This document shows, piece by piece, positions 1 through 64,000 of a DNA stretch of 64,000 nucleotides. The stretch spans positions 186,001 to 250,000 of the forward strand of contig NZ_JAMTCT010000006.1 of NCBI RefSeq assembly GCF_024171995.1. Reading direction: 5' to 3'. Below the pieces are notes generated by a model. It worked only from the letters and a program-made list of their open reading frames with translations, was not told the origin of the DNA and ran no database searches. The number at the start of each line of letters is the position of its first letter. The first letter of the stretch is position 1. Source of the DNA: Promicromonospora umidemergens (GTDB lineage: Bacteria > Actinomycetota > Actinomycetes > Actinomycetales > Cellulomonadaceae). Both the position numbers and the translations under genes were made by a program.

Positions 1-182
1 CGCTCGTGCTGGTACACCTCGGCAACGGCGTGTTCGTCGACCAGGGTGGCTTCGAGCTCGTCGCAGCGCTCGGCGCCGGCGCGCTCGTCCTCGCGGCCAC
101 CGGGCCCGGCGTGTGGAGCGTCGACCACCTGGTCGGGCGCACGCTGACGGCACGCCGCGCGCAGGCGACGTCGGCGGCCTGA
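1..182 (+). CDS. DoxX family membrane protein, C-terminal part only
   Basis: The window opens inside a plus-strand gene; about 59 codons remain before TGA at 180-182. The visible tail has a hydrophobic helix (ELVAALGAGALVLAATG) followed by GPGVWSVDHLVG, which matches the 'GPG-(R/V)-(F/W)-S-(L/V)-D' ending I know from DoxX-family inner-membrane proteins. DoxX relatives are four-helix proteins of uncertain role, often tied to oxidative stress or quinone chemistry. The start and first three helices lie outside the window. Confidence 0.6.
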   Translation, partial: LVLVHLGNGVFVDQGGFELVAALGAGALVLAATGPGVWSVDHLVGRTLTARRAQATSAA

Positions 183-281
183 GCCTGAGAGTTCGCCCCT
201 ACGCCACACGCAGTTATGGACACGCACGCCTCTGTCTGGTCAGGTGAACGGGCATCAGTTCCCTGACTCGGAGGAGAACCC

Positions 282-1238
282 ATGTCCACCACCCCCGGCA
301 GCACCCCTGGCATCTCTCGCCGCACCATGCTCGCGGCGGCGGGTGCCATGGGTGCGCTCGGTGCCTCGGCCGCGCTGGCGAGCCCCGCTGCCGCCCAGAG
401 CGCCCAGAGCGCCCGGGCCGGCAAGCCCGTGATCGGCCGCGCGCGAGGCGAGCTGCTGCACGCCATGAGCTTCAACATCCGCTACGACCGGGTGGGCCAG
501 ACGCACCCCGGCGAGCCCGACTACTGGCCGGAGCGCGCCCCGCTCACCACCGAGTTCCTGCGGTTGGAGCAGCCGACAGTCCTGGGCGTCCAGGAGGTCC
601 TGTTCCACCAGCTCTCCGCCGTCGAGGAAGGCCTGGGACGGCACTACAAGATGGTGGGCTTCGGGCGCGACGGCGGCGCGGGCGGCGAGTACTCCGGCAT
701 CTTCTACGACGCGCGGCGCCTGACCGTGAAGTGGTGGGACCAGCTCTGGCTCTCGGACACCCCCAAGGTCATGGGCTCTGCGACCTGGGGCAACACGGTG
801 ACCCGCATCGTCACCTGGGCCGAGCTGCACGACACCGTGACGGGCCGCGACTTCGTGCACATCAACTCGCACTTCGACCACCAGTCGGAGAACGCGCGCA
901 GGCGCAGCGCCCAGGTCGTCCGGGACCAGGTGGCGGAGGCCGGCCTCCCCGTCGTCTTCACCGCTGACGTCAACGCGGCGGCCGAGAGCTCGGCGCCGTA
1001 CGACACCCTGGTCACCGACGGCGGCCTCCAGGACACCTGGCTCGCCGCCGACAAGCAGCTCACCCCGTACGCCGGCACGTTCCCCGGCTACGAGACGCCG
1101 GACCCGAACGGGACACGGATCGACTGGATCCTCGCCACGCCCGGTGTCGAGGTCCGCTCGGCAGCGATCAACACCTGGACCAAGGACGGCCGCTTCCCGA
1201 GCGACCACGCCCCGGTCCAGGCGTTGCTGAAGATCTGA
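282..1238 (+). CDS. secreted endonuclease/exonuclease/phosphatase family hydrolase
   Basis: The 318-residue product starts with a twin-arginine signal (SRRTMLAAAG near residues 13-22) and an Ala-rich cleavage region ending ASPAAA, so export by Tat is likely. The mature part is an EEP fold: a MSFNIRYD strand, a catalytic Glu in GVQEV, HINSHFDHQ, the D-x-N of TADVNA and a C-terminal SDHAPV histidine motif. These residues bind a divalent metal and cut phosphodiester or phosphomonoester bonds; the substrate cannot be read from sequence. GGAGGAG lies just before the ATG. The gene converges on the YcnI-like gene across a long hairpin. Confidence 0.85.
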   Translation: MSTTPGSTPGISRRTMLAAAGAMGALGASAALASPAAAQSAQSARAGKPVIGRARGELLHAMSFNIRYDRVGQTHPGEPDYWPERAPLTTEFLRLEQPTVLGVQEVLFHQLSAVEEGLGRHYKMVGFGRDGGAGGEYSGIFYDARRLTVKWWDQLWLSDTPKVMGSATWGNTVTRIVTWAELHDTVTGRDFVHINSHFDHQSENARRRSAQVVRDQVAEAGLPVVFTADVNAAAESSAPYDTLVTDGGLQDTWLAADKQLTPYAGTFPGYETPDPNGTRIDWILATPGVEVRSAAINTWTKDGRFPSDHAPVQALLKI

Positions 1239-1255
1239 CGCCGCCCCGATTCGCC

Positions 1256-1372
1256 GAGTGCAGACTTCGTCGCCGGCCGGTTCAGCGAGTGCAGACTTCG
1301 TTGCGGTGCGGTCGTCGCTAGCCGCAACGAAGTCTGCACTCGCTGGATCGGGCCGCACCGAAGTCTGCACTC
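1256..1372. terminator. nested inverted repeats acting as bidirectional terminator
   Basis: Four copies of a 15-bp word (GAGTGCAGACTTCGT) lie between two convergent genes: two forward at 1256-1270 and 1287-1301, two reversed at 1327-1341 and 1358-1372 (the last with one change). The inner pair extends to perfect 22-nt arms, 1285-1306 and 1322-1343, around a 15-nt loop. The outer pair can form a second enclosing hairpin. There is no T-tract, so termination in both directions is inferred from position and stem strength. Confidence 0.6.
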
Positions 1373-1384
1373 ACGGGTGACCGC

Positions 1385-2134
1385 TCAGCGGAACTCAGGC
1401 ACGACGGCGGGCGGCGACCCCAGGCCGACGCCCACCGCACCGAGCACCAGCCCGGCACCGCCGAGCCAGCGGCCGACGGGGTCGACCGGGCCGACGGCGG
1501 GAGCGGCAGCGGCCGCTTCGGTCTCGTCCGGGCCGGTGGCGCTGTCGTCCGAGGCTGCCGCGGCACCGTGGTGCCCCTCCTCCGGCTCACCGGCGGTCGT
1601 CGTGAACACGGGTGCGGGAGCCTCGGCCTCCTTGCCGTCGTCGGTGGCGAGGTCGTCCCAGTCGACGACAGTGCCGTCGGTGTACGTCTGGTGGGCGGGG
1701 AGCACGACGGACGTGCCCTCCTCGGGCAGCGCCCCGACCCGGACGGCGAACTCCTGGTACTCGTGCGGCGGCACCTCGTTGCCCTTCTCGGCGGTCCAGG
1801 TCACGCGCGCGGGCGCCTCGGAGACGGTCGCGCCCTCGACCTCGAAGGGCTCGTCGAGCTGCTCGACCTCCACCTCCACGTCCCAGCCGGGCAGGGAGCG
1901 CGGGGTGACGCTGAGGAACGGGGTGTCGGCGGGCAGGTCCACCACGAGCTTCTCCGTCGACGCCGACTCCGACTCGGTCGGCACGCGGAACGTGAGGCTC
2001 GCGTAGCTCTCGGCGGCGGTCGTGTCGGGGTTCACCGTGACGTGGGCGGAGGCGACGGTGGGCAGCAGCACCAGGACGGCGGTTGCGGGAACGGCCGCGA
2101 GGGCGCGACGGGCGGGCAGGCTGAAGCGAGTCAT
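1385..2134 (-). CDS. YcnI-family (DUF1775) copper-associated exported protein
   Basis: This 249-residue protein has a signal peptide whose cleavage would expose an N-terminal His (ASA|HVTVNP). In YcnI that His ligates copper. The following beta domain carries the family's ESYASLTFRVPTESE, LPADTPF and VEVEVE-type strands to about residue 150. A low-complexity Ala/Glu linker and a C-terminal hydrophobic segment (LGGAGLVLGAVGVGLG) then suggest membrane anchoring. It is followed on the same strand by another membrane protein, the usual neighbourhood of actinobacterial ycnI genes. Copper handling is inferred from the family. Confidence 0.85.
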   Translation of the reverse strand: MTRFSLPARRALAAVPATAVLVLLPTVASAHVTVNPDTTAAESYASLTFRVPTESESASTEKLVVDLPADTPFLSVTPRSLPGWDVEVEVEQLDEPFEVEGATVSEAPARVTWTAEKGNEVPPHEYQEFAVRVGALPEEGTSVVLPAHQTYTDGTVVDWDDLATDDGKEAEAPAPVFTTTAGEPEEGHHGAAAASDDSATGPDETEAAAAAPAVGPVDPVGRWLGGAGLVLGAVGVGLGSPPAVVPEFR

Positions 2135-2216
2135 GTGCTCGGTCCTTCGGTGTGCGGGGGTGGCGGGCGGGGATGAGTCGAGGGCGTACGGCGACGCACC
2201 TCCCGCCCGAACACCG

Positions 2217-2840
2217 TCAGGCCGCGAGGTCCATCACCAGGGCCGACGACGGCGGCCCGCGCTCCGGAGCGACGTGCAGATCCACGGAGCCCGCCGAGGT
2301 CTCAGGCTCCACCAGCACAGGGACCCGCCGGACCACCGGCAGCCACAGCGGCTGCACCGAGAGCGGCCGGACCAGCCACGAAGCGAGCAGCCAGACGCCG
2401 CGCTCCACCCCGAGGAGCAGCCCGACGGACACCACCGTCGCCAGGAGGTGCCACGCGAGCATCCCCGGGTCGATCCCCGTGGGGCCCGCCCCGGCGCACG
2501 CCTCGTGCGCGAGCACCGGAGCAAGGGGATCAGCCAGGTGGGCGTGCGCTCCGCCGTCGGGCAGCGGAGCCGGCGCGCACGCGCCGCCAAGGAACGAGAA
2601 GACCTGGTGCAGGGCCCCCTGCCCCAGACCCGCGAGGGCGAGGCCGCCCGGCCAGCGGATCTGCCGCCGCACGGCCAGCGTGGTCACCACGAGCAGCAGT
2701 GCGCCGAGCAGGGTGATCACCCCGGCGGGCGGGAGATGGCCGCCGGCCTCGAAGTGCGCGGTCAGGGCGAGCGCGAGCACGACCACTGCCCAGAGGAACG
2801 CGCGGCCGAAGCCCACGGCACCTGAGGACGGGGTCAGCAC
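2217..2840 (-). CDS. multi-pass membrane protein upstream of ycnI
   Basis: A 207-residue protein with about four hydrophobic segments (near residues 12-28, 37-53, 62-80 and 125-150). It has a His/Cys-containing loop between the second half helices (HAHLADPLAPVLAHEACAG) and a basic stretch before an extended C-terminus. It lies 82 bp upstream of, and on the same strand as, the YcnI gene, so the two probably form one copper-related unit. Proteins of this size and layout often sit next to ycnI in actinobacteria. I cannot assign a function; the His/Cys loop could bind metal, which is speculation. Confidence 0.65.
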   Translation of the reverse strand: MLTPSSGAVGFGRAFLWAVVVLALALTAHFEAGGHLPPAGVITLLGALLLVVTTLAVRRQIRWPGGLALAGLGQGALHQVFSFLGGACAPAPLPDGGAHAHLADPLAPVLAHEACAGAGPTGIDPGMLAWHLLATVVSVGLLLGVERGVWLLASWLVRPLSVQPLWLPVVRRVPVLVEPETSAGSVDLHVAPERGPPSSALVMDLAA

Positions 2841-2860
2841 AGCACAGACCCTAGCCCTCG

Positions 2861-3529
2861 TTACTTCGCCGGCCGTACCGCGTCGACGTCGTCTTCCTCG
2901 GTCGGCATGATCCGCTGCTCCGGCTCGACCGAGTCGATCGGCTCACAGCCCTCGATGTTCTGCAACGGCTGGTCAGCAGCCACGTCGACGTCCTCGACCT
3001 TGAGGGGCGGGTCGAAGTCCGCACCGATGAGGAGATCGATCGCTCGGCCCTTCCGGTCGTCGAGGACCAGCCGCATCGACGGGAACTGCGCGGCGAGCGT
3101 GTACGCCTGCACCGTCCCCCTCGTGCCGAACCTGATCTCGGACTCCTCGAGCAGCCGCGGCACGTTGCCCGTGCCCAGGATGGTGAAGCCGCGCTTGGCC
3201 AGGACGGTCTCGTGCGCGCTGGCCAGCCCCGACTCCTCCGACGCGTTGAGAAGGAGGACCTCGACCTGCGTGTACGCGACCGGGAGGGCGCCGTCCGGCT
3301 GCCCCTCCACCGCGGGGAGGCAGGGCACCGGGTACGTCTTCTGGTCCGACACCCCCACCGTCGTGAACGGCCGGTTGAACGGCGCGTTGATGGCGCCCGA
3401 GTACACCGCGAGCGCGAAGATGCCACAGACGGCCAGGAACGCGATGAGCACGCCGAAGACCACGGCCTGGCGCTCGTGCTCTCGGCGACGGCGCTCTACA
3501 CGCGCCTGGTCGTGCCCGGGGGTTGTCAC
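2861..3529 (-). CDS. LytR C-terminal domain protein, membrane anchored
   Basis: The 222-residue product has a charged cytoplasmic head (residues 1-22), one transmembrane helix (about 25-45) and an extracellular LytR_C domain. The domain shows the VEVLLLNASEESGLA strand-helix and the LGTGN and VQAYTLAAQFP segments. LytR_C domains accompany cell-wall glycopolymer transferases, but no LCP catalytic domain is present here. The start is GTG at 3529. TAGGTT lies 6 nt upstream of it, the pattern of a leaderless transcript. The VapB-like gene lies just upstream on the same strand, 19 bp away. Confidence 0.75.
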   Translation of the reverse strand: MTTPGHDQARVERRRREHERQAVVFGVLIAFLAVCGIFALAVYSGAINAPFNRPFTTVGVSDQKTYPVPCLPAVEGQPDGALPVAYTQVEVLLLNASEESGLASAHETVLAKRGFTILGTGNVPRLLEESEIRFGTRGTVQAYTLAAQFPSMRLVLDDRKGRAIDLLIGADFDPPLKVEDVDVAADQPLQNIEGCEPIDSVEPEQRIMPTEEDDVDAVRPAK

Positions 3530-3548
3530 TCTTCGAACCTACCTGAGG

Positions 3549-3845
3549 TCATCGGATGATGAGCACGCGAGCGTGCAGCACTGGACGTTGTTGCAGGGCG
3601 GCGCGGACGGCACGGTGCAGACCGTCCTCGAGGTACAGGGTGCCCTCGTACTCGACGACGTGTGCGAACAGGTCGCCGTAGAACGTGGAGTCCTCCGCCA
3701 GGAGCGTATCGAGGTCGAGCGTGCGCTTGGTGGTCACGAGCTCGTCCAGGCGCACCTGGCGTGGAGGCACGTCGACCCAGTCGCGCGTGCGCGAACGCCC
3801 GTGCTCTGGGTACGGGCGGCCGTCTCCTACGGCCTTGAAGATCAT
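3549..3845 (-). CDS. conserved VapB-family antitoxin-like protein
   Basis: A 98-residue protein starting MIFKAVGDGRPYP; a GAGGA ribosome site 7 nt upstream decides this start over a longer reading. The sequence (VPPRQVRLDELVTTKR, DLDTLLAEDSTFYGDL, YLEDGLHRAVRAALQQR) matches a very conserved actinobacterial family that annotation pipelines name VapB-like antitoxin. No VapC toxin is next to it and the conservation suggests a housekeeping role, so the antitoxin label is weak. It sits directly upstream of the LytR_C gene, an arrangement I recall from other actinobacteria. Confidence 0.65.
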   Translation of the reverse strand: MIFKAVGDGRPYPEHGRSRTRDWVDVPPRQVRLDELVTTKRTLDLDTLLAEDSTFYGDLFAHVVEYEGTLYLEDGLHRAVRAALQQRPVLHARVLIIR

Positions 3846-3981
3846 CGGTCCATCCTCACTGGACTCGGCGGGGGCGCGTTCGGGGGGCGGCGGTGAGAAC
3901 CTGCCTGCTGGCACCGAACGGCGCCCCGAACCCTACCGGACGGAGAGTGCGGATGACAGCCACATTCTCCGCCCGGCGCGG

Positions 3982-5631
3982 TCAGCTGCTTTGCAGGTCC
4001 CGCCGCCGGAACCCGACGAACGCCAGCGCGAGCAGCACGCCGGCCGCCCCGGCGAGCCCGACCATGTTCGCGGCCTCCGGCGCCTCGCCGAACCCCGCGG
4101 GAAGCCAGTCCAGCGGTGAGATCGCCTCGGCCACCTCGGGCAGGTCGAAGACCGCACCGAACATGCCGACCACGAACGCGTACACGAGCAGCAGCCACGC
4201 GGCGGGAGCGAGACTCGGCGCCCACGCGTACAGCACCGCGGCGAGGCCCAGGTACACCAGGAGCGCCACGGAGTGGGTCCAGAACACGTCGGTGTACGCG
4301 GCGAGCCCCGGTTCCCCCATGCCGACCTGGACGGCTCCCACCCACATCGCGTAGCAGCTCACCGCCACGAGGGCCACCGTGCTCAGCCCCACGACGACGA
4401 GGTGGGCGCCGAACCAGCGCGAGCGCGACACCGGCAGCGCGAGCACCGCCTCTGCCCGTCCGGCGGCCTCCTCCGCTCCGGCGCGGCCCGACATGACTAT
4501 CGCGTAGGCGGCGCAGGTCAGTGCGGCGAACAGCACCATGGCGCTCAGGAAGCCGTCGCGGAACACGGCGGGATCCGAGCCGCCGAACACTGCCTGGAAC
4601 ATCTCGTTGTCCGCAGCACCGGAGGCGCCCATCTCCATGATCTCGGGCAGGAGCGTGCCGGAGGCGTACCACAGCGCCGCCATGCCCAGCGCTGTCCACC
4701 GGAAGGCTGACCGCTGCTGCCGCCAGGCCAGGGCGAGCGGGCTCCGGAGGCTCGGCGAGGCGTCCGCGCGCCCGCCGCGAGTGGCGACGAGGCCGCCACC
4801 GAAGTCCCGCCGTGACGCGAGGAAAGCCGCGAGCGCCAGCAGCAGCAGGATCGCCACCACCGGCAGCGCGACGGGCCACCAGCGCAGGTCCACGAAGGCC
4901 CGCAGCTGTTGTGCCCAGCCGATCGGGGAGAGCCAGGACAGAGCGTTGCCGTGCCGTTCCTGGATGTCCCCGGCGGACCGGAGCGCGAGCGCCCAGCCGT
5001 ACGCGGCGAGCCCGATACCGGTCGCGCCGCGGCCGTGCTCGGTGACCTGGCACGCCACCACGGCGACGGCCCCGAACACCATGGCGGACAGGCCGGACCC
5101 GACCGTGAGACCGAACGAGTCCGCGAGCGGAAGCTCTCTCCCGCTCGCGCCGTGGAGAGCGAGCGCCGAGACCACGGCGATGACGGCGTTCACGGCGAGC
5201 AGCGTGACGATGGCTGCCACCGCCGGTGCGTGCCGCCCGACCGGTGCCGCTCGCACCAGCTCGGACCTGCTGCTCTCCTCCTCGGCGCGGGTGTGCCGCA
5301 CCACGTGCAGCACGCTCATGATGCCCAGCGCGAGGACCACCCAGGTGATTCCTTCGTTGGCGATCGCGACACCAACGGTGTAGTCCTCGATGCCGTAGCC
5401 GGGGCCGCCCATGACGATGCCCGCCGGCGTCTCCATCACGAGCGCACGCGCGGCGCGGGCCTTGGGTCCCATCGCGTCGGCGAAGTACGCGTAGAAGGCC
5501 ACGACGGACAGCGTCCACACGCTGAGCCGCACGCGGTCACGGCGCAGCATGAACCGGACCAGCCGGCCGGTCCCCGTCAGCGTGGACCCGGACGACGGGC
5601 GTGGGACGGCCGGTGCCGCGAGGGCGCTCAC
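3982..5631 (-). CDS. ABC-2 type exporter permease (polyketide/multidrug type)
   Basis: A 549-residue membrane protein with about 12 hydrophobic helices in two similar halves. It starts SALAAPAVPRPSSG with a basic RFMLRRDRVRLSVW segment leading into helix 1. The GTG start at 5631 overlaps the ATPase stop in a GTGA, so translation is coupled. The length and two-half layout match actinobacterial 'exporter of polyketide antibiotics' permeases such as Rv1217c. With the upstream ATPase it would pump lipophilic compounds out of the cell. The TetR gene at the head of the operon should control it. Confidence 0.85.
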   Translation of the reverse strand: MSALAAPAVPRPSSGSTLTGTGRLVRFMLRRDRVRLSVWTLSVVAFYAYFADAMGPKARAARALVMETPAGIVMGGPGYGIEDYTVGVAIANEGITWVVLALGIMSVLHVVRHTRAEEESSRSELVRAAPVGRHAPAVAAIVTLLAVNAVIAVVSALALHGASGRELPLADSFGLTVGSGLSAMVFGAVAVVACQVTEHGRGATGIGLAAYGWALALRSAGDIQERHGNALSWLSPIGWAQQLRAFVDLRWWPVALPVVAILLLLALAAFLASRRDFGGGLVATRGGRADASPSLRSPLALAWRQQRSAFRWTALGMAALWYASGTLLPEIMEMGASGAADNEMFQAVFGGSDPAVFRDGFLSAMVLFAALTCAAYAIVMSGRAGAEEAAGRAEAVLALPVSRSRWFGAHLVVVGLSTVALVAVSCYAMWVGAVQVGMGEPGLAAYTDVFWTHSVALLVYLGLAAVLYAWAPSLAPAAWLLLVYAFVVGMFGAVFDLPEVAEAISPLDWLPAGFGEAPEAANMVGLAGAAGVLLALAFVGFRRRDLQSS

Positions 5632-6557
5632 CGTGCACCTGCCGTTCCTGCAGGCAGCGCCTCGCCGTAGTGCCGCATGAAGAGCTCCTCGAGCGACGGC
5701 GGCACCGCGGTGAGGCTGTGCAGCCCGAGCGCCGTCAGCTCGGCCATGGCCGCCCCGACCTGGGCGTCGTCGACGTCGAAGGTGACGCGCGTGCCGCCGT
5801 CGGCCGGTGCGGCGGCAAGGTTGTGCACCCCGGCGAGCCTGCCGACGCCGGACGGGTCGCCCGAGACCACTGCCGTCACGTTCGACCGGGTCAGGTGCCG
5901 CAGCTCGTCGAGCGTGCCGGACTCCACCGACACCCCGTTGCGGATGATCGTCACGGTGTCGCACACCTTCTCGACCTCGTGCAGGATGTGGCTGCTGAGC
6001 AGCACCGACGTCCCCTGCGCCGCGGCCTCGCGCACGTACTGCGTGAACACGGCCTCCATGAGCGGGTCGAGGCCTGACGTGGGCTCGTCGAGGATCAGCA
6101 GGTCGGCGTCCATGGAGAACGCTGCCACGAGAGCGACCTTCTGCCGGTTGCCCTTGGAGTACGTGCGGGCCTTCTTGGTGGGGTCGAGCTCGAACCGCTC
6201 GAGGAGGCCGGCCTTGCGCTTCTTGTCGACCGTGCCACGCAGCCGGCCCAGGAAGTCGATGGCTTCGCCGCCGGTCAGGTTGGGCCACAGGCTGACGTCG
6301 CCCGGCACGTAGGCGAGGCGCCGGTGCAGCGCGACGGCGTCGCGCCAGGCCTCCCCGCCGAACAGGCGGGCGGTGCCGGAGTCCGCGCGCAGCAGACCGA
6401 GCAGGACGCGGATGGCTGTGGACTTGCCCGCGCCGTTGGGGCCGAGGAACCCGGCGACCTCGCCGGGCAGGACGGTCAGGTGCAGGCCGTCCAAGGCCTG
6501 GACGCGGCCGAAGGACTTGTACAGGTCGTGGATCTCGACAGCTGGTGTCACGGTCAT
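5628..6557 (-). CDS. ABC transporter ATP-binding protein of drug exporter
   Basis: A 309-residue nucleotide-binding subunit with Walker A GPNGAGKST, Q-loop region, signature YSKGNRQKV, Walker B LLILDEPTSGLDPL and the H-loop SSHILHE. The C-terminal domain ends with the LEELFMRHYGE helix typical of DrrA-type exporters. The first ATG with a sensible context is at 6557; a longer reading upstream is GC-rich and non-coding in character. It is translationally coupled to the permease and 68 bp downstream of the TetR regulator, so the three genes form one operon. Confidence 0.92.
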   Translation of the reverse strand: MTVTPAVEIHDLYKSFGRVQALDGLHLTVLPGEVAGFLGPNGAGKSTAIRVLLGLLRADSGTARLFGGEAWRDAVALHRRLAYVPGDVSLWPNLTGGEAIDFLGRLRGTVDKKRKAGLLERFELDPTKKARTYSKGNRQKVALVAAFSMDADLLILDEPTSGLDPLMEAVFTQYVREAAAQGTSVLLSSHILHEVEKVCDTVTIIRNGVSVESGTLDELRHLTRSNVTAVVSGDPSGVGRLAGVHNLAAAPADGGTRVTFDVDDAQVGAAMAELTALGLHSLTAVPPSLEELFMRHYGEALPAGTAGAR

Positions 6558-6625
6558 GGCTCGCTCGCTCTCTGACGTCGGAAAGGGACGTAGCAGGGCA
6601 GCGCTCGTTCGGCCTGCGGTACCGG

Positions 6626-7357
6626 TCAGCCTGGAGCAGGCGCGGGCACTGCCTCGTCCGGCGGCGGGTCCGACACGTACAGGAGGTAGTCGTCCAGCAT
6701 GCGCCGGGAGGTGAGGAAGCCCTCCGAGAACAGCTCCATCATCGGCAGGTAGCTGTTCGAGAGGTAGTCGCGGACGACCGCCACGAGGTCGCTCGGGTCC
6801 GACGGCGGGCTGAGCGTCACCTCGAGCAGCAGCGCACCGAGCGAGGAGAGCGTGAGGTAGCGGGCCCGCGCGGCTTCGTCCCGGCTGGGCACGAGGACAC
6901 CCGCCGCGACGCCGTCCCGCGTGTAGTCCACCGCGTCGGTGACCATGTGGTCGATGAACTCGCGGGCCAGCGCGCCGCCGTCCTGCATGGACCGCAGGAC
7001 GTACCCGACGACGGGCGCGTTCTCCTCTGCGGCGGCGAACTTGTGGAAGAAGCTCTGGCCCGCGGCGGCGTCGGCGACGTTCTCCCGCTTGAGCCGGCGG
7101 ATCGTGGCCAGCAGGTGCGCGTCGCATTCGGCGCGGAGCTTTTCCTTGGACCCGAAGTGGTGCATCACGAGGCCGGCGCTCACCCCGGCGTCGGCCGCGA
7201 TGGCGCGCACCGAGGCGCCGAACCCCTCCACCGCGAACCGGTAGACCGCGGCGTCACGGATCCGGGCCCGCGCGGTGCGGTCGGCGTCGGCGGGCACGCC
7301 GTCGCCCGACGGCGGGGTGGCCCCCGCTCGCCCTTCCGGACCGCCGGCTGAACGCAT
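6626..7357 (-). CDS. TetR-family repressor of the adjacent exporter
   Basis: 243 residues with an N-terminal disordered stretch, then a TetR helix-turn-helix (RIRDAAVYRFAVEGFG to VSAGLVMHHFGSKEKL, residues about 31-80) and an all-helical ligand domain. The order regulator-ATPase-permease and the HTH text resemble mycobacterial Rv1219c (RaaS) with Rv1218c-Rv1217c. TAGCAT lies 7 nt upstream of the ATG, so the mRNA may be leaderless. Half-sites TGAAC/GTTCA overlap that promoter and the start codon, which fits self-repression. Ligand unknown. Confidence 0.85.
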   Translation of the reverse strand: MRSAGGPEGRAGATPPSGDGVPADADRTARARIRDAAVYRFAVEGFGASVRAIAADAGVSAGLVMHHFGSKEKLRAECDAHLLATIRRLKRENVADAAAGQSFFHKFAAAEENAPVVGYVLRSMQDGGALAREFIDHMVTDAVDYTRDGVAAGVLVPSRDEAARARYLTLSSLGALLLEVTLSPPSDPSDLVAVVRDYLSNSYLPMMELFSEGFLTSRRMLDDYLLYVSDPPPDEAVPAPAPG

Positions 7358-7383
7358 GTTCAGTATGCTAACTACGCGTTCAG
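7348..7383. promoter_or_regulatory. candidate TetR operator over the exporter-operon promoter
   Basis: Inverted arms CTGAACGC (7348-7355) and GCGTTCAG (7376-7383) flank a further GTTCA at 7358-7362. They cover the presumed minus-strand -10 (TAGCAT, complement of 7366-7371) and the repressor start codon. This is where a TetR autorepressor would bind. Binding is inferred. Confidence 0.45.
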
Positions 7384-7407
7384 CCCGTGTCCATGCCTGT
7401 GCCGGGG

Positions 7408-8697
7408 TCAGGCCTCCGCGGTGCCGCGCCAGCGGCCGATCGCGCCCATGACGTGGTAGATCACCAGGGCGGCGGCGGTGCCGAGGGCGATACCGCCGAA
7501 CTGCAGGTCACCGGCGGTCCAGGTGAAGTCGGCGATGCCGATGATGAGCGGCACGGCGGCGGTCGTCAGGTTCACCGGGTCGGAGAAGTTGACCTTCGCC
7601 TGCACCCAGATGCGCGCGCCGAGGATGCCGATCATCCCGTAGAGCATGGTCGTGACACCGCCGAGCACCCCCTCGGGGACGCTGGCGATCAGTGCGCCGA
7701 ACTTCGGCGAGAGGCTGAGCACCAGCGCGCCGAACGCGGCCACCCAGTACGCGGCCGTCGAGTACACCCGGGACGCCGCCATGACGCCGATGTTCTCGGC
7801 GTACGTCGTGGTGCCGGAGCCCCCGCCGAGGCCGGCCAGGGTCGTGGCGACGCCGTCGGCCAGGAGCGCCCGCCCGGTCAGCCGGTCGTAGTTGCGGCCC
7901 GTCATCGCGGCCACCGACTTCACGTGCCCCACGTTCTCCGCGATGAGCACCAGCACCACGGGGAGGAACAGGCCGAGCACACCCGGGTCGAACGACGGCG
8001 CGACGAACTGCGGCAGGCCTACCCAGGCCGCGTCCCCCACCTTCGAGAAGTCGACCTCGCCGCGCACCGTGGCCACGGCGTACCCGATGACGACCCCGAG
8101 CAGGATCGCGAGCCGGCCGACGAGACCGCGGAACAGCACCTGGATCAGGATGATCGACGCGAGAGTGACCACCGCCGTCACCGGTGAGGCCTGGAAGCCC
8201 GAGCAGTCACCCTGCTCGTCGCACGACCCCCACGCGACCGGCGCCAGGTTGAGGCCGATGAGCGCCACGATCACACCCGTCACCACTGGCGGCATGGCGA
8301 CCTGGATCCAGCGCGGCCCCGCGAAGTGCACCACCACGCCGACGAGCGCCAGGAGCAGGCCGGTGGCGAGGACGCCGCCGATCGCGGCCGACTGCCCGCC
8401 CGACGCCGTCGCGGCAAGGATCGGCGCGATGAACGCAAAGCTCGACCCCAGGTAGCTCGGCAGCTTGTTGCCCGTGATCAGCAGGAAGGTGATGGTGCCG
8501 AGCGCCGAGAAGAACAGCGTGGTCGCCGGGTCGAAACCCGTGATGGTCGGCACCAGGAACGTGGCCCCGAACATCGCGACGATGTGCTGCAGGCCGATCC
8601 CGACGGTGCGCGGCCAGCTCAGCCGCTCATCGGGGGCGACTACCTCACCAGGGGTGATGCGGGCACCATCACCGTGCAGCTGCCAGCCGATTCGCAT
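7408..8697 (-). CDS. uraA: uracil/xanthine permease, NCS2 (UraA) family
   Basis: A 429-residue transporter with about 14 hydrophobic segments. It shows the NCS2 signatures QHIVAMFGATFLVP near residue 37, LPSYLGSSFAFIAP near 78 and the ENVGHVKSVAAMTGR loop near 255, plus GGSGTTTYAENIG, which carries the substrate-binding carboxylate region. It imports uracil (or a related nucleobase) with protons. An AAGGACAG ribosome site precedes the ATG, and TAGGAT on the minus strand near 8740 is a possible -10. Uracil rather than xanthine is the better guess given the N-terminal text, but specificity is not proven. Confidence 0.85.
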   Translation of the reverse strand: MRIGWQLHGDGARITPGEVVAPDERLSWPRTVGIGLQHIVAMFGATFLVPTITGFDPATTLFFSALGTITFLLITGNKLPSYLGSSFAFIAPILAATASGGQSAAIGGVLATGLLLALVGVVVHFAGPRWIQVAMPPVVTGVIVALIGLNLAPVAWGSCDEQGDCSGFQASPVTAVVTLASIILIQVLFRGLVGRLAILLGVVIGYAVATVRGEVDFSKVGDAAWVGLPQFVAPSFDPGVLGLFLPVVLVLIAENVGHVKSVAAMTGRNYDRLTGRALLADGVATTLAGLGGGSGTTTYAENIGVMAASRVYSTAAYWVAAFGALVLSLSPKFGALIASVPEGVLGGVTTMLYGMIGILGARIWVQAKVNFSDPVNLTTAAVPLIIGIADFTWTAGDLQFGGIALGTAAALVIYHVMGAIGRWRGTAEA

Positions 8698-8788
8698 GTG
8701 TCTGTCCTTGATCTCGCAACGGGAATGCCGTGCGGATCCTAACGGCAGGTGGTGCGAACCTCACTGAGCCTGCCGCCCACGGCCGGCG

Positions 8789-9715
8789 TCAGCCGAGCTG
8801 CGGACGCACCTCGCGCGCGATCAGGTCGAGGTGGTCGAGGTCCGCAAGGTCGAGGATCTGCAGGTAGACCCGCTGGATACCGTCGGCCTCCAGGGCCTTG
8901 AGCCGGTCCGCCACCTCGGTGACGGTCCCGGCGATGCCGTGCTCGCGCAGCTCGCCGGGCTCGCGACCGATCGCCGCGGCACGCCTGGTGAACTCGGCCT
9001 CGTCCTGCCCGACGGCGGCCACGAGGGCCACCGACTGCACCATCGACCCGGGCGCACGCCCGACGTCGGACAGCGCCTTCTCGATCACCTTCACGCGCGG
9101 GCCGATCGCGTCGAGCTCAGGGAACGCCTGGTTGTACTCGGTGCCGTACCTCGCCGCCAGCGCGGGCGTCCTGCGCGGACCGCCACCACCGACGAGCACG
9201 GGGATCTTCGACTGCGTCGGCTTTGGCAGGGCCGGCGAGTCGGTGAGCTGGTAGTGCTCGCCGGAGAAGGAGAACTTCTCGCCGACCGGGGTCTCCCACA
9301 GGCCGGTGATGATCGCGAGCTGCTCCTCGAGGAGGCCGAACCGCTTGTCGGGGAACGGGATGCCGTAGGCGCTGTGCTCGGCCTGGAACCAGCCGGTACC
9401 GAGACCCAGCTCGACGCGGCCGCCGGACATCTGGTCCACCTGCGCCACCTGGATGGCGAGCACGCCCGGGTGCCGGAACGTCGCGGAGGACACGAGCGTG
9501 CCGAGCCGCACGGTCGAGGTGTCGCGGGCGAGCCCGGCCAGCGTGGTCCACGCGTCCGTTGGACCGGGCAGGCCCTCTCCGCCCATGGCGAGGTAGTGGT
9601 CGGAGCGGAAGAACGCACTGAACCCGAGCGCCTCCGTGGTCCGGGCGACGGCAAGCTGGTCGTCGTACGTCGCACCCTGCTGGGGCTCGGTGAAGATGCG
9701 CAGATCAAGAGTCAT
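8789..9715 (-). CDS. LLM-class F420-dependent oxidoreductase
   Basis: A 308-residue TIM-barrel enzyme of the luciferase-like family. It has LRIFTEPQQGATYDDQ at the N-terminus, FFRSDHYLAM near residue 36, LGTLVSSATFRHPG near 72, ELGLGTGWFQAEH near 103 and IPVLVGGGGPRRTP near 170. This text follows the F420-dependent TIGR03560-type subgroup of actinobacteria, which transfers hydride from reduced F420 to an organic substrate. No F420 biosynthesis gene is in the window, so the cofactor is inferred. It is one of several unlinked redox genes on this strand. Confidence 0.85.
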   Translation of the reverse strand: MTLDLRIFTEPQQGATYDDQLAVARTTEALGFSAFFRSDHYLAMGGEGLPGPTDAWTTLAGLARDTSTVRLGTLVSSATFRHPGVLAIQVAQVDQMSGGRVELGLGTGWFQAEHSAYGIPFPDKRFGLLEEQLAIITGLWETPVGEKFSFSGEHYQLTDSPALPKPTQSKIPVLVGGGGPRRTPALAARYGTEYNQAFPELDAIGPRVKVIEKALSDVGRAPGSMVQSVALVAAVGQDEAEFTRRAAAIGREPGELREHGIAGTVTEVADRLKALEADGIQRVYLQILDLADLDHLDLIAREVRPQLG

Positions 9716-9757
9716 GCCCCCACGATGCCACGCGACGCGCGCCCAGCAAGGGAGGGG

Positions 9758-10375
9758 TCAGGCGAAGGACGGTTCTGTGGTGCGGGAACGCTTGATCTCG
9801 TAGAAGTACGGGTACCGCGCGAGCGTCACGGAGGCGTCGAACAGGGCAGCCGCCTCCTCGCCGCGCGGGATGCGCGTCAGCACCGGGCCGAAGAACGCGA
9901 CGCCGTCGACGTGGATGGTGGGCGTGCCGACGTCGTCGCCGACGGGCTCCATGCCGGCCTGGTGGGAGGCCGCGAGCGCCGCGTCGTAGTCCTCGGACTC
10001 CGCGGCCCCGGCGAGAGCTGCCTGCAGCCCCGCCTCGGCGAGCGCCTCGGCCGCCACGGCGTCGAAGTCCTTGTTCCGCTGGTCGTGGATCCGGGTGCCT
10101 GCCGCGGTGTAGAAGGTGGAGAACGCCTCGGGACCGTGGTCGGCCTGGACCGCGGCGGCGACGCGGCCGATGCCCCGTGACCTCTCGATGCGCGCCCGGT
10201 AGTCGTCGTCGATGTCCCTGTCCTTGTTGAGCAGGTACAGGCTCATGAGCTTGAAGGTGAGATCGACCTCGCGGAGCCGGGCCACCTCGAGGGCCCAGCG
10301 GGACGTGATCCACGCGAAGGGGCACATGGGGTCGACGTAGACGTCGACGACGGGCTTGGCAGCGGTCTCGGTCAT
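9758..10375 (-). CDS. DsbA-like mycothiol-dependent nitroreductase family protein
   Basis: 205 residues closely following Mycobacterium Rv2466c: DPMCPFAWITSRW, FKLMSLYLLNKDRD, GTRIHDQRNKDFD, VGDDVGTPTIHVDGVAFF and IPRGEEAAALFDASVT. Rv2466c carries a CPWC active site. Here the motif is C18-P-F-A21, so the second cysteine is missing. The family uses mycothiol to reduce the first cysteine and can reduce nitro compounds; a one-cysteine form could still work by glutaredoxin-like monothiol chemistry. TAGTCT lies 7 nt before the ATG, suggesting a leaderless mRNA. Its -10 overlaps that of the divergent small gene. Confidence 0.85.
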   Translation of the reverse strand: MTETAAKPVVDVYVDPMCPFAWITSRWALEVARLREVDLTFKLMSLYLLNKDRDIDDDYRARIERSRGIGRVAAAVQADHGPEAFSTFYTAAGTRIHDQRNKDFDAVAAEALAEAGLQAALAGAAESEDYDAALAASHQAGMEPVGDDVGTPTIHVDGVAFFGPVLTRIPRGEEAAALFDASVTLARYPYFYEIKRSRTTEPSFA

Positions 10376-10382
10376 GCTCAGC

Positions 10383-10392
10383 AGACTACGCT
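10383..10392. promoter_or_regulatory. interlocked divergent -10 boxes of two leaderless genes
   Basis: The minus-strand -10 (TAGTCT, complement of 10383-10388) is 7 nt from the ATG at 10375. The plus-strand -10 (TACGCT, 10387-10392) is 6 nt from the GTG at 10399. They share two bases, so one polymerase should exclude the other. Confidence 0.5.
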
Positions 10393-10398
10393 CGCTGC

Positions 10399-10593
10399 GT
10401 GACCGGGATCCGTTGGAAAAGTCTCGCCACCGTCGTCGGCGGTGGGGTGATCTTTCTGGTGTGCCTGGTGGGCGTCGTGCTCGGCCATCCGTGGTCGGCG
10501 GTACCCGGTGGCCTCGCCCTGCTGATGGCCGTCCGCGAGGTGCGCTACCTGCGCAGACTGCGGTCCGGGAAGATCGCGGGGCGGGAAAGTTAG
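10399..10593 (+). CDS. small membrane protein of unknown function
   Basis: A 64-residue protein beginning with GTG. It has a short basic head (TGIRWK), two hydrophobic helices (about residues 9-29 and 32-45, hinged at HPWSAVPGG) and a basic tail (RYLRRLRSGK). TACGCT sits 6 nt upstream, so it would be translated from a leaderless mRNA. Start codons of this gene and the divergent nitroreductase are only 23 bp apart. I do not recognise the family. Coding potential is supported by the hydrophobic-hairpin design and the promoter fit. Confidence 0.55.
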   Translation: MTGIRWKSLATVVGGGVIFLVCLVGVVLGHPWSAVPGGLALLMAVREVRYLRRLRSGKIAGRES

Positions 10594-10663
10594 CGCCATG
10601 AACACGAGGTATCGCTCAAGGACTCTTCACGCGGTCCCGCGAGCACGGGGTAGCCTGCCTGGC

Positions 10664-11413
10664 ATGACCGCCGTCCGTACCCACACGCACGCGCAGGCAG
10701 TAGACGCTGCGGTGGACCTGTTCACCCGGCAGGGGTACGAGGGGACCACCGTCGAGGAGATCGCCGACGCCGCCAGGGTCAGCCGGGCGACGTTCTTCCG
10801 CCGGTTCCGCTCGAAGGAAGACGTGGTCTTCGCCGACCACGAGCTGCTGCTCGAGGAGGTGGTGGTGATGCTCGCCGCCACCCGCCCCGACGCCCGCGCC
10901 AGCGAGGAGTCCGGGCACGACCTCGGCCGCGCCTGGGACCCCGACGTCGACCCGTACCTCGAGGTGTGTCGCGCCGCACGCATGGTGTTCGACCACCATG
11001 TCGGCCAGCGTGACACCTCGCTCGCCCGGTACGCCCTGCTGCAGCAGGTCCCTGCCCTGCGCGACCGGGAGCTGATCACCACGCACCGCTATGAGCGGGC
11101 GTTCACGCACTACCTGCGCGACACGCTGCCGTCGGAGCGCTCGGCGTCCACGGCGTCGATAGCGTTCGCAGCCTCCGTCGTCGCCGTGCACAACGCGATC
11201 CTGCGTCGCTGGCTGCGCACGCCGTCGCTCGAGCTGCGGCCCGAGCTCGAGGAGGCGTTCGCCGACCTGCGGCGGGCTGCCGTCCTCGGCACCGCCGCCC
11301 ACCCGCTGCCCGACGGCGGGACCCCGGTCGGCCGCCGCGTGGTCGTCACGGTCGTCGAGGGCGGGGCGGGGCCCGACGAGGTGGCCCGCGCCGTCCGGGA
11401 GGCGCTCGCCTGA
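10664..11413 (+). CDS. TetR/AcrR-family transcriptional regulator
   Basis: 249 residues with a clear TetR helix-turn-helix (AVDLFTRQGYEGTTVEEIA to VSRATFFRRFRSKEDVVFAD) in the first 55 residues. A helical sensor domain with a conserved FDHHVGQRDTSLARYALLQQ segment follows. I start it at ATG 10664 because TAGCCT lies exactly 7 nt upstream, a leaderless arrangement; a longer reading from 10598 lacks a ribosome site. No obvious target operon is adjacent: the next gene downstream is under a riboswitch. Ligand and targets are unknown. Confidence 0.82.
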   Translation: MTAVRTHTHAQAVDAAVDLFTRQGYEGTTVEEIADAARVSRATFFRRFRSKEDVVFADHELLLEEVVVMLAATRPDARASEESGHDLGRAWDPDVDPYLEVCRAARMVFDHHVGQRDTSLARYALLQQVPALRDRELITTHRYERAFTHYLRDTLPSERSASTASIAFAASVVAVHNAILRRWLRTPSLELRPELEEAFADLRRAAVLGTAAHPLPDGGTPVGRRVVVTVVEGGAGPDEVARAVREALA

Positions 11414-11493
11414 CACCTGGCGGGACAGGCGTGCCGCGCGGGAATGGTGCCGTGGCATCCTGTGTTCCGACAGTCAACGTGCAGCAGATGCAC

Positions 11494-11627
11494 ACGTGCT
11501 CCGGGGTCGGTGAAATTCCGAGCCGGCGGTGATAGTCCGCGACCCGGGTCGCTCCTTCGGGAGAGGCTCGGTTGACCTGGTGAGATTCCAGGACCGACGG
11601 TTAAAGTCCGGATGGGAGGAAGCACGT
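11494..11627 (+). ncRNA. FMN riboswitch (RFN element)
   Basis: All conserved RFN blocks are present in order: GGGGTCGGTGAAATTCCG, GCCGGCGGTGATAGTCCGC, GGTTGACCTGGTGAGATTCC, AGGACCGACGGTTAAAGTCC and GGATGGGAGGAAGCAC. The closing P1 helix is ACGTGCT (11494-11500) with AGCACGT (11621-11627). Downstream the leader has a short hairpin at 11642-11655 and GC-rich inverted repeats up to the GGAGAGGG ribosome site, which could serve as the switch. FMN binding should turn off the transporter gene at 11743. Confidence 0.95.
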
Positions 11628-11742
11628 GCGGCGCGCGCCGTCACCCCTCGGGGTGCCGTCACCGCGCCGTCGTCGGCGCCTTGTGGCGCGCCGGCCCTCA
11701 CCCCGGAGTCCCCGTGTGCGGACTTTCGGAGAGGGAAGAGAC

Positions 11743-12426
11743 ATGGACTGGTTCCGCGCCGCCTACGATGCGACGTTCCTGGTCGCCGACCAGCAGATCT
11801 ACTGGCGCGAGGTCATCGGCAACGTGTTCGGGCTCGCGTCCGCGCTCGGTGGCCTGCGCCGCAAGGTGTGGGCCTGGCCGGTGGGCATCGTCGGGAACGT
11901 CCTGCTCTTCACCGTCTTCATGGGCTCGTGGTTCGGCGACGCGACGCGCGCCGACATGCTGGGCCAGGCCGGCCGGCAGATCATGTTCATCGCGGTCTCG
12001 GTCTACGGCTGGTACCGCTGGCGCGAGACGCGGCGGCTGGGCGGCGTCGGCACGGTGGCCGTGCACCCCCGCTGGGCCTCGTGGCGAGCCCGCGTGGGCC
12101 TCGTGACCGGGATGCTCGCGGGCACCCTGCTGCTCACCCCGCTCTTCCGGACCCTTGGCTCGTACGAGCCGGTCTGGGCGGACGCGTGGATCTTCATGGG
12201 CTCCGTGCTCGCCACGTACGGCATGGCCAAGGGCTGGGTCGAGTTCTGGCTGATCTGGGTGGCGGTCGACCTCGTGGGCGTGCCCCTGCTGTTCTCGGCC
12301 GGGTACTGGGCGACCGCCATGATGTACGTGATCTACGGCCTGTTCACCCTGTTCGGCTTCTTCGCGTGGTGGCGCATCAGCCGCCGCGAGAGCGCTGCAC
12401 CGGACGCGGTGGTGGCCGCGGCCTGA
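11743..12426 (+). CDS. ribM: riboflavin transporter, PnuC family (RibM type)
   Basis: A 227-residue membrane protein of the PnuC fold with about seven helices. Recognisable parts are WREVIGNVFGLASALGG, WPVGIVGNVLLFTVF, the GRQIMFIAVSVYGWYRWRE core and a final ATAMMYVIYGLFTLFGFFAWW. PnuC proteins usually carry nicotinamide riboside. Here an FMN riboswitch lies directly upstream, which is the known arrangement for RibM of Corynebacterium and Streptomyces, so riboflavin uptake is the better call. The ATG at 11743 follows GGAGAGGG; the reading upstream of it is the riboswitch itself. Confidence 0.9.
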   Translation: MDWFRAAYDATFLVADQQIYWREVIGNVFGLASALGGLRRKVWAWPVGIVGNVLLFTVFMGSWFGDATRADMLGQAGRQIMFIAVSVYGWYRWRETRRLGGVGTVAVHPRWASWRARVGLVTGMLAGTLLLTPLFRTLGSYEPVWADAWIFMGSVLATYGMAKGWVEFWLIWVAVDLVGVPLLFSAGYWATAMMYVIYGLFTLFGFFAWWRISRRESAAPDAVVAAA

Positions 12427-12445
12427 TCGCGTACCGTCGGCCCCC

Positions 12446-13606
12446 GTGACGGCACAGGAGCGCACCGCCAGGATCGGGATCGTCGGCTCGGGCTTCCGCG
12501 CCCGCACCATGCTGCGCGTGCTGCAGGCGCTGCCGGACCACTTCGAGGTGGTCGGCGTGGCGACCCGCAACGCCGCGGACCGCGCGGAGCTGGGGAGGCG
12601 CGGCCTGCCGGCCGCCGGCCTGCCTGGCCTGCCCGCGCCCGCCTACACCTCGGTGCCCGGGCTGCTCGCCGGCGGCCGGCCCGACGTCGTCCTGCTGACC
12701 CTGCCCGCCGGTGCTGCTCAGCCGGTGATCCGCGACCTCGCCGCGGTGGGCGTCCCCGTGCTGACGGAGACGCCGGCGGCCGGCACGCTCGAGGAGCTGG
12801 CGGCCCTGCAGCGGCTCGTGGACGACGGCGCCTGCGTGCACGTCGCCGAGCAGTACCACCTGGAGCCGCTGGCCGGGGCGCAGCTCGCGGTCGCGGGATC
12901 CGGCCTGCTGGGCACGGTGACGGACGCGCACGTCGCGGTGGCGCACGACTATCACGGCCTCAGCCTGCTGCGCCGGGCCCTGGGCGTCAGGTTCGAGGAC
13001 GCCGAGATCACCGCGCGGCGCGACGCGCGCCGGGTGCTGCCCAGCCCGAGCCGAGCGGGCGACCCCGAGGACCTGGCCCTCGTCGACACCGTGCACGCGA
13101 CCGCGTGGCTCGACTTCGGCGACCGGCTGGGCACCTACGAGTTCGACGACGTCCAGTACCGCTCCTGGGTACGCTCCCCCGCACTACTGGTCCGCGGGGA
13201 GCGCGGCGAGCTGCGCGACGACGTCGTGCGGCACGTCGGTGCCGACGGCCTCCCCCGGCGCTCCACGCTGGAGCGCGTGGCCGCGGGCGGGGCCGGCAGC
13301 CACGAGGGCCTGTTCCTGCGCGGCTACACGCTCGACGGCGACTGGCTGTACCGCAACGCGTTCCGCCCGGCCCGCCTGCCCGACGACGAGCTGTCGATCG
13401 CCCGCATCGTCGCCGACATGGCCGACCACGTGCTGCACGGGGCGCCGCCGCCGTACTCCGTCGCCGAGGCCGCCCAGGACCAGTACCTCCAGCTCGAGGT
13501 GCGCCGCGCGGCGGCGTCGGGCGAACGCGTGCGGACCCGGCCGCAGGCATGGGCCCACGGGCGTGTCTGCCGCCACGCCGATACCCGCTCGAGCGAGACG
13601 GCGTGA
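12446..13606 (+). CDS. Gfo/Idh/MocA-family oxidoreductase
   Basis: 386 residues starting with GTG. The N-terminal Rossmann fold has GIVGSGFRAR (residues 11-20), with the NAD(P)-binding glycine pattern, and continues through DVVLLTLPAGA. The family's EKP motif, whose Lys is catalytic, reads E108-T-P110 here, so the usual lysine is absent. The C-terminal alpha/beta domain includes VAEQYHLEPLAG and a HDYHGLSLLRRALG segment. The enzyme would act on a sugar or polyol-like substrate if active. It starts 20 bp after the riboflavin transporter but is functionally unrelated as far as I can see. Confidence 0.8.
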   Translation: MTAQERTARIGIVGSGFRARTMLRVLQALPDHFEVVGVATRNAADRAELGRRGLPAAGLPGLPAPAYTSVPGLLAGGRPDVVLLTLPAGAAQPVIRDLAAVGVPVLTETPAAGTLEELAALQRLVDDGACVHVAEQYHLEPLAGAQLAVAGSGLLGTVTDAHVAVAHDYHGLSLLRRALGVRFEDAEITARRDARRVLPSPSRAGDPEDLALVDTVHATAWLDFGDRLGTYEFDDVQYRSWVRSPALLVRGERGELRDDVVRHVGADGLPRRSTLERVAAGGAGSHEGLFLRGYTLDGDWLYRNAFRPARLPDDELSIARIVADMADHVLHGAPPPYSVAEAAQDQYLQLEVRRAAASGERVRTRPQAWAHGRVCRHADTRSSETA

Positions 13607-13647
13607 GACGTAGTATCGCTTGACCTGAGATCGGGTACCGGCGCACC

Positions 13648-14877
13648 ATGGGAGGCATGACTCAGACTCCCGGGGTGACGGCGCCCGACTACGACGTCTC
13701 GCAACCGCTCGACATCGACTTCGCCGGCGCCTTCGCCGACGTGACGGAGGACGAGCGGGCCTGGCAGCTCGCCGTCCGCCAGTTCGTGCAGGACGAGGTC
13801 CTGCCCGTGATCGACGGCTACTGGGAGCGCTACGAGGTCCCGATGGACCTGGTCAAGCGCATGGCCGAGCTGGACTTCCTGCGCGACGGCGTGGACGTGC
13901 CCGGCTACCCGAAGATCTCCAAGATGGCCGAGGGGCTGGCCGCGATGGAGATGTCGCGCGGCGACGGCTCGGTGACCACCATCTGCGGCGTCCAGGGTGG
14001 CCTCGCGCTGCGCTCGATCGTGATGCTCGGCTCCGACGAGCAGATCGAGAAGTACGCCGGTCCCATGGCCCGCGGCGAGATCCTCGGTGCGTTCGCGCTG
14101 ACCGAGCCCACGCACGGCTCGGACTCCGTCGGCCTGGAGACCTCCGCGGTCAAGGCGACGCGGGACGGCGTAGAGGGCTACGTCATCAACGGCGAGAAGA
14201 AGTGGATCGGCTTCGGCTCGATCGGCGACATCACGGTGGTGTGGGCTCGCGGCGAGGACGGTCAGGTCCACGGCTACATCGTGCCGCAGGACACCCCCGG
14301 GTACGACGCGAAGACCATCGAGGGCAAGATCTCGCTGCGCGCGATCCACCAGGCGCACATCGTGCTGGACGACGTGTTCGTCCCGGCCGACAGCCTCCTG
14401 CCGAAGGCCCGCTCCTTCAAGGACACCGGCCGCGTCCTGTTCGCGACCCGCCTCGGCGTCGCCTGGGGCGCCGTCGGCCAGGCCATCGCCTGCTACGAGG
14501 CCGCCGTCGCCTACTCCAAGCAGCGCACGCAGTTCGGCCGGCCGCTCGCGGCGAGCCAGATGGTGCAGGAGCGCCTGACGAAGATGCTGTCGGTCCTCAC
14601 GCAGATGCAGCTGCTGGTGAAGCAGCTGACGCGCCTGGACGAGGCGGGGCAGCTCAGCGGCCCGCAGGCCTCGCTAGCCAAGTACACGTGCACGCGCGGC
14701 GCGCGCGAGGTGGCCGCGATCGCGCGGGACCTGCTGGGCGGCAACGGCATCCTGCTGGAGAACCGCGTGGCGCGGCACTTCGCCGACATCGAGGCCCTGC
14801 ACACCTACGAGGGCACAGAGAGCATGCAGGCGCTGATCATCGGCCGCGAGATCACGGGCACGAGCGCTTTCGCCTGA
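13648..14877 (+). CDS. acyl-CoA dehydrogenase, glutaryl-CoA dehydrogenase-like
   Basis: 409 residues with the full acyl-CoA dehydrogenase architecture: an N-terminal helical domain, a middle beta domain (GAFALTEPTHGSDS, KKWIGFGSIGD) and a C-terminal four-helix domain ending in the catalytic-base region HTYEGTESMQ. The YEGT glutamate and the ALTEPTHGSD wording place it near glutaryl-CoA dehydrogenases. FAD-dependent oxidation of a CoA thioester in amino-acid or fatty-acid breakdown is expected. Two in-frame ATGs (13648 and 13657) are possible starts and neither has a well-spaced ribosome site. It is followed by a terminator. Confidence 0.88.
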   Translation: MGGMTQTPGVTAPDYDVSQPLDIDFAGAFADVTEDERAWQLAVRQFVQDEVLPVIDGYWERYEVPMDLVKRMAELDFLRDGVDVPGYPKISKMAEGLAAMEMSRGDGSVTTICGVQGGLALRSIVMLGSDEQIEKYAGPMARGEILGAFALTEPTHGSDSVGLETSAVKATRDGVEGYVINGEKKWIGFGSIGDITVVWARGEDGQVHGYIVPQDTPGYDAKTIEGKISLRAIHQAHIVLDDVFVPADSLLPKARSFKDTGRVLFATRLGVAWGAVGQAIACYEAAVAYSKQRTQFGRPLAASQMVQERLTKMLSVLTQMQLLVKQLTRLDEAGQLSGPQASLAKYTCTRGAREVAAIARDLLGGNGILLENRVARHFADIEALHTYEGTESMQALIIGREITGTSAFA

Positions 14878-14884
14878 CCCACCC

Positions 14885-14917
14885 GCTGGTCGAGCCCCGC
14901 ACAGGCGCTCGACCAGC
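14885..14917 (+). terminator. hairpin terminator after acyl-CoA dehydrogenase
   Basis: Perfect 11-bp arms GCTGGTCGAGC (14885-14895) and GCTCGACCAGC (14907-14917) with an 11-nt loop begin 7 bp after the stop codon. There is no clear T-run. Confidence 0.55.
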
Positions 14918-15000
14918 ATGCGGCGGTAGGGGAAACCCGACCCTCGCGTCGTGGGACCACAGCATGTCGCTGGGTCGCGTGTCGGCCTAGTGTCATGTCC

Positions 15001-16401
15001 ATGACCAGCGACGACGGCCCGACGCAGCCTGCCAAGCCCCGCACCATCGAAGACCGCGTCGCGCCCGCGCTCGTCTCGGGCCAGGCCTTCTTCCGGGCCC
15101 CGTACGACGCCGCCACCGGACGCGCCTTCGCCGCCCTGGCCGTCGGCTGGATCTGGCACCTCACGGGCGGCCTGGTCCTGTGGGTCATGGTCGTGGTCGC
15201 GGCAGGCCTGGTCCCGGCCCTCGGCGTCAGCGTGCCGCTCCTCGCCCTGCTCCTGACCGCCGCGCGCTGGTTCGGCACGGCCGAGCGGGCCCGCCTCACC
15301 AACCAGACCGGGGTCACCATCCCCGCCCCGCTGCCACCGGCCCCCGCCCGGCGCGGCTTCTGGTCGAGGCTGTGGGCGCCGGCCCGCGACGGGCGCGCCT
15401 GGGCCGCGACGCTCTACGCCTTCCTCGCGATGCTGGTCAGCACGGTGTTCTTCGCGATCACCACAGGCCTGGTCGCCGGTGCCGCCGCCGCGGTCCTCTT
15501 CGTGGCGCTCGGCCGGGGCAGCGCCCTCGCGCAGTGGTCCGGCCTGTCGTGGCCCGCCGTCGTCGTCGGGGCCCTCGCCGGCGCCGTCGTGCTCGTGTGG
15601 TCGGGCGCCGCGCTCGCGCAGTACGGGTCCTATCTGATGGTGCGGCTCGCGACGAACCTGCTGGGCCCGTCCGCCGCCGACGTCGCCCGCGCAAGGGCCG
15701 CCGTCGCCGAGCAGGAGACGCGTCTCGCCGAGGCCGCCGCGCACACCGCCCGCGAACGGGCGGTGGTCCTCACCGAGTCGCGCACGGCGGCGGTCTCCGC
15801 GGCCGACACCGAGCGCCGCCGCATCGAACGTGACCTGCACGACGGCGCGCAGCAGCGCCTCGTCGCGCTCGGCGTCGAGCTGGGGGTGGCCCGCCGGCTG
15901 GCCGACAAGGACCCCGAGCATGCCGTCGCCGCCCTGGAGGTCGCGCACCGCGAGATCAAGGAGACCCTCGCCGAGCTACGCGACCTGGTCCGTGGCATCC
16001 ACCCCGCCGTCCTGACCGACCGCGGGCTGGACGCAGCGCTCTCCGCGCTCGCCGGGCGCAGCCCCGTACCGGTCCGCGTCGAGGTGACGGGTGATCTCAC
16101 CTCGGCCGGCTCCGCCGCACAGGCCGCCGCGTACTTCGTGGTCGCAGAGGCACTGACCAACGTCGCCAAGCACGCCGGGGCGGAATCCGCCTGGGTCCGA
16201 GCGCGCCTCGTGCCCGAGGACCGTCCGGCACGCCTGCGCATCACGGTGTCCGACGACGGCAGGGGCGGCGCCGAGCGATCGCCCGGCAGCGGGCTCGAGG
16301 GCCTGCGCGGCCGCGTCGCCGCCCTGGACGGCACGTTCGAGCTCGACAGCCCGCCCGGAAAGGGCACCCGCCTGACAGTGGAGGTACCGTGCGCATCGTG
16401 A
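15001..16401 (+). CDS. sensor histidine kinase, HisKA_3 (NarL-type) class
   Basis: About 466 residues. The N-terminal half has roughly four transmembrane helices in two pairs (residues about 40-80 and 135-205), followed by a coiled-coil (ARARAAVAEQETRLAEAA). The dimerisation domain carries the phospho-acceptor in RDLHDGAQQRL, and the HATPase has EALTNVAKHA, VSDDGRGG and GSGLEGLRGRV. The ATG at 15001 is chosen because TAGTGT ends 7 nt before it. The response regulator gene overlaps its end by 13 bp. The following DUF4097 gene may be part of the sensed system. Confidence 0.92.
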   Translation: MTSDDGPTQPAKPRTIEDRVAPALVSGQAFFRAPYDAATGRAFAALAVGWIWHLTGGLVLWVMVVVAAGLVPALGVSVPLLALLLTAARWFGTAERARLTNQTGVTIPAPLPPAPARRGFWSRLWAPARDGRAWAATLYAFLAMLVSTVFFAITTGLVAGAAAAVLFVALGRGSALAQWSGLSWPAVVVGALAGAVVLVWSGAALAQYGSYLMVRLATNLLGPSAADVARARAAVAEQETRLAEAAAHTARERAVVLTESRTAAVSAADTERRRIERDLHDGAQQRLVALGVELGVARRLADKDPEHAVAALEVAHREIKETLAELRDLVRGIHPAVLTDRGLDAALSALAGRSPVPVRVEVTGDLTSAGSAAQAAAYFVVAEALTNVAKHAGAESAWVRARLVPEDRPARLRITVSDDGRGGAERSPGSGLEGLRGRVAALDGTFELDSPPGKGTRLTVEVPCAS

Positions 16402-17048
16402 TCGCGGAGGACTCGGTCCTCCTCCTGGACGGCCTCACCCGGCTGCTGGTCGCCGAGGGCCACACCGTGACGGGGCACGGCACGGCGGACGCGCTCGTCC
16501 GGGCACTCTCGACGCCCGACGCCGGGCTGCCCGACCTTTTGGTCACCGACGTCCGGATGCCGCCGTCGCACACCGACGAGGGGCTGCGCGCCGCGGTGCA
16601 CCTGCGCAGCCTGCACCCGGACCTGCCCGTCCTCGTGCTGTCGCAGTACGTGGAGCAGAGCTACGCTACCGAGCTGTTCGCACGTGGCGCACGTGGCCTC
16701 GGCTACGTGCTGAAGGACCGCGTGGCCGACGTCGACGAGTTCCTCGACGCCGTCGCCCGGGTGTCCGGGGGCGGGACCGTCCTCGACCCCGAGGTGGTCA
16801 CCCAGATCATGGCCCGGCACCCCGGGTCCGACCTCGACGTCCTGACCCGGCGCGAGCGCGAGGTGCTCGCGCTGATGGCCGAGGGACGTTCCAACGCCGC
16901 CATCGCGGACCGCCTCGTGGTAGGGCTGGCCGCCGTGGAGAAGCACGTCACCAACATCCTGAACAAGCTCGGCCTCCCGCCGGCCACCGACGACCACCGC
17001 AGGGTGCTCGCCGTGCTGCGCTGGCTCGACCAGAACGGATCCCGCTGA
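16389..17048 (+). CDS. LuxR/NarL-family response regulator
   Basis: 219 residues with a receiver domain (acidic pocket ED at 7-8, phosphorylation site D54 in VTDVRMP, conserved Lys of YVLKD near 109) and a C-terminal LuxR HTH (TRREREVLALMAEGRSNAAIA, VEKHVTNILNKLGL). The GTG start lies inside the kinase gene, so the two are translationally coupled. Its stop overlaps the next start as TGATG. Targets are not visible; regulation of its own operon is common for this layout. Confidence 0.95.
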   Translation: MRIVIAEDSVLLLDGLTRLLVAEGHTVTGHGTADALVRALSTPDAGLPDLLVTDVRMPPSHTDEGLRAAVHLRSLHPDLPVLVLSQYVEQSYATELFARGARGLGYVLKDRVADVDEFLDAVARVSGGGTVLDPEVVTQIMARHPGSDLDVLTRREREVLALMAEGRSNAAIADRLVVGLAAVEKHVTNILNKLGLPPATDDHRRVLAVLRWLDQNGSR

Positions 17049-18019
17049 TGAACCAGCCGCAGCCCCAGAACCCCCCGGTGCCCGCTGACGCCATAGAGCC
17101 GCCCGGGCCGTACGCCCAGCCAGGGCCCCGCACCCAGGACGCCGCGTACCCGCCGGGCCCGCCGCGCCGCAGCACCACCGGGCGCGTCCTGACGGCGGTC
17201 GGTGTGATCATCGCCGTCGTGGTGGTCGGCCTCGGCGCGCTGTTCCTCGTCGACCTGACGATGTCGCAGACCACCACCACCCACCGGTCGTACGACGCCG
17301 TGGACTCCGTGGAGCTCGTGGCCGACGGCGACGTCACCGTCCATGCCGCCGAAGGTGGCATCGAGGTGGACGCCATAGCGCACAGCGGCCTCCGGCAGCC
17401 CACGTACTCGGCGGACGAGTCCGCGAGCCGGCTGGAGATCACGCACCGGTGCGGGTGGGCCATCGCGCTGCCCCGCTGCTCGGGTGAGCTCGACGTGACC
17501 GTGCCGGCCGGCACGGAGGTCGTGATCCGGACGGAGAACGGCGACGTCGTCGCGAGCGGCCTGGCCGGTGACGTGTCCCTGAACACGAGCAACGGCGCCG
17601 TCGAGGCCACCGACATCGGTGGCCCCCTGACCGCGCACTCCAGCAACGGCGACGTCGACATCACGTCCTCGCAGGGCGACGTCGAGACCTCGACGTCGAA
17701 CGGCCGGGTCTCCGTCGTCGGCGTCGAGGGCTCCGTCACCGCGGACACCACCAACGGCCGGATCACCATCGACTCGGTGACCGGAGACGCCTCGGCGAAC
17801 AACAGCAACGGGTCCGTGGAGATCTCGGCGGTCGGCGGCAGCATCGACGCCGAGACCAGCAACGGCGACGTCACCGTGACCGGCGACGGCGAACCCGTGG
17901 CCCTGACGATGAGCACGTCGAACGGCGACGAGACCATCGAGGGCCCGATCGACCCGGACGCCGAGCGCACGGTCGAGATCAGCAGCTCGAACGGCGACGT
18001 CGCGTACCTCGACCGGTAG
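17048..18019 (+). CDS. DUF4097-family beta-helical surface protein
   Basis: 323 residues: a Pro-rich cytoplasmic head, one transmembrane helix (about residues 48-72) and an extracellular repeat domain. Short degenerate beta repeats built around 'S/T-N-G-D/R-V/I' (for example NTSNGAVE, SSNGDVDI, TSNGRVSV, TTNGRITI, NNSNGSVE) recur about every 18-22 residues, typical of DUF4097 beta-solenoids. It is the third gene of the kinase-regulator operon, overlapping by one base. A role as envelope-stress partner of the two-component system is plausible but inferred. Confidence 0.82.
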   Translation: MNQPQPQNPPVPADAIEPPGPYAQPGPRTQDAAYPPGPPRRSTTGRVLTAVGVIIAVVVVGLGALFLVDLTMSQTTTTHRSYDAVDSVELVADGDVTVHAAEGGIEVDAIAHSGLRQPTYSADESASRLEITHRCGWAIALPRCSGELDVTVPAGTEVVIRTENGDVVASGLAGDVSLNTSNGAVEATDIGGPLTAHSSNGDVDITSSQGDVETSTSNGRVSVVGVEGSVTADTTNGRITIDSVTGDASANNSNGSVEISAVGGSIDAETSNGDVTVTGDGEPVALTMSTSNGDETIEGPIDPDAERTVEISSSNGDVAYLDR

Positions 18020-18028
18020 CCGTTCGCC

Positions 18029-18076
18029 GGGGTAGCCGTCCGGCGAGGTAGCACCAGCTCGCCGGACGGCTACCCC
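18029..18076. terminator. bidirectional hairpin between convergent genes
   Basis: Perfect 19-nt arms at 18029-18047 and 18058-18076, with a 10-nt loop. The right arm runs through the stop codon of the Nramp gene, so its last codons are part of the stem. Confidence 0.65.
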
Positions 18077-19299
18077 ACGAAGGTGAGGTAGAGCAGCGTG
18101 ACGTTCAGCGCCACGATCACCCCCGCCACCACCCAGGCCAGCACCTGGGTGGTCAGCGCGTTCCGGTGCTCGCCGAGCAGCTCGCGGTCCCGCGTGAGCC
18201 GCACGAGCGGGATCATCGCGAACGGGATGCCGAAGCTCAGCACCACCTGGCTGACCACGAGGAGCCAGGTGGGCGAGATCCCGGTCATCAGCAGGACGAT
18301 CGCGGGCAGCAGCGTGACCACGCGGCGGGCGAGCAGCGACACGCGAACCCGCAGCAGGCCGGACATGATCTCTGCCCCCGCGTACGCCCCGACGGACGTC
18401 GACGCGAGCCCGGAGGCGAGCAGCCCGACGGCGAACAGCACGCCCACCACGGGCCCGAGCGTGCCGGCGATCGCGGCGTGCGCGCCCTCGATGGTGTCGG
18501 TCCCCTCCCTGCCGGGCAGGTTCGCCGCGGCGAGCAGGAGCATCGCGATGTTCACGCTCCCGGCCAGGACCAGCGCCAGCACGACGTCGATCCGCGTGGC
18601 GCGCAGGATCCGCGGCGTCGACGTCGACGGCGCGTGCAGGTGGTCCCGGGCGAGCGAGGAATGCAGGTAGATGGCGTGCGGCATCACCGTGGCGCCGAGC
18701 ATGGAGGCGGCCAGGAGCACCGAGTCCGCACCGGCCAGGCGGGGCACCAGGCCGGCCAGCATGGCCGCCGGGTCAGGCGGGGAGAAGAACAGCCCGGCGC
18801 AGAAGCCGACGGTGAGCACAGCGAGCATCGCCGTGACGACGCCCTCGAAGGCCCGCTGCCCCCGCCGCTGCTGCACCGCCAGGACCAGGAGGGACACCAC
18901 CCCGGTGATGATCCCGCCCAGCACGAGCGGCACGCCGAACAGCAGGTGGAGAGCGATGGCGCCGCCGATCACCTCGGCGAGGTCGGTCGCCGCCGCCACG
19001 ATCTCCGCCTGCACCCAGTAGGCGAGGCGGGCTGGACGGGGCAGCCGCTCCCCCAGCACCTCCGGCAGCGACCGGCCGGTCACCACGCCGAGCTTGGCCG
19101 ACAGGTACTGCACGAGCACCGCCATCGCGTTCGCCGCGACGAGCACCCAGACGAGCAGGTAGCCGAACCGGGCCCCGGCGGTGAGGTTCGCGGCCACGTT
19201 GCCCGGGTCCACATAGGCGATGGCCGCCACGAACGCGGGGCCGAGCAGGACGAAGAGGCGGGCGCGGCCGGCACGAGGCCCTGCGACGGTGCGGGTCAT
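18070..19299 (-). CDS. mntH: Nramp-family divalent metal (Mn2+/Fe2+) transporter
   Basis: 409 residues with about 11 transmembrane helices. The helix-1 metal motif is D31-P-G-N34, and the helix-6 motif is in GATVMPHAIYLHSS near residue 205; together these supply the Asp, Asn and Met ligands of Nramp proteins. It imports Mn2+ or Fe2+ with protons. The start codon is preceded by a palindrome at 19312-19329, probably the operator for a metal-responsive repressor. A long hairpin ends the gene. Confidence 0.92.
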   Translation of the reverse strand: MTRTVAGPRAGRARLFVLLGPAFVAAIAYVDPGNVAANLTAGARFGYLLVWVLVAANAMAVLVQYLSAKLGVVTGRSLPEVLGERLPRPARLAYWVQAEIVAAATDLAEVIGGAIALHLLFGVPLVLGGIITGVVSLLVLAVQQRRGQRAFEGVVTAMLAVLTVGFCAGLFFSPPDPAAMLAGLVPRLAGADSVLLAASMLGATVMPHAIYLHSSLARDHLHAPSTSTPRILRATRIDVVLALVLAGSVNIAMLLLAAANLPGREGTDTIEGAHAAIAGTLGPVVGVLFAVGLLASGLASTSVGAYAGAEIMSGLLRVRVSLLARRVVTLLPAIVLLMTGISPTWLLVVSQVVLSFGIPFAMIPLVRLTRDRELLGEHRNALTTQVLAWVVAGVIVALNVTLLYLTFVG

Positions 19300-19311
19300 C
19301 TGTTCTCCAGA

Positions 19312-19329
19312 AGTTCGGTTACCCGAACT
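19312..19329. promoter_or_regulatory. palindromic operator candidate upstream of mntH
   Basis: AGTTCGG-TTAC-CCGAACT is a perfect 7-bp inverted repeat 12 bp upstream of the mntH start. Position and symmetry suit a DtxR/MntR- or Fur-type metal repressor. The identity of the regulator is unknown. Confidence 0.5.
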
Positions 19330-19407
19330 CTAACTCGCGGATGCCCGAATTCGCACGCTTGCCGACCGGCTGCCGACGCCGTCGCGGATCAGTGCGAGGA
19401 TGTGGCC

Positions 19408-20715
19408 GTGCCGAGCGCGTCAGACATTTCGACAACGCCCAAGGCCGTGGGCAAGGACATCCTGCGGTCCGTCACCCGTGTGCTCTCCTCCTGGCCGGCC
19501 CTCTGGATCGGGTTCGTCCTGGCCCACGCCTGGATCATCCTGCAGGCCTGGGTCTTCGGGGGGCAGATCCTCGGCGACGTGAACCTGTACGAGTGGTGGG
19601 TCCGCACCGGCATGAACGACGGGTGGTGGCCCGTCTTCGACTACGACTGGGTATACCCGATCGGCGCCCTCGCGCCCATGGCGGTCCCCGCGCTGCTCGC
19701 CGACTCGACGAACGGCTACTACTGGGTGTGGATGGGCCTGGTGACGGTCGCCAACGCCGTCGCCGTGCTGCTGCTCGGCCGCGCCCGCCCGCACGGCCGC
19801 GCCGCCGTCTGGTTCTGGCTGGCCTTCCTGGTGTCGCTCGGGCCCATCTGGATCGGGCGGCTCGACGGCCTGCTCGCGCCGATCATCCTCGTCGCGCTCC
19901 TGGTCGCGTCCCGCCGGCCCGCGCTCGCGATGACGCTCGCCACCGTTGGCGCGTGGATCAAGATCGCCCCGGGTGCGGTAGCGCTCGCGCTGGCCGCGAC
20001 GGCGTCAGGCGCCAGGACGTTCCTGCGCAACGTCGTGCTGCCCGGTGCGGCGGTGTGCGCGGTCGTCGTCGGCGTGGCCTTCGCCGGCGGCGGGCAGGAC
20101 AACGTGCTCGACGTGTTCGGCGAGCAGGGCGAACGCCAGCTGCAGGTCGAGGCCGTCGCCGCCACCCCGTTCACCGTGGCCAGGCTCTGGGACTCCTCGA
20201 TCCAGGTCGAGTACGACGACGTCATCTACACCTACGAGGTGCTCGGCGAGGGCGCCGACGCCGTCGCACAGGCGCTCGACGTCGCGCTCCCGGTCGCCGC
20301 GGTCCTGCTCGCGGCGCTCACCTGGTGGGCCGCCCGACGCCGGCCCGACCGCGTCGGCGACATCCTCCTGCTCGGGGCCGCCGCGGAGCTGCTGGCCCTC
20401 ATCGTCTTCAACAAGGTGGGATCGCCGCAGTTCATCGCCTGGATCGGGCCTCCCATGGCGGCCGCGATCGCCCTCGGCAGCCGCAGCCAGGGCACCCGCC
20501 GCACCTGGTTCCTGCCCGCTCTCGGCACCCTCCTCGTCGCGCGACTCACCATGGAGCTCTACCCGCTCCGGTACGGCGAGTTCCTCGGCGGCTGGCCGTT
20601 GGCCACGACCGTCGGCGCCGTGCGCAACGTCCTGCTCGTGGCGCTGCTGGTCGGCGCGGTAGTACGACTCGTGCAGGTCCTCCGGAGCCGCCGGTCGGTC
20701 GCCGGCGCAGACTGA
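19408..20715 (+). CDS. polytopic mannosyltransferase-like membrane protein (GT87/GT-C type)
   Basis: 435 residues with about 10-12 hydrophobic helices. An early extracytoplasmic loop after helix 1 carries the acidic pair GDVNLYEWWVR, the usual position of the catalytic Asp in GT-C enzymes. WIGRLDGLLAPIILVAL and NKVGSPQFIAWIGPP further match GT87-like proteins that use polyprenyl-phosphate sugars at the outer face of the membrane. The GTG at 19408 follows GAGGA by 7 nt. Two cytoplasmic glycosyltransferases come next, so I read this as part of a lipoglycan pathway; the sugar and acceptor are inferred. Confidence 0.72.
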   Translation: MPSASDISTTPKAVGKDILRSVTRVLSSWPALWIGFVLAHAWIILQAWVFGGQILGDVNLYEWWVRTGMNDGWWPVFDYDWVYPIGALAPMAVPALLADSTNGYYWVWMGLVTVANAVAVLLLGRARPHGRAAVWFWLAFLVSLGPIWIGRLDGLLAPIILVALLVASRRPALAMTLATVGAWIKIAPGAVALALAATASGARTFLRNVVLPGAAVCAVVVGVAFAGGGQDNVLDVFGEQGERQLQVEAVAATPFTVARLWDSSIQVEYDDVIYTYEVLGEGADAVAQALDVALPVAAVLLAALTWWAARRRPDRVGDILLLGAAAELLALIVFNKVGSPQFIAWIGPPMAAAIALGSRSQGTRRTWFLPALGTLLVARLTMELYPLRYGEFLGGWPLATTVGAVRNVLLVALLVGAVVRLVQVLRSRRSVAGAD

Positions 20716-20875
20716 GGGTCTGTTCAGGGGTGTTCCCCATGCCAGGTGCCTGGTGGCTCCGCTACGGTCAAGGACGTGACATCGTGTGTAGCGGTAACCG
20801 TCTCGACGCCACCCGTTCCCCGACTCGCCGCACGGCAGACTTCGTCCGGACATCGACGACCGGCAGGTTCGTAAC

Positions 20876-22021
20876 GTGCGAGTAGCCATCGTTGCGGAGA
20901 GTTTCCTCCCGCAGGTCAACGGGGTCACCAACTCCGTCCTGCGGGTTCTCGAGCACCTGCATGCGCGAGGGGACCAGGCGATGGTCCTCGCGCCCGACGC
21001 CGACGCGTCCATCGGTCATGTCCCGCCCTTCGTCAGCGGCGCCCCCGTCGTCGAGCTCGGCTCGATCGGTTTTCCCGGGTACCCGGACGTGCGGCTGGTC
21101 GTCGGCAAGAAGTGGCGCACCGAGCGCACCCTTGCGACGTTCGCGCCCGACGTCGTGCACCTGGCGTCGCCGTTCATCCTCGGCTGGCGCGGCATCCTCG
21201 CCGCCGAGCGGCTGGGGCTGCCGAGCGTCGCGGTCTACCAGACGGAGGTTCCCGGCTACGCGGCGCGCTACGGCCTGGGCGGCTTCGAGCCGCTGCTGTG
21301 GAAGCGGGTCAAGGACATCCACGAACGCGCGACGATGACGCTCGCACCGTCCACCGCGACCATGCGGCAGCTCGAGGAGCACGGCATCCCCAACCTGCGG
21401 CTGTGGGGCCGGGGTGTCGACACCCAGGCGTTCCACCCGCAGTTCCGGGACGAGGCCTGGCGCCGCAGGGTCGGCGCCGGCCGCGACATCCTCGTGGGCT
21501 ACGTGGGCCGGCTGGCCGCCGAGAAGCAGGTAGAGGCGCTGCGCGTGGTGCAGCACCTGCCGGGCGTGCGCCTCGTGATCGTCGGCGACGGACCCGAGCG
21601 GGAAGACCTGCGGCAGATCCTTCCGGCCGCCCACTTCACCGGGCTGCTGCGCGGGCCAGAGCTGTCGCGGGCGATGGCGAGTCTCGACGTGTTCGTGCAC
21701 CCGGGCGAGCTCGAGACCTTCGGCCAGACGCTGCAGGAAGCACACGCCAGCGGGGTCCCGGTGGTGGCCCCGGCCGCCGGCGGCCCGCTGGACATCGTCC
21801 GGCACTCCCACGACGGCTGGCTGTACTCTCCAGGTGACCACGAAGCGCTCCGCGCCCGTGTCACCGACCTGGTGGGTGACGAGCGCAAGCGGCGTGCCTT
21901 CGGCACCGCGGCGCGCGAACGCGCCGAGGGGCGCACGTGGCACGACATCTGCTCCGAGCTCATGGGGCACTACGACGACGCGATCCGGGTGCACGCGAGA
22001 GCCGGATCAGCGGAGGTATAA
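20876..22021 (+). CDS. mgtA: GT4 glycosyltransferase, MgtA-like alpha-mannosyltransferase
   Basis: 381 residues with the GT-B fold. It starts VAIVAESFLPQVNGVTNSV, almost the text of actinobacterial MgtA. The C-terminal nucleotide-sugar domain shows GYVGRLAAEKQ, VIVGDGPERE and the E-x7-E pair region in PGELETFGQTLQEA. MgtA adds mannose from GDP-mannose to a glucuronosyl diacylglycerol anchor during lipomannan-B synthesis. A promoter with TACGGT at 20763-20768 would give a leader of about 100 nt. The next glycosyltransferase starts one base after this stop, so they are co-translated. Confidence 0.8.
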   Translation: MRVAIVAESFLPQVNGVTNSVLRVLEHLHARGDQAMVLAPDADASIGHVPPFVSGAPVVELGSIGFPGYPDVRLVVGKKWRTERTLATFAPDVVHLASPFILGWRGILAAERLGLPSVAVYQTEVPGYAARYGLGGFEPLLWKRVKDIHERATMTLAPSTATMRQLEEHGIPNLRLWGRGVDTQAFHPQFRDEAWRRRVGAGRDILVGYVGRLAAEKQVEALRVVQHLPGVRLVIVGDGPEREDLRQILPAAHFTGLLRGPELSRAMASLDVFVHPGELETFGQTLQEAHASGVPVVAPAAGGPLDIVRHSHDGWLYSPGDHEALRARVTDLVGDERKRRAFGTAARERAEGRTWHDICSELMGHYDDAIRVHARAGSAEV

Positions 22022-22022
22022 C

Positions 22023-23309
22023 TTGCGAATCGTCCATGTCGCGAACTTCTACAGCCCCCGGTCCGGAGGCATCCGAACCGCGATGCACGCCATGGCCGGG
22101 CAGTACCTGTCCCGGGGGCACGAACCTGTGCTCGTCGTGCCGGGAAAACGGGACGGGGTATCGCTCGTGGGCAGCATCCGGGTCGTCAGCCTGGCGGCAC
22201 CGCGCGTGCCGTTCTCCGGCGGCTACCGCGCGGTGATCCAGCCCGGCAAGATGCGCGGCCTGCTCGAGACGCTCGCACCGGACCGGCTCGAGGTGAGCGA
22301 CCGCACCACGCTCGCGGGTCTGGGCGACTGGGCCCGCGAGGCCGGCGTCCCGTCGCTCATGATGCTGCACGAGCGGGTCGACGGCGTGCTCCGGTCCTGG
22401 ATTCCCGGCGCGGCGGCGGGTGGTCAGGCGGCAGCCCTCGGCGCCGCGGTGGCGCCGGCCCTCGCCGACCGGTACAACCTCGCCACGCTCACCCGGTTCG
22501 ACCGCCTCGTGACCACCACCCAGTTCGCCGCGGGCGAGGTGGAGCGCCTGGCCGCGCGCACCCGGTCGGCCACGCTCCCGCCGTTGTACCGGGTGCCGCT
22601 GGGCGTGGACCTGGAACGGTTCCGCCCCGACCGGTACTCGGAAGAGGCTCGCGCCCAGTACGCACCGCCCGGCACGGCGCTCATCGTGCTCGCGAGCCGT
22701 CAGTCCGCCGAGAAGCGGCCGGACCTTGCGATCGACGCCGCCGCGCAGCTCATGCGGGACGGGCGCCCGGTACGCCTCGTCGTCGCGGGATCGGGACCGC
22801 TCCTGCAGAAGATGCGCCGTCGGGCCGGGGCCGCAGGCCTGCCGCACCGGTTCCTCTCGTTCATCCCGGACCGCGACCGCCTAGCAACGCTGCTGACCTG
22901 CGCCGACGTCGTCGTCGCGCCCGGCCCGATCGAGACGTTCGGGCTCGCGGCGCTCGAGGCGCTGGCGTCCGGAACTCCTGTCGTCTGCAGCTCGTCGAGC
23001 GCTCTGCCCGAGGTGGTCGGCACCGCCGGTGCCGCAGCCGCGCCGGACGCTGCGGCGCTCGCCCTCGCCCTGCACGAGGTGCTGGACCGCGACGTGGACG
23101 AGCGACGCAAGGCCGCCCGCGCCCGCGCCGAGCTCTTCCCCTGGAGCGCCACCGGTGACGCGATGATCGAGCTGCACTCCCGCAAGGCCTTCGACCTGAC
23201 CCCGGACCCCGCGCTCCCCGACCTGCCGCGCCTCGAGCGCGCCCGGCCCGCCCCGGAAGCCACCGACCCGACGGACCCGATCCACGTGGGCCCCGCCGGG
23301 CGACGGTGA
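22023..23309 (+). CDS. GT4-family glycosyltransferase
   Basis: 428 residues from a TTG start at 22023, chosen because GGAGG lies 5 nt upstream and the sequence then reads RIVHVANFYSPRSGGIRTA, the canonical GT4 N-terminus. The second domain has IVLASRQSAEKRPDLAID, VVAGSGPLLQKM and APGPIETFGLAALEALASG with the conserved glutamates. The C-terminal tail is Pro/Asp-rich. It sits in an operon with the MgtA-like enzyme and a GT-C protein, so sequential sugar addition to a glycolipid is likely. Donor and linkage cannot be read. Confidence 0.82.
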   Translation: MRIVHVANFYSPRSGGIRTAMHAMAGQYLSRGHEPVLVVPGKRDGVSLVGSIRVVSLAAPRVPFSGGYRAVIQPGKMRGLLETLAPDRLEVSDRTTLAGLGDWAREAGVPSLMMLHERVDGVLRSWIPGAAAGGQAAALGAAVAPALADRYNLATLTRFDRLVTTTQFAAGEVERLAARTRSATLPPLYRVPLGVDLERFRPDRYSEEARAQYAPPGTALIVLASRQSAEKRPDLAIDAAAQLMRDGRPVRLVVAGSGPLLQKMRRRAGAAGLPHRFLSFIPDRDRLATLLTCADVVVAPGPIETFGLAALEALASGTPVVCSSSSALPEVVGTAGAAAAPDAAALALALHEVLDRDVDERRKAARARAELFPWSATGDAMIELHSRKAFDLTPDPALPDLPRLERARPAPEATDPTDPIHVGPAGRR

Positions 23310-23386
23310 GCTGAAGCCGCCGTCGGGACGCGAGCGCCGCCTCGGACTGGTCGCCCCCGCCGCCCCCCCGGTTCCCCGCGGACCAC

Positions 23387-23439
23387 GAGAACGGGGTTGT
23401 GTCCCTGAGGCCCTCCCTCAGGAACACAACCCCGTTCTC
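23387..23439. terminator. long bidirectional hairpin between convergent genes
   Basis: 24-nt arms at 23387-23410 and 23416-23439 pair with a single mismatch around a 5-nt loop, midway between the glycosyltransferase and the oxidoreductase genes. Confidence 0.7.
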
Positions 23440-23455
23440 ACCCGACGTGGGCGGG

Positions 23456-24379
23456 TCAGGCGGGCAAGGGCTGGCCAGGTCCGTCCGGAGCCGCCGCGCC
23501 GGACCTGGCCCGCGGCCGCATGGCGTCGATGATCCGGGTCCAGCTGTCGCCGCCGTGGCCGTGGTCACGAGCCCAGGCGTAGTACGCCTGGACCGCAGCG
23601 GGGAGGCCGGTGTCCACGCCCGCCGCGTCGCTGGCGGCGACGATGTGGTCGGCGGTCGCGCCCATCATGGTGACCGTGCTGAGGTCGCCCGGGTGCTCGC
23701 CGGACTCGACCTCCGCGCCGGGGTTCCCGCCCACCTCGAGCATCTCGGAGGTCCCTGCCAGGGTCCGGATCAGCTCGGGCATCGCGCTCGTCGCGCTGAT
23801 CCCGCCCGACTCGAGCAGCGCTGTGGCGTGCAGGAGCGACGCGAGCGAGGTGAGGAACACGTCGAGGTTGGCCTGGTACATGAGCTGCGCCAGCCCCGGG
23901 TCCTCGCCGAGATACTGCGGCGCGCCGAGCGCCGTGAGCGCGTCCCGGGCGGACTCCAGCGCCTCGGCCGGGCCGCTGTAGTAGACGTACGCGGCCTCGG
24001 TGCCCACCATCGGCGCGGGCGTCATGACGCCGCCGGTCAGGAACCGCGCGCCGTGCTCCCCCGCCCACGTGGCACCCTCGCGGGTGCGGTCCGGCGAGTC
24101 CGAGCTGAGGTTCACGAGCGTGCGGCCCGCGAGCGCCTCCGTCGCGGACCCGAGGATGTCGTACATCGCCTGGTAGTCGGTGAGGCTCAGGATCACGAGC
24201 TTGCTCGCGGCGATCGCCTCGGCGGGCGTGGTGGCAAGGGTCGCGCCGGCCGCGACGACGTCGGCGGCTCGGCTGGGCGTCCGGTTCCAGACGGTGACCG
24301 GATGGCCCTCGCGCAGCAGGGCGTGGACCATGGCCTGGCCCATCGGGCCGAGGCCGATGAGGGTGACGGGTGCGTTCAT
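23456..24379 (-). CDS. NAD(P)-dependent imine-reductase-like oxidoreductase (second of tandem pair)
   Basis: 307 residues. The N-terminal 6-phosphogluconate-dehydrogenase-type Rossmann domain has LIGLGPMGQAMVHAL and TVWNRTPSRA (the Arg suggesting NADPH). The C-terminal helical domain includes DVFLTSLASLLHATAL and HIVAASDAAGVDTGLP, as in actinobacterial imine reductases that dimerise by domain swapping. Its ATG overlaps the stop of the upstream paralogue (ATGA), so they are coupled. The shared HxlR regulator suggests induction by a reactive or aromatic compound. Natural substrate unknown. Confidence 0.82.
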   Translation of the reverse strand: MNAPVTLIGLGPMGQAMVHALLREGHPVTVWNRTPSRAADVVAAGATLATTPAEAIAASKLVILSLTDYQAMYDILGSATEALAGRTLVNLSSDSPDRTREGATWAGEHGARFLTGGVMTPAPMVGTEAAYVYYSGPAEALESARDALTALGAPQYLGEDPGLAQLMYQANLDVFLTSLASLLHATALLESGGISATSAMPELIRTLAGTSEMLEVGGNPGAEVESGEHPGDLSTVTMMGATADHIVAASDAAGVDTGLPAAVQAYYAWARDHGHGGDSWTRIIDAMRPRARSGAAAPDGPGQPLPA

Positions 24380-25311
24380 CGGTGGGCCTCCGTGAGCTCG
24401 GTGCTGCCTGTGCTGTCTGTGCTGTCTGTGCTGTCTGTGCGGTCGGCCCGGAGGCTCTCGTAGATCCTGGCGAACGCCTCGGCGCCGTGGCCCTGGGCGA
24501 TCTGCTTGCTGATCAGCTCCTGCACTGCGGCGATGGGTGCCGGTTCGACGCCCTGTTCCTCGCTCGCACGCACGATGTGGCTCAGGTCGGAGAAGTCCAG
24601 GCTCTGCTGACCGGCGACCGTGTAGTCGCCGCCGTCGATCACGCGGGCGTCGTCGGCGAAGGCGAACGTCATCGCGCTGAGGAACGGCGTGGCGCGCGCC
24701 GCGAAGTCCGTGGCGCTCATGCCTGCGGAACCGGCCATCGCGGCACCGTGGAGGAACCCGGCGAACATCGTGTACATGCCCGAGAGCAGCGCCAGGTCGA
24801 ACAGCGAGGCCAGGCCAGGATCCTCGCCGTCGTAGGTGCTCGTCGCCCACCGGTCGAGCACCGGCCGGACGGCGTCGAAGACCTCCCGGGTGCCGCTGTA
24901 CAGGATCGACGCCTCCGGGGCGCCGACCATGGGCGGGGTCGCCATGATCGCACCGTCGAGGTAGTCGACGCCGTGCTCGGCCGCCCACGCGGCCAGCTCG
25001 CGCGCCTCGTTCGGTGTCGTGGTCGTCAGGTTCACCAGCGTGCGTCCCCGCAGCTCGGCGACGACCGGGTCGAGAGTCTCGTGCACTGACGCGTGGTCGA
25101 ACAGGCAGGCGATGATCAGCTCGTTGGCCGTGACGGCCACGCTGATCGCCGACGCCGCCTCCGCGCCCCGCGCGCTCAGGCCGACGGCGCGGGCGGGGGT
25201 GCGGTTCCAGACGGTCACTGCGTGGCCGGCGTCGAGCAGGGTGGTGGCGAGAGCGCTGCCCATCGCGCCAAGGCCCAGCACCGTGACGCCGGTGCCTTGA
25301 GGTTCGGTCAT
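24376..25311 (-). CDS. NAD(P)-dependent imine-reductase-like oxidoreductase (first of tandem pair)
   Basis: 311 residues, a clear paralogue of the downstream gene: VLGLGAMGSALATTL, TVWNRTPARAVGL, NLTTTTPNEARELA and the helical domain SGMYTMFAGFLHGAAM, HIVRASEEQGVEPAPI. The C-terminal tail is a run of DST triplets made by a 9-bp tandem repeat, probably disordered and variable between strains. It diverges from the HxlR gene with a 27-bp palindromic region between them. Duplication followed by divergence is the simple explanation for the pair. Confidence 0.82.
   Translation of the reverse strand: MTEPQGTGVTVLGLGAMGSALATTLLDAGHAVTVWNRTPARAVGLSARGAEAASAISVAVTANELIIACLFDHASVHETLDPVVAELRGRTLVNLTTTTPNEARELAAWAAEHGVDYLDGAIMATPPMVGAPEASILYSGTREVFDAVRPVLDRWATSTYDGEDPGLASLFDLALLSGMYTMFAGFLHGAAMAGSAGMSATDFAARATPFLSAMTFAFADDARVIDGGDYTVAGQQSLDFSDLSHIVRASEEQGVEPAPIAAVQELISKQIAQGHGAEAFARIYESLRADRTDSTDSTDSTGSTELTEAHR
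24402..24437. repeat. 9-bp tandem repeat inside coding sequence
   Basis: Four head-to-tail copies of TGCTGTCTG (the first with one change) encode the Asp-Ser-Thr repeats at the end of the upstream imine-reductase-like protein. The unit is a multiple of three, so copy-number change keeps the frame and the overlap with the next gene. Confidence 0.8.
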
Positions 25312-25371
25312 CGGAGATCTCCTCGGTAGGTCGGTACCTGACCATGCTCGGCGAGGGACGTACGATCGTGG

Positions 25372-25398
25372 AAGTACCCACTAATTACTGGGGTACTT
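25372..25398. promoter_or_regulatory. palindromic operator between imine-reductase pair and hxlR gene
   Basis: Perfect 8-bp arms AAGTACCC (25372-25379) and GGGTACTT (25391-25398), spaced by 11 AT-rich bases, lie in the divergent promoter region. Spacing and symmetry suit an HxlR dimer that represses both directions. Two further GTAC words lie close by at about 25333 and 25412. Confidence 0.6.
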
Positions 25399-25445
25399 AC
25401 CAAACTGGTGCGTACCCGGTCCCACACCCTCACGAGGAGCGCCCG

Positions 25446-25826
25446 ATGGCGAATTCACCGCGCAACGGCCCCTATATCTGCGGCATCGACGCCGCGCTCG
25501 ACGTCGTCAGCGGCAAGTGGAAGGGTCTGATCCTCTGGGAGCTCGACGAGCACGGCGTACGCCGGTTCGCCGAGCTGCGGCGCGGCCTGCCCGGCGTCAG
25601 CGAGAAGATGCTCACCCAGCACCTCCGGGAGATGGAGGCGGACGGGCTGGTCCGCCGTCAGGTGTACGCGGAGGTGCCGCCGCGCGTCGAGTACTCCCTC
25701 ACCGAGCACGGCCGGGCGCTCAACATTGCTCTCGCACCGCTCGGGGACTGGGGCGTGGAGCGGCTCCGGCGCGAGCGGTCCGAGCTGGTCGAGCACAGCG
25801 ACGCGGCGGCTCTCCCGCGGCCATGA
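25446..25826 (+). CDS. HxlR-family (YodB/HypR-like) transcriptional regulator
   Basis: 126 residues with the HxlR winged helix: CGIDAALDVVSGKWKGLILW, RFAELRRGLPGVSEKMLTQH, RQVYAEVPPRVEYSLTEHG. A cysteine near residue 12 is at the position of the redox-sensing Cys of YodB and HypR, so thiol-based sensing of quinones or electrophiles is possible. GAGGAG precedes the ATG at 25446, which decides the start over a longer reading. It diverges from the imine-reductase-like pair and probably controls it through the palindrome upstream. Confidence 0.88.
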   Translation: MANSPRNGPYICGIDAALDVVSGKWKGLILWELDEHGVRRFAELRRGLPGVSEKMLTQHLREMEADGLVRRQVYAEVPPRVEYSLTEHGRALNIALAPLGDWGVERLRRERSELVEHSDAAALPRP

Positions 25827-25878
25827 TCCTCGGGTTCCGGCGGCTCTGCCCAACCAGCTCTGCCCGACGGCGGGACGA

Positions 25879-26286
25879 TCAGGCCAGCGGCAGCAGCCCG
25901 CGCTCGGCGAACACCTTCTTCGCGACGCCGACGGCGTTCAGCGCACGCGGGAACCCGCAGTAGACGGAGCTGTGCAGGAAGACCTCGATGATCTGCTCCG
26001 GGGTCAGGCCGATGTTGAGCGACGCGCCGACGTGCACCTCGAGCTGCGCCTCGCTGCCGCCGAGGGCGGTGAGGATCCCGAGGGTCACCAGCTGCCGCTG
26101 CCGGGGCTCCAGCCCGGGCCGGGAGTAGATGTCCCCGTAACCCCACGCGACGATCTGGTGCCCGAGCTCGGGGGCGATATCTGCCAGGGAGTCGATGACG
26201 TTGTGGCCGGGGCCGTCGTGGACGGAGTCGAGGACCTCCTTGCCGGACGCGAATCGTTCCGCGCGCACCGCGTCGTTCTCGGTCAT
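25879..26286 (-). CDS. carboxymuconolactone decarboxylase (AhpD-like) family protein
   Basis: 135 residues of the CMD fold: GLEPRQRQLVTLGILTALGG, LEVHVGASLNIGLTPEQIIE and SVYCGFPRALNAVGVAKKVF. A single Cys is present in the C-terminal helix and the CxxC of AhpD is absent, so it is closer to 4-carboxymuconolactone decarboxylase-type proteins than to peroxidase partners. The ATG at 26286 (or 26289) is preceded by AAGGAG. It converges on the HxlR gene. It may serve the same aromatic or oxidative response, which is only contextual. Confidence 0.8.
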   Translation of the reverse strand: MTENDAVRAERFASGKEVLDSVHDGPGHNVIDSLADIAPELGHQIVAWGYGDIYSRPGLEPRQRQLVTLGILTALGGSEAQLEVHVGASLNIGLTPEQIIEVFLHSSVYCGFPRALNAVGVAKKVFAERGLLPLA

Positions 26287-26507
26287 CATCCTTCTCCTTC
26301 TGAGCTGCCGGCACGGGTGGCGTGGGCTCGATCGGTGACACAGGAGCAAGCGCCGGTTGGCGCGGCCCCAGTCCAGCCCATGACCAAGCCGCAGCGCAAG
26401 ACGTCTGCGCTGGTCAAAGGGCCTTTCTTTCACCCGCTCGCACGGAGACGACGCCGGGCCCGAACCGTCGCTGCCCCGACGCGTGACAGTCGACCTACGC
26501 TTGCCAT

Positions 26508-27365
26508 GTGACCGCTTACGTACCCTTTGCTCCGCTCCCGCTCGACCAGGAGGACGTCCGGTACGAGCACGGTCCTGACTCGGCACGCAGGCCTGGGGTG
26601 CCGCACGGCTTCACGATCGAGCTGCACCGGGAGAGCGCTGCATACCCCGGGACCACGCGGAAGGTCTGGATCCACGTACCCGCTGCCTACAACCCGGCCG
26701 AGCCCGCCGGAATCGTCTTCTTCCAGGACGGCTGGTGGTACCTCGACCCTGACGGCGAGGTCCGCGGTGGGATAGTCCTGGACAACCTCGTGCACAGCGC
26801 CGACATCCCGGTCACGATCGGCGTGTTCGTCGATCCGGGGGTCTTCGAGGACGTCGAGGACCCCGCCCGGCGCAAGAACCGCAACGCCGAGTACGACTCG
26901 TTCGGCGGGCGGTACGGCGCCTTCCTCCTCGAAGAGATCGTCCCGGAGGTCCGACGGCGGTTCGCGATCACCGACGACCCGGAACGTTGGAGCATCGTCG
27001 GAGGCAGCAGCGGCGGAAGCTGCGCCCTCACTGTGGCCTGGCACTACCCGGACCGGTTTCGCCGGGTCGCCGGCTTCCTGTCCAGCTTCACGCAACTGCC
27101 GGGCGGCAACAGCTATCCGGCGCTGATCCACCTGATGCCCCGCAAGCCCCTCCGGATCTTCATGCAGGCCGGGCACCGGGATCTGCGCTGGAACCAGCCC
27201 GACCACAACTGGCTCGCGGAGAACCTGCGGGTCGCCGCGGCCCTCGCCGAGGCCGACTACGACTTCCGGCTCGTGCTCGGCGACGGCGGGCGCAACCCCA
27301 ACCACGCCGGGGTCCTGCTGCCGGACGCGCTGCGGTGGCTGGCGCGTCCGGGCGAGGCTGGTTGA
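26508..27365 (+). CDS. Fes-like alpha/beta-hydrolase (esterase)
   Basis: 285 residues beginning with GTG, with TACGCT 6 nt upstream (leaderless pattern). The protein has the enterochelin-esterase-like layout: KVWIHVPAAYNP, GIVFFQDGWWYLDPDG, RNAEYDSFGGRYGAFLLEEI, the nucleophile Ser in GGSSGGSC, an acid region IFMQAGHRDLRW and the catalytic His in NPNHAGVLLPDALRW. It probably hydrolyses an ester such as a siderophore or acylated sugar. No siderophore genes are nearby, so the substrate is open. Confidence 0.8.
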   Translation: MTAYVPFAPLPLDQEDVRYEHGPDSARRPGVPHGFTIELHRESAAYPGTTRKVWIHVPAAYNPAEPAGIVFFQDGWWYLDPDGEVRGGIVLDNLVHSADIPVTIGVFVDPGVFEDVEDPARRKNRNAEYDSFGGRYGAFLLEEIVPEVRRRFAITDDPERWSIVGGSSGGSCALTVAWHYPDRFRRVAGFLSSFTQLPGGNSYPALIHLMPRKPLRIFMQAGHRDLRWNQPDHNWLAENLRVAAALAEADYDFRLVLGDGGRNPNHAGVLLPDALRWLARPGEAG

Positions 27366-27401
27366 GGCGGTACTGCGATTCAGCCCGTCAGCGCGCTGTC
27401 G

Positions 27402-27485
27402 TGGCAGCTCCCGTTCGAACTGACCACCTTCCGCATGCGCGCCGACCACTCAGCGCTCGACTACGACATGCCTGTGGAGTACTGA
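27402..27485 (+). pseudogene. 3' remnant of a GntR (UTRA) regulator gene
   Basis: The last 27 codons of a GntR-family gene remain: PFELTTFRMRADHSALDY and the DMPVEY end. They align almost residue for residue with the end of the decayed GntR gene at 35679 (PFEVTNFYMRADYSALDY, then DMPVDY). No upstream domain is present. The fragment is followed by a GNAT gene exactly as in the other copy, so this is what is left of a duplicated module. Confidence 0.75.
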
Positions 27486-27489
27486 TTCC

Positions 27490-27993
27490 ATGCCAGTGAC
27501 GATCCGACCCCGCCGTGAGCAAGACCTGCCGAATCTCGCCAGCGCTCTCGTCCGCGTGCATGCCGTCGACGGATACCCGGTGGAAGGTGTGGCCGATCCC
27601 GAGGCCTGGCTACGCCACCCCAACGAGATACAGAGCTGGACCGCCGCACAGGACGATGAACCCATCGGGCAGATCACTCTCACCCAGGCCCAGCCCGACG
27701 ACGACGCCGCGTTGGCCTGGCGCGAGTACACCGGCAGGGATGTCGATCGGCTGGCGATCCCCGCAAGACTCTTCGTCGATCCTGACCACCGGGGCAGCGG
27801 TGCCGGACGCCTCCTGATGGAGACCGCGCGGGATTTCGCGCGGTCACACGGGCTCGCCGTCGCGCTCGACGTCATGCTCAAGGATCACGCCGCGATCAAG
27901 CTCTACGAACGGCTCGGAGCCGAGCGGATCAGCGACATCAATCACCAGTACGGCGACGGGCTGACAGAAGCCGGCGCCGTCTACGTGGTCTGA
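27490..27993 (+). CDS. GNAT-family N-acetyltransferase
   Basis: 167 residues with the GNAT fold: IRPRREQDLPNLASALV at the start, LFVDPDHRGSGAGRLLM as the acetyl-CoA pyrophosphate loop (R/Q-x-x-G-x-G/A type), and ALDVMLKDHAAIKLYERLGA as the C-terminal motif. It follows a GntR remnant by 4 bp and has a broken paralogue at 35175-35679. The pairing of GntR regulator and acetyltransferase recurs in actinobacteria and may confer self-protection or resistance. The acceptor is unknown. Confidence 0.85.
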   Translation: MPVTIRPRREQDLPNLASALVRVHAVDGYPVEGVADPEAWLRHPNEIQSWTAAQDDEPIGQITLTQAQPDDDAALAWREYTGRDVDRLAIPARLFVDPDHRGSGAGRLLMETARDFARSHGLAVALDVMLKDHAAIKLYERLGAERISDINHQYGDGLTEAGAVYVV

Positions 27994-27995
27994 AG

Positions 27996-28910
27996 TCAGG
28001 CGGTCAGCGGTGCAACCGCCAAGGCCCCCGCATCGGCGTCGAGCTCACACTCGACCCCGAGCGGGACAGACACCGGATTCTCGAGGTGCCCGAGCGGCAG
28101 CCCGGCGAGGACAGGCACTCCGAGCGAGCCCAGGCGGTCACGAAGCACGTCCAGGACGGTCCACTCGCGGTCCTGGTACTCCTCGAATCCCTCCAACGTC
28201 CCCACCGCAACGCCCAAGACCCGCGCGAGCGCGCCCGACAGCAGCAGCTGGGTCAGCGCCCGGTCGACCATCCCGAGACCGACCTCCCGATGAGTCTCCA
28301 GCAGCAGGACATGGCCTTCGAGGTCATTGTCGACGACGCCGACACTGCGGGCCAGCATGTCCAGGTTGCCGCCGTACAACGGCCCGAAGGCCGTGCCCGT
28401 GGTGGTGAGATCCGCACCGAACTGGCCGCGGTCGCTTCGCACCGGTTCGCCGCGCTCGCCGACCAGCAGCTGCCGAACGGTGTCCATACGGGTCCCTGCG
28501 ACGGCCCCGTGGACCGACGGAACGCCGGCCCGGCGCCACACCTGATGCAGTGCGGTGATGTCGCTGAACCCGATGAGCGGTTTGGGGTCGGCACGGAGCG
28601 CATCAGTGTCGACGTCTGCGAGCAGTCGAAGGCTTCCACAACCGCCTCGCAGGCACAGGATGGCCCTTACCTCTGGGTCGCGGATCGCGGCGTTGAGGTC
28701 TGCGGCGCGCTCTCGATCGCCGCCGGCCAGGTACCCGAGCCGGTCGGTGGCATGACGTCCGACGCGCGCCCTGAACCCCCACGACTCGATGGTGGCGATA
28801 CTCTCCGCCAGCCACGACTCATCGCTCCAGCTGGCCGGCGAGACGAGCGCGACCACGTCGTCGGGCTCGAGCTTCTGCACCTTGGACCGAGACTGAGGGA
28901 GTCGCGACAT
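27996..28910 (-). CDS. S66-family LD-carboxypeptidase / MccF-like peptidase
   Basis: 304 residues matching the S66 fold: VVALVSPASWSDESWLAES at the N-terminus, ILCLRGGCGSLRLL near residue 85, nucleophile S116 in IGFSDIT, HGAVAGTRMDT, GPLYGGNLDMLAR, the catalytic Glu region LLLETHREVG and His in LPLGHLENPVSVPLG. Family members cut LD-peptide bonds in recycled murein or inactivate microcin C. It converges on the GNAT gene with only 2 bp between stops. Either role is possible; the context does not decide. Confidence 0.85.
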   Translation of the reverse strand: MSRLPQSRSKVQKLEPDDVVALVSPASWSDESWLAESIATIESWGFRARVGRHATDRLGYLAGGDRERAADLNAAIRDPEVRAILCLRGGCGSLRLLADVDTDALRADPKPLIGFSDITALHQVWRRAGVPSVHGAVAGTRMDTVRQLLVGERGEPVRSDRGQFGADLTTTGTAFGPLYGGNLDMLARSVGVVDNDLEGHVLLLETHREVGLGMVDRALTQLLLSGALARVLGVAVGTLEGFEEYQDREWTVLDVLRDRLGSLGVPVLAGLPLGHLENPVSVPLGVECELDADAGALAVAPLTA

Positions 28911-28962
28911 GCGCGGGACCTTACCTGGCCCGCCGCAGGTGGTCGCTCGCTAACCTGCCCGC

Positions 28963-29239
28963 GTGACCGATCTTGCCGTGCCGTCGACCCCTGTGGATCT
29001 CATCGCGCTGCGCGAAGCGCTGGAGGCTTCGTGGAGCGCGAGGACGTCGTACGGCGGTGTGTGGGGCTGGAGACGCGGCGGTTGCGATCGACCTGACCTG
29101 GCAGCAGTTCCCGGCCGGATCCATCGTGACAGCTCGAGGAACTCTGGACCGGGACAAGCTCGGGGGCAGCCCGGCCACCGTGGCCAGGTGCGGCCTCCTG
29201 TTGGCGGCTGTCCAGGCGGGTCTTCGTCAGACCGCATGA
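28963..29239 (+). pseudogene. broken YunG-like gene
   Basis: The 5' part reads VTDLAVPSTPVDLIALREAL then EASWSARTSYGGVWGW. The matching C-terminal part (AVAIDLTWQQFPAGSIVTAR then GTLDRDKLGG) is in another frame. A middle section expected in YunG-family proteins (the Gly-Gln-Cys region) is missing, so I read an internal deletion with frameshift. TAACCT 6 nt before the GTG shows the old leaderless promoter. Family assignment is from memory of the ends only. Confidence 0.45.
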
Positions 29240-29245
29240 CGATGC

Positions 29246-29557
29246 CTATGTGGGGTCGATCAGTGTCTGAAGGATTGCGGCGACGGCGGTTGTGTCATGC
29301 CCTGTCGGGTCGTGGCGGGTGACGCGTTCCAAGGAGACGGTGCGAGGCTGCTCGCAGATCGCGTAGGAGCCGGGCTCTACCTCGACGCGCGTCGGCCAGG
29401 GTCTATCAGTGCCGGTCAGGGGGACCACGATCGCGAGTCGCATCGCCCGGTGCTGGCGAGCGTTCGACAAGACCAGGTGCGGCCGATGCTTCGCCTGCTC
29501 GCGGCCGACGGTGGGATCCATGGACAGCCAGATAACGTCACCGCGCTGGACGATCAC
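29246..29557 (-). CDS. mazF: MazF/PemK-family endoribonuclease toxin
   Basis: 103 residues with the compact PemK barrel: VQRGDVIWLSMDPTVGREQ at the N-terminus (Arg-Gly-Asp-V motif plus the G-x-E turn), KHRPHLVLSNARQH, VPLTGTDRPWPTRVEV and a C-terminal helix. It would cleave mRNA at short motifs when free. Its ATG overlaps the antitoxin stop by 4 bp (ATGA), the normal antitoxin-first arrangement. The pair lies just outside the leftmost tRNA-derived repeat of the island region. Confidence 0.88.
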   Translation of the reverse strand: MIVQRGDVIWLSMDPTVGREQAKHRPHLVLSNARQHRAMRLAIVVPLTGTDRPWPTRVEVEPGSYAICEQPRTVSLERVTRHDPTGHDTTAVAAILQTLIDPT

Positions 29558-29820
29558 GCGGTGGCCTCCTGGGCACGGATCATCTGCTCCTCGGCGGCGT
29601 ACTCACCCTCGGTCGGCCATGCGCCCTCTTCGCGGGTCTGGGCCTCGTACTCGTCGGGGTCGATGGCGTCCATGGCTTCCCAGAACTGGCGGCGCTCGTG
29701 CTCCTCGATGAGGGCGGCCACGGTCTCGTCTGCCGTCTTGAGCGGCTTGCCGTTGAACTTGACGTGCGCGAGCCGCTGCCGCGTAGCGCGTGCAATGGTG
29801 ATGGTCGTTGTCTCACTCAT
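29554..29820 (-). CDS. antitoxin of the MazF/PemK pair
   Basis: 88 residues: a short N-terminal ribbon-helix-helix-like segment (TTTITIARATRQRLAHVKF) and an acidic C-terminal tail (DAIDPDEYEAQTREEGAWPT), the usual DNA-binding plus toxin-wrapping design. A start 24 bp upstream (ATG 29844, adding MKSVIVDV) is also possible; neither has a strong ribosome site. It is coupled to the toxin through an ATGA overlap. Confidence 0.75.
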   Translation of the reverse strand: MSETTTITIARATRQRLAHVKFNGKPLKTADETVAALIEEHERRQFWEAMDAIDPDEYEAQTREEGAWPTEGEYAAEEQMIRAQEATA

Positions 29821-30007
29821 GACATCCACAATGACAGATTTCATTGCCTCTGTGAACCCGTACGGTCCCCTCAAGTGCCACATGGTCACCGCGTGCCGTT
29901 TGTGGGGTCGTGGCAGAGGCGGCGATGCAAGGAAGGCGGCAGCGTGACGGTGAAGCCGCAGGCCTTCCGGCGCACCGTGGCGTGCTGCCTGGGTCCCGGG
30001 GACAACA

Positions 30008-30076
30008 ACGGCCCCCGACCGGCAAAGATGCTGGTCAGGGGCCGTTTCGTTCGGTCCGGAACGCGGTAGCGGTGGG
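30008..30076. repeat. 69-bp direct repeat A containing tRNA-Ser 3' end (att-like)
   Basis: This 69-bp stretch matches 31183-31251 with one mismatch. It contains a hairpin (stem built on CCCCCGACC / GGTC-GGGG around GGCAAAGATGCT) and ends in AACGCGGTAGCGGTGGG. That 17-bp word is also found at 36531-36547, where it is the last bases of the intact tRNA-Ser(CGA) gene plus flank. It therefore looks like an attachment-site relic of an integrative element. Confidence 0.8.
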
Positions 30077-30254
30077 CTCAGCACAGTGGTTTGGTCCACG
30101 TGACGTGCAGTTGGACCACAACCCCGTTGACCTGCATGTTTACCTGTCATCGCTTGTATCGCGTCGGCACTGGTCGGTCCGAGGCGGACCTAAAGTGATG
30201 TGTAAATCATGGCTCGTCGCGCGGGCGTGTACTCAACCATGCTCCTGCTTCGTG

Positions 30255-30441
30255 GTCCCTGTTCCTCCGTCATCCGTTGGCGCGGGGCACGTCTCGGACA
30301 TCGGTTCTGCCGGCAGTGCAACAGGTCCCGCTCATCGTGTGTCTGTGCGGTGGTGCTGGGTGTCGGCGGGACCTGTTGCACTGCTGGCGGGTTCGGTGTC
30401 AGGGTCCCGGTGAAGCCAATGGATGACGGAGGAACAGGGAC
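30255..30441. mobile_element. MITE-like element with nested inverted repeats
   Basis: The ends form a perfect 21-bp inverted repeat (30255-30275 and 30421-30441), extendable inward with one mismatch. Inside lies a second inverted repeat of 22 bp with one mismatch (30310-30331 and 30366-30387). No coding sequence fits the 187 bp. The structure suggests a non-autonomous transposable element or the fused ends of a deleted IS. I cannot name the family, and target-site duplications are not obvious. Confidence 0.55.
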
Positions 30442-30496
30442 ACCGCGGCTCCCCTGATCCCTCTTGATTCCCGCGGTGCCCGCCGGAGGCTCGGCG

Positions 30497-30919
30497 CTAC
30501 ACCTTGTCGGTGTCGGCCTTCGGTGAGCCGATACGTTCCCGAGCGATGAGGAACTCGAGGACGTAGGCCAAGGGTGCGAGGGCAGTTGCTGGCCAGGTGC
30601 CCAGCGTTGCACCGATGATTCCCTGTAGCACGAGCACTGCTCCCCCGGCGAGGCTCAGTGTGAGTAGGCGGGGTTGCAGGTTGGTCCCAAGGGCAGCTAG
30701 ACGGCGTGCCCAGCGTCGCTCGGTGATCCAGATGCTGAAGGCCGGGATACCTGGAAACGCGGAGAGTCCAGTGAAGACCACGATCCACGACCACGGCATG
30801 CCGGAGGCGGCGAAGAGCCAGACCGAGGCGACTGCGATGACGAACATGCCTTGCGGTTGCAGTCGCCTGTAGTAGGCGGCGATCTCCGCCGGGCTCTCGG
30901 TAGGGAACCTGAACTTCAC
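30497..30919 (-). CDS. small multi-pass membrane protein, unknown
   Basis: 140 residues with a charged start (KFRFPTESPAEIAAYYRRLQ), four hydrophobic segments (about residues 25-40, 44-62, 88-105 and 108-125) and a hydrophilic tail. There is a basic loop ITERRWARRL between helices 2 and 3. It lies alone between the MITE-like element and an integrase-tail-like fragment, inside the first island interval. I do not recognise it; cargo status is inferred from location. Confidence 0.55.
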   Translation of the reverse strand: MKFRFPTESPAEIAAYYRRLQPQGMFVIAVASVWLFAASGMPWSWIVVFTGLSAFPGIPAFSIWITERRWARRLAALGTNLQPRLLTLSLAGGAVLVLQGIIGATLGTWPATALAPLAYVLEFLIARERIGSPKADTDKV

Positions 30920-31031
30920 TGGATCCGCGCCATGTCTGTCATTAGCTCGCCCTCACGGCCTCGCGCTTCTGTCTGCCATAGCGGGAGGTTAGCGGATCGG
31001 GCCGGACGGCCCAGCGCGCCGACGGCGCGCC

Positions 31032-31163
31032 TTGACGGAGGCGACGACGTTGCGGCACTACGTCAAGCGGACGCACATCGCGCCCGACGTTCGGGTGGTC
31101 CTGGACCTGCTGGTCAACCAACCGGACAGCGACTCTCCCGAGCCGAATGTCATGGGAAAGTGA
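31032..31163 (+). pseudogene. possible C-terminal fragment of a tyrosine integrase
   Basis: An open stretch ends at TGA 31161-31163 and reads TLRHYVKRTHIAPDVRVVLD with a short polar tail. Tyrosine recombinases end with a catalytic Tyr in a similar 'T-x-x-H/R-Y' setting, and actinobacterial integrases often continue 'APDVR-x-VLD'. It stops 19 bp before att-like repeat B, the expected place for an integrase gene. The rest of the gene is missing. The assignment rests on a short match from memory. Confidence 0.35.
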
Positions 31164-31182
31164 TGGATCTGGGGGAACGACG

Positions 31183-31251
31183 ACGGCCCCCGACCGGCAA
31201 AGATGCTGGTCGGGGGCCGTTTCGTTCGGTCCGGAACGCGGTAGCGGTGGG
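31183..31251. repeat. 69-bp direct repeat B containing tRNA-Ser 3' end (att-like)
   Basis: Second copy of the unit at 30008-30076, one mismatch. In this copy the hairpin stem GGCCCCCGACC / GGTCGGGGGCC is perfect. The sequence to its right (about 31265-31320) is roughly 70 per cent alike to that right of copy A, which suggests two related elements used the same site. Confidence 0.8.
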
Positions 31252-31743
31252 GTTGGAGAGGGCACTTGTACGACGTTGCACGTGGAACCACACAACCCGG
31301 CTGACCTGTACAGATACCGCGATCGCACCCCGACCGGATTGGATGCGTTGGCACCGATGCGGACCGCAAACCGGAGCGAAAACGGAGACATCCTGGCGCG
31401 TTCGGGGTGGGGCGTCGTTCGGCTCCTTGCCACGTTCTTCGTCGGCGTGGTGCCGGGTCAAGGCTGGCGCTTGCGCCATCACGCAGTGACGCGGAGCGAC
31501 CTTGATGCGGTGCCTCGTCGATGAAGATCCTCCGAGAGCCGAGCGTCGTTCCAATGGTGAGACGACTCGCTCACCGCTCCCCCGGGCTGGTGTCCGACGT
31601 CGGATGGTCTAGCTCGCGGCATCGGGCGGGCGGTTGTTAGGCGGGTGCTCGACGCAGCCGGCTACGGGCGCCGGCCGCCGTGACCGTCCGCGAACCACGA
31701 AAGGCTGCATACGCGCGAAGCGGGATTGAATAGGATCCTTCAC
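31252..31743. other. gene-free stretch at left edge of second island interval
   Basis: No convincing coding sequence or RNA gene. The first 70 bases share similarity with the right flank of repeat A. The remainder has short reading frames without family signals. Confidence 0.5.
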
Positions 31744-32424
31744 ATGTCACCTGAGGCGATGCTCTCTCTGACGTCAGCCGCGCTCGGTGCGGGCGGCGCG
31801 ATCTTGGCCCAGGCGGTCGCGGAATTCTTCAGTGCTCGCCGTGACCGCCGACGGTTGGAGTGGGAGAAGACCCAAAGGGCGGAAGACGTGCGCCTCACTC
31901 AGACGGCGCGCTTCGAACAATCGAAACTTGACGCCTATCGTCGATATCTCAACCTCCTCTACCCAAGCATCTCCACGCTTCAGCACATGGTGGAGTACCC
32001 CGACGAGCCCGTCCCGAGCCGGCTAAGACGCTATGACCAGCCCTTCCGGGAAGAGGTCGAGTCACTTCGCTGGGAAGTGTCCCTACTCGGCGATCACCGT
32101 GTCACCTCGGCAGTGGAGGCGTCCCACGCATTGCTACTCGTAGCTCTGATTCAGTTCGTGTCGCCCGACGATTGGCCTCATGAAAAGCGTGTTCGCACTG
32201 CAAAGGACGCTCTCCGAGCATGGCAGCACACAAGCCATGTGATGCGTGCAGATTTGAAGGGCGATCAGGAGAGCCTTGCTGCGTTACACAAGCGTTGGCA
32301 GGACCAAGACAGGGACAAATTATCCGGCGACTTCAACGTCGCGGAGGCTCGTCTCGACGAACTTTATAGAAGATCGCGCACGGCGCAGCCACCGGTGGCC
32401 GAGCCGAAGGTTGCGGAGGAGTAG
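31744..32424 (+). CDS. membrane-anchored charged protein of unknown function
   Basis: 226 residues from ATG 31744 (AGGA 8 nt upstream; an upstream TTG is less likely). An N-terminal hydrophobic helix (TSAALGAGGAILAQAVAEFF) is followed by a long charged amphipathic region (RRDRRRLEWEKTQRAEDVRL) and mixed helices to the end. One TM plus coiled coil and no enzymatic motif is a design also seen in phage-defence accessory proteins. It is 331 bp upstream of a methyltransferase/endonuclease pair in the island and shares their lower GC content. Function unknown. Confidence 0.6.
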   Translation: MSPEAMLSLTSAALGAGGAILAQAVAEFFSARRDRRRLEWEKTQRAEDVRLTQTARFEQSKLDAYRRYLNLLYPSISTLQHMVEYPDEPVPSRLRRYDQPFREEVESLRWEVSLLGDHRVTSAVEASHALLLVALIQFVSPDDWPHEKRVRTAKDALRAWQHTSHVMRADLKGDQESLAALHKRWQDQDRDKLSGDFNVAEARLDELYRRSRTAQPPVAEPKVAEE

Positions 32425-32755
32425 CGCGGGGTGCGACGGGGTGCGCGCAGGGAGCGAAGCGACCGGAAGCGCGGGGGCCCTGTCGCGGGCCCCCGCGCGG
32501 CGCGGCGCGAGCCGCGCCCTTGATCTCATAGAGGCCAATTCGGCAACGGCCGCCATCGCGCAGGCACGCTTCCTCATCCGGCATACACGGAGCAGGAAGG
32601 TCGAGTTGTGCAGCCCGAGTCTCCGCCGCGCAGGTTGGCGATTGAGTGGCTGTCAGTGCTGGTCCGTAGGCTGGCTGCGAACGTGTGTCCGACTCGAGTT
32701 TTTGCTCGAACTCGGCTACCGTCAGTGCCAGCCCGGCAACATGAGCGGAGGACCC
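32425..32755 (+). other. intergenic leader of methyltransferase gene with strong terminator
   Basis: A perfect 12-bp hairpin (GCGCGGGGGCCC at 32469-32480, GGGCCCCCGCGC at 32487-32498, loop TGTCGC) terminates the upstream gene. The remaining 250 bp carry no family-supported reading frame and presumably contain the methyltransferase promoter. Confidence 0.6.
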
Positions 32756-33964
32756 GTGAGCAACCCAACACACAAGATTGCAGCGCTCTTTGCTGGCATA
32801 GGTGGGATCGAGCAAGGCTTTCATCGTGCGCTCGGCGACGACGTCGAGATGACGATGCTGTGCGAGTGGTGGGACCCCGCGAAGCGAGTTCTCTCCGCGC
32901 GGTTCCCGGGCGTAGATCTGCATCCGGATGTGCGTGAACTCACAGACCTTCCGAGCGAAACGACTCTCGTCACAGCTGGATTCCCCTGCACTGACCTGTC
33001 CCAGGCGGGCAGGACAGCTGGCATCGATGGTGAAGCGAGCGGCCTGGTCAAGCATCTGTTCGCGGTGCTCGATCACACGAAGGGCCGTAGCCACCTACCG
33101 ACGCTTCTCATCGAGAACGTTCCCAACATGCTCGCGCTGAACAAGGGACGCGCGATGACGTATCTCGTCCGCGAACTTGAGGCACTCGGCTACCGCTGGG
33201 CTTACCGCGTCGTGGACTCGCGATTCACAGGAGTACCGCAGCGTCGACGACGAGTGATCTTGCTTGCGTCCCGAGACATCGATCCGCGCACGGTTCTGTT
33301 CGCCGACGACGCCGGCCCTCGAGACGACGTCGATTACAAGCAAGATGCGTTCGGCTTCTTCTGGACCGAGGGCAGACGAGGTCTTGGCTGGGCGCAGGAC
33401 GCCGTTCCGACCTTGAAGGGCGGCTCCACGGTGGGCATCCCCTCACCTCCGGCAATCTGGGTTCCCGACGCTCCGATGGACCGGCGACTCATCAAGCCGC
33501 GGGTCGAGGATGCGGAAGCGATGCAGGGATTTGATCGCGGGTGGACCGACGTGGACTTCGGTACATCGAAGCGGAACGGCCCCCGGTGGAAGCTTGTCGG
33601 TAATGCCGTTACGGCGAATGTCTCGGAGTGGGTCGCGCGCCGTCTGGCGTCACCGGGTGACATCGTCGCGGACGACACGCTGTGGATGCACCAAGGCGGA
33701 TCTTGGCCAACTGCTGCCTGGGGCGAGAATGGCAAGGTCCACACGATGCTCGGCCTGTCGGAGTACCCCGAGCTGGAACCGTACTCGCATCTGCTGGAAG
33801 TGGTCGACGTCGAGCAGGCAGAGCCTGTGTCGCTTCGCGGGGCTGCCGGCTTCTGGAGTCGACTCCAGCAGGGGAATCTTGGTCGGCACCCCGGCTTCCG
33901 GGACGACGTTGCCGCGTATGTCGACATGATGCGCGGTGAGATCCCCCGGGTGATTGCGAGCTGA
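32756..33964 (+). CDS. C5 cytosine-specific DNA methyltransferase
   Basis: 402 residues from GTG 32756 (GGAGG 4 nt upstream; ATG 32741 is the alternative). Motif I is ALFAGIGGIEQGF, motif IV with the catalytic cysteine is GFPCTDLSQAG, motif VI is LIENVPNM, motif VIII is VPQRRRRVILLAS and motif X is KLVGNAVTANVSEW, in the normal m5C order. The target recognition region lies between VIII and X. It methylates cytosine in an unknown site and should protect against the endonuclease encoded 41 bp downstream. GC content is clearly below that of the flanking chromosome. Confidence 0.93.
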   Translation: MSNPTHKIAALFAGIGGIEQGFHRALGDDVEMTMLCEWWDPAKRVLSARFPGVDLHPDVRELTDLPSETTLVTAGFPCTDLSQAGRTAGIDGEASGLVKHLFAVLDHTKGRSHLPTLLIENVPNMLALNKGRAMTYLVRELEALGYRWAYRVVDSRFTGVPQRRRRVILLASRDIDPRTVLFADDAGPRDDVDYKQDAFGFFWTEGRRGLGWAQDAVPTLKGGSTVGIPSPPAIWVPDAPMDRRLIKPRVEDAEAMQGFDRGWTDVDFGTSKRNGPRWKLVGNAVTANVSEWVARRLASPGDIVADDTLWMHQGGSWPTAAWGENGKVHTMLGLSEYPELEPYSHLLEVVDVEQAEPVSLRGAAGFWSRLQQGNLGRHPGFRDDVAAYVDMMRGEIPRVIAS

Positions 33965-34005
33965 TCTCCCAGGCGACGGGGGTCGGAACCGGTACGGTGG
34001 CCTGC

Positions 34006-34863
34006 GTGTTCGGACCCGAGATCCTCGCCCGCTTCCTGTCCATCCCATCGCCGAAGGAAGACAAGTACGGGCAGCACTGGCAGTACAATTCGCGCTCTGA
34101 CCGTCACTCCAAGGTGGGCTGCTGGGGAATCGCTTTCGACATGCTCGCGCAGTCAGGGCTGATGCAACAGCACGCTACCGCCGGGAAGATTGTTCTCGGC
34201 GTGAACCACCCAATGCGCGATTTCAAGCACAACCGCGAGAAGGACCTCGATCTTGTCATCGCGCGGCCAGACCAGTCGCGTAGCGGAACAAAGGGTACGT
34301 TCCGTGGTCTGGTCACGTCGCTCGGAATCCCACTCTCGGCCGCGGAAGACGCACTTCTCCAGCAATTGCCGGACATTTCCATCGCGCCTGTCGGTGCCGT
34401 GCTCGTGTCGCTGGAAGCGAAAGCTGCAATGACCGCTCACGTCAAAGCCAAGCCCCGCCTCTACGATGAGCTCAACTCTTCGCACTCCGCAATTCACGGT
34501 GCGTCTAGCCAGGCACTCGCGATCGGCTATGTGCAGGTCAACCACTCGCCAGAGTTCTATTCTTCGGTGATCAACAGTCCTCTGCTCAAGCACGGACTCC
34601 CTACGGAGATCACGAAGCACAACCAGCCTAAGGACACGCTGGAGATCATCGACAAGGTTTCACAACTGCCTCGCCGTGTGGGCAAGTCCGGGGACGGGTT
34701 CGACGCCATCGGCATCACTGTGCTGGACATGATTAACGACTTCAAGACGCCCGTGAAGATCGTAACTGGATCTCCCGCACCGCAGCCAGGTTCCAACTTC
34801 CACTACGACGGCATGATCGTCCGGATGGCCAACGAATACGACGCCACTTTCGCTCACATCTGA
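34006..34863 (+). CDS. probable type II restriction endonuclease partnered with the C5 methyltransferase
   Basis: 285 residues from GTG 34006, chosen because TACGGT lies 7 nt upstream; GTG 33997 is also possible. A PD-(D/E)xK-like set is visible: acidic residues D80/D82 in REKDLDLVIARP, then E137-A-K139 in AVLVSLEAKAAMTAH after a hydrophobic strand. I know no named restriction enzyme with this sequence. Position directly after a C5 methyltransferase, matching GC content and the active-site-like motif support a restriction role. Its own promoter would allow delayed expression after methylation. Confidence 0.65.
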   Translation: MFGPEILARFLSIPSPKEDKYGQHWQYNSRSDRHSKVGCWGIAFDMLAQSGLMQQHATAGKIVLGVNHPMRDFKHNREKDLDLVIARPDQSRSGTKGTFRGLVTSLGIPLSAAEDALLQQLPDISIAPVGAVLVSLEAKAAMTAHVKAKPRLYDELNSSHSAIHGASSQALAIGYVQVNHSPEFYSSVINSPLLKHGLPTEITKHNQPKDTLEIIDKVSQLPRRVGKSGDGFDAIGITVLDMINDFKTPVKIVTGSPAPQPGSNFHYDGMIVRMANEYDATFAHI

Positions 34864-35174
34864 ATCACCCGATTTGGCACGTCGCCGTTGAGACAGAACT
34901 CGGCCGGAAAGAGCTGTAGCGAGCAACTCGGGCTGGGAGATGTCCGGGGGTGCGATCGAAGAACAAACGGTCGGCTGCGGGTGCGAACTACAACTCGAAC
35001 GCAGCGCGACGGCACGAACCGAGTTCGCCGTGAGGCAATAGAGATCATGGACGCCACTCAGCCTGAGGACGACCTTGAGAACGGCGATATGCCCCTTCGC
35101 CGAGAAGTAGCGCGCGGTCTGGCGGTTGTCGCGACTCGCCGCATGGAGCACTGGGGAGACGGCGCGGACGCCCC
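34864..35174. other. intergenic region after the restriction gene
   Basis: A plus-strand reading of about 100 codons (from 34888) is open but has no recognisable domain, no ribosome site and an odd Arg/Thr-rich composition. I do not call it a gene. No terminator or repeat stands out. Confidence 0.4.
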
Positions 35175-35679
35175 TCAGGAAGGCACTGCGTAGACGGCGG
35201 CGGGTTCGGTGAGGCCATCGCCGTATTGGTGGGTGAAGGTGGCGATCTGCACGGCTCCGAGGCGTTCGTAGAGCCGGATCGCGGCCCGGTCCTTGAGCAT
35301 GACGTCGAACGCAATCGCAAGACCTTGGCCCTGCGCGAAGTCCACCGCGGCTTCCATCAAGAGCCGGCCGGCCCCGCTGCCCCGGTGGTCGGGGTCCACG
35401 AACAGCCGGACGGGAACAGCCAAGAGGCCGGTGTCGCCGCCGCTGTGCTCCTGCCACGCTCAAGCCGCGTCATCCTCGGGTGTGGCACGTGTGAGGATGA
35501 TCTGCCCGACGGGCTGGTCGTCTTCAACGGCCGTCCGGCTCTCAAGCTCGTTGGGGTGGCGTAGCCAGCCTTCGGGGTCGGTCACGCCTTCGACAACCGT
35601 CCTGGGCGTGCACGCGGACCAGCACGGCGGCGAGGTCGGTCAGGTCTTCGCCCCGGCGGCGGCGGATCGTGAGGGTCAT
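35175..35679 (-). pseudogene. decayed GNAT acetyltransferase gene
   Basis: Read from ATG 35679 it encodes TLTIRRRRGEDLTDLAAVLV then RVHAQDG. About 5 nt are missing, shifting the frame. The protein continues in another frame as VEGVTDPEGWLRHPNELE to EDDAA, meets a TGA near 35470 where the intact paralogue at 27490 has Leu, and goes on to LFVDPDHRGSGAGRLLM and the normal end. Two disabling lesions make this a pseudogene. Its start overlaps the GntR stop. Confidence 0.85.
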
Positions 35680-36415
35680 CAGTAGTCCACGGGCATGTCG
35701 TAGTCGAGTGCTGAGTAGTCGGCGCGCATGTAGAAGTTCGTGACTTCGAACGGCTGCTTCTCGGCGGTCATGCCGGTGTGCCACAGATCGATCATGGGCA
35801 CGCCCGGCGGTAGGTCGAGGCCTTCGGCCTCTTCCCGCGTGGCCGGCTGCGCGGTGATCTCTTCGCGGACGTTGGCGATGGTGTAGCCGAGGTCTTCGAG
35901 TCGGCCGTAGAGACGGCGCTTGCCGAGGTTTTCGGCCTTCGCAAGGGCCGTGCCCTTGGCGATGGACCACGGGATGAACGTGATGCCGACCTGCATGGGT
36001 ACCTCGTCGGCGAAGTACCAGTTCTCGCGGCGTACGACGTCGGTCCCGGGTTCGATGCCGAGCCGTTCCGCGACGTCGACGTCGGCAGGGACTCGTTCTG
36101 CGCTGCGGACCTCGACCCGCGGAGTCTTGCCTGCGCCCGGGCCTCGGCGCCGAACGGGCCGTGTCTGGTGACCGCTCGCATCGGGGTCGTGTAACGCAGC
36201 CGGCCAAAGCGCATCCAGCAGGGACGCTCGCGGATGAAGTAACCCCCGGCCGTGCTCGGACCGGACAAGCCCTTCTTGGATGAGTTCCTGGATGGCAGCC
36301 CGCACTGTGTTCCGGGCGCCGTGATAGGTCGGGGCGAGCACTCGCTCGGATGGCAACTTGTCGCCGGCGCGGAACTCGCCGAAGTGGATCGCGTCCCGCA
36401 GTGATCCTCTGCGAC
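35679..36415 (-). pseudogene. decayed GntR/UTRA regulator gene
   Basis: The wing-helix text (LRDAIHFGEFRAGDKLPSER, NTVRAAIQELIQEGLVRSEH) and the UTRA domain down to MRADYSALDY and the DMPVDY end are clear. A one-base gain near 36243 moves GYFIRERP into another frame until a one-base loss near 36142 restores it. Two extra bases near 36405 cut off the N-terminus, and no start codon with a ribosome site remains. It would have regulated the adjoining acetyltransferase. Confidence 0.8.
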
Positions 36416-36468
36416 CTCACCATCGACCTCGCCCGCGACTACCAGCCACGCGGTACCAGACCCCACAC

Positions 36469-36515
36469 ATGACAATGGCCCGAACCCACAATCCGTGGGT
36501 TCGGGCCATTGTCAT
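36469..36515. terminator. perfect hairpin downstream of tRNA-Ser
   Basis: 21-nt arms at 36469-36489 and 36495-36515 pair perfectly around a 5-nt loop, starting 20 bp past the tRNA 3' end. A different hairpin sits in this position in repeats A and B, so this one probably arrived with an integrated element. Confidence 0.65.
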
Positions 36516-36534
36516 GTCCTGCGACATCACAACG

Positions 36535-36621
36535 CGGTAGCGGTGGGATTTGAACCCACGGTGGACTTTCACCCACACACGCTTTCGAGGCGTGCTCCTT
36601 AGGCCGCTCGGACACGCTACC
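36535..36621 (-). tRNA. tRNA-Ser (anticodon CGA)
   Basis: An 87-nt gene. Acceptor strands GGTAGCG and CGCTACC pair fully with discriminator G at 36535. The anticodon arm is CACGC-CTCGAAA-GCGTG, giving anticodon CGA (codon UCG). A long variable arm follows and the T-arm is GTGGGTTCAAATCCCAC. CCA is not encoded. Partial copies of its 3' end at 30060-30076 and 31235-31251 mark it as an integration target. Confidence 0.95.
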
Positions 36622-36816
36622 TTCGCCCACCACACAACAGCAGCGGGCCGTAGCAGGATACCCGGTCAGAGCCCGGTTCCACGAATCGGCCGCCGGACCC
36701 CGGTCGCACGGCCGCGAGCGCCTCCCTGTCCGACGGCTGTCCGACGACCAGACCCGCCAGATCCTCCGGCCGCGTCACATCATCCGGCGACCCTGACCCG
36801 ACCGTAGAGTGGCCCC

Positions 36817-37542
36817 ATGGCGACGACCGCTGACGCAGAACCTCTTCCCGACACTGCGGCAGACGCTGCGGAGGACCCTTCGGACGCCAAGGTGGGCGAT
36901 CTCGTCGAGCGCACGGCGGCCTCGATCCGCTCGTGGATCATCACGGGCAAGGCCCGGCCGGGCGAGCGACTCTCGGAGAAGGCTGTATCTGAGACCCTCG
37001 CGGTCTCCCGCAATACGCTCCGTGAGTCGTTCCGGGTGCTGACCCACGAGAACCTGCTCGTCCGGCGCCCGCATGCCGGCGTCATGGTGGCCGTCCCGAC
37101 GCTGGCGTCGATCCTCGACATCTACCGCGTGCGCCGCATGATCGAGGGGCAGGCCCTGCGGGGCGCGCTGCCCGGTCACCCGGCCACGGACATCATGCGC
37201 AAGGCCGTCGAGAGCGCGGAACAGGCCCGCGACGAGAAGGACTGGCGCACGGCCGGAACGGCCAACATGGAGTTCCACCGCGGGATCGTCGCGCTCTGCG
37301 ACAGCGAGCACCTGGACCGGCTCTATGCCACCGTCTCGGCGGAGCTGCGCCTCGCGTTCGGCCTCCTGGCGAACCCGGAGTACCTGCACGCCCCTTACGT
37401 GGCGCGCAACGCGCGCATCCTGGAGATGACCCTTGCCGGGGACAGCGCGGCCGCCGCCGCGGAGCTCGACGAGTACCTGGTCCAGTCGGAGCGGACGGTC
37501 GCCGCCGCGTACTCGCGGCGCACACCTGGTGATCCCGCCTGA
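36817..37542 (+). CDS. GntR-family regulator with FCD domain (FadR-like)
   Basis: 241 residues: an Asp/Ala-rich head, a winged helix (SIRSWIITGKARPGERLSEK, VSRNTLRESFRVLTHENLL, residues about 36-90) and an FCD helical domain with the metal-ligand pattern ILDIYRVRRMIEGQALR and MEFHRGIVALCDSEHLDRLY. FCD regulators usually sense carboxylic acids. TAGAGT ends 6 nt before the ATG, a leaderless start. No catabolic operon is next to it, so targets are unknown. Confidence 0.88.
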   Translation: MATTADAEPLPDTAADAAEDPSDAKVGDLVERTAASIRSWIITGKARPGERLSEKAVSETLAVSRNTLRESFRVLTHENLLVRRPHAGVMVAVPTLASILDIYRVRRMIEGQALRGALPGHPATDIMRKAVESAEQARDEKDWRTAGTANMEFHRGIVALCDSEHLDRLYATVSAELRLAFGLLANPEYLHAPYVARNARILEMTLAGDSAAAAAELDEYLVQSERTVAAAYSRRTPGDPA

Positions 37543-37548
37543 CGCCGT

Positions 37549-38151
37549 TCACCGCACCGGCAGCACCGCCAGCAGCTCGTCCAGCTGCACCCTCGTGGTC
37601 GCGACGTATCCGCCGCGCAAGCGCATCGCCGCGTCCCAGACCTCTCGCTCCCCCGATGACTGCCGCTCCAGCACGCTCATGTTCTCGGTGAGGTCCAGCC
37701 GCCGGTTGAACCCCTGGACGGTGTCACGCCAGCGGTGCAGGCCCGTCACGAGGGTGGTGTCCCGACGCCGGTCGAGCGCACCCGACACGAGCGCGGCGTC
37801 GACGGCGGAGACCGCGAGCCGCGCGAAGACGGCTCGCGGGCGATCGTCCGTGGTCCGCGCGAACTCGTTGTCCGCGAGGACTGCTTGGTTCCGCTCCAGC
37901 TCACGCCGGATGGCCGCGAGCACCTGAGCGTGTCGTTCCGCCTCGCTGCTCAGCCGCTCCACGATGAGCCCGGTCAGGCCCGCCACCAGCGTCAGCGAGT
38001 TCACCGCCGGCTCCCAGCGTGGCTCTCCTGGCAGCACGAACCACAGGACACCGAGCACGAACGCCGCGGCCAGCAGCACGTAGGTGACTATGGCGACAGT
38101 GGCGCGCGCGACGGTGACGTGCCGCTCCACCAGCCGGCCGAGCCCCGGCAC
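37549..38151 (-). CDS. two-TM membrane protein, paralogue of the protein at 43467
   Basis: 200 residues from GTG 38151: a basic head, two closely spaced transmembrane helices (about residues 15-35 and 45-65) joined by a short loop with the motif W-x-P-x-V-NSLTLVAGLTGLIVER, then a cytoplasmic helical domain (RRELERNQAVLADNE, SAVDAALVSGALDRR, LHRWRDTVQGFNRRLDLTEN). The paralogue at 43467-44111 shares the whole layout. It begins 2 bp after a small protein gene, so the two are one operon. Function unknown. Confidence 0.7.
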   Translation of the reverse strand: MPGLGRLVERHVTVARATVAIVTYVLLAAAFVLGVLWFVLPGEPRWEPAVNSLTLVAGLTGLIVERLSSEAERHAQVLAAIRRELERNQAVLADNEFARTTDDRPRAVFARLAVSAVDAALVSGALDRRRDTTLVTGLHRWRDTVQGFNRRLDLTENMSVLERQSSGEREVWDAAMRLRGGYVATTRVQLDELLAVLPVR

Positions 38152-38153
38152 GC

Positions 38154-38474
38154 TCAGGCCCAGATGGTGAACGGCCGGTCGTCCACCCGCGGCTCCGCGG
38201 GTGCCGGCGGGCCCACGACGTAGACCCGGTCGCCGGGCCGGAGGGCGTCGAGGATGCGCTCGAGGACGGCCGCAGCGCCGTCGTCGTCCACGACCACGAG
38301 GTCCAGGTGCAGGGATTGAACCCCCTGCCGGGCCGGTACGGGAGGCAGGCCGGGCTCGCGCACGCCTGCCCCCGCCCGTGCCTTGCGCCGGAGCCGCGGA
38401 ACCGCTCGGACCAGCAGGCCGAGCCGGTGCTCCACGGGCTGCTGCTGCACTGTCGGTTCGGCCATGTCGGTCAT
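38154..38474 (-). CDS. small soluble protein coupled to the two-TM gene
   Basis: 106 residues: a Gln/Arg-rich N-terminal half and a C-terminal alpha/beta segment (LHLDLVVVDDDGAAAVLERI, LRPGDRVYVVGPP, DDRPFTIWA). The ILDALRPGDRVYVVG wording hints at a nucleotide- or sugar-binding fold but no catalytic motif is visible. It precedes the two-TM gene by 2 bp, suggesting the products act together, as the methyltransferase-like protein may with the paralogous two-TM protein at 43467. A start 9 bp later is possible. Confidence 0.6.
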   Translation of the reverse strand: MTDMAEPTVQQQPVEHRLGLLVRAVPRLRRKARAGAGVREPGLPPVPARQGVQSLHLDLVVVDDDGAAAVLERILDALRPGDRVYVVGPPAPAEPRVDDRPFTIWA

Positions 38475-38538
38475 CCTCCGGCGTGGGCGGGCAGGTCTCG
38501 CTGCACATCCAGATTAGCGCCGTCCGACAGAAGTATCT

Positions 38539-38551
38539 AGGTTGTTGAACA
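38539..38551. promoter_or_regulatory. AGGTTGTTGAACA motif, copy 1
   Basis: This 13-bp word recurs with one change at 40161-40173 on the same strand. It sits in the short promoter region before the remnant carbohydrate-binding gene. A shared sugar-gene regulator site is possible. Confidence 0.35.
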
Positions 38552-38579
38552 ATTTGCCACCAGGCCGCTGCTGCGTGAC

Positions 38580-38930
38580 ATGTCCGCGGACCCGTCCCCA
38601 GGATTTTCCCAGCCGGCGCCAGGCTTGCCCCAGCCGCACCACAGGGCGCCTCTTGACGGCCGACGACGCCGCGGCGGAGGCGACGACCGAGCAGGACGCG
38701 GCCGGCACGGCCACACCGGTGCGCCCGCGGAGGGCAAGGCTCCGGCGTCGGGCACCGTGCCGCAGGGCGAGCCGCCGCAGAGCGGCGGTGGCATGCCGGG
38801 CGATACCGCGGGCGACTTCTCGCTGGCGATCACCGGCGGTGAGGTCACGGTCGACGCAGGGGGCGACGGCACGGTCGACAGCGATGGCGGGCGGGGCCCC
38901 GGAAGGCACGGACCGGGCACCCGCCCCTGA
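38580..38930 (+). pseudogene. remnant of a carbohydrate-binding-domain (DUF4353-like) exported protein
   Basis: An open frame of 116 codons has a Gly/Pro-rich low-complexity body and one recognisable stretch near the end, AGDFSLAITGGEVTVDAGGD. This resembles a single repeat of the 'GG-x-V-T-V-x-AGGDG-x-D-S-x-G' beta domain found in longer cell-surface proteins. No signal peptide is present. I read it as an internally deleted leftover rather than a working gene, but a small expressed protein cannot be excluded. Confidence 0.35.
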
Positions 38931-38940
38931 CCAGGCGAGC

Positions 38941-38998
38941 TGAGTGCTGGATACTTGTCGGGCCTGACGGTCCGAACCCGACAAGTACCCAGCACTCA
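38941..38998. terminator. long bidirectional hairpin before arabinanase gene end
   Basis: 22-nt arms at 38941-38962 and 38977-38998 pair with one mismatch around a 14-nt loop, between converging reading frames. Confidence 0.7.
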
Positions 38999-39015
38999 AC
39001 GATCGAGCCTGTCCG

Positions 39016-40068
39016 TCAGTAGACGTATGGCCAGCCTGCGCCGTCGTAGGCCAGCAGGTTGATGCCCAGTCGGGACGCCCCGCCGTCCGTGTAGTAGTGG
39101 TAGAAGAGTGCGTCGGCGTCGTTGTCGGCGAACACCGCCTGATGGCCAGGGCCGTTGATGCTCCCGTGGCTCGCGAGGATCTCCGTGCCACCGCCCGAGT
39201 TCATGGCGGTCCCTGCGCGGTCGACGTAAGGACCGGTGACCGACGTCGAACGGCCCACCATCAGGCGGTACGTGCTGTTGGCACCCTGGCAGCAGGTGTC
39301 GAACGAGACGAACAGGTAGTAGTAGCCGCCTCTGTAGTGGATGGTCGGCGCCTCGACGGCACCGCCACCCCTGCTCGCGATGCTGGTGAGCTGGGTCCCG
39401 GACCGCTTGCCCGTCGAGGAGTCGATGCTGATCATCTTGATGCCCGACCAGAACGAGCCGAAGCTCAGGTGCCACCGGCCGGACTGGTCGATGACCAGGT
39501 TCGGGTCGATGGCGTTCCAGCCGTCCGACGTCCTCGACTCGATGACGAGGCCCTGGTTGGTCCACGAGCCCTGGGCGCCTGTGGTGCTCGTGGCGAGGAA
39601 GATCGCCGAACGGTTCGAGCCGAACGTCGAGGCCGAGTAGTACAGGTAGTAGCGGCCGCCCACGTAGGTGATGTCCGGCGCCCAGACGTGGTTGCTGCCG
39701 TTCGTGTACGGGTGCGCCCAGGGGACACCGTTCGGGAACGCGGCCCCGGCGTCGTTCCACCGGGTACGGTCCGTGGACGTCTTCAGGGTGATCCCGTTGC
39801 CCGTGTGGGCGAGCAGATAGTTGCCGGCGGGTGACTTGGCGACCTCCGGGTCGTGCACACCCGTGCTGCCGGTGACGACGCCAGGGTTGGGGTAGTCCGC
39901 CTGGGCGGCCGCCGCCGTGACCGACGCCGGCGCGCCGGCCGAGCCGTCTGCCACGACCGGGCTGCCCGACGCCGCGGGACTGATCGCGAGCCCTGCGGCG
40001 ACGAGCAGCGCGACGGCCGCCTGTCGGGGTCGGGCGCTGCTGCTGGATCGTGCTCGGAACTGGTGCAT
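39016..40068 (-). CDS. secreted GH43 arabinan endo-1,5-alpha-L-arabinanase
   Basis: 350 residues with a signal peptide (basic RARSSSSARPRQ head, hydrophobic core, cleavage near SGSPVVA) and a five-bladed GH43 propeller. Expected catalytic residues are the base Asp in TGVHDPEV, the pKa modulator Asp in AIDPNLV and the acid Glu in VEAPTI. WAPDITYVGGRYYLYYS and SFDTCCQGANSTYR fit endo-arabinanases. It would degrade plant arabinan outside the cell. GGAGG precedes the ATG. A LacI-type palindrome lies 43 bp upstream, so repression relieved by arabinose or its oligomers is likely. Confidence 0.92.
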   Translation of the reverse strand: MHQFRARSSSSARPRQAAVALLVAAGLAISPAASGSPVVADGSAGAPASVTAAAAQADYPNPGVVTGSTGVHDPEVAKSPAGNYLLAHTGNGITLKTSTDRTRWNDAGAAFPNGVPWAHPYTNGSNHVWAPDITYVGGRYYLYYSASTFGSNRSAIFLATSTTGAQGSWTNQGLVIESRTSDGWNAIDPNLVIDQSGRWHLSFGSFWSGIKMISIDSSTGKRSGTQLTSIASRGGGAVEAPTIHYRGGYYYLFVSFDTCCQGANSTYRLMVGRSTSVTGPYVDRAGTAMNSGGGTEILASHGSINGPGHQAVFADNDADALFYHYYTDGGASRLGINLLAYDGAGWPYVY

Positions 40069-40111
40069 CGTTGCCTCCGTCCGGAACGTGCCGACAGCGA
40101 CGGGGCCCAGT

Positions 40112-40125
40112 TGTGAGCGCTCACA
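40112..40125. promoter_or_regulatory. LacI-family operator upstream of arabinanase
   Basis: TGTGAGCGCTCACA is a perfect 14-bp palindrome with the central CG typical of LacI/GalR-family sites, 44 bp upstream of the arabinanase start. The regulator gene is not in the window. Confidence 0.75.
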
Positions 40126-40153
40126 TTCCGGACCGGACCATCGTCGCTCCGGC

Positions 40154-40173
40154 TTCTACAAGGTTGTAGAACA
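40154..40173. promoter_or_regulatory. inverted repeat and second copy of the AGGTTGT-GAACA motif
   Basis: TTCTACAA-GG-TTGTAGAA (40154-40171) has perfect 8-bp arms. The right part continues as AGGTTGTAGAACA (40161-40173), matching 38539-38551 at 12 of 13 bases. It may be a second site for regulation of the arabinanase promoter. Confidence 0.4.
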
Positions 40174-40318
40174 GTGTGGGGCGGGTGAATTGGCACGTCA
40201 AGGGGTAGTCGCGAGCAGTGTCGCCTGCGCACCCGGACCGCCCGTCGGAGCGGGATTCGGACTGTCAGATGTCCCACCTTGCGGGGTAGCCTTCCGACAC
40301 CGCCGAGGGAGGACACCG

Positions 40319-41275
40319 ATGCCCGCGCCCACGCTCTTCGACTACTCGGACCACAGTCCGTACTCGAACCCCGGAACTCACGCAGGATTCTTCAGCGAGC
40401 TGAGCACCGAACCGGAAGAGCTGCACCGGTTCGCCTGCTCCGCCGTCGTGCACTACCGGGCCGACGGCCCGACGCTCACCGAAGCGCAGAAGGCTGATCC
40501 GGACCGGCGCTGGCTGACGTCGATCCTGGACGCCGCCGAGGCGCGGGCCGCGCTCGACGGGCCGCGGACGTTCTCGCAACAGGTCGCCGGCTGCTGCCGC
40601 GACCACACCCTGATCTCGCTCGGTGTGCTGCGGACGCACGGCATCCCCGCGCGGTCCCGGATCGGGTTCGCCACGTACTTCGCGGCAGGCTGGAACAGCG
40701 ACCACGTGGTGGGTGAACGCTGGGACGGCGGACGCTGGGTACGGTTCGACCCGGAGCTCCGCCAGGAGGACTTCGACTTCGACGTCCACGACATGCCCAC
40801 GGGACCTGAGTCGCCGTTCCTCACGGCGGCCGAGGCGTGGCTCGCGATCCGCGCGGGGACGGCCGACCCCGCGGCGTTCGGCGTGGACCCGGGTCTGCCG
40901 GACCTGAGCGGCAAGGACTTCGTCCGCTGCTACGTCCTGTACGAGGTGGCGCACCGGCACCGCGACGAGCTGCTGCTCTGGGACCTGTGGGGACCGGAGC
41001 TGAGCACGCGGCGTGTCCGTGAGGCCGGCGACGGGCGGGCTGCGACCTGGGTCCAGGAGGCCGGCGTGCCGGGCGACGACGTCTCGGACGCCGAGTTCGA
41101 CGCCGTCGCCGACGAGCTCGCCTACCTGCTCGTCGCCGCCGACGCCGGGGACGACGAGGCCGCCGACCAGCTCGCCGAACTGTACCGCGAGGACGTGCGG
41201 CTGCACCCGGGCGGACGCGTCCTCACCCTGTCCCCCACCGGCCACGCCGGCATCACGGACCTCGCCGCCCACTGA
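40319..41275 (+). CDS. transglutaminase-like domain protein
   Basis: 318 residues from ATG 40319, preceded by GAGGGAGGA. The transglutaminase-like triad can be seen: Cys in QVAGCCRDHTLISLGVLR, His in NSDHVVGERW and Asp in WVRFDPEL, with the usual GIPARSRIGFA strand between. It lacks a signal peptide or TM helix, so it is cytoplasmic; such proteins are usually peptidases or amidases rather than crosslinking enzymes. The C-terminal third is helical and acidic. It converges on the sirtuin gene across a long hairpin. Confidence 0.8.
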   Translation: MPAPTLFDYSDHSPYSNPGTHAGFFSELSTEPEELHRFACSAVVHYRADGPTLTEAQKADPDRRWLTSILDAAEARAALDGPRTFSQQVAGCCRDHTLISLGVLRTHGIPARSRIGFATYFAAGWNSDHVVGERWDGGRWVRFDPELRQEDFDFDVHDMPTGPESPFLTAAEAWLAIRAGTADPAAFGVDPGLPDLSGKDFVRCYVLYEVAHRHRDELLLWDLWGPELSTRRVREAGDGRAATWVQEAGVPGDDVSDAEFDAVADELAYLLVAADAGDDEAADQLAELYREDVRLHPGGRVLTLSPTGHAGITDLAAH

Positions 41276-41279
41276 CGTT

Positions 41280-41342
41280 GGTCGTGGGCGTGATCGTTGC
41301 GACTTCCAGCCCGTTCCAGGCGCAACGAGCACGCCCACGACC
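41280..41342. terminator. long bidirectional hairpin between convergent genes
   Basis: 22-nt arms at 41280-41301 and 41321-41342 pair with one mismatch around a 19-nt loop, filling the gap between the transglutaminase-like and sirtuin genes. Confidence 0.7.
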
Positions 41343-41344
41343 AT

Positions 41345-42217
41345 CTAGAGGCGGAGGTCCAGCTGGTCGAGGACGTCGCTCGTGCCTTGCTCGATCTTTA
41401 CCGTCGCGTACTTGTCGCCACGGGTGATCCCGCGGTTCACGATCACCACGGGCTTGCTCGCCTCGGCGGCGTGCCGCACGAACCGCAGGCCGCTCATCAC
41501 GGTCAGTGACGAACCAGCGACGAGCAACGCGTCCGCCGAGTCCACCAGCCCGAACGCCCGCTCCACCCGCTCGCGCGGCACGTTCTCGCCGAAGTACACG
41601 ATCTCCGGCTTGAGGACTCCACCGCAGAACTCGCAGGGCGCTGGCCGGAAGTGGGCGGTCGACTCGATGACGGCGTCGGCGTCGGGCGCGATCTCGATGT
41701 CCGCGACGTCGCCGACGGACTCCAGAAAGCCGGGGTTGAGGGCGTCGAGCCGCTCGGCGAGGTGCGTGCGCGAGATGACCCGGCTGCAGGACAGGCAGAT
41801 CACACGGTCGTAGCGTCCGTGCAGGTCGATGACGTTGCGGGAGCCCGCGTCCTCGTGCAGCAGGTCCACGTTCTGCGTGATGATCCCGGCGAGGACGTCG
41901 CGCTCCTCGAGCCGGACGAGCGCCCGGTGCCCCGCGTTCGGCACGGACCGGTTCACGTGCTGCCAGCCCACGTGGTTGCGGGCCCAGTAGTGGCGGCGGA
42001 ACTCCTCGTCCCCCACGAACTGCTGATAGGTCATCGGGCTGCGCGGCGGGGAGTCGGGCCCGCGGTAGTCGGGGATGCCGGAGTCGGTCGAGACCCCGGC
42101 GCCCGTGAGCGCCGTGAACCGCAGACCGGTGAGCACCTCGACGGCGTCGTCCACCGTGGTGCGGGCGACGTCGACGGGTTCAGGGTTCCACGTGGTGGGT
42201 CGGGCTTGAGGGAACAC
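41345..42217 (-). CDS. Sir2-family NAD-dependent protein deacylase
   Basis: 290 residues from GTG 42217, chosen because TACCCT ends 7 nt upstream on this strand; an upstream ATG at 42268 is possible. Sirtuin motifs are complete: TALTGAGVSTDSGIPDYRG, ITQNVDLLHEDAG, catalytic His in VIDLHGRYDRV, zinc cysteines CLSC and CEFC, and VYFGENVP, VAGSSLTV. It removes acyl groups from lysines with NAD+. It diverges from the EgtD-like gene and may share its promoter region. Confidence 0.93.
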   Translation of the reverse strand: MFPQARPTTWNPEPVDVARTTVDDAVEVLTGLRFTALTGAGVSTDSGIPDYRGPDSPPRSPMTYQQFVGDEEFRRHYWARNHVGWQHVNRSVPNAGHRALVRLEERDVLAGIITQNVDLLHEDAGSRNVIDLHGRYDRVICLSCSRVISRTHLAERLDALNPGFLESVGDVADIEIAPDADAVIESTAHFRPAPCEFCGGVLKPEIVYFGENVPRERVERAFGLVDSADALLVAGSSLTVMSGLRFVRHAAEASKPVVIVNRGITRGDKYATVKIEQGTSDVLDQLDLRL

Positions 42218-42330
42218 GTTTACGAGGGTATGCCGCCGAAGGTCCGCCGGCCTCGCTGTGTGTTCCATTTCGCACCGGGCGGCAGCCCGCTAGCCTGGGA
42301 TCTCTTTGCAACGACGCACAAGGGGAGCGC

Positions 42331-43467
42331 GTGGGCGACTCAGCGATATCAAGGATCGACAGCACCCTGGCCGGCGACGACTTCGCGTGGTCCGTGACCC
42401 TGGTCGGCGAGGACCAGTCCGACAAGCTGGCCACCCTGGCCCAGTACCTCGACGACGGTCACTCGACCACCGGCGACGGCAAACGCGTCCCTTCGGGATA
42501 CGCCTACTGGGGGATCGGTCCCACCATCGCGTGGTTCAACGCCTCGAACGACCCGACCTACATGGTGATCAAGGTCGGCACGGAGATGTTCCGCAGGCAG
42601 TGGCGCACCATCTCGCCGCTCGTCACGGACGAGTGCGTGCACCTGGTCAGTCTCGGCGTCGGCACCGGCGCCAAGGACGGGATGTTCCTGGAGACGATGC
42701 GGCGCGCCAACCCGTCGATGCTCTACATCCCCGTCGACATGAGCGCCGAGATGCTCCGCACCGGCTCGCGCACGGCGGTCCGGGACGCGCACTTCCCCCT
42801 GGACCGCTCCCTCGGTCTGCAGATCGACCTCTCGCTGGACGGCAACCTCGAGGAGCTCAAGCTGTTCCTCGACCGCCTCGTCGGCGACGAGCCGATCCTC
42901 TACTCGCTCGTCGGCAACACCGTCGCCAACTTCGACGACGACAAGGAGTTCCTGAACGGCATAGCCGGGGTGCTGCGTCCCCAGGACCGGATGCTCGTGG
43001 AGTTCGCGACCACGGAGAGCCTGGCCCCGAGCGCCGTGCACGACGCCGAGGCCGAGTACCGCCAGACCCGTGGGTTCGTCGAGTTCGTCGCGAGCGCCGT
43101 CCGCTACAACACCGACCTCAAGATCGACCTCGAGCAGATCAGGTTCGCCGGCTCGGTCGAGGACGAGAGCATCCTGCTGAAGGTGTTCTGGCAGAACGTC
43201 GGCGCCGAGGCCATCCGGATGCTCATCCCGGGCAGCCGCCCCATCCGCCTCAAGCCCCAGGACACCATCCGGCTGTACACGACCCGCAAGTACACGACGG
43301 AGCGCATCGACCAGGTCGTCGCCGGCGCCGGCCTGCGCACCACGCACGTGCAGCGCGAGCGGTATCGGCACACCCAGCGCCACAACCCGTTCGGCCTGGA
43401 GCTACGCCTCCTGGCCCACGACGAGAGCGCACCCGTCGAGCTGCCGACGTTCGACGTGTGGAAGTAG
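42331..43467 (+). CDS. EgtD-like SAM-dependent methyltransferase domain protein
   Basis: 378 residues from GTG 42331 with AAGGGGAG upstream. The core resembles the histidine-specific methyltransferase (EgtD/Methyltransf_33) fold: VHLVSLGVGTGAKDGMFLET as motif I, PVDMSAEMLRTG with the acidic SAM-ribose ligand, SLVGNTVANFDDDKEFLNGI and MLVEFATTESLAP. The flanks differ from true EgtD, so ergothioneine synthesis is not implied. It is followed by a two-TM protein in a TAGTG overlap, so the partners are co-translated. Substrate unknown. Confidence 0.7.
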   Translation: MGDSAISRIDSTLAGDDFAWSVTLVGEDQSDKLATLAQYLDDGHSTTGDGKRVPSGYAYWGIGPTIAWFNASNDPTYMVIKVGTEMFRRQWRTISPLVTDECVHLVSLGVGTGAKDGMFLETMRRANPSMLYIPVDMSAEMLRTGSRTAVRDAHFPLDRSLGLQIDLSLDGNLEELKLFLDRLVGDEPILYSLVGNTVANFDDDKEFLNGIAGVLRPQDRMLVEFATTESLAPSAVHDAEAEYRQTRGFVEFVASAVRYNTDLKIDLEQIRFAGSVEDESILLKVFWQNVGAEAIRMLIPGSRPIRLKPQDTIRLYTTRKYTTERIDQVVAGAGLRTTHVQRERYRHTQRHNPFGLELRLLAHDESAPVELPTFDVWK

Positions 43468-44111
43468 TGCGGGCACAGCTGCGCCCGCTGCGGCTGCTGC
43501 GGCGACAGGTCAGGGTCGCCTGGTCGAGCCGTCGCTGGGCCCGCCGACGGCGCGTCGTCGTCGCCGCGATCACCTATGCCCTGCTCGGCATCGCCTTCGT
43601 GCTGGGCATCCTGTGGATACTCGGCGTCGGCCCCGAGTGGGAGCCGTGGGTCAACTCCCTGACCCTGCTCGCCGGCGTCACCGGGCTCATCGTGGAGCGG
43701 CAGAACGCCGAGACCGAACGTCGCTCCGAGGTGGTCGCCTCCGTGGTCTTCGAGCTGCAGCAGAACCGTGCCATCGTCGAACGGCGCCTCGCCGGGCTGC
43801 GGACCGGCGGCCGGCGCGCGCTCTCGGTGAGCCCCCGGCTCGCCCTGTCCGCCGTCGATGCCGCGCTCGCCTCCGGCGTGCTCAGCAGGACCCCCGACAG
43901 CCCTCTCGTCGGGCAGCTGCACCGCTGGCGGGAGCAGGTGCAGGGGTACAACTGGCGCCGCGACCTCACGGAGTTCGAGCTCATGCTCGTCAAGTACCAG
44001 GACAACGAGGACGCCGGGTCGAGCCTGTCCAGCCTGGCGAACGAGCGGCTGTACCTGCTTCGCCTGCGCACGCTGCTCGACCAGCTGCACTCCGCGCTGC
44101 CGCAGGTCTGA
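43467..44111 (+). CDS. two-TM membrane protein, paralogue of the protein at 37549
   Basis: 214 residues from GTG 43467 overlapping the previous TAG; a GTG 9 nt earlier is possible. It has a very basic head (RPLRLLRRQVRVAWSSRRWA), two transmembrane helices (about 30-50 and 58-75) and the shared motif VNSLTLLAGVTGLIVERQNA. The cytoplasmic domain has SAVDAALASGVLSR and LHRWREQVQGYNWRRDLTEF, matching its paralogue. The C-terminus adds a Leu-rich helix. The two paralogues have different upstream partners, which suggests a common membrane module. Function unknown. Confidence 0.7.
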   Translation: MRAQLRPLRLLRRQVRVAWSSRRWARRRRVVVAAITYALLGIAFVLGILWILGVGPEWEPWVNSLTLLAGVTGLIVERQNAETERRSEVVASVVFELQQNRAIVERRLAGLRTGGRRALSVSPRLALSAVDAALASGVLSRTPDSPLVGQLHRWREQVQGYNWRRDLTEFELMLVKYQDNEDAGSSLSSLANERLYLLRLRTLLDQLHSALPQV

Positions 44112-44121
44112 CGGGCTCGGC

Positions 44122-44625
44122 TCAGCCGCGCCGGGCCCCGAAGAACTCCCGGAGCAGCGCCCCGCACTCGGCTTCGCGCAGGCCGCCGAGCACCTCGACC
44201 TCGTGGAGCGCGCGCTGGTCCCGCACCAGGTCCCAGACGGATCCGGTGGCGCCCGCCTTCGGGTCCCAGGCACCGAGGACGAGCCGCTGGACGCGCGCCT
44301 GCACCAGCGCGCCCGCGCACATCGGGCACGGCTCAAGGGTCACCACGAGGGTGCAGCCGGCCAGACGCCACTCCCCGCGGGACGCCGCGGCGGCCCGCAT
44401 CGCGAGCACCTCGGCGTGGGCTGTCGGGTCCCCCGTCGCCTCCCGTTCGTTGTGCCCGACGCCGATCACCCGGCCCGACTCGTCGAGCACCAGCGCGCCG
44501 ACCGGTACGTCGCCGGTGTCGAGGGCACGGCGGGCCTCGTCGAGGGCCGCACCCATCCAGCTCTCCCACTGCGCTCGGCGCTCGGCGACGCTCAGGGCGC
44601 TCAGTCCCGCTGACCAGTCAGACAC
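44122..44625 (-). CDS. tadA: tRNA-specific adenosine deaminase TadA
   Basis: 167 residues from GTG 44625; TAGGGT ends 7 nt upstream, so the mRNA is probably leaderless. Zinc-dependent deaminase motifs are HAEVLAM (His ligand and catalytic Glu) and PCPMCAGALVQARV (two Cys ligands), with VPVGALVLDESG before and LVLGAWDPKAGATGSVWDL after, as in TadA. It converts A34 to inosine in tRNA-Arg(ACG). It diverges from upp, a conserved actinobacterial pairing. Confidence 0.92.
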   Translation of the reverse strand: MSDWSAGLSALSVAERRAQWESWMGAALDEARRALDTGDVPVGALVLDESGRVIGVGHNEREATGDPTAHAEVLAMRAAAASRGEWRLAGCTLVVTLEPCPMCAGALVQARVQRLVLGAWDPKAGATGSVWDLVRDQRALHEVEVLGGLREAECGALLREFFGARRG

Positions 44626-44744
44626 ACAGGTCACCCTAGTGACCCACGCTTCCGACAACCCGGTGAGGGACGACGGTGTGGGCCTGGCAACGTTCCGACG
44701 CCTCGCGCGGCCTCGACGGGCCACCGCCCGGTAGCGTTGGGCCC

Positions 44745-45380
44745 ATGCGCCTCCACGTCGTCGATCACCCCCTGGTCGCCCACAAGCTGACCGTCCTGCG
44801 GGACGAGACCACTGACTCGCCCACCTTCCGCCTCCTGGTCGACGAGCTCGTCACGCTCCTGGCCTACGAGGCCACCCGCGACATCGCTACCGAGCCGCAC
44901 GAGGTCAGGACGCCGGTCACCACCATGACGGGCACCCGCCTCGCGTCCCCGCCGCCGCTCGTCGTGCCGATCCTCCGCGCCGGCCTCGGCATGCTCGACG
45001 GCATGAGCCGGCTGCTCCCGACGGCGGAGGTCGGGTTCCTCGGCCTGGTTCGTGACGAGGAGACCTTCAAGGCCGTCACGTACGCCAACCGGCTGCCCGA
45101 CGACCTGACGGGGCGACACGTCTTCCTCATCGACCCGATGCTCGCCACCGGTGGCACGCTGGTCGCGGCGATCGACTACGTCCTGGAGCGGGGCGCCCGG
45201 GAGGTGACGGCGGTCTGCCTGCTCGCCGCCCCCGAGGGCATCAAGGCGCTCGAGGAGCACGTGGGCGACCGCCTGAACCTGTCCGTCGTCGTCGCAGCGG
45301 TGGACGAGCGCCTCAACGAGAAGGCCTACATCGTGCCCGGTCTCGGCGACGCGGGCGACCGCCTGTACGGCATCGTCTGA
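44745..45380 (+). CDS. upp: uracil phosphoribosyltransferase
   Basis: 211 residues from ATG 44745 with TAGCGT 7 nt upstream (leaderless). Upp motifs are complete: [20 protein letters not shown], the PRPP loop [27 protein letters not shown] and the C-terminal uracil-binding [15 protein letters not shown]. It makes UMP from uracil and PRPP and would work with the uracil-type permease at 7408-8697, though the two genes are not linked. Confidence 0.97.
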
Positions 45381-45400
45381 GCCGGAGCGGAGCCGCGGGC

Positions 45401-45440
45401 TCAGGCGCTATGGGTATCGCCTGAGCGGGTATCGCCTGAA
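45401..45440. repeat. small hairpin and 13-bp direct repeats after upp
   Basis: CTCAGGCG (45401-45408) can pair with CGCCTGAG (45419-45426). GGGTATCGCCTGA occurs twice (45413-45425, 45428-45440). The region separates convergent genes and may terminate both. Confidence 0.45.
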
Positions 45441-45459
45441 CTGGAAGCGTCCGGAAGCG

Positions 45460-48400
45460 TCACGACTCGCCGGCGGTCGGGTCGCTGCACACCTCGAACC
45501 ACGGCCACCGCGGCGGCCGTGCGTCGGTGGCGACGGAGGCGGCAGTGGTCGCGGCCGGCGTCGGCTCGCACACGTTGCCGAAGCACGCCTTGCCCGGGAC
45601 GACGAACTGGCGCTCCACCGTATGTTCGCGGCCTTCCAGCTGACGGGTGAGCCGCACGGTGACGTTGCCCTCGCGGCTGATCGCGGTCTCGCGCGTGAGC
45701 TCGAGCGTCGTGGCCTGTCCCGCGACAACCTTCTGCGGGGACCCGATCTCACTGCTGCTCTCGCGGAGCAGCACGCCCATCCAGTCGCGATCGGTCCCGT
45801 TGCTCACCGTCGCCGTGAGATGCACGCGCTGGTCTGTGCACTGTGCCGCGGCGCTGACCGACACCGCCTCGGGCCAGGTGAGCTCGGCGCAGGACTCGAA
45901 CGAGACGGGCATCGTCGCCAGCGGCTCGTTCGCCGCCATCAGGGTGGCGGTCTCGGTACCCCAGACGACCGGGAACTCGATGGACGTGATCTCTCCGGCG
46001 GGCACGGTCCTGGTCACGTCGCCCACGTGGAACCGGACGGGCAGGGTTGAGCCGGTGTTGTCGGCGGTGAAGGCGAACGTCCGCACCGAGTGGTCCTGCT
46101 CGACGTCGAACTCGCAGACTCCTGCGGTCACCGGCGCATCGCCGACCGCCGGCGCGATCGTCGCCCCGCCATGGTGTGCCGTCGGGTTGGTCGTTGGCAC
46201 GACCGGGCCGGCTGGCTGGTCACCGTCGGTGTCCAACCCGTCCCGCGAGAGACGGAAGGTGACGTCGCCCTCGGCCAGGTGCATCCGGTCCGTGTTCACA
46301 GAGAGGCTCAGGGTGCTACCCGGTGCCACCGGAAGGCCCGGGGACTCCATGGTGGTGTCACCCACGGGGACGACCATGACAGCGGTCAGCGACTCATCCG
46401 ACCTGTTGGTCACCGTGCCCTTGACCGCCACGGTGCCGCCCCAGTTATAGGTCTCCGCACTCGTCTCGGTGGACCACGACGGCGAGTAGCAGTCCGCCCC
46501 GTTGTGGTCACCCGCTGGCACCGGCGTCGTGTACGTCTTCCCGTCCACCATCGTGGCGAGCACGAAGGCCGCCTGGCCCGCCGGTACCCGCATACCGTCG
46601 GGCACGGTGAGCTGGGTGGCCGCACCAGGGGCCACGTCCCTGCCCGAGGAAGCGCTGCTGCCGGCGGCCTTGAGCGCGACGCGCACCGTGCGCTCCGTCG
46701 TGTTGGTGTATGTGCCGGTCACGACTGCGTTGGCGGTGCTGGCTCCGCCTTCGGTGACGCAGGACGCGACGACGTCACCGACGCCCTTACCGGCGTTCGC
46801 CCAGGCGGACGTCACGGCCAGCGTGGCCGAGACGGAGCGCGCGTTGCCCTGGGGGACGACCGGACGGAGGTTCACAGCGCCAAGCGTCGTGGGCTCCGCC
46901 GACGACGCGGCAGCCGCCGTCGTGATGTTCAGCGTGGTCCCCAGGGTGACGCCTGGCTCCAGCGCCGTGGCCGTCCCGGCGAGCGGCGCGCAGAGCCACC
47001 CGTTCGGCGGTGCCCCGGACGTGCACGTCAGCTCGGGCTGCGCCTTGGTCGGGCTGACGCCGTCGGGCAGCGTCACCTCGACCGCCCAGCCGACGGGCAC
47101 CGCACGGTCGCCCGTGCTGGAGACCCGGACCGGGAGCGCGGCGATGCCGGGGCTCGCGAGCGAGACGTCAGCGCTCGCCGCGGTGAGCTCGGGACCGAAC
47201 GGCGCCACCGTGCGGCCCTGCAGGTCGATCGCGCGGTGCTCTATACCGTCGGCCCAGACCTCGGCTCCGACGGGGTAGTCGCCACCCGAGCTGGCCTGCA
47301 CGGGCACCTCGACGTGGTGGTCCTGCCCCGGAGCGACCTCGCCGAGCGAGCAGAGCAGCACGTTCGCCTGCTCCGTCGGTGTGCAGGCGGCCGGGCCGTC
47401 CTCAGGGATCTGACCCACGGTGGCAGGCGTGCTGGGCGACGAGCCCGGCGTGGCCTTCAGGTCGCCGTCGGACGCTGCGCCGGCCTCGGTGCTGCCGTCG
47501 GCGGCGGACCCGGACGCGCTCGCGCTGTCGGTGCCCGAGCTGTCACCGGTCCCGGTGGCAGCGGCGTCCGTGTCCGCGGTCGGCTCCACCGAGCCCGCCA
47601 GCCGGCTGCCGACCCCCGTGCCGAACGGCCCGTCCGGCCGGGTCACGGTGAGCCCGCTGGGAAGCGTGATCTGCAGCTGCGTACCGGTTGTCGCGGTCTC
47701 GCCGGTGTTGCTGATGGTGAGCGCCAGCTTCTGGGGCTGCCGCGGGACCAGCGGCTTCGACGCGTCCGTGTACTCGACGGCGAGGTACGAGATGCTCGTG
47801 CTCTCGCCGGGCTCGATGTCGGTCGGCAGGACAGGGTTCCCGTTGATGCCCTCGGCGCCCGGCAGCTCGCGACCGTCCGTCGTCGTGGTCGTCTGGTCCG
47901 CGAGCACCGGCTCCGCGTCGGCCGGTGCGCCGATCTGCAGCGCCGCGACCATGGTGACGGCGGCGACGGCCAGCGCGCCGGCCGCGACGCTGCCGCCCGC
48001 GGCGGCCGCAGCGGCCGAGGCGACAGCACCGGCGGTCGCGGACACGGCACTGGCGGTGGCCGAGACAGCTGACGACACGGCGCCGGAGAGCGTGCTGGTC
48101 GAGGCTGCGCCCACCGTCGCGGTGGCCGTTGGCGCGCCGCTGACCGCCGCACCCGCCCCGGCCTTCGCCGCGACGAACATGCCGCCGATCGGCGCACCGG
48201 CCCCGACGAGGGCGAGGCCACCCGCGCCGAGCACCAGCGGGGCGATGACGGTCTTCATGCCGTGCGCGACGTCGTGCAGCTCCAGCACGAGGGCGCTGCA
48301 GGTGCCGCAGGTCGCGAGGTGGTCGTCGATCTTCGCGGTCTCCCGCTTGGACAGGCTGTCGCGCACGTACCCGCCGAGCAGCGGGTTCACCGTGCGGCAG

Positions 48401-48990
48401 GTGTCCGACGGCGCATGTGTCAGGTGCTGCTGCAGGTATCCGGCGCGCAGTGCCTCCTTGGCCCGATAGAGCAGGGCGGAGACACCGTTGGGGCTGAGGC
48501 CCAGCACGGGCGCCACCTGTGCCGGCTTCAGATCGTCGACCAGGACGTACCAGAGCACCTCGCGCCAGCGCTCGGGCAGGTCGAAGTAGGCCCTGGAGAC
48601 CACGCTGCGCTCGAAGCCGGCGAGCGCCGGATCTTCCTCCGACGCGACACGTCCGAGCACCGACTCGATCTCGTCGTCCGTGCTGGGGCGGGTGCGCGCC
48701 GCGCCGCGGGACACGTCGAACGACCGGTGGCGCACCACTGTGTACAGGTACGGACGGAACCCGGTGTCGGGCCCGGCGCCACGACGGAGCATCTCGAACA
48801 GCTTGCTGAAGGCGTCCGCGACGACGTCCTCGGCGTCCGCGGGCGATACGTAGTGCCGCGCGAGCGCACGCGCTGCCTCGGCGTGCCGCTCGTAGAGCAT
48901 GCCAAAAGCGTCGCGGTCACCTGACCTGACCTGCAAGATCAGTTCCGCGTCGCTCGGCGTTTCACCGGTGCTGCTCTCGGCTTGCTTCAC
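45460..48990 (-). CDS. ECF sigma factor fused to zinc-finger, transmembrane and giant extracellular regions
   Basis: 1176 residues from GTG 48990. Residues 25-95 are sigma region 2 (GMLYERHAEAARALAR to FRPYLYTVVRHRSFDV) and 133-187 region 4 (DLPERWREVLWYVLVDDLKP, VSALLYRAKEAL). C198, H224, C228 and C231 form a C-x25-H-x3-C-x2-C zinc-finger anti-sigma motif. Two hydrophobic segments (about 246-265 and 335-353) bracket an Ala/Ser/Thr-rich stretch. The remaining 800 residues are Thr/Ser/Val-rich beta domains with DUF11-like text (KLALTISNTGETATTGTQLQ), presumably outside the cell. No separate anti-sigma gene is adjacent. A single polypeptide could thus sense the exterior and regulate transcription after release. 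TATAGT (complement of 49025-49030) is a likely -10. Confidence 0.88.
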   Translation of the reverse strand: MKQAESSTGETPSDAELILQVRSGDRDAFGMLYERHAEAARALARHYVSPADAEDVVADAFSKLFEMLRRGAGPDTGFRPYLYTVVRHRSFDVSRGAARTRPSTDDEIESVLGRVASEEDPALAGFERSVVSRAYFDLPERWREVLWYVLVDDLKPAQVAPVLGLSPNGVSALLYRAKEALRAGYLQQHLTHAPSDTCRTVNPLLGGYVRDSLSKRETAKIDDHLATCGTCSALVLELHDVAHGMKTVIAPLVLGAGGLALVGAGAPIGGMFVAAKAGAGAAVSGAPTATATVGAASTSTLSGAVSSAVSATASAVSATAGAVASAAAAAAGGSVAAGALAVAAVTMVAALQIGAPADAEPVLADQTTTTTDGRELPGAEGINGNPVLPTDIEPGESTSISYLAVEYTDASKPLVPRQPQKLALTISNTGETATTGTQLQITLPSGLTVTRPDGPFGTGVGSRLAGSVEPTADTDAAATGTGDSSGTDSASASGSAADGSTEAGAASDGDLKATPGSSPSTPATVGQIPEDGPAACTPTEQANVLLCSLGEVAPGQDHHVEVPVQASSGGDYPVGAEVWADGIEHRAIDLQGRTVAPFGPELTAASADVSLASPGIAALPVRVSSTGDRAVPVGWAVEVTLPDGVSPTKAQPELTCTSGAPPNGWLCAPLAGTATALEPGVTLGTTLNITTAAAASSAEPTTLGAVNLRPVVPQGNARSVSATLAVTSAWANAGKGVGDVVASCVTEGGASTANAVVTGTYTNTTERTVRVALKAAGSSASSGRDVAPGAATQLTVPDGMRVPAGQAAFVLATMVDGKTYTTPVPAGDHNGADCYSPSWSTETSAETYNWGGTVAVKGTVTNRSDESLTAVMVVPVGDTTMESPGLPVAPGSTLSLSVNTDRMHLAEGDVTFRLSRDGLDTDGDQPAGPVVPTTNPTAHHGGATIAPAVGDAPVTAGVCEFDVEQDHSVRTFAFTADNTGSTLPVRFHVGDVTRTVPAGEITSIEFPVVWGTETATLMAANEPLATMPVSFESCAELTWPEAVSVSAAAQCTDQRVHLTATVSNGTDRDWMGVLLRESSSEIGSPQKVVAGQATTLELTRETAISREGNVTVRLTRQLEGREHTVERQFVVPGKACFGNVCEPTPAATTAASVATDARPPRWPWFEVCSDPTAGES

Positions 48991-49118
48991 GTCTACCCAG
49001 ACTCTCGGCCGTGTCCTGCCAAAGACTATAGAGCCACACCGCGATTCTAGGGGCTGAAAAAAACATTTCCTGGATGACCGGCGGGTGAAGTGCGGTACAC
49101 CACGCTTGAAGGTGCGTC

Positions 49119-49916
49119 ATGATTGATCCTCGTGAGGGTTCCTTCATCATGAGCGAGTCACAGCAGGAGGCGCGGGTGCGTGTGCATGACCTGCGTGAGC
49201 GGTGGCGCGCTACCAGCTTGGCGTCGGTCTGGATCCGACCGAACGACTGGGAGCACCCCGCCGCGGAAGCGCTTGCCGAGGCACTGGCCGAGGGCCGTGG
49301 CGTGATCGCGCCCGCAGAACGGCTGGGCGCAGCACGGGCCGCCGTGGGAGCCGGGATCACCGAGGCCCTGGACGACGTCGCCTGTCTCTACGCCGCGTTC
49401 GGCCGCCCTACCGACGTGGGCGCGCTGCGCTCCGCGGCGATCGGCTGGGTCGGCGAGCGCGAGCGCATGCCGTACCAGGCAGCCACGCACGACCCGTCGA
49501 CCGGACTACCGACGGGCGAGTACCTGGGCGAGCGGCTGCGCGAGACCTACGGCACGGCGCAGCGCAGCGGTACCACCGCGGGCGCCTCCCACTGCCTGCT
49601 CGTGCTCGATGTCGGCCTGGACAGTCTCGACACGTGGCAACGGCTCGCGCGCTCCGCTGCGATCGGCCGCACCCTGCACCAGGTCTTCGGTGAAGGCCAC
49701 CCGATGGCCGCTGTCGACGACGGCACCTTCGTGGTGCTGTGCGAGCGCGGCCCGACGACCGCAGAGCTGGGCCAGTCGCTGCGCCGCGTCGTGGAGCGCA
49801 ACGCCGAGGTGCTCGGCCTCATCACGGAGGTGCGCCGGCCGACCCGGGTCTGGGTCGAGCGCCTGCCCGGTACGCACGACGACGCGCTGTTGCTGCTCGA
49901 CCACCTGGCTCGCTGA
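49119..49916 (+). CDS. degenerate GGDEF-like domain protein
   Basis: 265 residues, with ATG 49119 or 49149 as start. The C-terminal half keeps the frame of a diguanylate cyclase: ATHDPSTGLPTGEYLGERL corresponds to the 'D-x-LTGL-x-N/R' entry, LLVLDVGLDSLD to the metal strand and MAAVDDGTFVVLCER to the position of GG(D/E)EF. The signature itself is lost (VDDGTF), so cyclase activity is unlikely and a nucleotide-binding or structural role is possible. The N-terminal half is helical without a known domain. It diverges from the sigma-fusion gene 128 bp away. Confidence 0.6.
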   Translation: MIDPREGSFIMSESQQEARVRVHDLRERWRATSLASVWIRPNDWEHPAAEALAEALAEGRGVIAPAERLGAARAAVGAGITEALDDVACLYAAFGRPTDVGALRSAAIGWVGERERMPYQAATHDPSTGLPTGEYLGERLRETYGTAQRSGTTAGASHCLLVLDVGLDSLDTWQRLARSAAIGRTLHQVFGEGHPMAAVDDGTFVVLCERGPTTAELGQSLRRVVERNAEVLGLITEVRRPTRVWVERLPGTHDDALLLLDHLAR

Positions 49917-49954
49917 GGTCTACCGACCCGCTGAGCCCTCCGAGCTCGCACAGC

Positions 49955-49988
49955 CAGAGCGCCTGCTCGACGTCGAGCAGGCGCTCTG
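49955..49988. terminator. perfect 34-bp palindrome between convergent genes
   Basis: The 34 bases are an exact palindrome centred on CGACGTCG, able to form a stem with almost no loop in either RNA. Immediately after, GTCCTGGGCCGGTCAGC-like text is repeated in tandem near 49995-50025. Confidence 0.65.
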
Positions 49989-50022
49989 CTTCGTCCTGGG
50001 CCGGTCAGCGTTCCTGGGCCGG

Positions 50023-50331
50023 TCAGCTCTCCTGGAAGGTGAGGCAGTCGGCGTGGCCAGGGTCGTCCGGACCAGCGCCCACCCGGATCGACGGGGCGTT
50101 GCACTCCAGGTTGTCGTTGTGCGTGCACTCCCCGCGCTGGCAGGCACCGACGTGGGCGATGACCTTCTCGAGACCACCCTTGGTGCTCAGCGGGATGAAC
50201 GTGGCACAGGAGGCGTCGCCCCGGTGCCCTGCGATGGTGACGGCTCCTGCGTGGCAGCCGTGGTCGTGGTTGTAACCGCAGCCGTCGATCGAGCACTCGG
50301 CGACCTCGGGCATCTCCATCAGCGTGCTCAT
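50023..50331 (-). CDS. DUF1540 cysteine-rich protein with two repeats
   Basis: 102 residues holding two copies of a short Cys/His domain: ECSIDGCGYNHDHGCHAGAV with a later CATF (first), and ACQRGECTHNDNLECNAPSI with CLTF (second). The even spacing of four cysteines per unit is the DUF1540 pattern and suggests metal binding. No enzymatic role is known. A start 12 bp later (EMPEVAEC) is possible. Convergent with the GGDEF-like gene. Confidence 0.82.
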   Translation of the reverse strand: MSTLMEMPEVAECSIDGCGYNHDHGCHAGAVTIAGHRGDASCATFIPLSTKGGLEKVIAHVGACQRGECTHNDNLECNAPSIRVGAGPDDPGHADCLTFQES

Positions 50332-50505
50332 GGCTCACTCCTCGCGTGGGGCGCTGGGACATCTCCAACAGGCCGATCCTATTCCGGAAATGCAGAACCC
50401 GTAGAGCCAGGAATGGAGCAAGGAATGCCTTACCTATCTTCTCCCCTGCATTATTGATTAACGAAAGAATTGCGTTGGCAAAATTACGGTCCGCGGCTAG
50501 AGCAC

Positions 50506-50958
50506 TTACCCTTCGCGGCGCGGGGCAGGCCGCCAGAGCACCACCGCACCGCCGCCGACGGCGCGACGTTCGAGCTCGACCCGCATCGCCGCGCTGCGGA
50601 CCCGCTGGCCGCGCTGGACCACGACGACGTCGCCGGCATCCGGGCCGGCGGCGAACACGCGACCTTCCTCCTGGACCCGCATCAGCAGGTCCCCGAGACG
50701 CTCCTCCAGCACCGCGACGTGCGCCTCCAGGTCGAGGATGCGCTTGATCCCCGCGAGGTTGATGCCCTCGACCTGCGCGAGCCGCTGCACCTGCAGCAGG
50801 CGCGCCACGTCCCTGCGTGAGTACCGGCGGCCTCTGCCACGGGTACGCCGTGGCACCACCAGGCCGAGACGGTCGTACTGTCGCAGCGTCTGCGGGTGCA
50901 TGCCCGCGAGGTCGGCGGCCTTGGAGACGGTGAGCACGGGTGCGTCGTCGTCGACCAT
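50506..50958 (-). CDS. hspR: heat-shock repressor HspR (MerR family)
   Basis: 150 residues from ATG 50958. The MerR-type HTH reads VLTVSKAADLAGMHPQTLRQ then YDRLGLVVPRRTRGRGRRYS, and the next helices include LLQVQRLAQVEGINLAGIKR, as in actinobacterial HspR. It lies 94 bp downstream of dnaJ on the same strand, the classic order. HspR with DnaK as co-repressor binds HAIR sites, and two perfect-spaced HAIR boxes precede dnaK here. The C-terminal tail is basic and low complexity. Confidence 0.93.
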   Translation of the reverse strand: MVDDDAPVLTVSKAADLAGMHPQTLRQYDRLGLVVPRRTRGRGRRYSRRDVARLLQVQRLAQVEGINLAGIKRILDLEAHVAVLEERLGDLLMRVQEEGRVFAAGPDAGDVVVVQRGQRVRSAAMRVELERRAVGGGAVVLWRPAPRREG

Positions 50959-51052
50959 GCGCTCCTCCCCTCGTCTCGTTCGCTCTGCTCCTGCGTGCGG
51001 GCAGGCTAACCGACCCCGGCGCGGTGAGACATATGCCCCACCGCGCCGACAG

Positions 51053-52066
51053 TCATTCAGCAGCCCGCTCGGCCAGCCCGGCGCGCACGTCCTCGCCGTC
51101 GCTCTCTGCGGCAAACGTCTCGAGCGCCTGCTTCGCCTTCTTGCTGAGCTTCTGCGGCACGACCACCTGCACGCTCACGAGCAGGTCGCCGTTCGCGGCC
51201 GCCGTCTGCACACCGCGCCCCTTGACGCGGAGCAACCTGCCCGACGGTGTCCCCGCCGGCACCTTCAGCCGTACGGTCGCGCCGTCGAGGGTCGGCACCT
51301 TCAGGGTGGTGCCGAGAGCTGCCTCGGCGAACGTGACCGGCACGGTCATGCGCAGGTCGAGCCCGTCGAGCGTCCAGACCGGATGGGGCGCCACGTGCAC
51401 GGTGACCACCAGGTCGCCGGCTGTGCCACCGCCGACACCCGGCTTGCCCTTCCCACGGAGGCGGAGCTTCTTGCCGTCGTTGATGCCTGCAGGGACCCGG
51501 GCCGTGATGGTGCGACCGTTGACCTCCAGCTCAGCTGTCGTGCCCTCGACCGCCGCGCGGAACGGCAGCGTGACCTGCGCGACGACGTCGGCACCCTGGG
51601 TCGGCGCGGTGAACCCGGTGGGGCCGGCCGAACCGTAGCCGGGCCTGCCTCCACCGAACATCGAGCCGAGGATGTCCTCGAAGCCCGGGCCCGCGCTACC
51701 GCCCTGCGAGTACCGGACACGCGGGCCGCCCCGCCCGGCCGGACCCTGGCCGCCGCCGAACATGGAACCCATGATGTCCTCGAAGCCACCGGCACCGGCA
51801 CCGCCGGGACCCGCGGAGAAGCGGGCACCACCCGCCATGGCACGCACGGCGTCGTACTGGCGGCGCTGCTCCGAGTCGGACAGCACCGCGTAGGCCTCGC
51901 CGATCTCCTTGAACTTGGTCTCCGCGGACGCGTTGCCCTGGTTCTGATCGGGGTGAAACTGGCGCGCCAGCTTGCGGTAGGCCTTCTTGACGGCCGCGTC
52001 GTCGGCGTCCTTGGGTACGCCCAGCACGGCGTAGAAGTCCTTCTCCATCCAGTCCTGACCGGTCAT
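51053..52066 (-). CDS. dnaJ: DnaJ-type co-chaperone without zinc finger
   Basis: 337 residues. The J domain (residues 8-75) has the HPD motif in RQFHPDQNQG. A Gly/Phe-rich linker with two repeats follows (FEDIMGSMFGGG and FEDILGSMFGGG), then the two beta-sandwich peptide-binding domains. There is no cysteine in the protein, so the CxxCxGxG zinc region of classical DnaJ is absent and the layout is CbpA-like (type B). It would stimulate DnaK ATPase and hand over clients. GGAGG precedes the ATG. A hairpin lies between grpE and this gene. Confidence 0.93.
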   Translation of the reverse strand: MTGQDWMEKDFYAVLGVPKDADDAAVKKAYRKLARQFHPDQNQGNASAETKFKEIGEAYAVLSDSEQRRQYDAVRAMAGGARFSAGPGGAGAGGFEDIMGSMFGGGQGPAGRGGPRVRYSQGGSAGPGFEDILGSMFGGGRPGYGSAGPTGFTAPTQGADVVAQVTLPFRAAVEGTTAELEVNGRTITARVPAGINDGKKLRLRGKGKPGVGGGTAGDLVVTVHVAPHPVWTLDGLDLRMTVPVTFAEAALGTTLKVPTLDGATVRLKVPAGTPSGRLLRVKGRGVQTAAANGDLLVSVQVVVPQKLSKKAKQALETFAAESDGEDVRAGLAERAAE

Positions 52067-52093
52067 GGCACCTCCTTCCGCGTCGATACCGGT

Positions 52094-52133
52094 GGTCGAG
52101 CTCGTCGGGACCTGGGTCTCGACGAGCTCGACC
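52094..52133 (-). other. intra-operon hairpin between grpE and dnaJ
   Basis: GGTCGAGCTCGTCG (52094-52107) and CGACGAGCTCGACC (52120-52133) form a perfect 14-bp stem with a 12-nt loop, starting 9 bp after the grpE stop. It could attenuate transcription or stabilise the upstream mRNA, lowering dnaJ output relative to dnaK. Confidence 0.6.
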
Positions 52134-52142
52134 GCCGAGCGA

Positions 52143-52838
52143 TCACTCCGGCCCGACGACGCCCACTCGTGCCGCCCGGACCACCTTGTCGCCGATCTTG
52201 TACCCCGGCTCCACCACGAGGTTCACCGTGGCTGCCGTCGCGTCAGCGTCGGTCGAGTGCATGAGCGCCTCGTGCAGCGTGGGGTCGAACTCCTCCCCCA
52301 CCTTGCCGAACCGCTCGACGCCGAACTTCTGCAGGCTCTGGTCGAGCTTCTCCGCGATCGCCGCCATGGCTCCGCCCAGCTCGCCGTGCTGCTTCGCGCG
52401 CTCGACGTCGTCGAGCACGGGCAGCAGCGCGGCCAGCACGTCCTGCACGCCCCGGTTCCGCGCGGCCTCCTGGTCACGCAGCGCCCGGTTGCGGTAGTTC
52501 GTGAAGCTGGCCCGCTCGCGCTGCAGCGCGTCCAGGTGCTCCGCCGTCTCGGCCTGAGCCTTGAGCACGGCCGCGGTCTCGGCCGCGTCACCGGAGGGCT
52601 CGAAGTCGAGCCCTTCCAGCGGGTCGCCGGAGGCGTGCGCCTCGGCCTCGACGGGCTCGCCCGCCGAAGCGGCCTCGTCCGACCAGGTGGGCTCGCCCGC
52701 GGCCTCGTCCGACGCACCGTGCTCGGTCGGCCGGCTCTGGTCGCCGGAGTTGTTCACCTTGCGCTTGTCCCTGAACTGGAAGGGGTGCTCCCCCGAGCCA
52801 TCGGGCTCAGGGGGTCCCTGTGGGTTCTCTTCGGTCAC
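52143..52838 (-). CDS. grpE: nucleotide exchange factor GrpE
   Basis: 231 residues: a long acidic disordered N-terminal region (to about residue 85), a coiled-coil ([37 protein letters not shown]) and the C-terminal beta domain with [20 protein letters not shown] and [20 protein letters not shown]. It speeds ADP release from DnaK. The ATG overlaps the dnaK stop (ATGA), so synthesis is coupled. The N-terminal extension is longer than in enterobacterial GrpE but usual for actinobacteria. Confidence 0.96.
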
Positions 52839-54703
52839 TTGCGCTCGTCCTCGTCGTCCACGATCTCGGCGTCGACGACGTCCTCGTCGGGAGCCGCCTG
52901 CGCGTTCGCCGTCTGCGGGCCACCCTCGGCGCCCTGCGCCGCAGGCTGCTGCTCGGCGGAGTACAGAGCCTCGCCGATCTTCTGCGAGGACGCACCGAGC
53001 TTCTCGTACGAGGTCTTCACCGCCTCGGAGTCCTCGCCCTCGAGCGCGGACTTGACCGCGGCGATGTCCGCCTCGACCTCGGTGACGACCTCGGCCGGAA
53101 GCTTGTCGCGGTTGTCCGCAATCTGCTTGTCCATGGAGTACGCGAAGGTCTCGGCCTGGTTGCGGGTGTCCGCGTCCGCGCGACGCTCCTTGTCCTCCTC
53201 GGCGTGGGTCTCGGCGTCCTTGACCATGCGGTCGATGTCCTCCTTGGGGAGGGCCGAACCGCCGGTGATCTTCATCGACTGCTCCATGCCCGTGCCGCGG
53301 TCCTTGGCGGACACGTGCACGATGCCGTTCGCGTCGATGTCGAACGTGACCTCGACCTGCGGCACGCCGCGCGGGGCCGGTGCGATCCCGGTGAGCTCGA
53401 ACACACCCAGCGGCTTGTTGTCGCGCGTGAACTCACGCTCGCCCTGGAACACCTGGATCGCCACGGACGGCTGGTTGTCGTCCGCCGTGGAGAAGACCTC
53501 GCTGCGCTTGGTCGGGATGGCCGTGTTGCGCTCGATGAGCTTGGTCATCACGCCACCCTTGGTCTCGATACCGAGGGACAGCGGGGTGACGTCGATCAGC
53601 AGGACGTCCTTGCGGTCGCCGGTGATGACACCGGCCTGCAGGGCCGCGCCGACGGCGACGACCTCGTCCGGGTTCACACCCTTGTTCGGCTCGCGGCCGC
53701 CCGTGAGCTCCTTGATGACCTCGGGCACTGCGGGCATGCGGGTGGAGCCACCCACGAGCACGACGTGGTCGATGTCGGAGACGGAGATGCCCGCGTCGCG
53801 GATCACCGCGTGGAACGGAGCCTTGGTGCGGTCGATGAGGTCCTGCGTCATCTGCTGGAACTGAGCGCGCGTGAGCTTCTCGTCCAGGTGGATGGGGCCG
53901 TTCTCGCTCATCGAGAGGTACTGCATCGAGATGTTGGTGCTCGTCGAGGACGAGAGCTCCTTCTTGGCCTGCTCGGACGCCTCGCGGAGCCGCTGCAGCG
54001 CGATCTTGTCCTTCGACAGGTCGACGCCGGAGGAGTTCTTCACCTGCTTGATGAGGTACTCCACGACGCGCTGGTCCCAGTCGTCGCCACCGAGGCGGTT
54101 GTCACCGGAGGTGGCGCGCACCTGGATGGTCGAGAAGTTGTCCTCGTCCTTGCCCACCTCGAGCAGGGAGACGTCGAACGTACCGCCACCGAGGTCGAAG
54201 ACGAGGATGAGCTCGTCCTCCTTGCCCTTGTCGAGACCGTAGGCGAGCGCTGCCGCCGTCGGCTCGTTGACGATGCGCTTGACGTCGAGGCCGGCGATCT
54301 GGCCGGCGTCCTTCGTGGCCTGGCGCTCGGCGTCGTTGAAGTACGCCGGGACCGTGATCACGGCCTCCGTGACGGGCTCGCCGAGGTACTCCTCGGCGTC
54401 GCGCTTGAGCTTGCCGAGGATGCGTGCCGAGATCTCCTGCGGCGTGTACTTCTTGTCGTCGATGTCCTGGGACCAGTCGGTGCCCATGTGGCGCTTGACC
54501 GACGAGATGGTGCGGTCGACGTTGGTGACCGCCTGACGCTTGGCGACCTCACCCACGAGGACCTCGCCGGTCTTGGAGAACGCGACCACCGACGGGGTGG
54601 TCCGCGAGCCCTCCGCGTTGGCGATGACGGTGGGCTCCCCACCCTCGAGGACGGTCACCACCGAGTTCGTGGTGCCGAGGTCGATACCTACTGAGCGTGC
54701 CAT
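52835..54703 (-). CDS. dnaK: chaperone protein DnaK (Hsp70)
   Basis: 622 residues with the start [16 protein letters not shown], phosphate-2 motif [30 protein letters not shown], the linker [17 protein letters not shown] and a C-terminal lid ending in an acidic tail. It is first in the dnaK-grpE-dnaJ-hspR cluster. Two HAIR boxes upstream, one overlapping the -10, predict repression by HspR until misfolded proteins titrate DnaK. GGAAGG precedes the ATG. Confidence 0.98.
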
Positions 54704-54724
54704 GTTGCTGCCTTCCTACGACAG

Positions 54725-54745
54725 GTTGAGTCTGCTGCACTCAAC
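54725..54745 (-). promoter_or_regulatory. HAIR element 1 over the dnaK promoter
   Basis: GTTGAGT-N7-ACTCAAC, one base per arm from the CTTGAGT/ACTCAAG consensus. On the minus strand a -35-like TTGCAT (complement of 54766-54771) and -10-like TTAAGT (complement of 54744-54749), 16 bp apart, place this box at the transcription start. Confidence 0.88.
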
Positions 54746-54786
54746 TTAAGCCAGTGACCGCGAGGATGCAAGCCCGGCCCCCCAGA

Positions 54787-54807
54787 GTTGAGTCCACTTC
54801 ACTCAAC
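54787..54807 (-). promoter_or_regulatory. HAIR element 2 upstream of the dnaK promoter
   Basis: A second GTTGAGT-N7-ACTCAAC with different spacer bases, centred 62 bp upstream of the first. The near-integer number of helical turns (about six) would let HspR dimers sit on one face. Confidence 0.88.
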
Positions 54808-54913
54808 CTCCACGGCCCGCGGATGGTTCCCGCCGCGAACAGGCGGCCGGCGCCGGACTATTAGCACCGGACGGGTACCCGCTGGCCAGGGACAGAGGTG
54901 TCAGGATTTGTCC

Positions 54914-55600
54914 GTGGGATCGGTCATTACGCTGTCCGTCAACGGAGTGGACCTCGACTGGGGGAAGAACCGCAGCCGGGAGAACCACTACTGGCTGTTT
55001 CCGCCGGGAAGTCTGACCGAGATTGAGTACGTTTTCGTGGATGGCTACGTGGAGCGCAAGCCGGGGTTTCAGACCACTCTGGAAGAGGCTCGCTTCCGGC
55101 TACGGCATCTCGGCTACTCGCAACATGAGGCGGAAGCAAAGTTCAGCGAGGCGGTCACCCGTTGGAACAGGACGTCCGACCTGCGGTTGTCCTTCGAAGG
55201 CTTCCGGAGTGCACTGACCAGCACCGACTTGGCGGCCCCTTCGCCCTCGGCCGCGCGCCGAACAGCCGACGACAACCTCTGGACCCGCATCTCCAGACTG
55301 TTTGCACCGGGTGGCCTCGGGGAAAGCATGACCGACAACTTCATCCGCACCCTGGACATCGGGATCGCACTTCGAGTGCTTGCCGATCGTGACGAGAACC
55401 TGCCGCTGCCGCTGCGATGGCACCACCAGGATCTGATCGACGGTGGATGGGCGTCACTCGAGGATGTGACCGACATAGACCGGCGCGACACGATCATCAA
55501 CCACACGATGCTGGTCGGTCGGCTGCAGGACCACGTCGGAGTGCACACCGTCAGCGGGTTCGATGCCTGGCTCGTGACATCTGAGAAGGAGCCAACGTGA
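54914..55600 (+). CDS. HEPN/Toprim-N-like domain protein
   Basis: 228 residues from GTG 54914. The first 100 residues (GSVITLSVNGVDLDWGKNRS, LFPPGSLTEIEYVFVDGYVE, LEEARFRLRHLGYSQHEAEA, RLSFEGFRSAL) resemble the short domain that precedes HEPN or Toprim modules in conflict-system proteins, which typically begins 'MGS-x-I-x-L-x-x-x-x-x-D/E-WGKN'. The rest is helical with no recognisable nuclease motif. The downstream 94-residue gene overlaps its stop (GTGA). Defence-related function is inferred from the domain only. Confidence 0.55.
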   Translation: MGSVITLSVNGVDLDWGKNRSRENHYWLFPPGSLTEIEYVFVDGYVERKPGFQTTLEEARFRLRHLGYSQHEAEAKFSEAVTRWNRTSDLRLSFEGFRSALTSTDLAAPSPSAARRTADDNLWTRISRLFAPGGLGESMTDNFIRTLDIGIALRVLADRDENLPLPLRWHHQDLIDGGWASLEDVTDIDRRDTIINHTMLVGRLQDHVGVHTVSGFDAWLVTSEKEPT

Positions 55601-55881
55601 ACAAGCAGCAGAAGCTCAGGAACACCGCAGAAGGACTGCTCGCGGGCCTCACCGCCGTCGGCTTCAAGGGTCCCTGGCGGTGGGCCCACCACGAGTGGGA
55701 GGGTGCGTTCTACCGGGCGTGGAGCGACTGGCCGCCCGCGAGAGATACAGAGGTCTTTCGCGCGTTCCAAGTCGGTGGTTCCGCTGACGGTCGGACGTCG
55801 CAAGCCCGCGACATCCTCTTCACAGTGAAAAGCACGTCACCGTTCGACGGCTACGACCGTGGTCCGCTCAATAGCGCCTGA
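55597..55881 (+). CDS. small unknown protein coupled to the HEPN/Toprim-N-like gene
   Basis: 94 residues from GTG 55597, overlapping the preceding stop by 4 bp. It starts with a basic helix (NKQQKLRNTAEGLLAGLTAV) and continues with a Trp-rich stretch (GPWRWAHHEWEGAFYRAWSD). There is no TM helix and no known domain. Tight coupling suggests it partners the protein before it, in a toxin-antitoxin or regulator-effector style; no direct evidence. Confidence 0.55.
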   Translation: MNKQQKLRNTAEGLLAGLTAVGFKGPWRWAHHEWEGAFYRAWSDWPPARDTEVFRAFQVGGSADGRTSQARDILFTVKSTSPFDGYDRGPLNSA

Positions 55882-56279
55882 CAGCCGACTGCTTGTCCCA
55901 ACCCGCCGCGGCCTGATGCCTCACCGACGCGGCGATGGCACACCAGGCCGCCACCTGCATGACCAGCTATCCGCCTTGACGAGCTGCTCGGGCGAAGGGG
56001 GACAGCGTCCCGCGCCTCCACGACGCGCCGATGCTCAGGTATACGGGCGGGATCCGACGAGGGCACGAATCGGCAGGAACTCCCGTCCCTGGAGGCGCCC
56101 AGGCAGTACTGCATGCGCCGTAGCGCGGGACCGGGCGCCTGATGGTTATCAGGTATCGCAGAACTATCGCAGTTACCTAGCATAGAGGATTGCAGAACCT
56201 CGCATACTGGCACCTGAGAGCGTCGATCTGTATACCGTCAACCAGCTGGCATGTCCGACTGATGGCGTACGCTTCAGGC
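55882..56279. other. intergenic region with A/T-rich repeated words before the initiator-like gene
   Basis: No gene is supported for 400 bp. From 56150 to 56220 the GC content drops and short repeats occur (TATCGCAGA and TATCGCAG in tandem at 56153-56170, and GCAGAACCTCGCAT), which could be operator or iteron-like sites. The leaderless promoter TACGCT of the next gene is at 56268-56273. Confidence 0.45.
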
Positions 56280-57146
56280 ATGGACGACACCCCCGAGATC
56301 GACACAGAGGAGGCGGAGCTCGACCCATTCGCGGGGCTCGAAGACCTGCCGACATCAGACACCACGCATACCCGTGACGACCTGTTCCGCAGCGCAAAGC
56401 GTGGTTTCGTGCGGATCCGCAAGGACTTCGTGCAGCGGGAGGCCAAGCCGCGACCTTCGGTCTTGGCCGAGCTGGTCACCGGCCGCAAGGAGCTCGCTCT
56501 GGACCTGCTGCTCACGGTGCACGCCCTGCAGCCGGTCCTTCCCGGCTCTCCCCTGCCCATCAGGACGTGGGCTCGCCTGCTCGGCCAGGACGTCTCGGAA
56601 CGGTCGGTCCGTAGCGCGATGGCCGCACTGGAGCAGATGGGCCTTCTGAAGGTCGGGGGGCGTCGAGGTACACCCGAGTTCGTCCTGAAGCGTGAGAACG
56701 GCGACGGGGAGGCGTGGAACCCGGAACCGGTGGACGATCCGGCGGCGCGCGGGAAGGGGTTCTTCACGATCCCGTTCGCCTACTGGACTGCCGGCACGAT
56801 CGACGAACTGTCGCTGCCGGGCAAGGCGATGCTGCTGGTGATCCTGCGCGACACGCAGGACCCGAAAGGGAAGCTCACGTTCGTCATGGCCAACGAGCGG
56901 GCTCAGGAGTTCTACGGATTCAGTGAGCGGACCGCAGAGCGGGGGTACCTCGAGCTGCGCAAGGCCGGGCTGCTGAAAGAGAGGACCGTCCTCGTACCGT
57001 CAGCTCGCCACCCGCTGGGCCGCCGCGAGGAGTACCACCGGGCGCTGGCCTCTCCGTACAGCACCGCCCACCGTGAAGCACTGCGCAAGGCCGCGAAGGC
57101 AGCACGCGACGCAAACACACTCGCCGTGGCACGGTCCCGCGCATGA
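56280..57146 (+). CDS. winged-helix protein resembling mobile-element replication initiators
   Basis: 288 residues from ATG 56280, with TACGCT 6 nt upstream. An acidic head is followed by two winged-helix-like units: first LDLLLTVHALQPVLPGSPLP with RSVRSAMAALEQMGLLKVGG, second SLPGKAMLLVILRDTQDPKG with ERTAERGYLELRKAGLLKER. The C-terminus is strongly basic. Duplicated winged helices are typical of plasmid or ICE initiators, but no origin is obvious, so a transcriptional role is equally possible. Its stop overlaps the next start (ATGA). Confidence 0.5.
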   Translation: MDDTPEIDTEEAELDPFAGLEDLPTSDTTHTRDDLFRSAKRGFVRIRKDFVQREAKPRPSVLAELVTGRKELALDLLLTVHALQPVLPGSPLPIRTWARLLGQDVSERSVRSAMAALEQMGLLKVGGRRGTPEFVLKRENGDGEAWNPEPVDDPAARGKGFFTIPFAYWTAGTIDELSLPGKAMLLVILRDTQDPKGKLTFVMANERAQEFYGFSERTAERGYLELRKAGLLKERTVLVPSARHPLGRREEYHRALASPYSTAHREALRKAAKAARDANTLAVARSRA

Positions 57147-58318
57147 CGAAGAACCAGGCAAGGCAGGACCCCGCCCACGGGGTCGACTCCCGCGAGAGTC
57201 ACAACCGTTCCGCAGTGCTGAATCCGACCAAGACAGGTGACATGACCGAACCCGACCCGCCGCGCGTGCTCCAGGTGCGCCCCACACTTCGAGCGCTCAA
57301 GCTCCTGCCTACCGACGAACCAGACGTCGCCGCGGAACGGACGGTGTTCGATCGCGCGAAGTCGGCGCCGGACGCCGACACGCGACGACACATCCTCCAC
57401 GAGCACCGCCTCGGGCAGATGCAGTACTCGCTCCTGAACGACGTGCGCACCATCCTCGAGCAGGGCGGCATGCCGGACAGGCACACCGCCTCCTCCAAGG
57501 CCGCAGGCCGCACCGTCTACGAAGCACGCAGCCACACAGGGGCGGGATGGCGCGGCGCGTTCGTGCTGGAAGGCGACGTGATGTGGCTGGTCTTCGCCAG
57601 CCCTCATGACCGTTTCCACTCCACGGCAGCCGACTTCATCAAGAAGGGCACGTGGCTCCCTGGTGAGCTCGACAAGAAGCTAGCGGCACAGGACGCCGAG
57701 AGCATCCGCCGGCGCGGCTGGCGCGTCGATGCCCTGACGACGATCCTCGACGCCCTACGCGAGACCACCACAGAGCAGCGACCTGTCGAGTTCGAGCTAG
57801 CCGACACGACCAGGAGCAACGCGTGCACGCTGCGCCTGGAGAGCGAGCCCATCGACGAGCCGGCACCCACCGCGGACCTGGCGCACACGACTTCGGGGAT
57901 GCTCACGGTCACCCTGCTGATCCGAGGCGCGGACCACAAAGACCTGATCCAGCCAATCATCGACATTCTCGCCCTCGTCCGCGACAGCGCGGAAGAGCAA
58001 GAGCAGGTGTACCTGAAGGGCGGGGACCTACAACTCGTGTGGATCGTGTCGCACGCACGCCTGTCTCAGCTGACGGCAGCCGTGAACGACACCACCGACA
58101 TGGTTGCGCAGCCTCAGGAACTTCCCACGCCAACGGCGCTCCACTACGTCAACACGAGCGTTCTCGCAGCAGCGTTCGTCGACGGCACGGCCGTGTACTC
58201 GCTCTGCGGGCAGTGGTTCGTCCCTCGACTCGACGGCTCTGCCCGCCTGCCCGTGTGCCAGGAATGCGAGGAGCGCAAGCCGTGGGCCCACGCGGTGCTG
58301 GACGGCTTGCGCTCCTGA
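57143..58318 (+). CDS. large unknown protein with DUF3039-like C-terminal zinc module
   Basis: 391 residues. Residues about 340-385 read TALHYVNTSVLAAAFVDGTA, SLCGQWFVPRLDGSARLPVC then QECEERKPWAHAVL, the Cys pattern of DUF3039. Residues about 90-170 (YEARSHTGAGWRGAFVLEGD, MWLVFASPHDRFHSTAADFI) look like a RelE/Gp49-type beta sheet, a weak resemblance. The middle is an alpha/beta region without motifs. It is coupled to the winged-helix gene upstream. DUF3039 normally occurs as a stand-alone 60-100 residue protein, so the fusion is unusual. Confidence 0.5.
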   Translation: MTKNQARQDPAHGVDSRESHNRSAVLNPTKTGDMTEPDPPRVLQVRPTLRALKLLPTDEPDVAAERTVFDRAKSAPDADTRRHILHEHRLGQMQYSLLNDVRTILEQGGMPDRHTASSKAAGRTVYEARSHTGAGWRGAFVLEGDVMWLVFASPHDRFHSTAADFIKKGTWLPGELDKKLAAQDAESIRRRGWRVDALTTILDALRETTTEQRPVEFELADTTRSNACTLRLESEPIDEPAPTADLAHTTSGMLTVTLLIRGADHKDLIQPIIDILALVRDSAEEQEQVYLKGGDLQLVWIVSHARLSQLTAAVNDTTDMVAQPQELPTPTALHYVNTSVLAAAFVDGTAVYSLCGQWFVPRLDGSARLPVCQECEERKPWAHAVLDGLRS

Positions 58319-58327
58319 AAGAGCAGG

Positions 58328-58762
58328 TCAGAGGTCGTCGAGCTCGCTGAGCGCCTCGTCGCTGATCGGCGCGCGAGACTCGACGGCAGCCCTCTCACGC
58401 GACGCAGCGTTCGCGGCAGCCTCGGCGACAAGCTTGCCCGCTGCGAGCCGGCGCGTGTTGAACTCAAGCAGGTCGGACAGCGCGATGCGCTTGTGCGAAC
58501 CCACCATGGTGAAGCTCAGCGCGCCGGACTTCATGAAACTCAGGAGAAACGGACGAGAGACGCCGATCAGGTCCGCCGCCTGGTTGGGGCTGAGCTGGGC
58601 GTCCTGCTCGACGAGCGTCGCACCCTTGCCCGAAGCGAGGCTGCCGTGCAGGTTGGCGAGCAGCGCACGGACAGGCGAATCTGCAGGCAGCTGCCCCACG
58701 GCGCGGTCGAGGACGACGAGGTCCTCCGCATCGGCCTTGCTTGCTTCGACCGTAGTAACCAT
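58328..58762 (-). CDS. excisionase-type HTH protein, antitoxin-like, without partner
   Basis: 144 residues from ATG 58762, preceded by GGAGG. The central HTH (LSPNQAADLIGVSRPFLLSF, VGSHKRIALSDLLEFNTRR) is the MerR/excisionase-like fold found in antitoxins of PIN-domain toxins in actinobacteria. An N-terminal helical stretch and an acidic C-terminal tail complete it. The expected PIN toxin gene is not adjacent: the next gene on this side converges with a 9-bp gap. CTGACAG words repeat upstream (58778-58800) and may be its operator. Confidence 0.7.
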   Translation of the reverse strand: MVTTVEASKADAEDLVVLDRAVGQLPADSPVRALLANLHGSLASGKGATLVEQDAQLSPNQAADLIGVSRPFLLSFMKSGALSFTMVGSHKRIALSDLLEFNTRRLAAGKLVAEAAANAASRERAAVESRAPISDEALSELDDL

Positions 58763-59145
58763 GCACCTACCTCCTTCTGTCACTGTCAGCTTCTGTCAGG
58801 TGTAATAACTGTAGCGACGGAGGTTGCCAGGTGGCAACTCCTTGTCATCGCGAATCCGGAGATGTGAGCAACAAGGCAGAACCGAACTACCTCCTCAAGG
58901 GAGCCAGTCTGAGTGCTGAAGGCCTTCTTCGAGTCGGTGATCCTTGGTTTGACACCCGCTTAGGCGGTGGAGCTGCTTCGCGAGTCGGAGGGCTCCAGCC
59001 GCTACCGGCACGGTCGTGCGCGAGCGGTGCTGTGAGCGGTGGGACTTCGCCATCTTGGTGCGAGTTCCAGTCCGCCACATCGCCACAAAACGTCAGGTCA
59101 CGGAGGCGGGACTCCCTCAGGATCGGCGAGAACTGCGGGACAGAC
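58763..59145. other. intergenic region without supported gene
   Basis: It contains the promoter of the HTH gene with repeated CTGACAG words. A plus-strand reading of 126 codons (58831-59211) has no family signal and overlaps the HIRAN gene end, so I do not call it. Confidence 0.5.
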
Positions 59146-60477
59146 TCACGGTGTCGGCTCCAGGTGCTCGCTGATCCACTCTTCGGTGAGGTCCGCTGTG
59201 CGCGCGATTGAGAGCGCCATGGAGACGGTGAGGGATTTTCCCGACAGGAATCCGTGGGCGGTCACTGTGCGCCCCAGGGCCTCGGCGCGGTCCACCACGG
59301 TGAGCAGGCCGGCCGATGTTGCCGGCGTTAGGGTGCCAACCGGCTGGCCGTCGACGCGGACCTCAGCAACGCGCTTCTCGCTGCGGGGCAGCTTGATCGT
59401 CAGCGCGTGCAGGGTGCACCACAACGCCGTCGTGCGCCCCGCGACCACCATCGGACCCAAGACGTCCAGGTGTTCTTGTTCCCCAGTCACCTGGATCGTT
59501 CGCCCTTCGGGTAGTTCGGCGGCAGGCTCCCCGGGGTGTGCGTTCGCCGGGAGGATCGAGTCGGGATCACCGAGATCGAGAGTGACTCGACCACGCCAGG
59601 TGCCGTCGTCGTTCGTCGCCCACACTCTTGCCCTCGTGACCGCACCTCGACCCTCGAGGGCGAGTCGGGCCAGCAAGGGTCGGTAGCGCACGGCGTCCTC
59701 TCGGGCGAGAAACCCGACAGTGTGCCCCTCGACATCGATACGGACCGCGTTCGCGTCATGGGCGTTGCCCACCTCGGGAACGAGCACAGCCTCCGTCCGG
59801 AACCCCTCGCTGGTCCGGCGGCCACCCGCCTTGTAGAGCGCCGCCAGTTCCCGCCGGTGGTATGCCTCGCCGACGACCTCGACGGAGGAGCTACTGCCAT
59901 CCCACAACTCGAAGGCGGTCATCCTGAGCTTCCCGCGCTTCGCCTTCGCCACCACGTCTCGTAGGGCTTTCTCTTGGTCGGCCACCCCGGCCGCACCCCG
60001 CACCTTCGGCGAAGTTGGCTCCAGCTGGTCAGCGTCAGATTGCCCAGCCCCGATCGGAACGCGGCCGGTCGGCTCCCGTCGAGACGGCTGTCCGGCTAGA
60101 AGCGCATCTACCTGTGCGCGCAGCGCCGCGAACGCGGCCCGATCCTTGCGACGCCAGTGGACGACGAGGGACTGCGGGTTAATCGCGTTGGGCTGCGGCC
60201 CGTACGTACTGAGATCCACGCCGTCTGAGACGAATACGCGCGCGTGACCGTTGACGAGCATTCTCGCGTCCTTCCACTCGACGCGTACGACGTCGGCAAG
60301 CGGGATCGTGATCGTCGGTGCCCGCTGGATCGTCGCGGCCATCTTGCCCGCATGGATCATCAGCGCATCTTGAGTCAGCTCGAGATCGGCACCATACCCA
60401 GTCGCGCGCATGCTCCCGATGATCCCACCGCCCGCCAGAACTGGCCGCGTATGCTCCAACTCCGCGGTGGCCGCCAC
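59146..60477 (-). CDS. HIRAN-domain protein with N-terminal DUF4429-like domain
   Basis: 443 residues. The N-terminal 130 residues form a PH-like DUF4429 sheet (IGSMRATGYGADLELTQDAL, ITIPLADVVRVEWKDARMLV). After a linker, a HIRAN domain spans about 205-275: VEVVGEAYHRRELAALYK, EAVLVPEVGNAHDANAVRID and VEGHTVGFLAREDAVRYRPL. HIRAN binds single-stranded DNA ends and often serves repair or phage-related proteins. The C-terminal 150 residues repeat beta structure. It diverges from the Vsr-like nuclease gene 52 bp away, so a shared role in DNA processing is plausible. Confidence 0.78.
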   Translation of the reverse strand: MAATAELEHTRPVLAGGGIIGSMRATGYGADLELTQDALMIHAGKMAATIQRAPTITIPLADVVRVEWKDARMLVNGHARVFVSDGVDLSTYGPQPNAINPQSLVVHWRRKDRAAFAALRAQVDALLAGQPSRREPTGRVPIGAGQSDADQLEPTSPKVRGAAGVADQEKALRDVVAKAKRGKLRMTAFELWDGSSSSVEVVGEAYHRRELAALYKAGGRRTSEGFRTEAVLVPEVGNAHDANAVRIDVEGHTVGFLAREDAVRYRPLLARLALEGRGAVTRARVWATNDDGTWRGRVTLDLGDPDSILPANAHPGEPAAELPEGRTIQVTGEQEHLDVLGPMVVAGRTTALWCTLHALTIKLPRSEKRVAEVRVDGQPVGTLTPATSAGLLTVVDRAEALGRTVTAHGFLSGKSLTVSMALSIARTADLTEEWISEHLEPTP

Positions 60478-60529
60478 GGCCGCCGCAGGGCCATGAGGAC
60501 ACGAAAGTGGAAATCCGGCACGACCCGGA

Positions 60530-61150
60530 GTGAGCGTCAGTGGCTCCGCCTACTGTGCCGGCATGGGTCGACACTGGCACGGCAACTCACCTCGCGGCAG
60601 GTTCATCTCCGGGAACGGATGCCCACGGTGCGCGAAGGGCGACGCGCGCGCCTCGAAGCTGGAGACCGAGGTGTTCACGCTGCTGGGCTTCGTCCTTGGT
60701 CGGGGCGAGCGCGACGTCCCCGTTCCAAGCGACCGCAGGATGTGGCTCGACATGCTCTTCACGTTCGAGTACGGGCTACGTCTCGGGATCGAGTACGACG
60801 GCGCCTACTGGCACAAGGATCGAGAAGAGTCCGACGAGCGCAAGACGTGGCGCATCACCAGCAGCAGGCTCGCTCACGAGGTCGTACGGATTCGAGAGGA
60901 ACCACTTGAAGCGATTGGCCACTACGACGTCGTCGTCCCGCCACGTGCAACGGCTGGTGTGATCGCCCAGACGGTCCTGCTCCACCTGGGCCATCATGGC
61001 CTTCTCCCGGGCCCAAGCATCGAGGATGCGACGACCGGACTACTCGCGGCCGCCCGCGAGCCACTCGATGAACGCCACCTCCGGTGTGAGGACTGCGTCA
61101 AGGTGCTCGCCTACATGACACGGTACCGATCGCCTCTCAGACGCATCTGA
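60530..61150 (+). CDS. zinc-ribbon protein with Vsr-like PD-(D/E)xK nuclease domain
   Basis: 206 residues from GTG 60530. An N-terminal treble-clef/zinc ribbon (YCAGMGRHWHGNSPRGRFIS then GNGCPRCAKG) is followed by a Vsr/DUF559-type nuclease core: DMLFTFEYGLRLGIEYDGAY then WHKDREESDERKTWRI, ending VVRIREEPL. The IEYDG-x-x-WH signature holds the metal-binding acid and His. Relatives usually carry several ribbons, here one, so it may be shortened at the 5' end. A final CEDC motif could bind zinc. DNA cleavage is inferred from the fold. Confidence 0.65.
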   Translation: MSVSGSAYCAGMGRHWHGNSPRGRFISGNGCPRCAKGDARASKLETEVFTLLGFVLGRGERDVPVPSDRRMWLDMLFTFEYGLRLGIEYDGAYWHKDREESDERKTWRITSSRLAHEVVRIREEPLEAIGHYDVVVPPRATAGVIAQTVLLHLGHHGLLPGPSIEDATTGLLAAAREPLDERHLRCEDCVKVLAYMTRYRSPLRRI

Positions 61151-61289
61151 GCGTCGCGCCCCTCCAACCCCCTCGCTGAAGATTCCGACACGAAATCGAG
61201 AATCCGGCGCTGACACGAACCTGCGAAGCCGCTGGTCACAACCTCGCCCGCCCGTCATGTTCCGCCGGAACCTACATATGGTGTTCGCC

Positions 61290-61832
61290 ATGCCCTTCGA
61301 GACCGCCCTGACCGACGACGTCACGCTGCGCGAGCTGACCAAGGACGACGCGGTGGCGCTCGCCCACGGCTACGCCCGCAACCGCGAGCACCTCGCGCCC
61401 TGGGACCCCGCGCGGCCGGAGGAGTTCTACACGGAGGAGTGGCACAAGGAGCGCCTCTGGGCGCAGGTCCTGGAGAACTCGACCGGCCGAGCGCTGCACA
61501 CGGTGCTCGAGGCGGACGGTGAGATCGTGGGCAGGCTGAACCTCACCGACATCGTGCGCGGGGCCTTCCAGAACGGGCACGTCGGCTACTGGCTCGACGC
61601 CCGGTTCACCGGCCGTGGCCTGATGACCCGCGCCATCGAGGCGCTGGTCGTCCACGCCAGGGACGAGCTCGGTCTGCATCGCCTGCAGGCGGCGACGCTC
61701 CCGCACAACGAGGCGTCGCAGGCAGTGCTGGCCCGGCTCGGCTTCGTGAGGATCGGCGTCGCTCCCGCCTATCTGAAGATCGGCGGACAGTGGCAGGAGC
61801 ACGTCCTGTTCCAGCTGATCCTGCACGGCTGA
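61290..61832 (+). CDS. GNAT N-acetyltransferase, RimJ/RimL type
   Basis: 180 residues from ATG 61290, chosen because TATGGT ends 7 nt upstream; ATG 61257 upstream lacks a signal. RimL-like text: VTLRELTKDDAVALAHGYAR, REHLAPWDPARPEEFYTEEW, GRLNLTDIVRGAFQNGHVGY and the CoA loop DARFTGRGLMTRAIEALVVH, then HNEASQAVLARLGF. It probably acetylates a protein N-terminus or a small amine. No operon partner. Confidence 0.88.
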   Translation: MPFETALTDDVTLRELTKDDAVALAHGYARNREHLAPWDPARPEEFYTEEWHKERLWAQVLENSTGRALHTVLEADGEIVGRLNLTDIVRGAFQNGHVGYWLDARFTGRGLMTRAIEALVVHARDELGLHRLQAATLPHNEASQAVLARLGFVRIGVAPAYLKIGGQWQEHVLFQLILHG

Positions 61833-62064
61833 GCCGACCCGGTCGACCGGGGCCGGCCGGCGGGTCCCCTGACGCCCGTGCCGCGCGACACGCCGTCGTC
61901 GGTCCTGTTCCGCCCCTGCCAACAGGCGCGACGCCCTGACCTGCGGTACACAAGGGTTGCACGACCGGGGCCACAGGGGGTGGGGCGTCGGACGAGCAAC
62001 CCGCGGGCCTGCCCGCGGGTGCCTGATGCCCGGGAACCCCGGGCCCCGACGGGGGGAGACCACC

Positions 62065-62337
62065 ATGGCCAGCATCCACGGAAGCTCGTTGTCGATAGCG
62101 CTCCTGACAGCACTGCTCGACCCAGAGGAAGACGGCCTCAGATCACCTCACGTCCAGGACCTGCTGCAGGAGGCCCTCGAGACGCGCGAGGACGCACGCG
62201 ACGTGATCGTCGCGCTGCTCGCCTCGTCCGGCTCGATGCTGCGGCAGATCAGCTACCACAACGAGCAGGAACCGCTCGAGTCCCTGCAGAAGGTGGCCCT
62301 GGGCTTCCAGCGCAAGGTGGTCCAGCTCCCCGGCTGA
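62065..62337 (+). CDS. small acidic helical protein, unknown
   Basis: 90 residues from ATG 62065 with GGGGGAG upstream. It is predicted all-helical (LSIALLTALLDPEEDGLRSP, VQDLLQEALETREDARDVIV, LESLQKVALGFQRKVV) with no TM segment or Cys. A GC-rich leader of about 230 bp separates it from the GNAT gene. It converges on the dipeptidase with one base between stops. No family recognised. Confidence 0.6.
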   Translation: MASIHGSSLSIALLTALLDPEEDGLRSPHVQDLLQEALETREDARDVIVALLASSGSMLRQISYHNEQEPLESLQKVALGFQRKVVQLPG

Positions 62338-62338
62338 G

Positions 62339-63475
62339 TCAGCGCCCGGTCTGCGCCGCCACCAGCTCGGCGTCCCGGAGCACGCGCAGCATGTTTCCGC
62401 TGGCCAGCTTGCCCAGGTCGGCGTCGGACCAGCCCTTGTCGGCGAGCGCCGCGAGCAGGGTGGGGTAGCCCGTGACGTCCTCGAGCCCTTCCGGCAGGGT
62501 GGGCGTGCCGTCGTAGTCCCCGCCCAGGCCCACGTGGTCGATGCCGGCGACCTCGCGGACGTGCTCGACGTGCGCGACGACGTCGGACAGCGTGGTGCGG
62601 GGCTGGGGGTGCCCGGCCAGCCACCGCGCCATGAACGGCTCGAACGCCCCGATGTCGGTGCTGCGGATCCCCTCCGCCGCCGCGGCCTCCGCGCCCTCGG
62701 CCCGCCACGCCGCGACGGCGGGCGAGACGAACTGCGGCACGAACGTCACCATGCAGACGCCGCCGTTGGTCGCGAGCGTGGCCAGGACGTCGTCGGGCAC
62801 GTTGCGGGGGACGTCGCAGACGGCGCGCGCGCTCGAGTGGCTGAAGATGACCGGGGCCGAGGTGACGCGCAGCGCGTGGCGCATGGTGCCGGCCGAGGTG
62901 TGCGAGAGGTCGACGAGCATGCCGAGGCGGTTCATCTCGCGTACGACGTCCTCACCGAACGGGGAGAGCCCGCCCAGCACCTCCTCGTCGGTTCCGGAGT
63001 CCGCCCAGGGCACGTTGTCGTTGTGCGTGAGGGTCAGGTACCGGACGCCGAGCGCGTACAGCATGCGCAGCACGGCGAGGGAATCGTCGATGGAGTGGCC
63101 ACCTTCTGCGCCCATGAGCGAGGCGATTCGTCCGTCGCTCCACGCCTGCTCGACGTCGGCGGCGGTCCGGGCGAGCTGGAGCGTCTCGGGGTACTTCTCG
63201 ACCATGCGGTGCACGCAGTCGATCTGTTCGAGCGTCGCGGTGACCGCCGCTCCGCCGACGAGCCTCGACGGCACGTACACCGACCAGAACTGGGCGCCGA
63301 CGCCGCCCTCGCGCAGGCGGGGCAGGTCGGTGTGGGTGGTCGTGAGCCGCTGCGCGATGTCGACGGCGTCGAGGTCGTAGGCCGACTGCTCGCGCAGCTC
63401 CCACGGGAGGTCGTTGTGCCCGTCCCAGACGGGGTGCTTCTGGAGGAGGGCGGTGAGGCGGTCGGCGGTCGTCAT
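62339..63475 (-). CDS. membrane dipeptidase, M19 (renal dipeptidase) family
   Basis: 378 residues of the amidohydrolase-type barrel. Zinc ligands and signatures are WDGHNDLPW (H-x-D, residues 17-25), the bridging Glu in [48 protein letters not shown] and [11 protein letters not shown]. It has no signal peptide, so it acts in the cytoplasm on dipeptides, possibly including D-amino-acid ones from cell-wall turnover. The length matches the bacterial family. Confidence 0.93.
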
Positions 63476-63520
63476 GCGGGCGACACTATCGCGCGGTCGG
63501 GCCGCCGAAGCGGGCCGGAC

Positions 63521-63916
63521 CTACCCGGTGAGGTGGTCGACGAGATCCACCAGGAGAGGGGAGACCGCGAGGCCTAGAGCCAAGACAATCTGCCCGACCG
63601 CGATGGCCAGCCCTTTGCCGCGTTGTGGCACGAGGCCGACCGATCCTTTTGCGAGATGGTGGTGTGGCGGCGCGTAGTAGACGTCAGTCACCTTGCCGGG
63701 CGCCACGTCCACGAGCAACTCGACCTCGCCGTGACGCCACAACCACATGGAGTACAAGATCGCAAGATGTGGTCCACTGCGCACCCGGACTTCCCGCGTA
63801 CCGAAGTATCTGACGTCGACTTCGTGCCCGTCGATGTGCATTGTGATGACCCTCAGACCAAGGCTCGGGCTCACGTGCACGCGTACGAGGCCGTCGTAGC
63901 CAACACCTTCACTCAT
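63521..63916 (-). CDS. tail-anchored small protein of unknown function
   Basis: 131 residues: a beta-rich soluble part (LVRVHVSPSLGLRVITMHID, YFGTREVRVRSGPHLAILYS, HGEVELLVDVAPGKVTDVYY) with a PPHHH cluster, then one C-terminal transmembrane helix (LAIAVGQIVLALGLAVSPLL). A small exterior-sensing or lipid-contact role is possible; I do not recognise the family. It follows the partial gene at the window end by 15 bp and probably shares its operon. Confidence 0.6.
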   Translation of the reverse strand: MSEGVGYDGLVRVHVSPSLGLRVITMHIDGHEVDVRYFGTREVRVRSGPHLAILYSMWLWRHGEVELLVDVAPGKVTDVYYAPPHHHLAKGSVGLVPQRGKGLAIAVGQIVLALGLAVSPLLVDLVDHLTG

Positions 63917-63931
63917 TCGAGACCATAACCC

Positions 63932-64000
63932 TTACCGGGTGAAGAAGCCGTCGTCGAAATTTGGATCCCAGTCACCATAGGGGTGCGTCGGAAACCTGTC
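63932..64000 (-). CDS. C-terminal end of a gene continuing past the window
   Basis: The last 22 codons before TAA (complement of 63932-63934) read DRFPTHPYGDWDPNFDDGFF then TR. The composition (Pro, Asp, aromatic) looks like the end of a real protein rather than random sequence. It lies 15 bp upstream of the tail-anchored protein gene on the same strand. Nothing can be said about function. Confidence 0.45.
   Translation of the reverse strand, partial: DRFPTHPYGDWDPNFDDGFFTR

Follow-up and report, generated by a model that had tools for sequence, protein, structure and literature searches.

Architecture of the locus

The window, a 64,000-nucleotide stretch of the genome of the soil actinobacterium Promicromonospora umidemergens, carries on its (-) strand a reading frame at positions 45460-48990 that begins with GTG, encodes 1176 amino acids and has zero internal stops. 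The GTG is a putative start, and the frame stays open 5′ of it, reaching a total of 1218 codons. The gene, the element upstream of it and the parts of its product are as follows.

49024..49053 (-), conserved upstream element CCCCT-N18-TATAGTC, a putative promoter
45460..48990 (-), whole gene for a one-piece sigma / anti-sigma / membrane / putative ectodomain protein of 1176 aa
48694..48897 (-), sigma-70 region 2, residues 32-99, Pfam PF04542 (Sigma70_r2), 5e-9
48448..48579 (-), sigma-70 region 4, residues 138-181, Pfam PF08281 (Sigma70_r4_2), 3.3e-6
48298..48399 (-), zinc anti-sigma (ZAS) motif, residues 198-231, Pfam PF13490 (zf-HC2), 1.8e-6
48193..48249 (-), first hydrophobic segment, residues 248-266, flanked by K246 and K276 and possibly a partial span
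47989..48192 (-), low-complexity loop rich in Ala/Ser/Gly, residues 267-334
47932..47988 (-), second hydrophobic segment, residues 335-353, a putative N-in/C-out anchor
47791..47931 (-), fast-evolving acidic stalk, residues 354-400, a candidate protease-accessible stretch
45583..47790 (-), beta-rich putative ectodomain, residues 401-1136, with a low-confidence stretch at 452-533

Each of the three Pfam matches lies above its curated cut-off, and NCBIfam TIGR02937 matches the protein with 68.6 bits (cut-off 42.9). Homology shows the N-terminal part, which contains both sigma regions 2 and 4, to be an ECF sigma factor. The ZAS motif has the form H-x3-C-x2-C with an upstream Cys ligand, and its four positions (C198, H224, C228 and C231) are invariant in 12 of 12 rows of an alignment of the window protein with 11 other loci (alignment A1). 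The two hydrophobic segments, defined by hydropathy only, reach Kyte-Doolittle peaks of 1.98 (residues 248-266) and 2.14 (residues 335-353), and the loop between them ranges from 52 to 131 residues across the 12 rows. Roughly 990 residues follow sigma region 4, and 823 of these lie beyond the second segment.

The initial annotation had placed the sigma regions and the C198-H224-C228-C231 motif at positions that agree with the Pfam matches. Its account of a fusion that joins sigma factor, zinc motif and hydrophobic segments to a large C-terminal part is confirmed, and relatives conserve this fusion. Its claim of one frame free of stops and shifts is also borne out. Third-codon-position GC stays at 0.85-0.95 in every 100-codon block, and the gene thus bears no sign of a frame shift. 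The frame is likewise open, in the same gene context, in nine other Promicromonospora and two Antribacter loci; 11 of the 12 loci compared from these genera are open through the C-terminal part, and the remaining one (L020) ends at a contig end. The open frame, the codon GC and the relatives together exclude a stop or frame shift between the zinc motif and the beta region.

The gene is under purifying selection. Comparison with five Promicromonospora loci, out of nine full-length ones, gives dN/dS values of 0.02-0.14 in sigma regions 2 and 4, 0.14-0.20 in the first hydrophobic segment and 0.47-0.67 in the ectodomain. These values, together with the Pfam domains, the codon GC and the open frames of relatives, exclude a chance open frame. 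The gene is kept in all Promicromonospora loci that the scan returned.

Location and structure of the C-terminal part

The C-terminal part most likely lies outside the cell, as judged from sequence patterns across the family. The cysteine count after the second segment is even in 57 of 59 family members, and the count before it is odd in 50 of the 59. Directly after the second segment, the first 60 residues carry a net acidic charge in 50 members; of the others, 3 are neutral there and 6 basic. For the loop between the two segments, the net charge is positive in 40 members, zero in 12 and negative in 7. The charge argument for this loop is thin, because it has a single Lys in Promicromonospora, and of the eight other proteins, same-family or f9-type, whose loop is fully neutral or negative, five carry no charge there. 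In a Nonomuraea relative (L028), six K/R and no D/E lie between the two segments, which suggests that this stretch is on the inside and that the second segment alone crosses the membrane. The surface location proposed in the initial annotation is thus favoured by the cysteine and charge patterns, but the two hydrophobic segments, if both were true spans, would place the C-terminal part back in the cytoplasm.

The outer parts of some relatives carry NPCBM, ricin lectin, Ig, DUF11, CARDB or DUF3344 domains, and one same-family protein (L081) has a long TDPT-repeat stretch. The named domains are found mainly in secreted or surface proteins.

The predicted structure model (pTM 0.34) has helices in the sigma part and strands from residue 403 to 1131. 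Ten-residue blocks in 841-1130 reach pLDDT values of 78-95, with one exception at 59, and ectodomain blocks in 731-840 reach 44-72. The ZAS is modelled poorly (blocks 181-250, pLDDT 34-52), and residues 97-131 fall below 50. Ten ectodomain cysteines (536, 547, 656, 667, 744, 834, 959, 1034, 1051 and 1136) are invariant in all 12 aligned rows, which adds to the case for an outside location, and they may pair with one another. The ectodomain is beta-rich in the model, perhaps Ig-like and probably stabilised by disulfides. Its profile gave zero matches up to E 1 against the sequences of solved structures. Among 40 proteins, the profile is strong in four same-family proteins (L077-L080) and weaker in L081.

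A shared unit with differing outer parts

Matches to the sigma-ZAS module occur in 35 of the 119 genomes sampled from the order and in 65 of the 197 from the class (both counts include the genome of the window itself), and long fused frames that carry it are frequent in both samples. Within the genome of the window, 13 other sigma frames, picked mostly by frame length from 37 hits, lack an H-x2-4-C-x2-C motif. Outer parts vary among sigma-ZAS relatives and include NPCBM (4 of 42), ricin lectin, Ig and DUF11. On balance, we favour the view that the sigma-ZAS-membrane unit is a chassis shared among Actinomycetes, onto which unrelated ectodomains have been exchanged. In that case, sigma factors built as one receptor-like protein would form a broad class, and the window protein would be a giant member of it, rich in cysteines and with no sugar-binding domain that can be recognised. 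The kinds of ectodomain so grouped are cysteine-rich beta arrays of about 820-1270 residues, I-set-like Ig arrays with ricin lectin, NPCBM, DUF11 and DUF3344.

Seven fused proteins from a plasmid collection, from Nonomuraea (L028), Arthrobacter and Paenarthrobacter (L029-L031) and Streptomyces (L032-L034), share the layout of the window protein and match the sigma-ZAS profile with E values from 1.1e-79 to 1.6e-40, but their C-terminal parts are shorter. Three have a RicinB lectin as outer domain, one a weak Big_6 match and three no named domain. The ectodomain profile finds among these seven a weak link to L028 only (9.6 bits), and a tblastn search of the plasmid collection with the ectodomain gave zero matches at E up to 1e-3. 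Three of the seven are encoded near genes for pilins, sortases or sortase-anchored surface proteins.

Relation to known sigma fusions

The one-piece sigma/anti-sigma design is already known as a kind, and the window protein is unusual in the size of its ectodomain. ECF48, ECF52 and ECF53 are described as sigma fusions of this type in passages of PMC8999054 and PMC5826349. That C-terminal extension of ECF factors is a known principle, as noted when the gene was first described, therefore holds more firmly than was thought then, given also the frequency of fused frames in the order and class samples. Literature searches found no paper on the window protein itself.

ECF52 is the first point of comparison. 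Its representative SCO4117 of Streptomyces coelicolor, set beside the window protein by description only, likewise combines sigma regions 2 and 4, a zinc finger, a membrane region and a long C-terminal part in a single protein. The window protein has the zinc finger (by Pfam) and the membrane region (segments by hydropathy only) in one chain. According to a passage of PMC5826349, SCO4117 also carries smart00776. We take that entry to be NPCBM. Beyond residue 231, the window protein matches no Pfam family at E up to 1, and hence has no NPCBM. Four proteins that share the ECF52 plan (L121-L124, from f37/g75 genomes) match the window sigma-ZAS with E values from 3.2e-42 to 1.3e-33; the three of them that were tested singly end in NPCBM. 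Only 240-257 residues follow their second segment, versus 823 in the window protein. In a sigma-ZAS tree rooted at midpoint only, these four form a clade (100/99 support) that excludes the window protein, which branches with other proteins of its order. The lack of NPCBM and the position outside this clade speak against assignment to ECF52 proper.

According to a passage of PMC8999054, ECF53 sigma factors are fused at the C terminus to a zinc finger, likely a ZAS, and to one to two membrane helices. By this description, the window protein shares the ZAS fusion and the helices (the latter by hydropathy only), but the same source gives ECF53 extensions of up to 400 residues, compared with about 990 here. 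IutY of Pseudomonas putida (ECF243), again compared by description, also joins sigma and a membrane anti-sigma part in a single chain, although it serves Gram-negative iron-siderophore signalling, unlike the window protein. In the part of PMC8999054 that treats it, IutY is described as the sole case in which this mechanism of activation has been characterised by experiment, and its activation proceeds by regulated proteolysis.

How the sigma factor may be activated

We consider it probable that the window protein signals across the membrane as a single chain, in which the fused ZAS keeps the sigma factor inactive until a signal releases it, probably by way of proteolysis. By homology to zinc anti-sigma domains, the ZAS directly behind region 4 would keep the ECF sigma inactive, and the membrane anchor would hold the sigma part inside and the roughly 800-residue ectodomain outside, as the cysteine and charge patterns suggest. 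The ectodomain may perceive an envelope or extracellular cue that alters the acidic stalk or makes it accessible. By analogy to IutY and to the model proposed for ECF52, a first cut in the stalk and a second one within the membrane would release the sigma-ZAS part on the cytoplasmic side, and sigma could bind RNA polymerase once the ZAS, too, is lost or opens. Because inhibitor and sigma share one chain, release takes a cut between sigma 4 and the ZAS or a change in shape, rather than mere destruction of the anti-sigma part. The genome has two M50-family genes, a generic precondition only, as M50 proteases are present in 14 of 14 control genomes.

Such a one-piece receptor would unite sensor, inhibitor and transcription factor in a single chain, so its signal-to-gene wiring could be tested with a single construct. 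Together with the differing ectodomains of its relatives, the protein offers a natural series in which to study the cue perceived and the way in which a fused inhibitor releases its sigma factor.

The sigma factor might instead never be cut off, with the signal crossing the membrane, the ZAS letting go and sigma acting while tethered. The stretch joining sigma 4 to the ZAS (residues 184-198) is invariant at 11 of 15 positions in the 12 rows and so offers no obvious loose cleavage site, and the first hydrophobic segment is well conserved (dN/dS 0.14-0.20) as if it had a signalling role. We nevertheless hold this route to be unlikely: IutY uses proteolysis, cutting is the model proposed for ECF52 in passages of PMC8999054 and PMC5826349, and a tethered sigma would have to keep RNA polymerase at the membrane.

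Less likely still is a redox switch, in which oxidation of the cytoplasmic ZAS would expel zinc and free sigma, leaving the ectodomain mainly as an anchor or cell-wall binder. The zinc ligands are invariant in the 12 rows and some ZAS proteins are known to respond to oxidation (a passage of PMC8999054), but the large ectodomain is under purifying selection in the five Promicromonospora comparisons and is replaced by lectin or NPCBM domains in some relatives, which together point to sensing outside the cell. A cytoplasmic C-terminal part of 800 residues, serving as an intracellular scaffold behind two true spans, is very improbable: the hydrophobic peaks are alike in strength (1.98 and 2.14), but the ten invariant cysteines, the even cysteine counts (57/59), the acidic stretch after the second segment (50/59), the lectin and NPCBM domains of some relatives, the TDPT repeats of L081 and the K/R-rich inter-segment stretch of L028, with its suggested single crossing, all argue against it.

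Upstream element

Used as a regulon marker, the upstream element matches the genome only at its own site, so no regulon is visible from it. Its 8-mer CTATAGTC is invariant in all 13 aligned upstream regions, the window included.

A conserved fused sigma factor in one frame

The gene at 45460-48990 (-) starts with GTG and encodes 1176 residues without an internal stop. The initial annotation had read a sigma factor, an anti-sigma motif, membrane segments and a large C-terminal part in a single frame. That frame is real, as the uninterrupted 1176 residues and Pfam domains above their cut-offs attest, and a search for a stop or frameshift found no internal stop and an even third-position GC of 0.85-0.95 in every block.

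Residues 32-99, sigma region 2 (Pfam, above curated cut-off)
Residues 138-181, sigma region 4 (Pfam, above curated cut-off)
Residues 198-231, zf-HC2 zinc motif (Pfam, above curated cut-off)
Residues 248-266 and 335-353, peaks of the hydrophobic segments (hydropathy)

A low-complexity Ala/Ser/Gly stretch parts the two hydrophobic segments, and 823 residues follow the second; Pfam at E up to 1 matched no family C-terminal to residue 231. Judged by sequence, the protein thus carries a sigma factor, a zinc anti-sigma (ZAS) motif, hydrophobic segments and a conserved C-terminal part, and its standing as a real, conserved fused sigma protein is confirmed. Elsewhere in the window, GC falls to 0.63-0.65 in 2-kb blocks of 30001-36000 and 54001-56000, most remaining blocks having 0.66-0.74.

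Conservation and selection

A scan of genome contigs for relatives returned 17 loci. Twelve are close: nine full-length Promicromonospora loci (best-segment identity 60-69%; one species is represented by two strains), a P. citrea locus truncated by the end of its contig, and two from Antribacter. The remaining five matches are distant, and each is a short frame coding for a plain sigma factor. Of the 12 close loci, 11 keep the frame open through the ectodomain. Four neighbouring genes were tested against these 12. The upstream divergent gene and the gene next to it (HspR-like by eye only) are present in all, and the downstream uracil phosphoribosyltransferase and deaminase genes in 11, the Promicromonospora locus L020 ending before them. 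The divergent neighbour, at 49149-49916 (+), is 90-94% identical in ten Promicromonospora loci and 69-71% in two Antribacter loci; it has a GGDEF-like look, by eye only, and Pfam gave no match at E up to 0.01.

dN/dS (NG86) of the window protein against five of the nine full-length Promicromonospora loci and, as rough values because divergence is large, against Antribacter locus L021
Region; five Promicromonospora; L021
Sigma 2 and 4; 0.02-0.14; 0.34 and 0.26
ZAS; 0.10-0.31; 0.15
First hydrophobic segment; 0.14-0.20; 0.43
Loop and second segment; 0.15-0.32; 0.83
Linker; 0.36-0.98; 1.92
Ectodomain; 0.47-0.67; 0.64-0.88

These values indicate strong conservation of the cytoplasmic module and faster evolution of the outer part, with its plan kept.

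Orientation and predicted fold of the C-terminal part

The large C-terminal part had also been placed outside the cell. A simple count of two spans would put it back inside, against that reading, but cysteine and charge patterns favour the outside, which is the more likely location. Every one of the 12 aligned rows (the window protein and 11 others) keeps the cysteines at 536, 547, 656, 667, 744, 834, 959, 1034, 1051 and 1136, and we infer that these ten pair in sequence order. Counts were taken over 59 members that share kinship and are not independent (12 from Promicromonospora and Antribacter, seven from the plasmid collection and 40 from the order and class genome searches), with segments placed by a simple scan of hydropathy, whose choice is doubtful in rows such as L029, L135 and L136. 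Cysteine number after the second segment is even in 57 of the 59 (six have none) and odd in L029 and L031, two Arthrobacter/Paenarthrobacter relatives; before that segment it is odd in 50, a bias in line with three zinc ligands. The 60-residue stretch that follows the second segment is net acidic in 50 members, neutral in three and basic in six. Net charge in the inter-segment loop is positive in 40, neutral in 12 and negative in seven; this is a weak sign that the loop remains inside and that the first segment possibly falls short of a full span. The second segment is taken as an N-in/C-out anchor; three spans would fit equally.

An AlphaFold2 model built from 12 sequences (mean pLDDT 63.9, pTM 0.34) has a helical sigma part and strands from 403 to 1131. 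Its pLDDT is below 50 at residues 97-131, 227-399 and 452-533, and reaches 34-52 in blocks 181-250, 44-72 in blocks 731-840 and 78-95 in blocks 841-1130, bar one at 59. The modelled strands, together with DUF11, CARDB or Big matches in a few relatives, suggest that the ectodomain may be a chain of Ig-like sandwiches; its profile found no match among sequences of solved structures.

Relatives of the sigma-ZAS module

A tblastn search of residues 1-270 against the plasmid collection gave 20 records, the best being a Nonomuraea record (50% identity) and the matches including ordinary rpoE genes from three Klebsiella records. Of the 20, seven were read; pattern and hydropathy give each of them the zinc motif, a pair of hydrophobic segments and additional C-terminal sequence, although Pfam zf-HC2 (E up to 0.01) matches only four. 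A ricin-type lectin is present in three and a weak Big_6 match in one. Plasmid-borne L030, L031 (Arthrobacter/Paenarthrobacter) and L033 (Streptomyces) lie near genes for SpaA-type pilin, class C sortase or sortase-dependent surface proteins, a hint that sigma factors of this kind may regulate surface structures.

At E up to 1e-30, a 249-residue sigma-ZAS query had matches in 35 of 119 genomes of the order, the P. umidemergens genome among them, with 45 of 47 matches in open frames of at least 520 residues (maximum 1638, counted stop to stop). Across the class, 65 of 197 genomes had matches at E up to 1e-20, the weaker ones including plain sigma factors in short frames. Twenty chosen stretches per search were read as whole proteins. 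Pfam (E up to 0.001) on these 40, the window protein and L021 found Sigma70_r2 in 40 of 42, zf-HC2 in 39, Sigma70_r4_2 in 31, DUF11 in five, NPCBM in four, Ig families in three, ricin lectin in three, DUF3344 in two and CARDB in two. The window protein's ectodomain type is strongly recognised in L077-L080 (one other genus, same family) and partially in L081; at E up to 0.01 the remaining 35 of the 40 gave no match. The tree built from 59 sigma-ZAS modules joins the window protein's module to Promicromonospora, then Antribacter (100/100), then L077-L080 (98/94); the NPCBM proteins L121-L124 form a separate clade (100/99).

Other layouts were seen. L081, a relative from the same family with about 1619 aa, contains a TDPT tandem repeat of great length within its C-terminal part, and L133, from another family, follows sigma-ZAS with three I-set type Ig stretches and a ricin lectin. 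On contig C14 of the same genome as the window (44500-54500), four sigma frames stand in a row, two of which (651 and 609 aa open) combine a single hydrophobic segment with a long C-terminal part and lack a zinc motif; this is another fused-sigma layout.

Comparison with known fusions

That the principle of a C-terminal ECF extension is already known, as first noted, is borne out by passages of two papers (PMC8999054, PMC5826349). These describe ECF48, ECF52 and ECF53 as carrying, fused at the C-terminus, a zinc-finger domain with one or two membrane helices, with activation expected by proteolysis, and credit SCO4117 (ECF52) with a proline-rich stretch as well as a carbohydrate-binding module. 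A passage of a third (PMC10766802) gives some ECF52/53 proteins predicted, not yet validated glycosyl hydrolase and carbohydrate-binding domains. Since these descriptions fit the window protein, its one-piece design is not new. Unlike ECF52, it lacks NPCBM and sits elsewhere in the sigma-ZAS tree, and its extension runs about 990 residues past sigma 4 against 400 in the review passage. The protein thus belongs to a known design, with an unusually large, cysteine-rich ectodomain.

Proposed mechanism and upstream element

The fused ZAS would inhibit the sigma factor of its own chain, an outside cue would act on the ectodomain, and proteolysis would release the sigma part. The P. umidemergens genome has two M50-family genes, a family also present in 14 of 14 control genomes. 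A fused inhibitor poses a problem absent for separate anti-sigma factors: degradation from the membrane side would reach sigma, so the model calls for a cut between sigma 4 and ZAS, or for ZAS opening without destruction. The joint between them, residues 184-198, is invariant at 11 of 15 positions (12 rows). Upstream of the gene lies CTATAGTC, a candidate promoter element that does not vary among the 13 upstream regions compared, the window's own included, and its combination with a CCCCT box occurs once in the genome.
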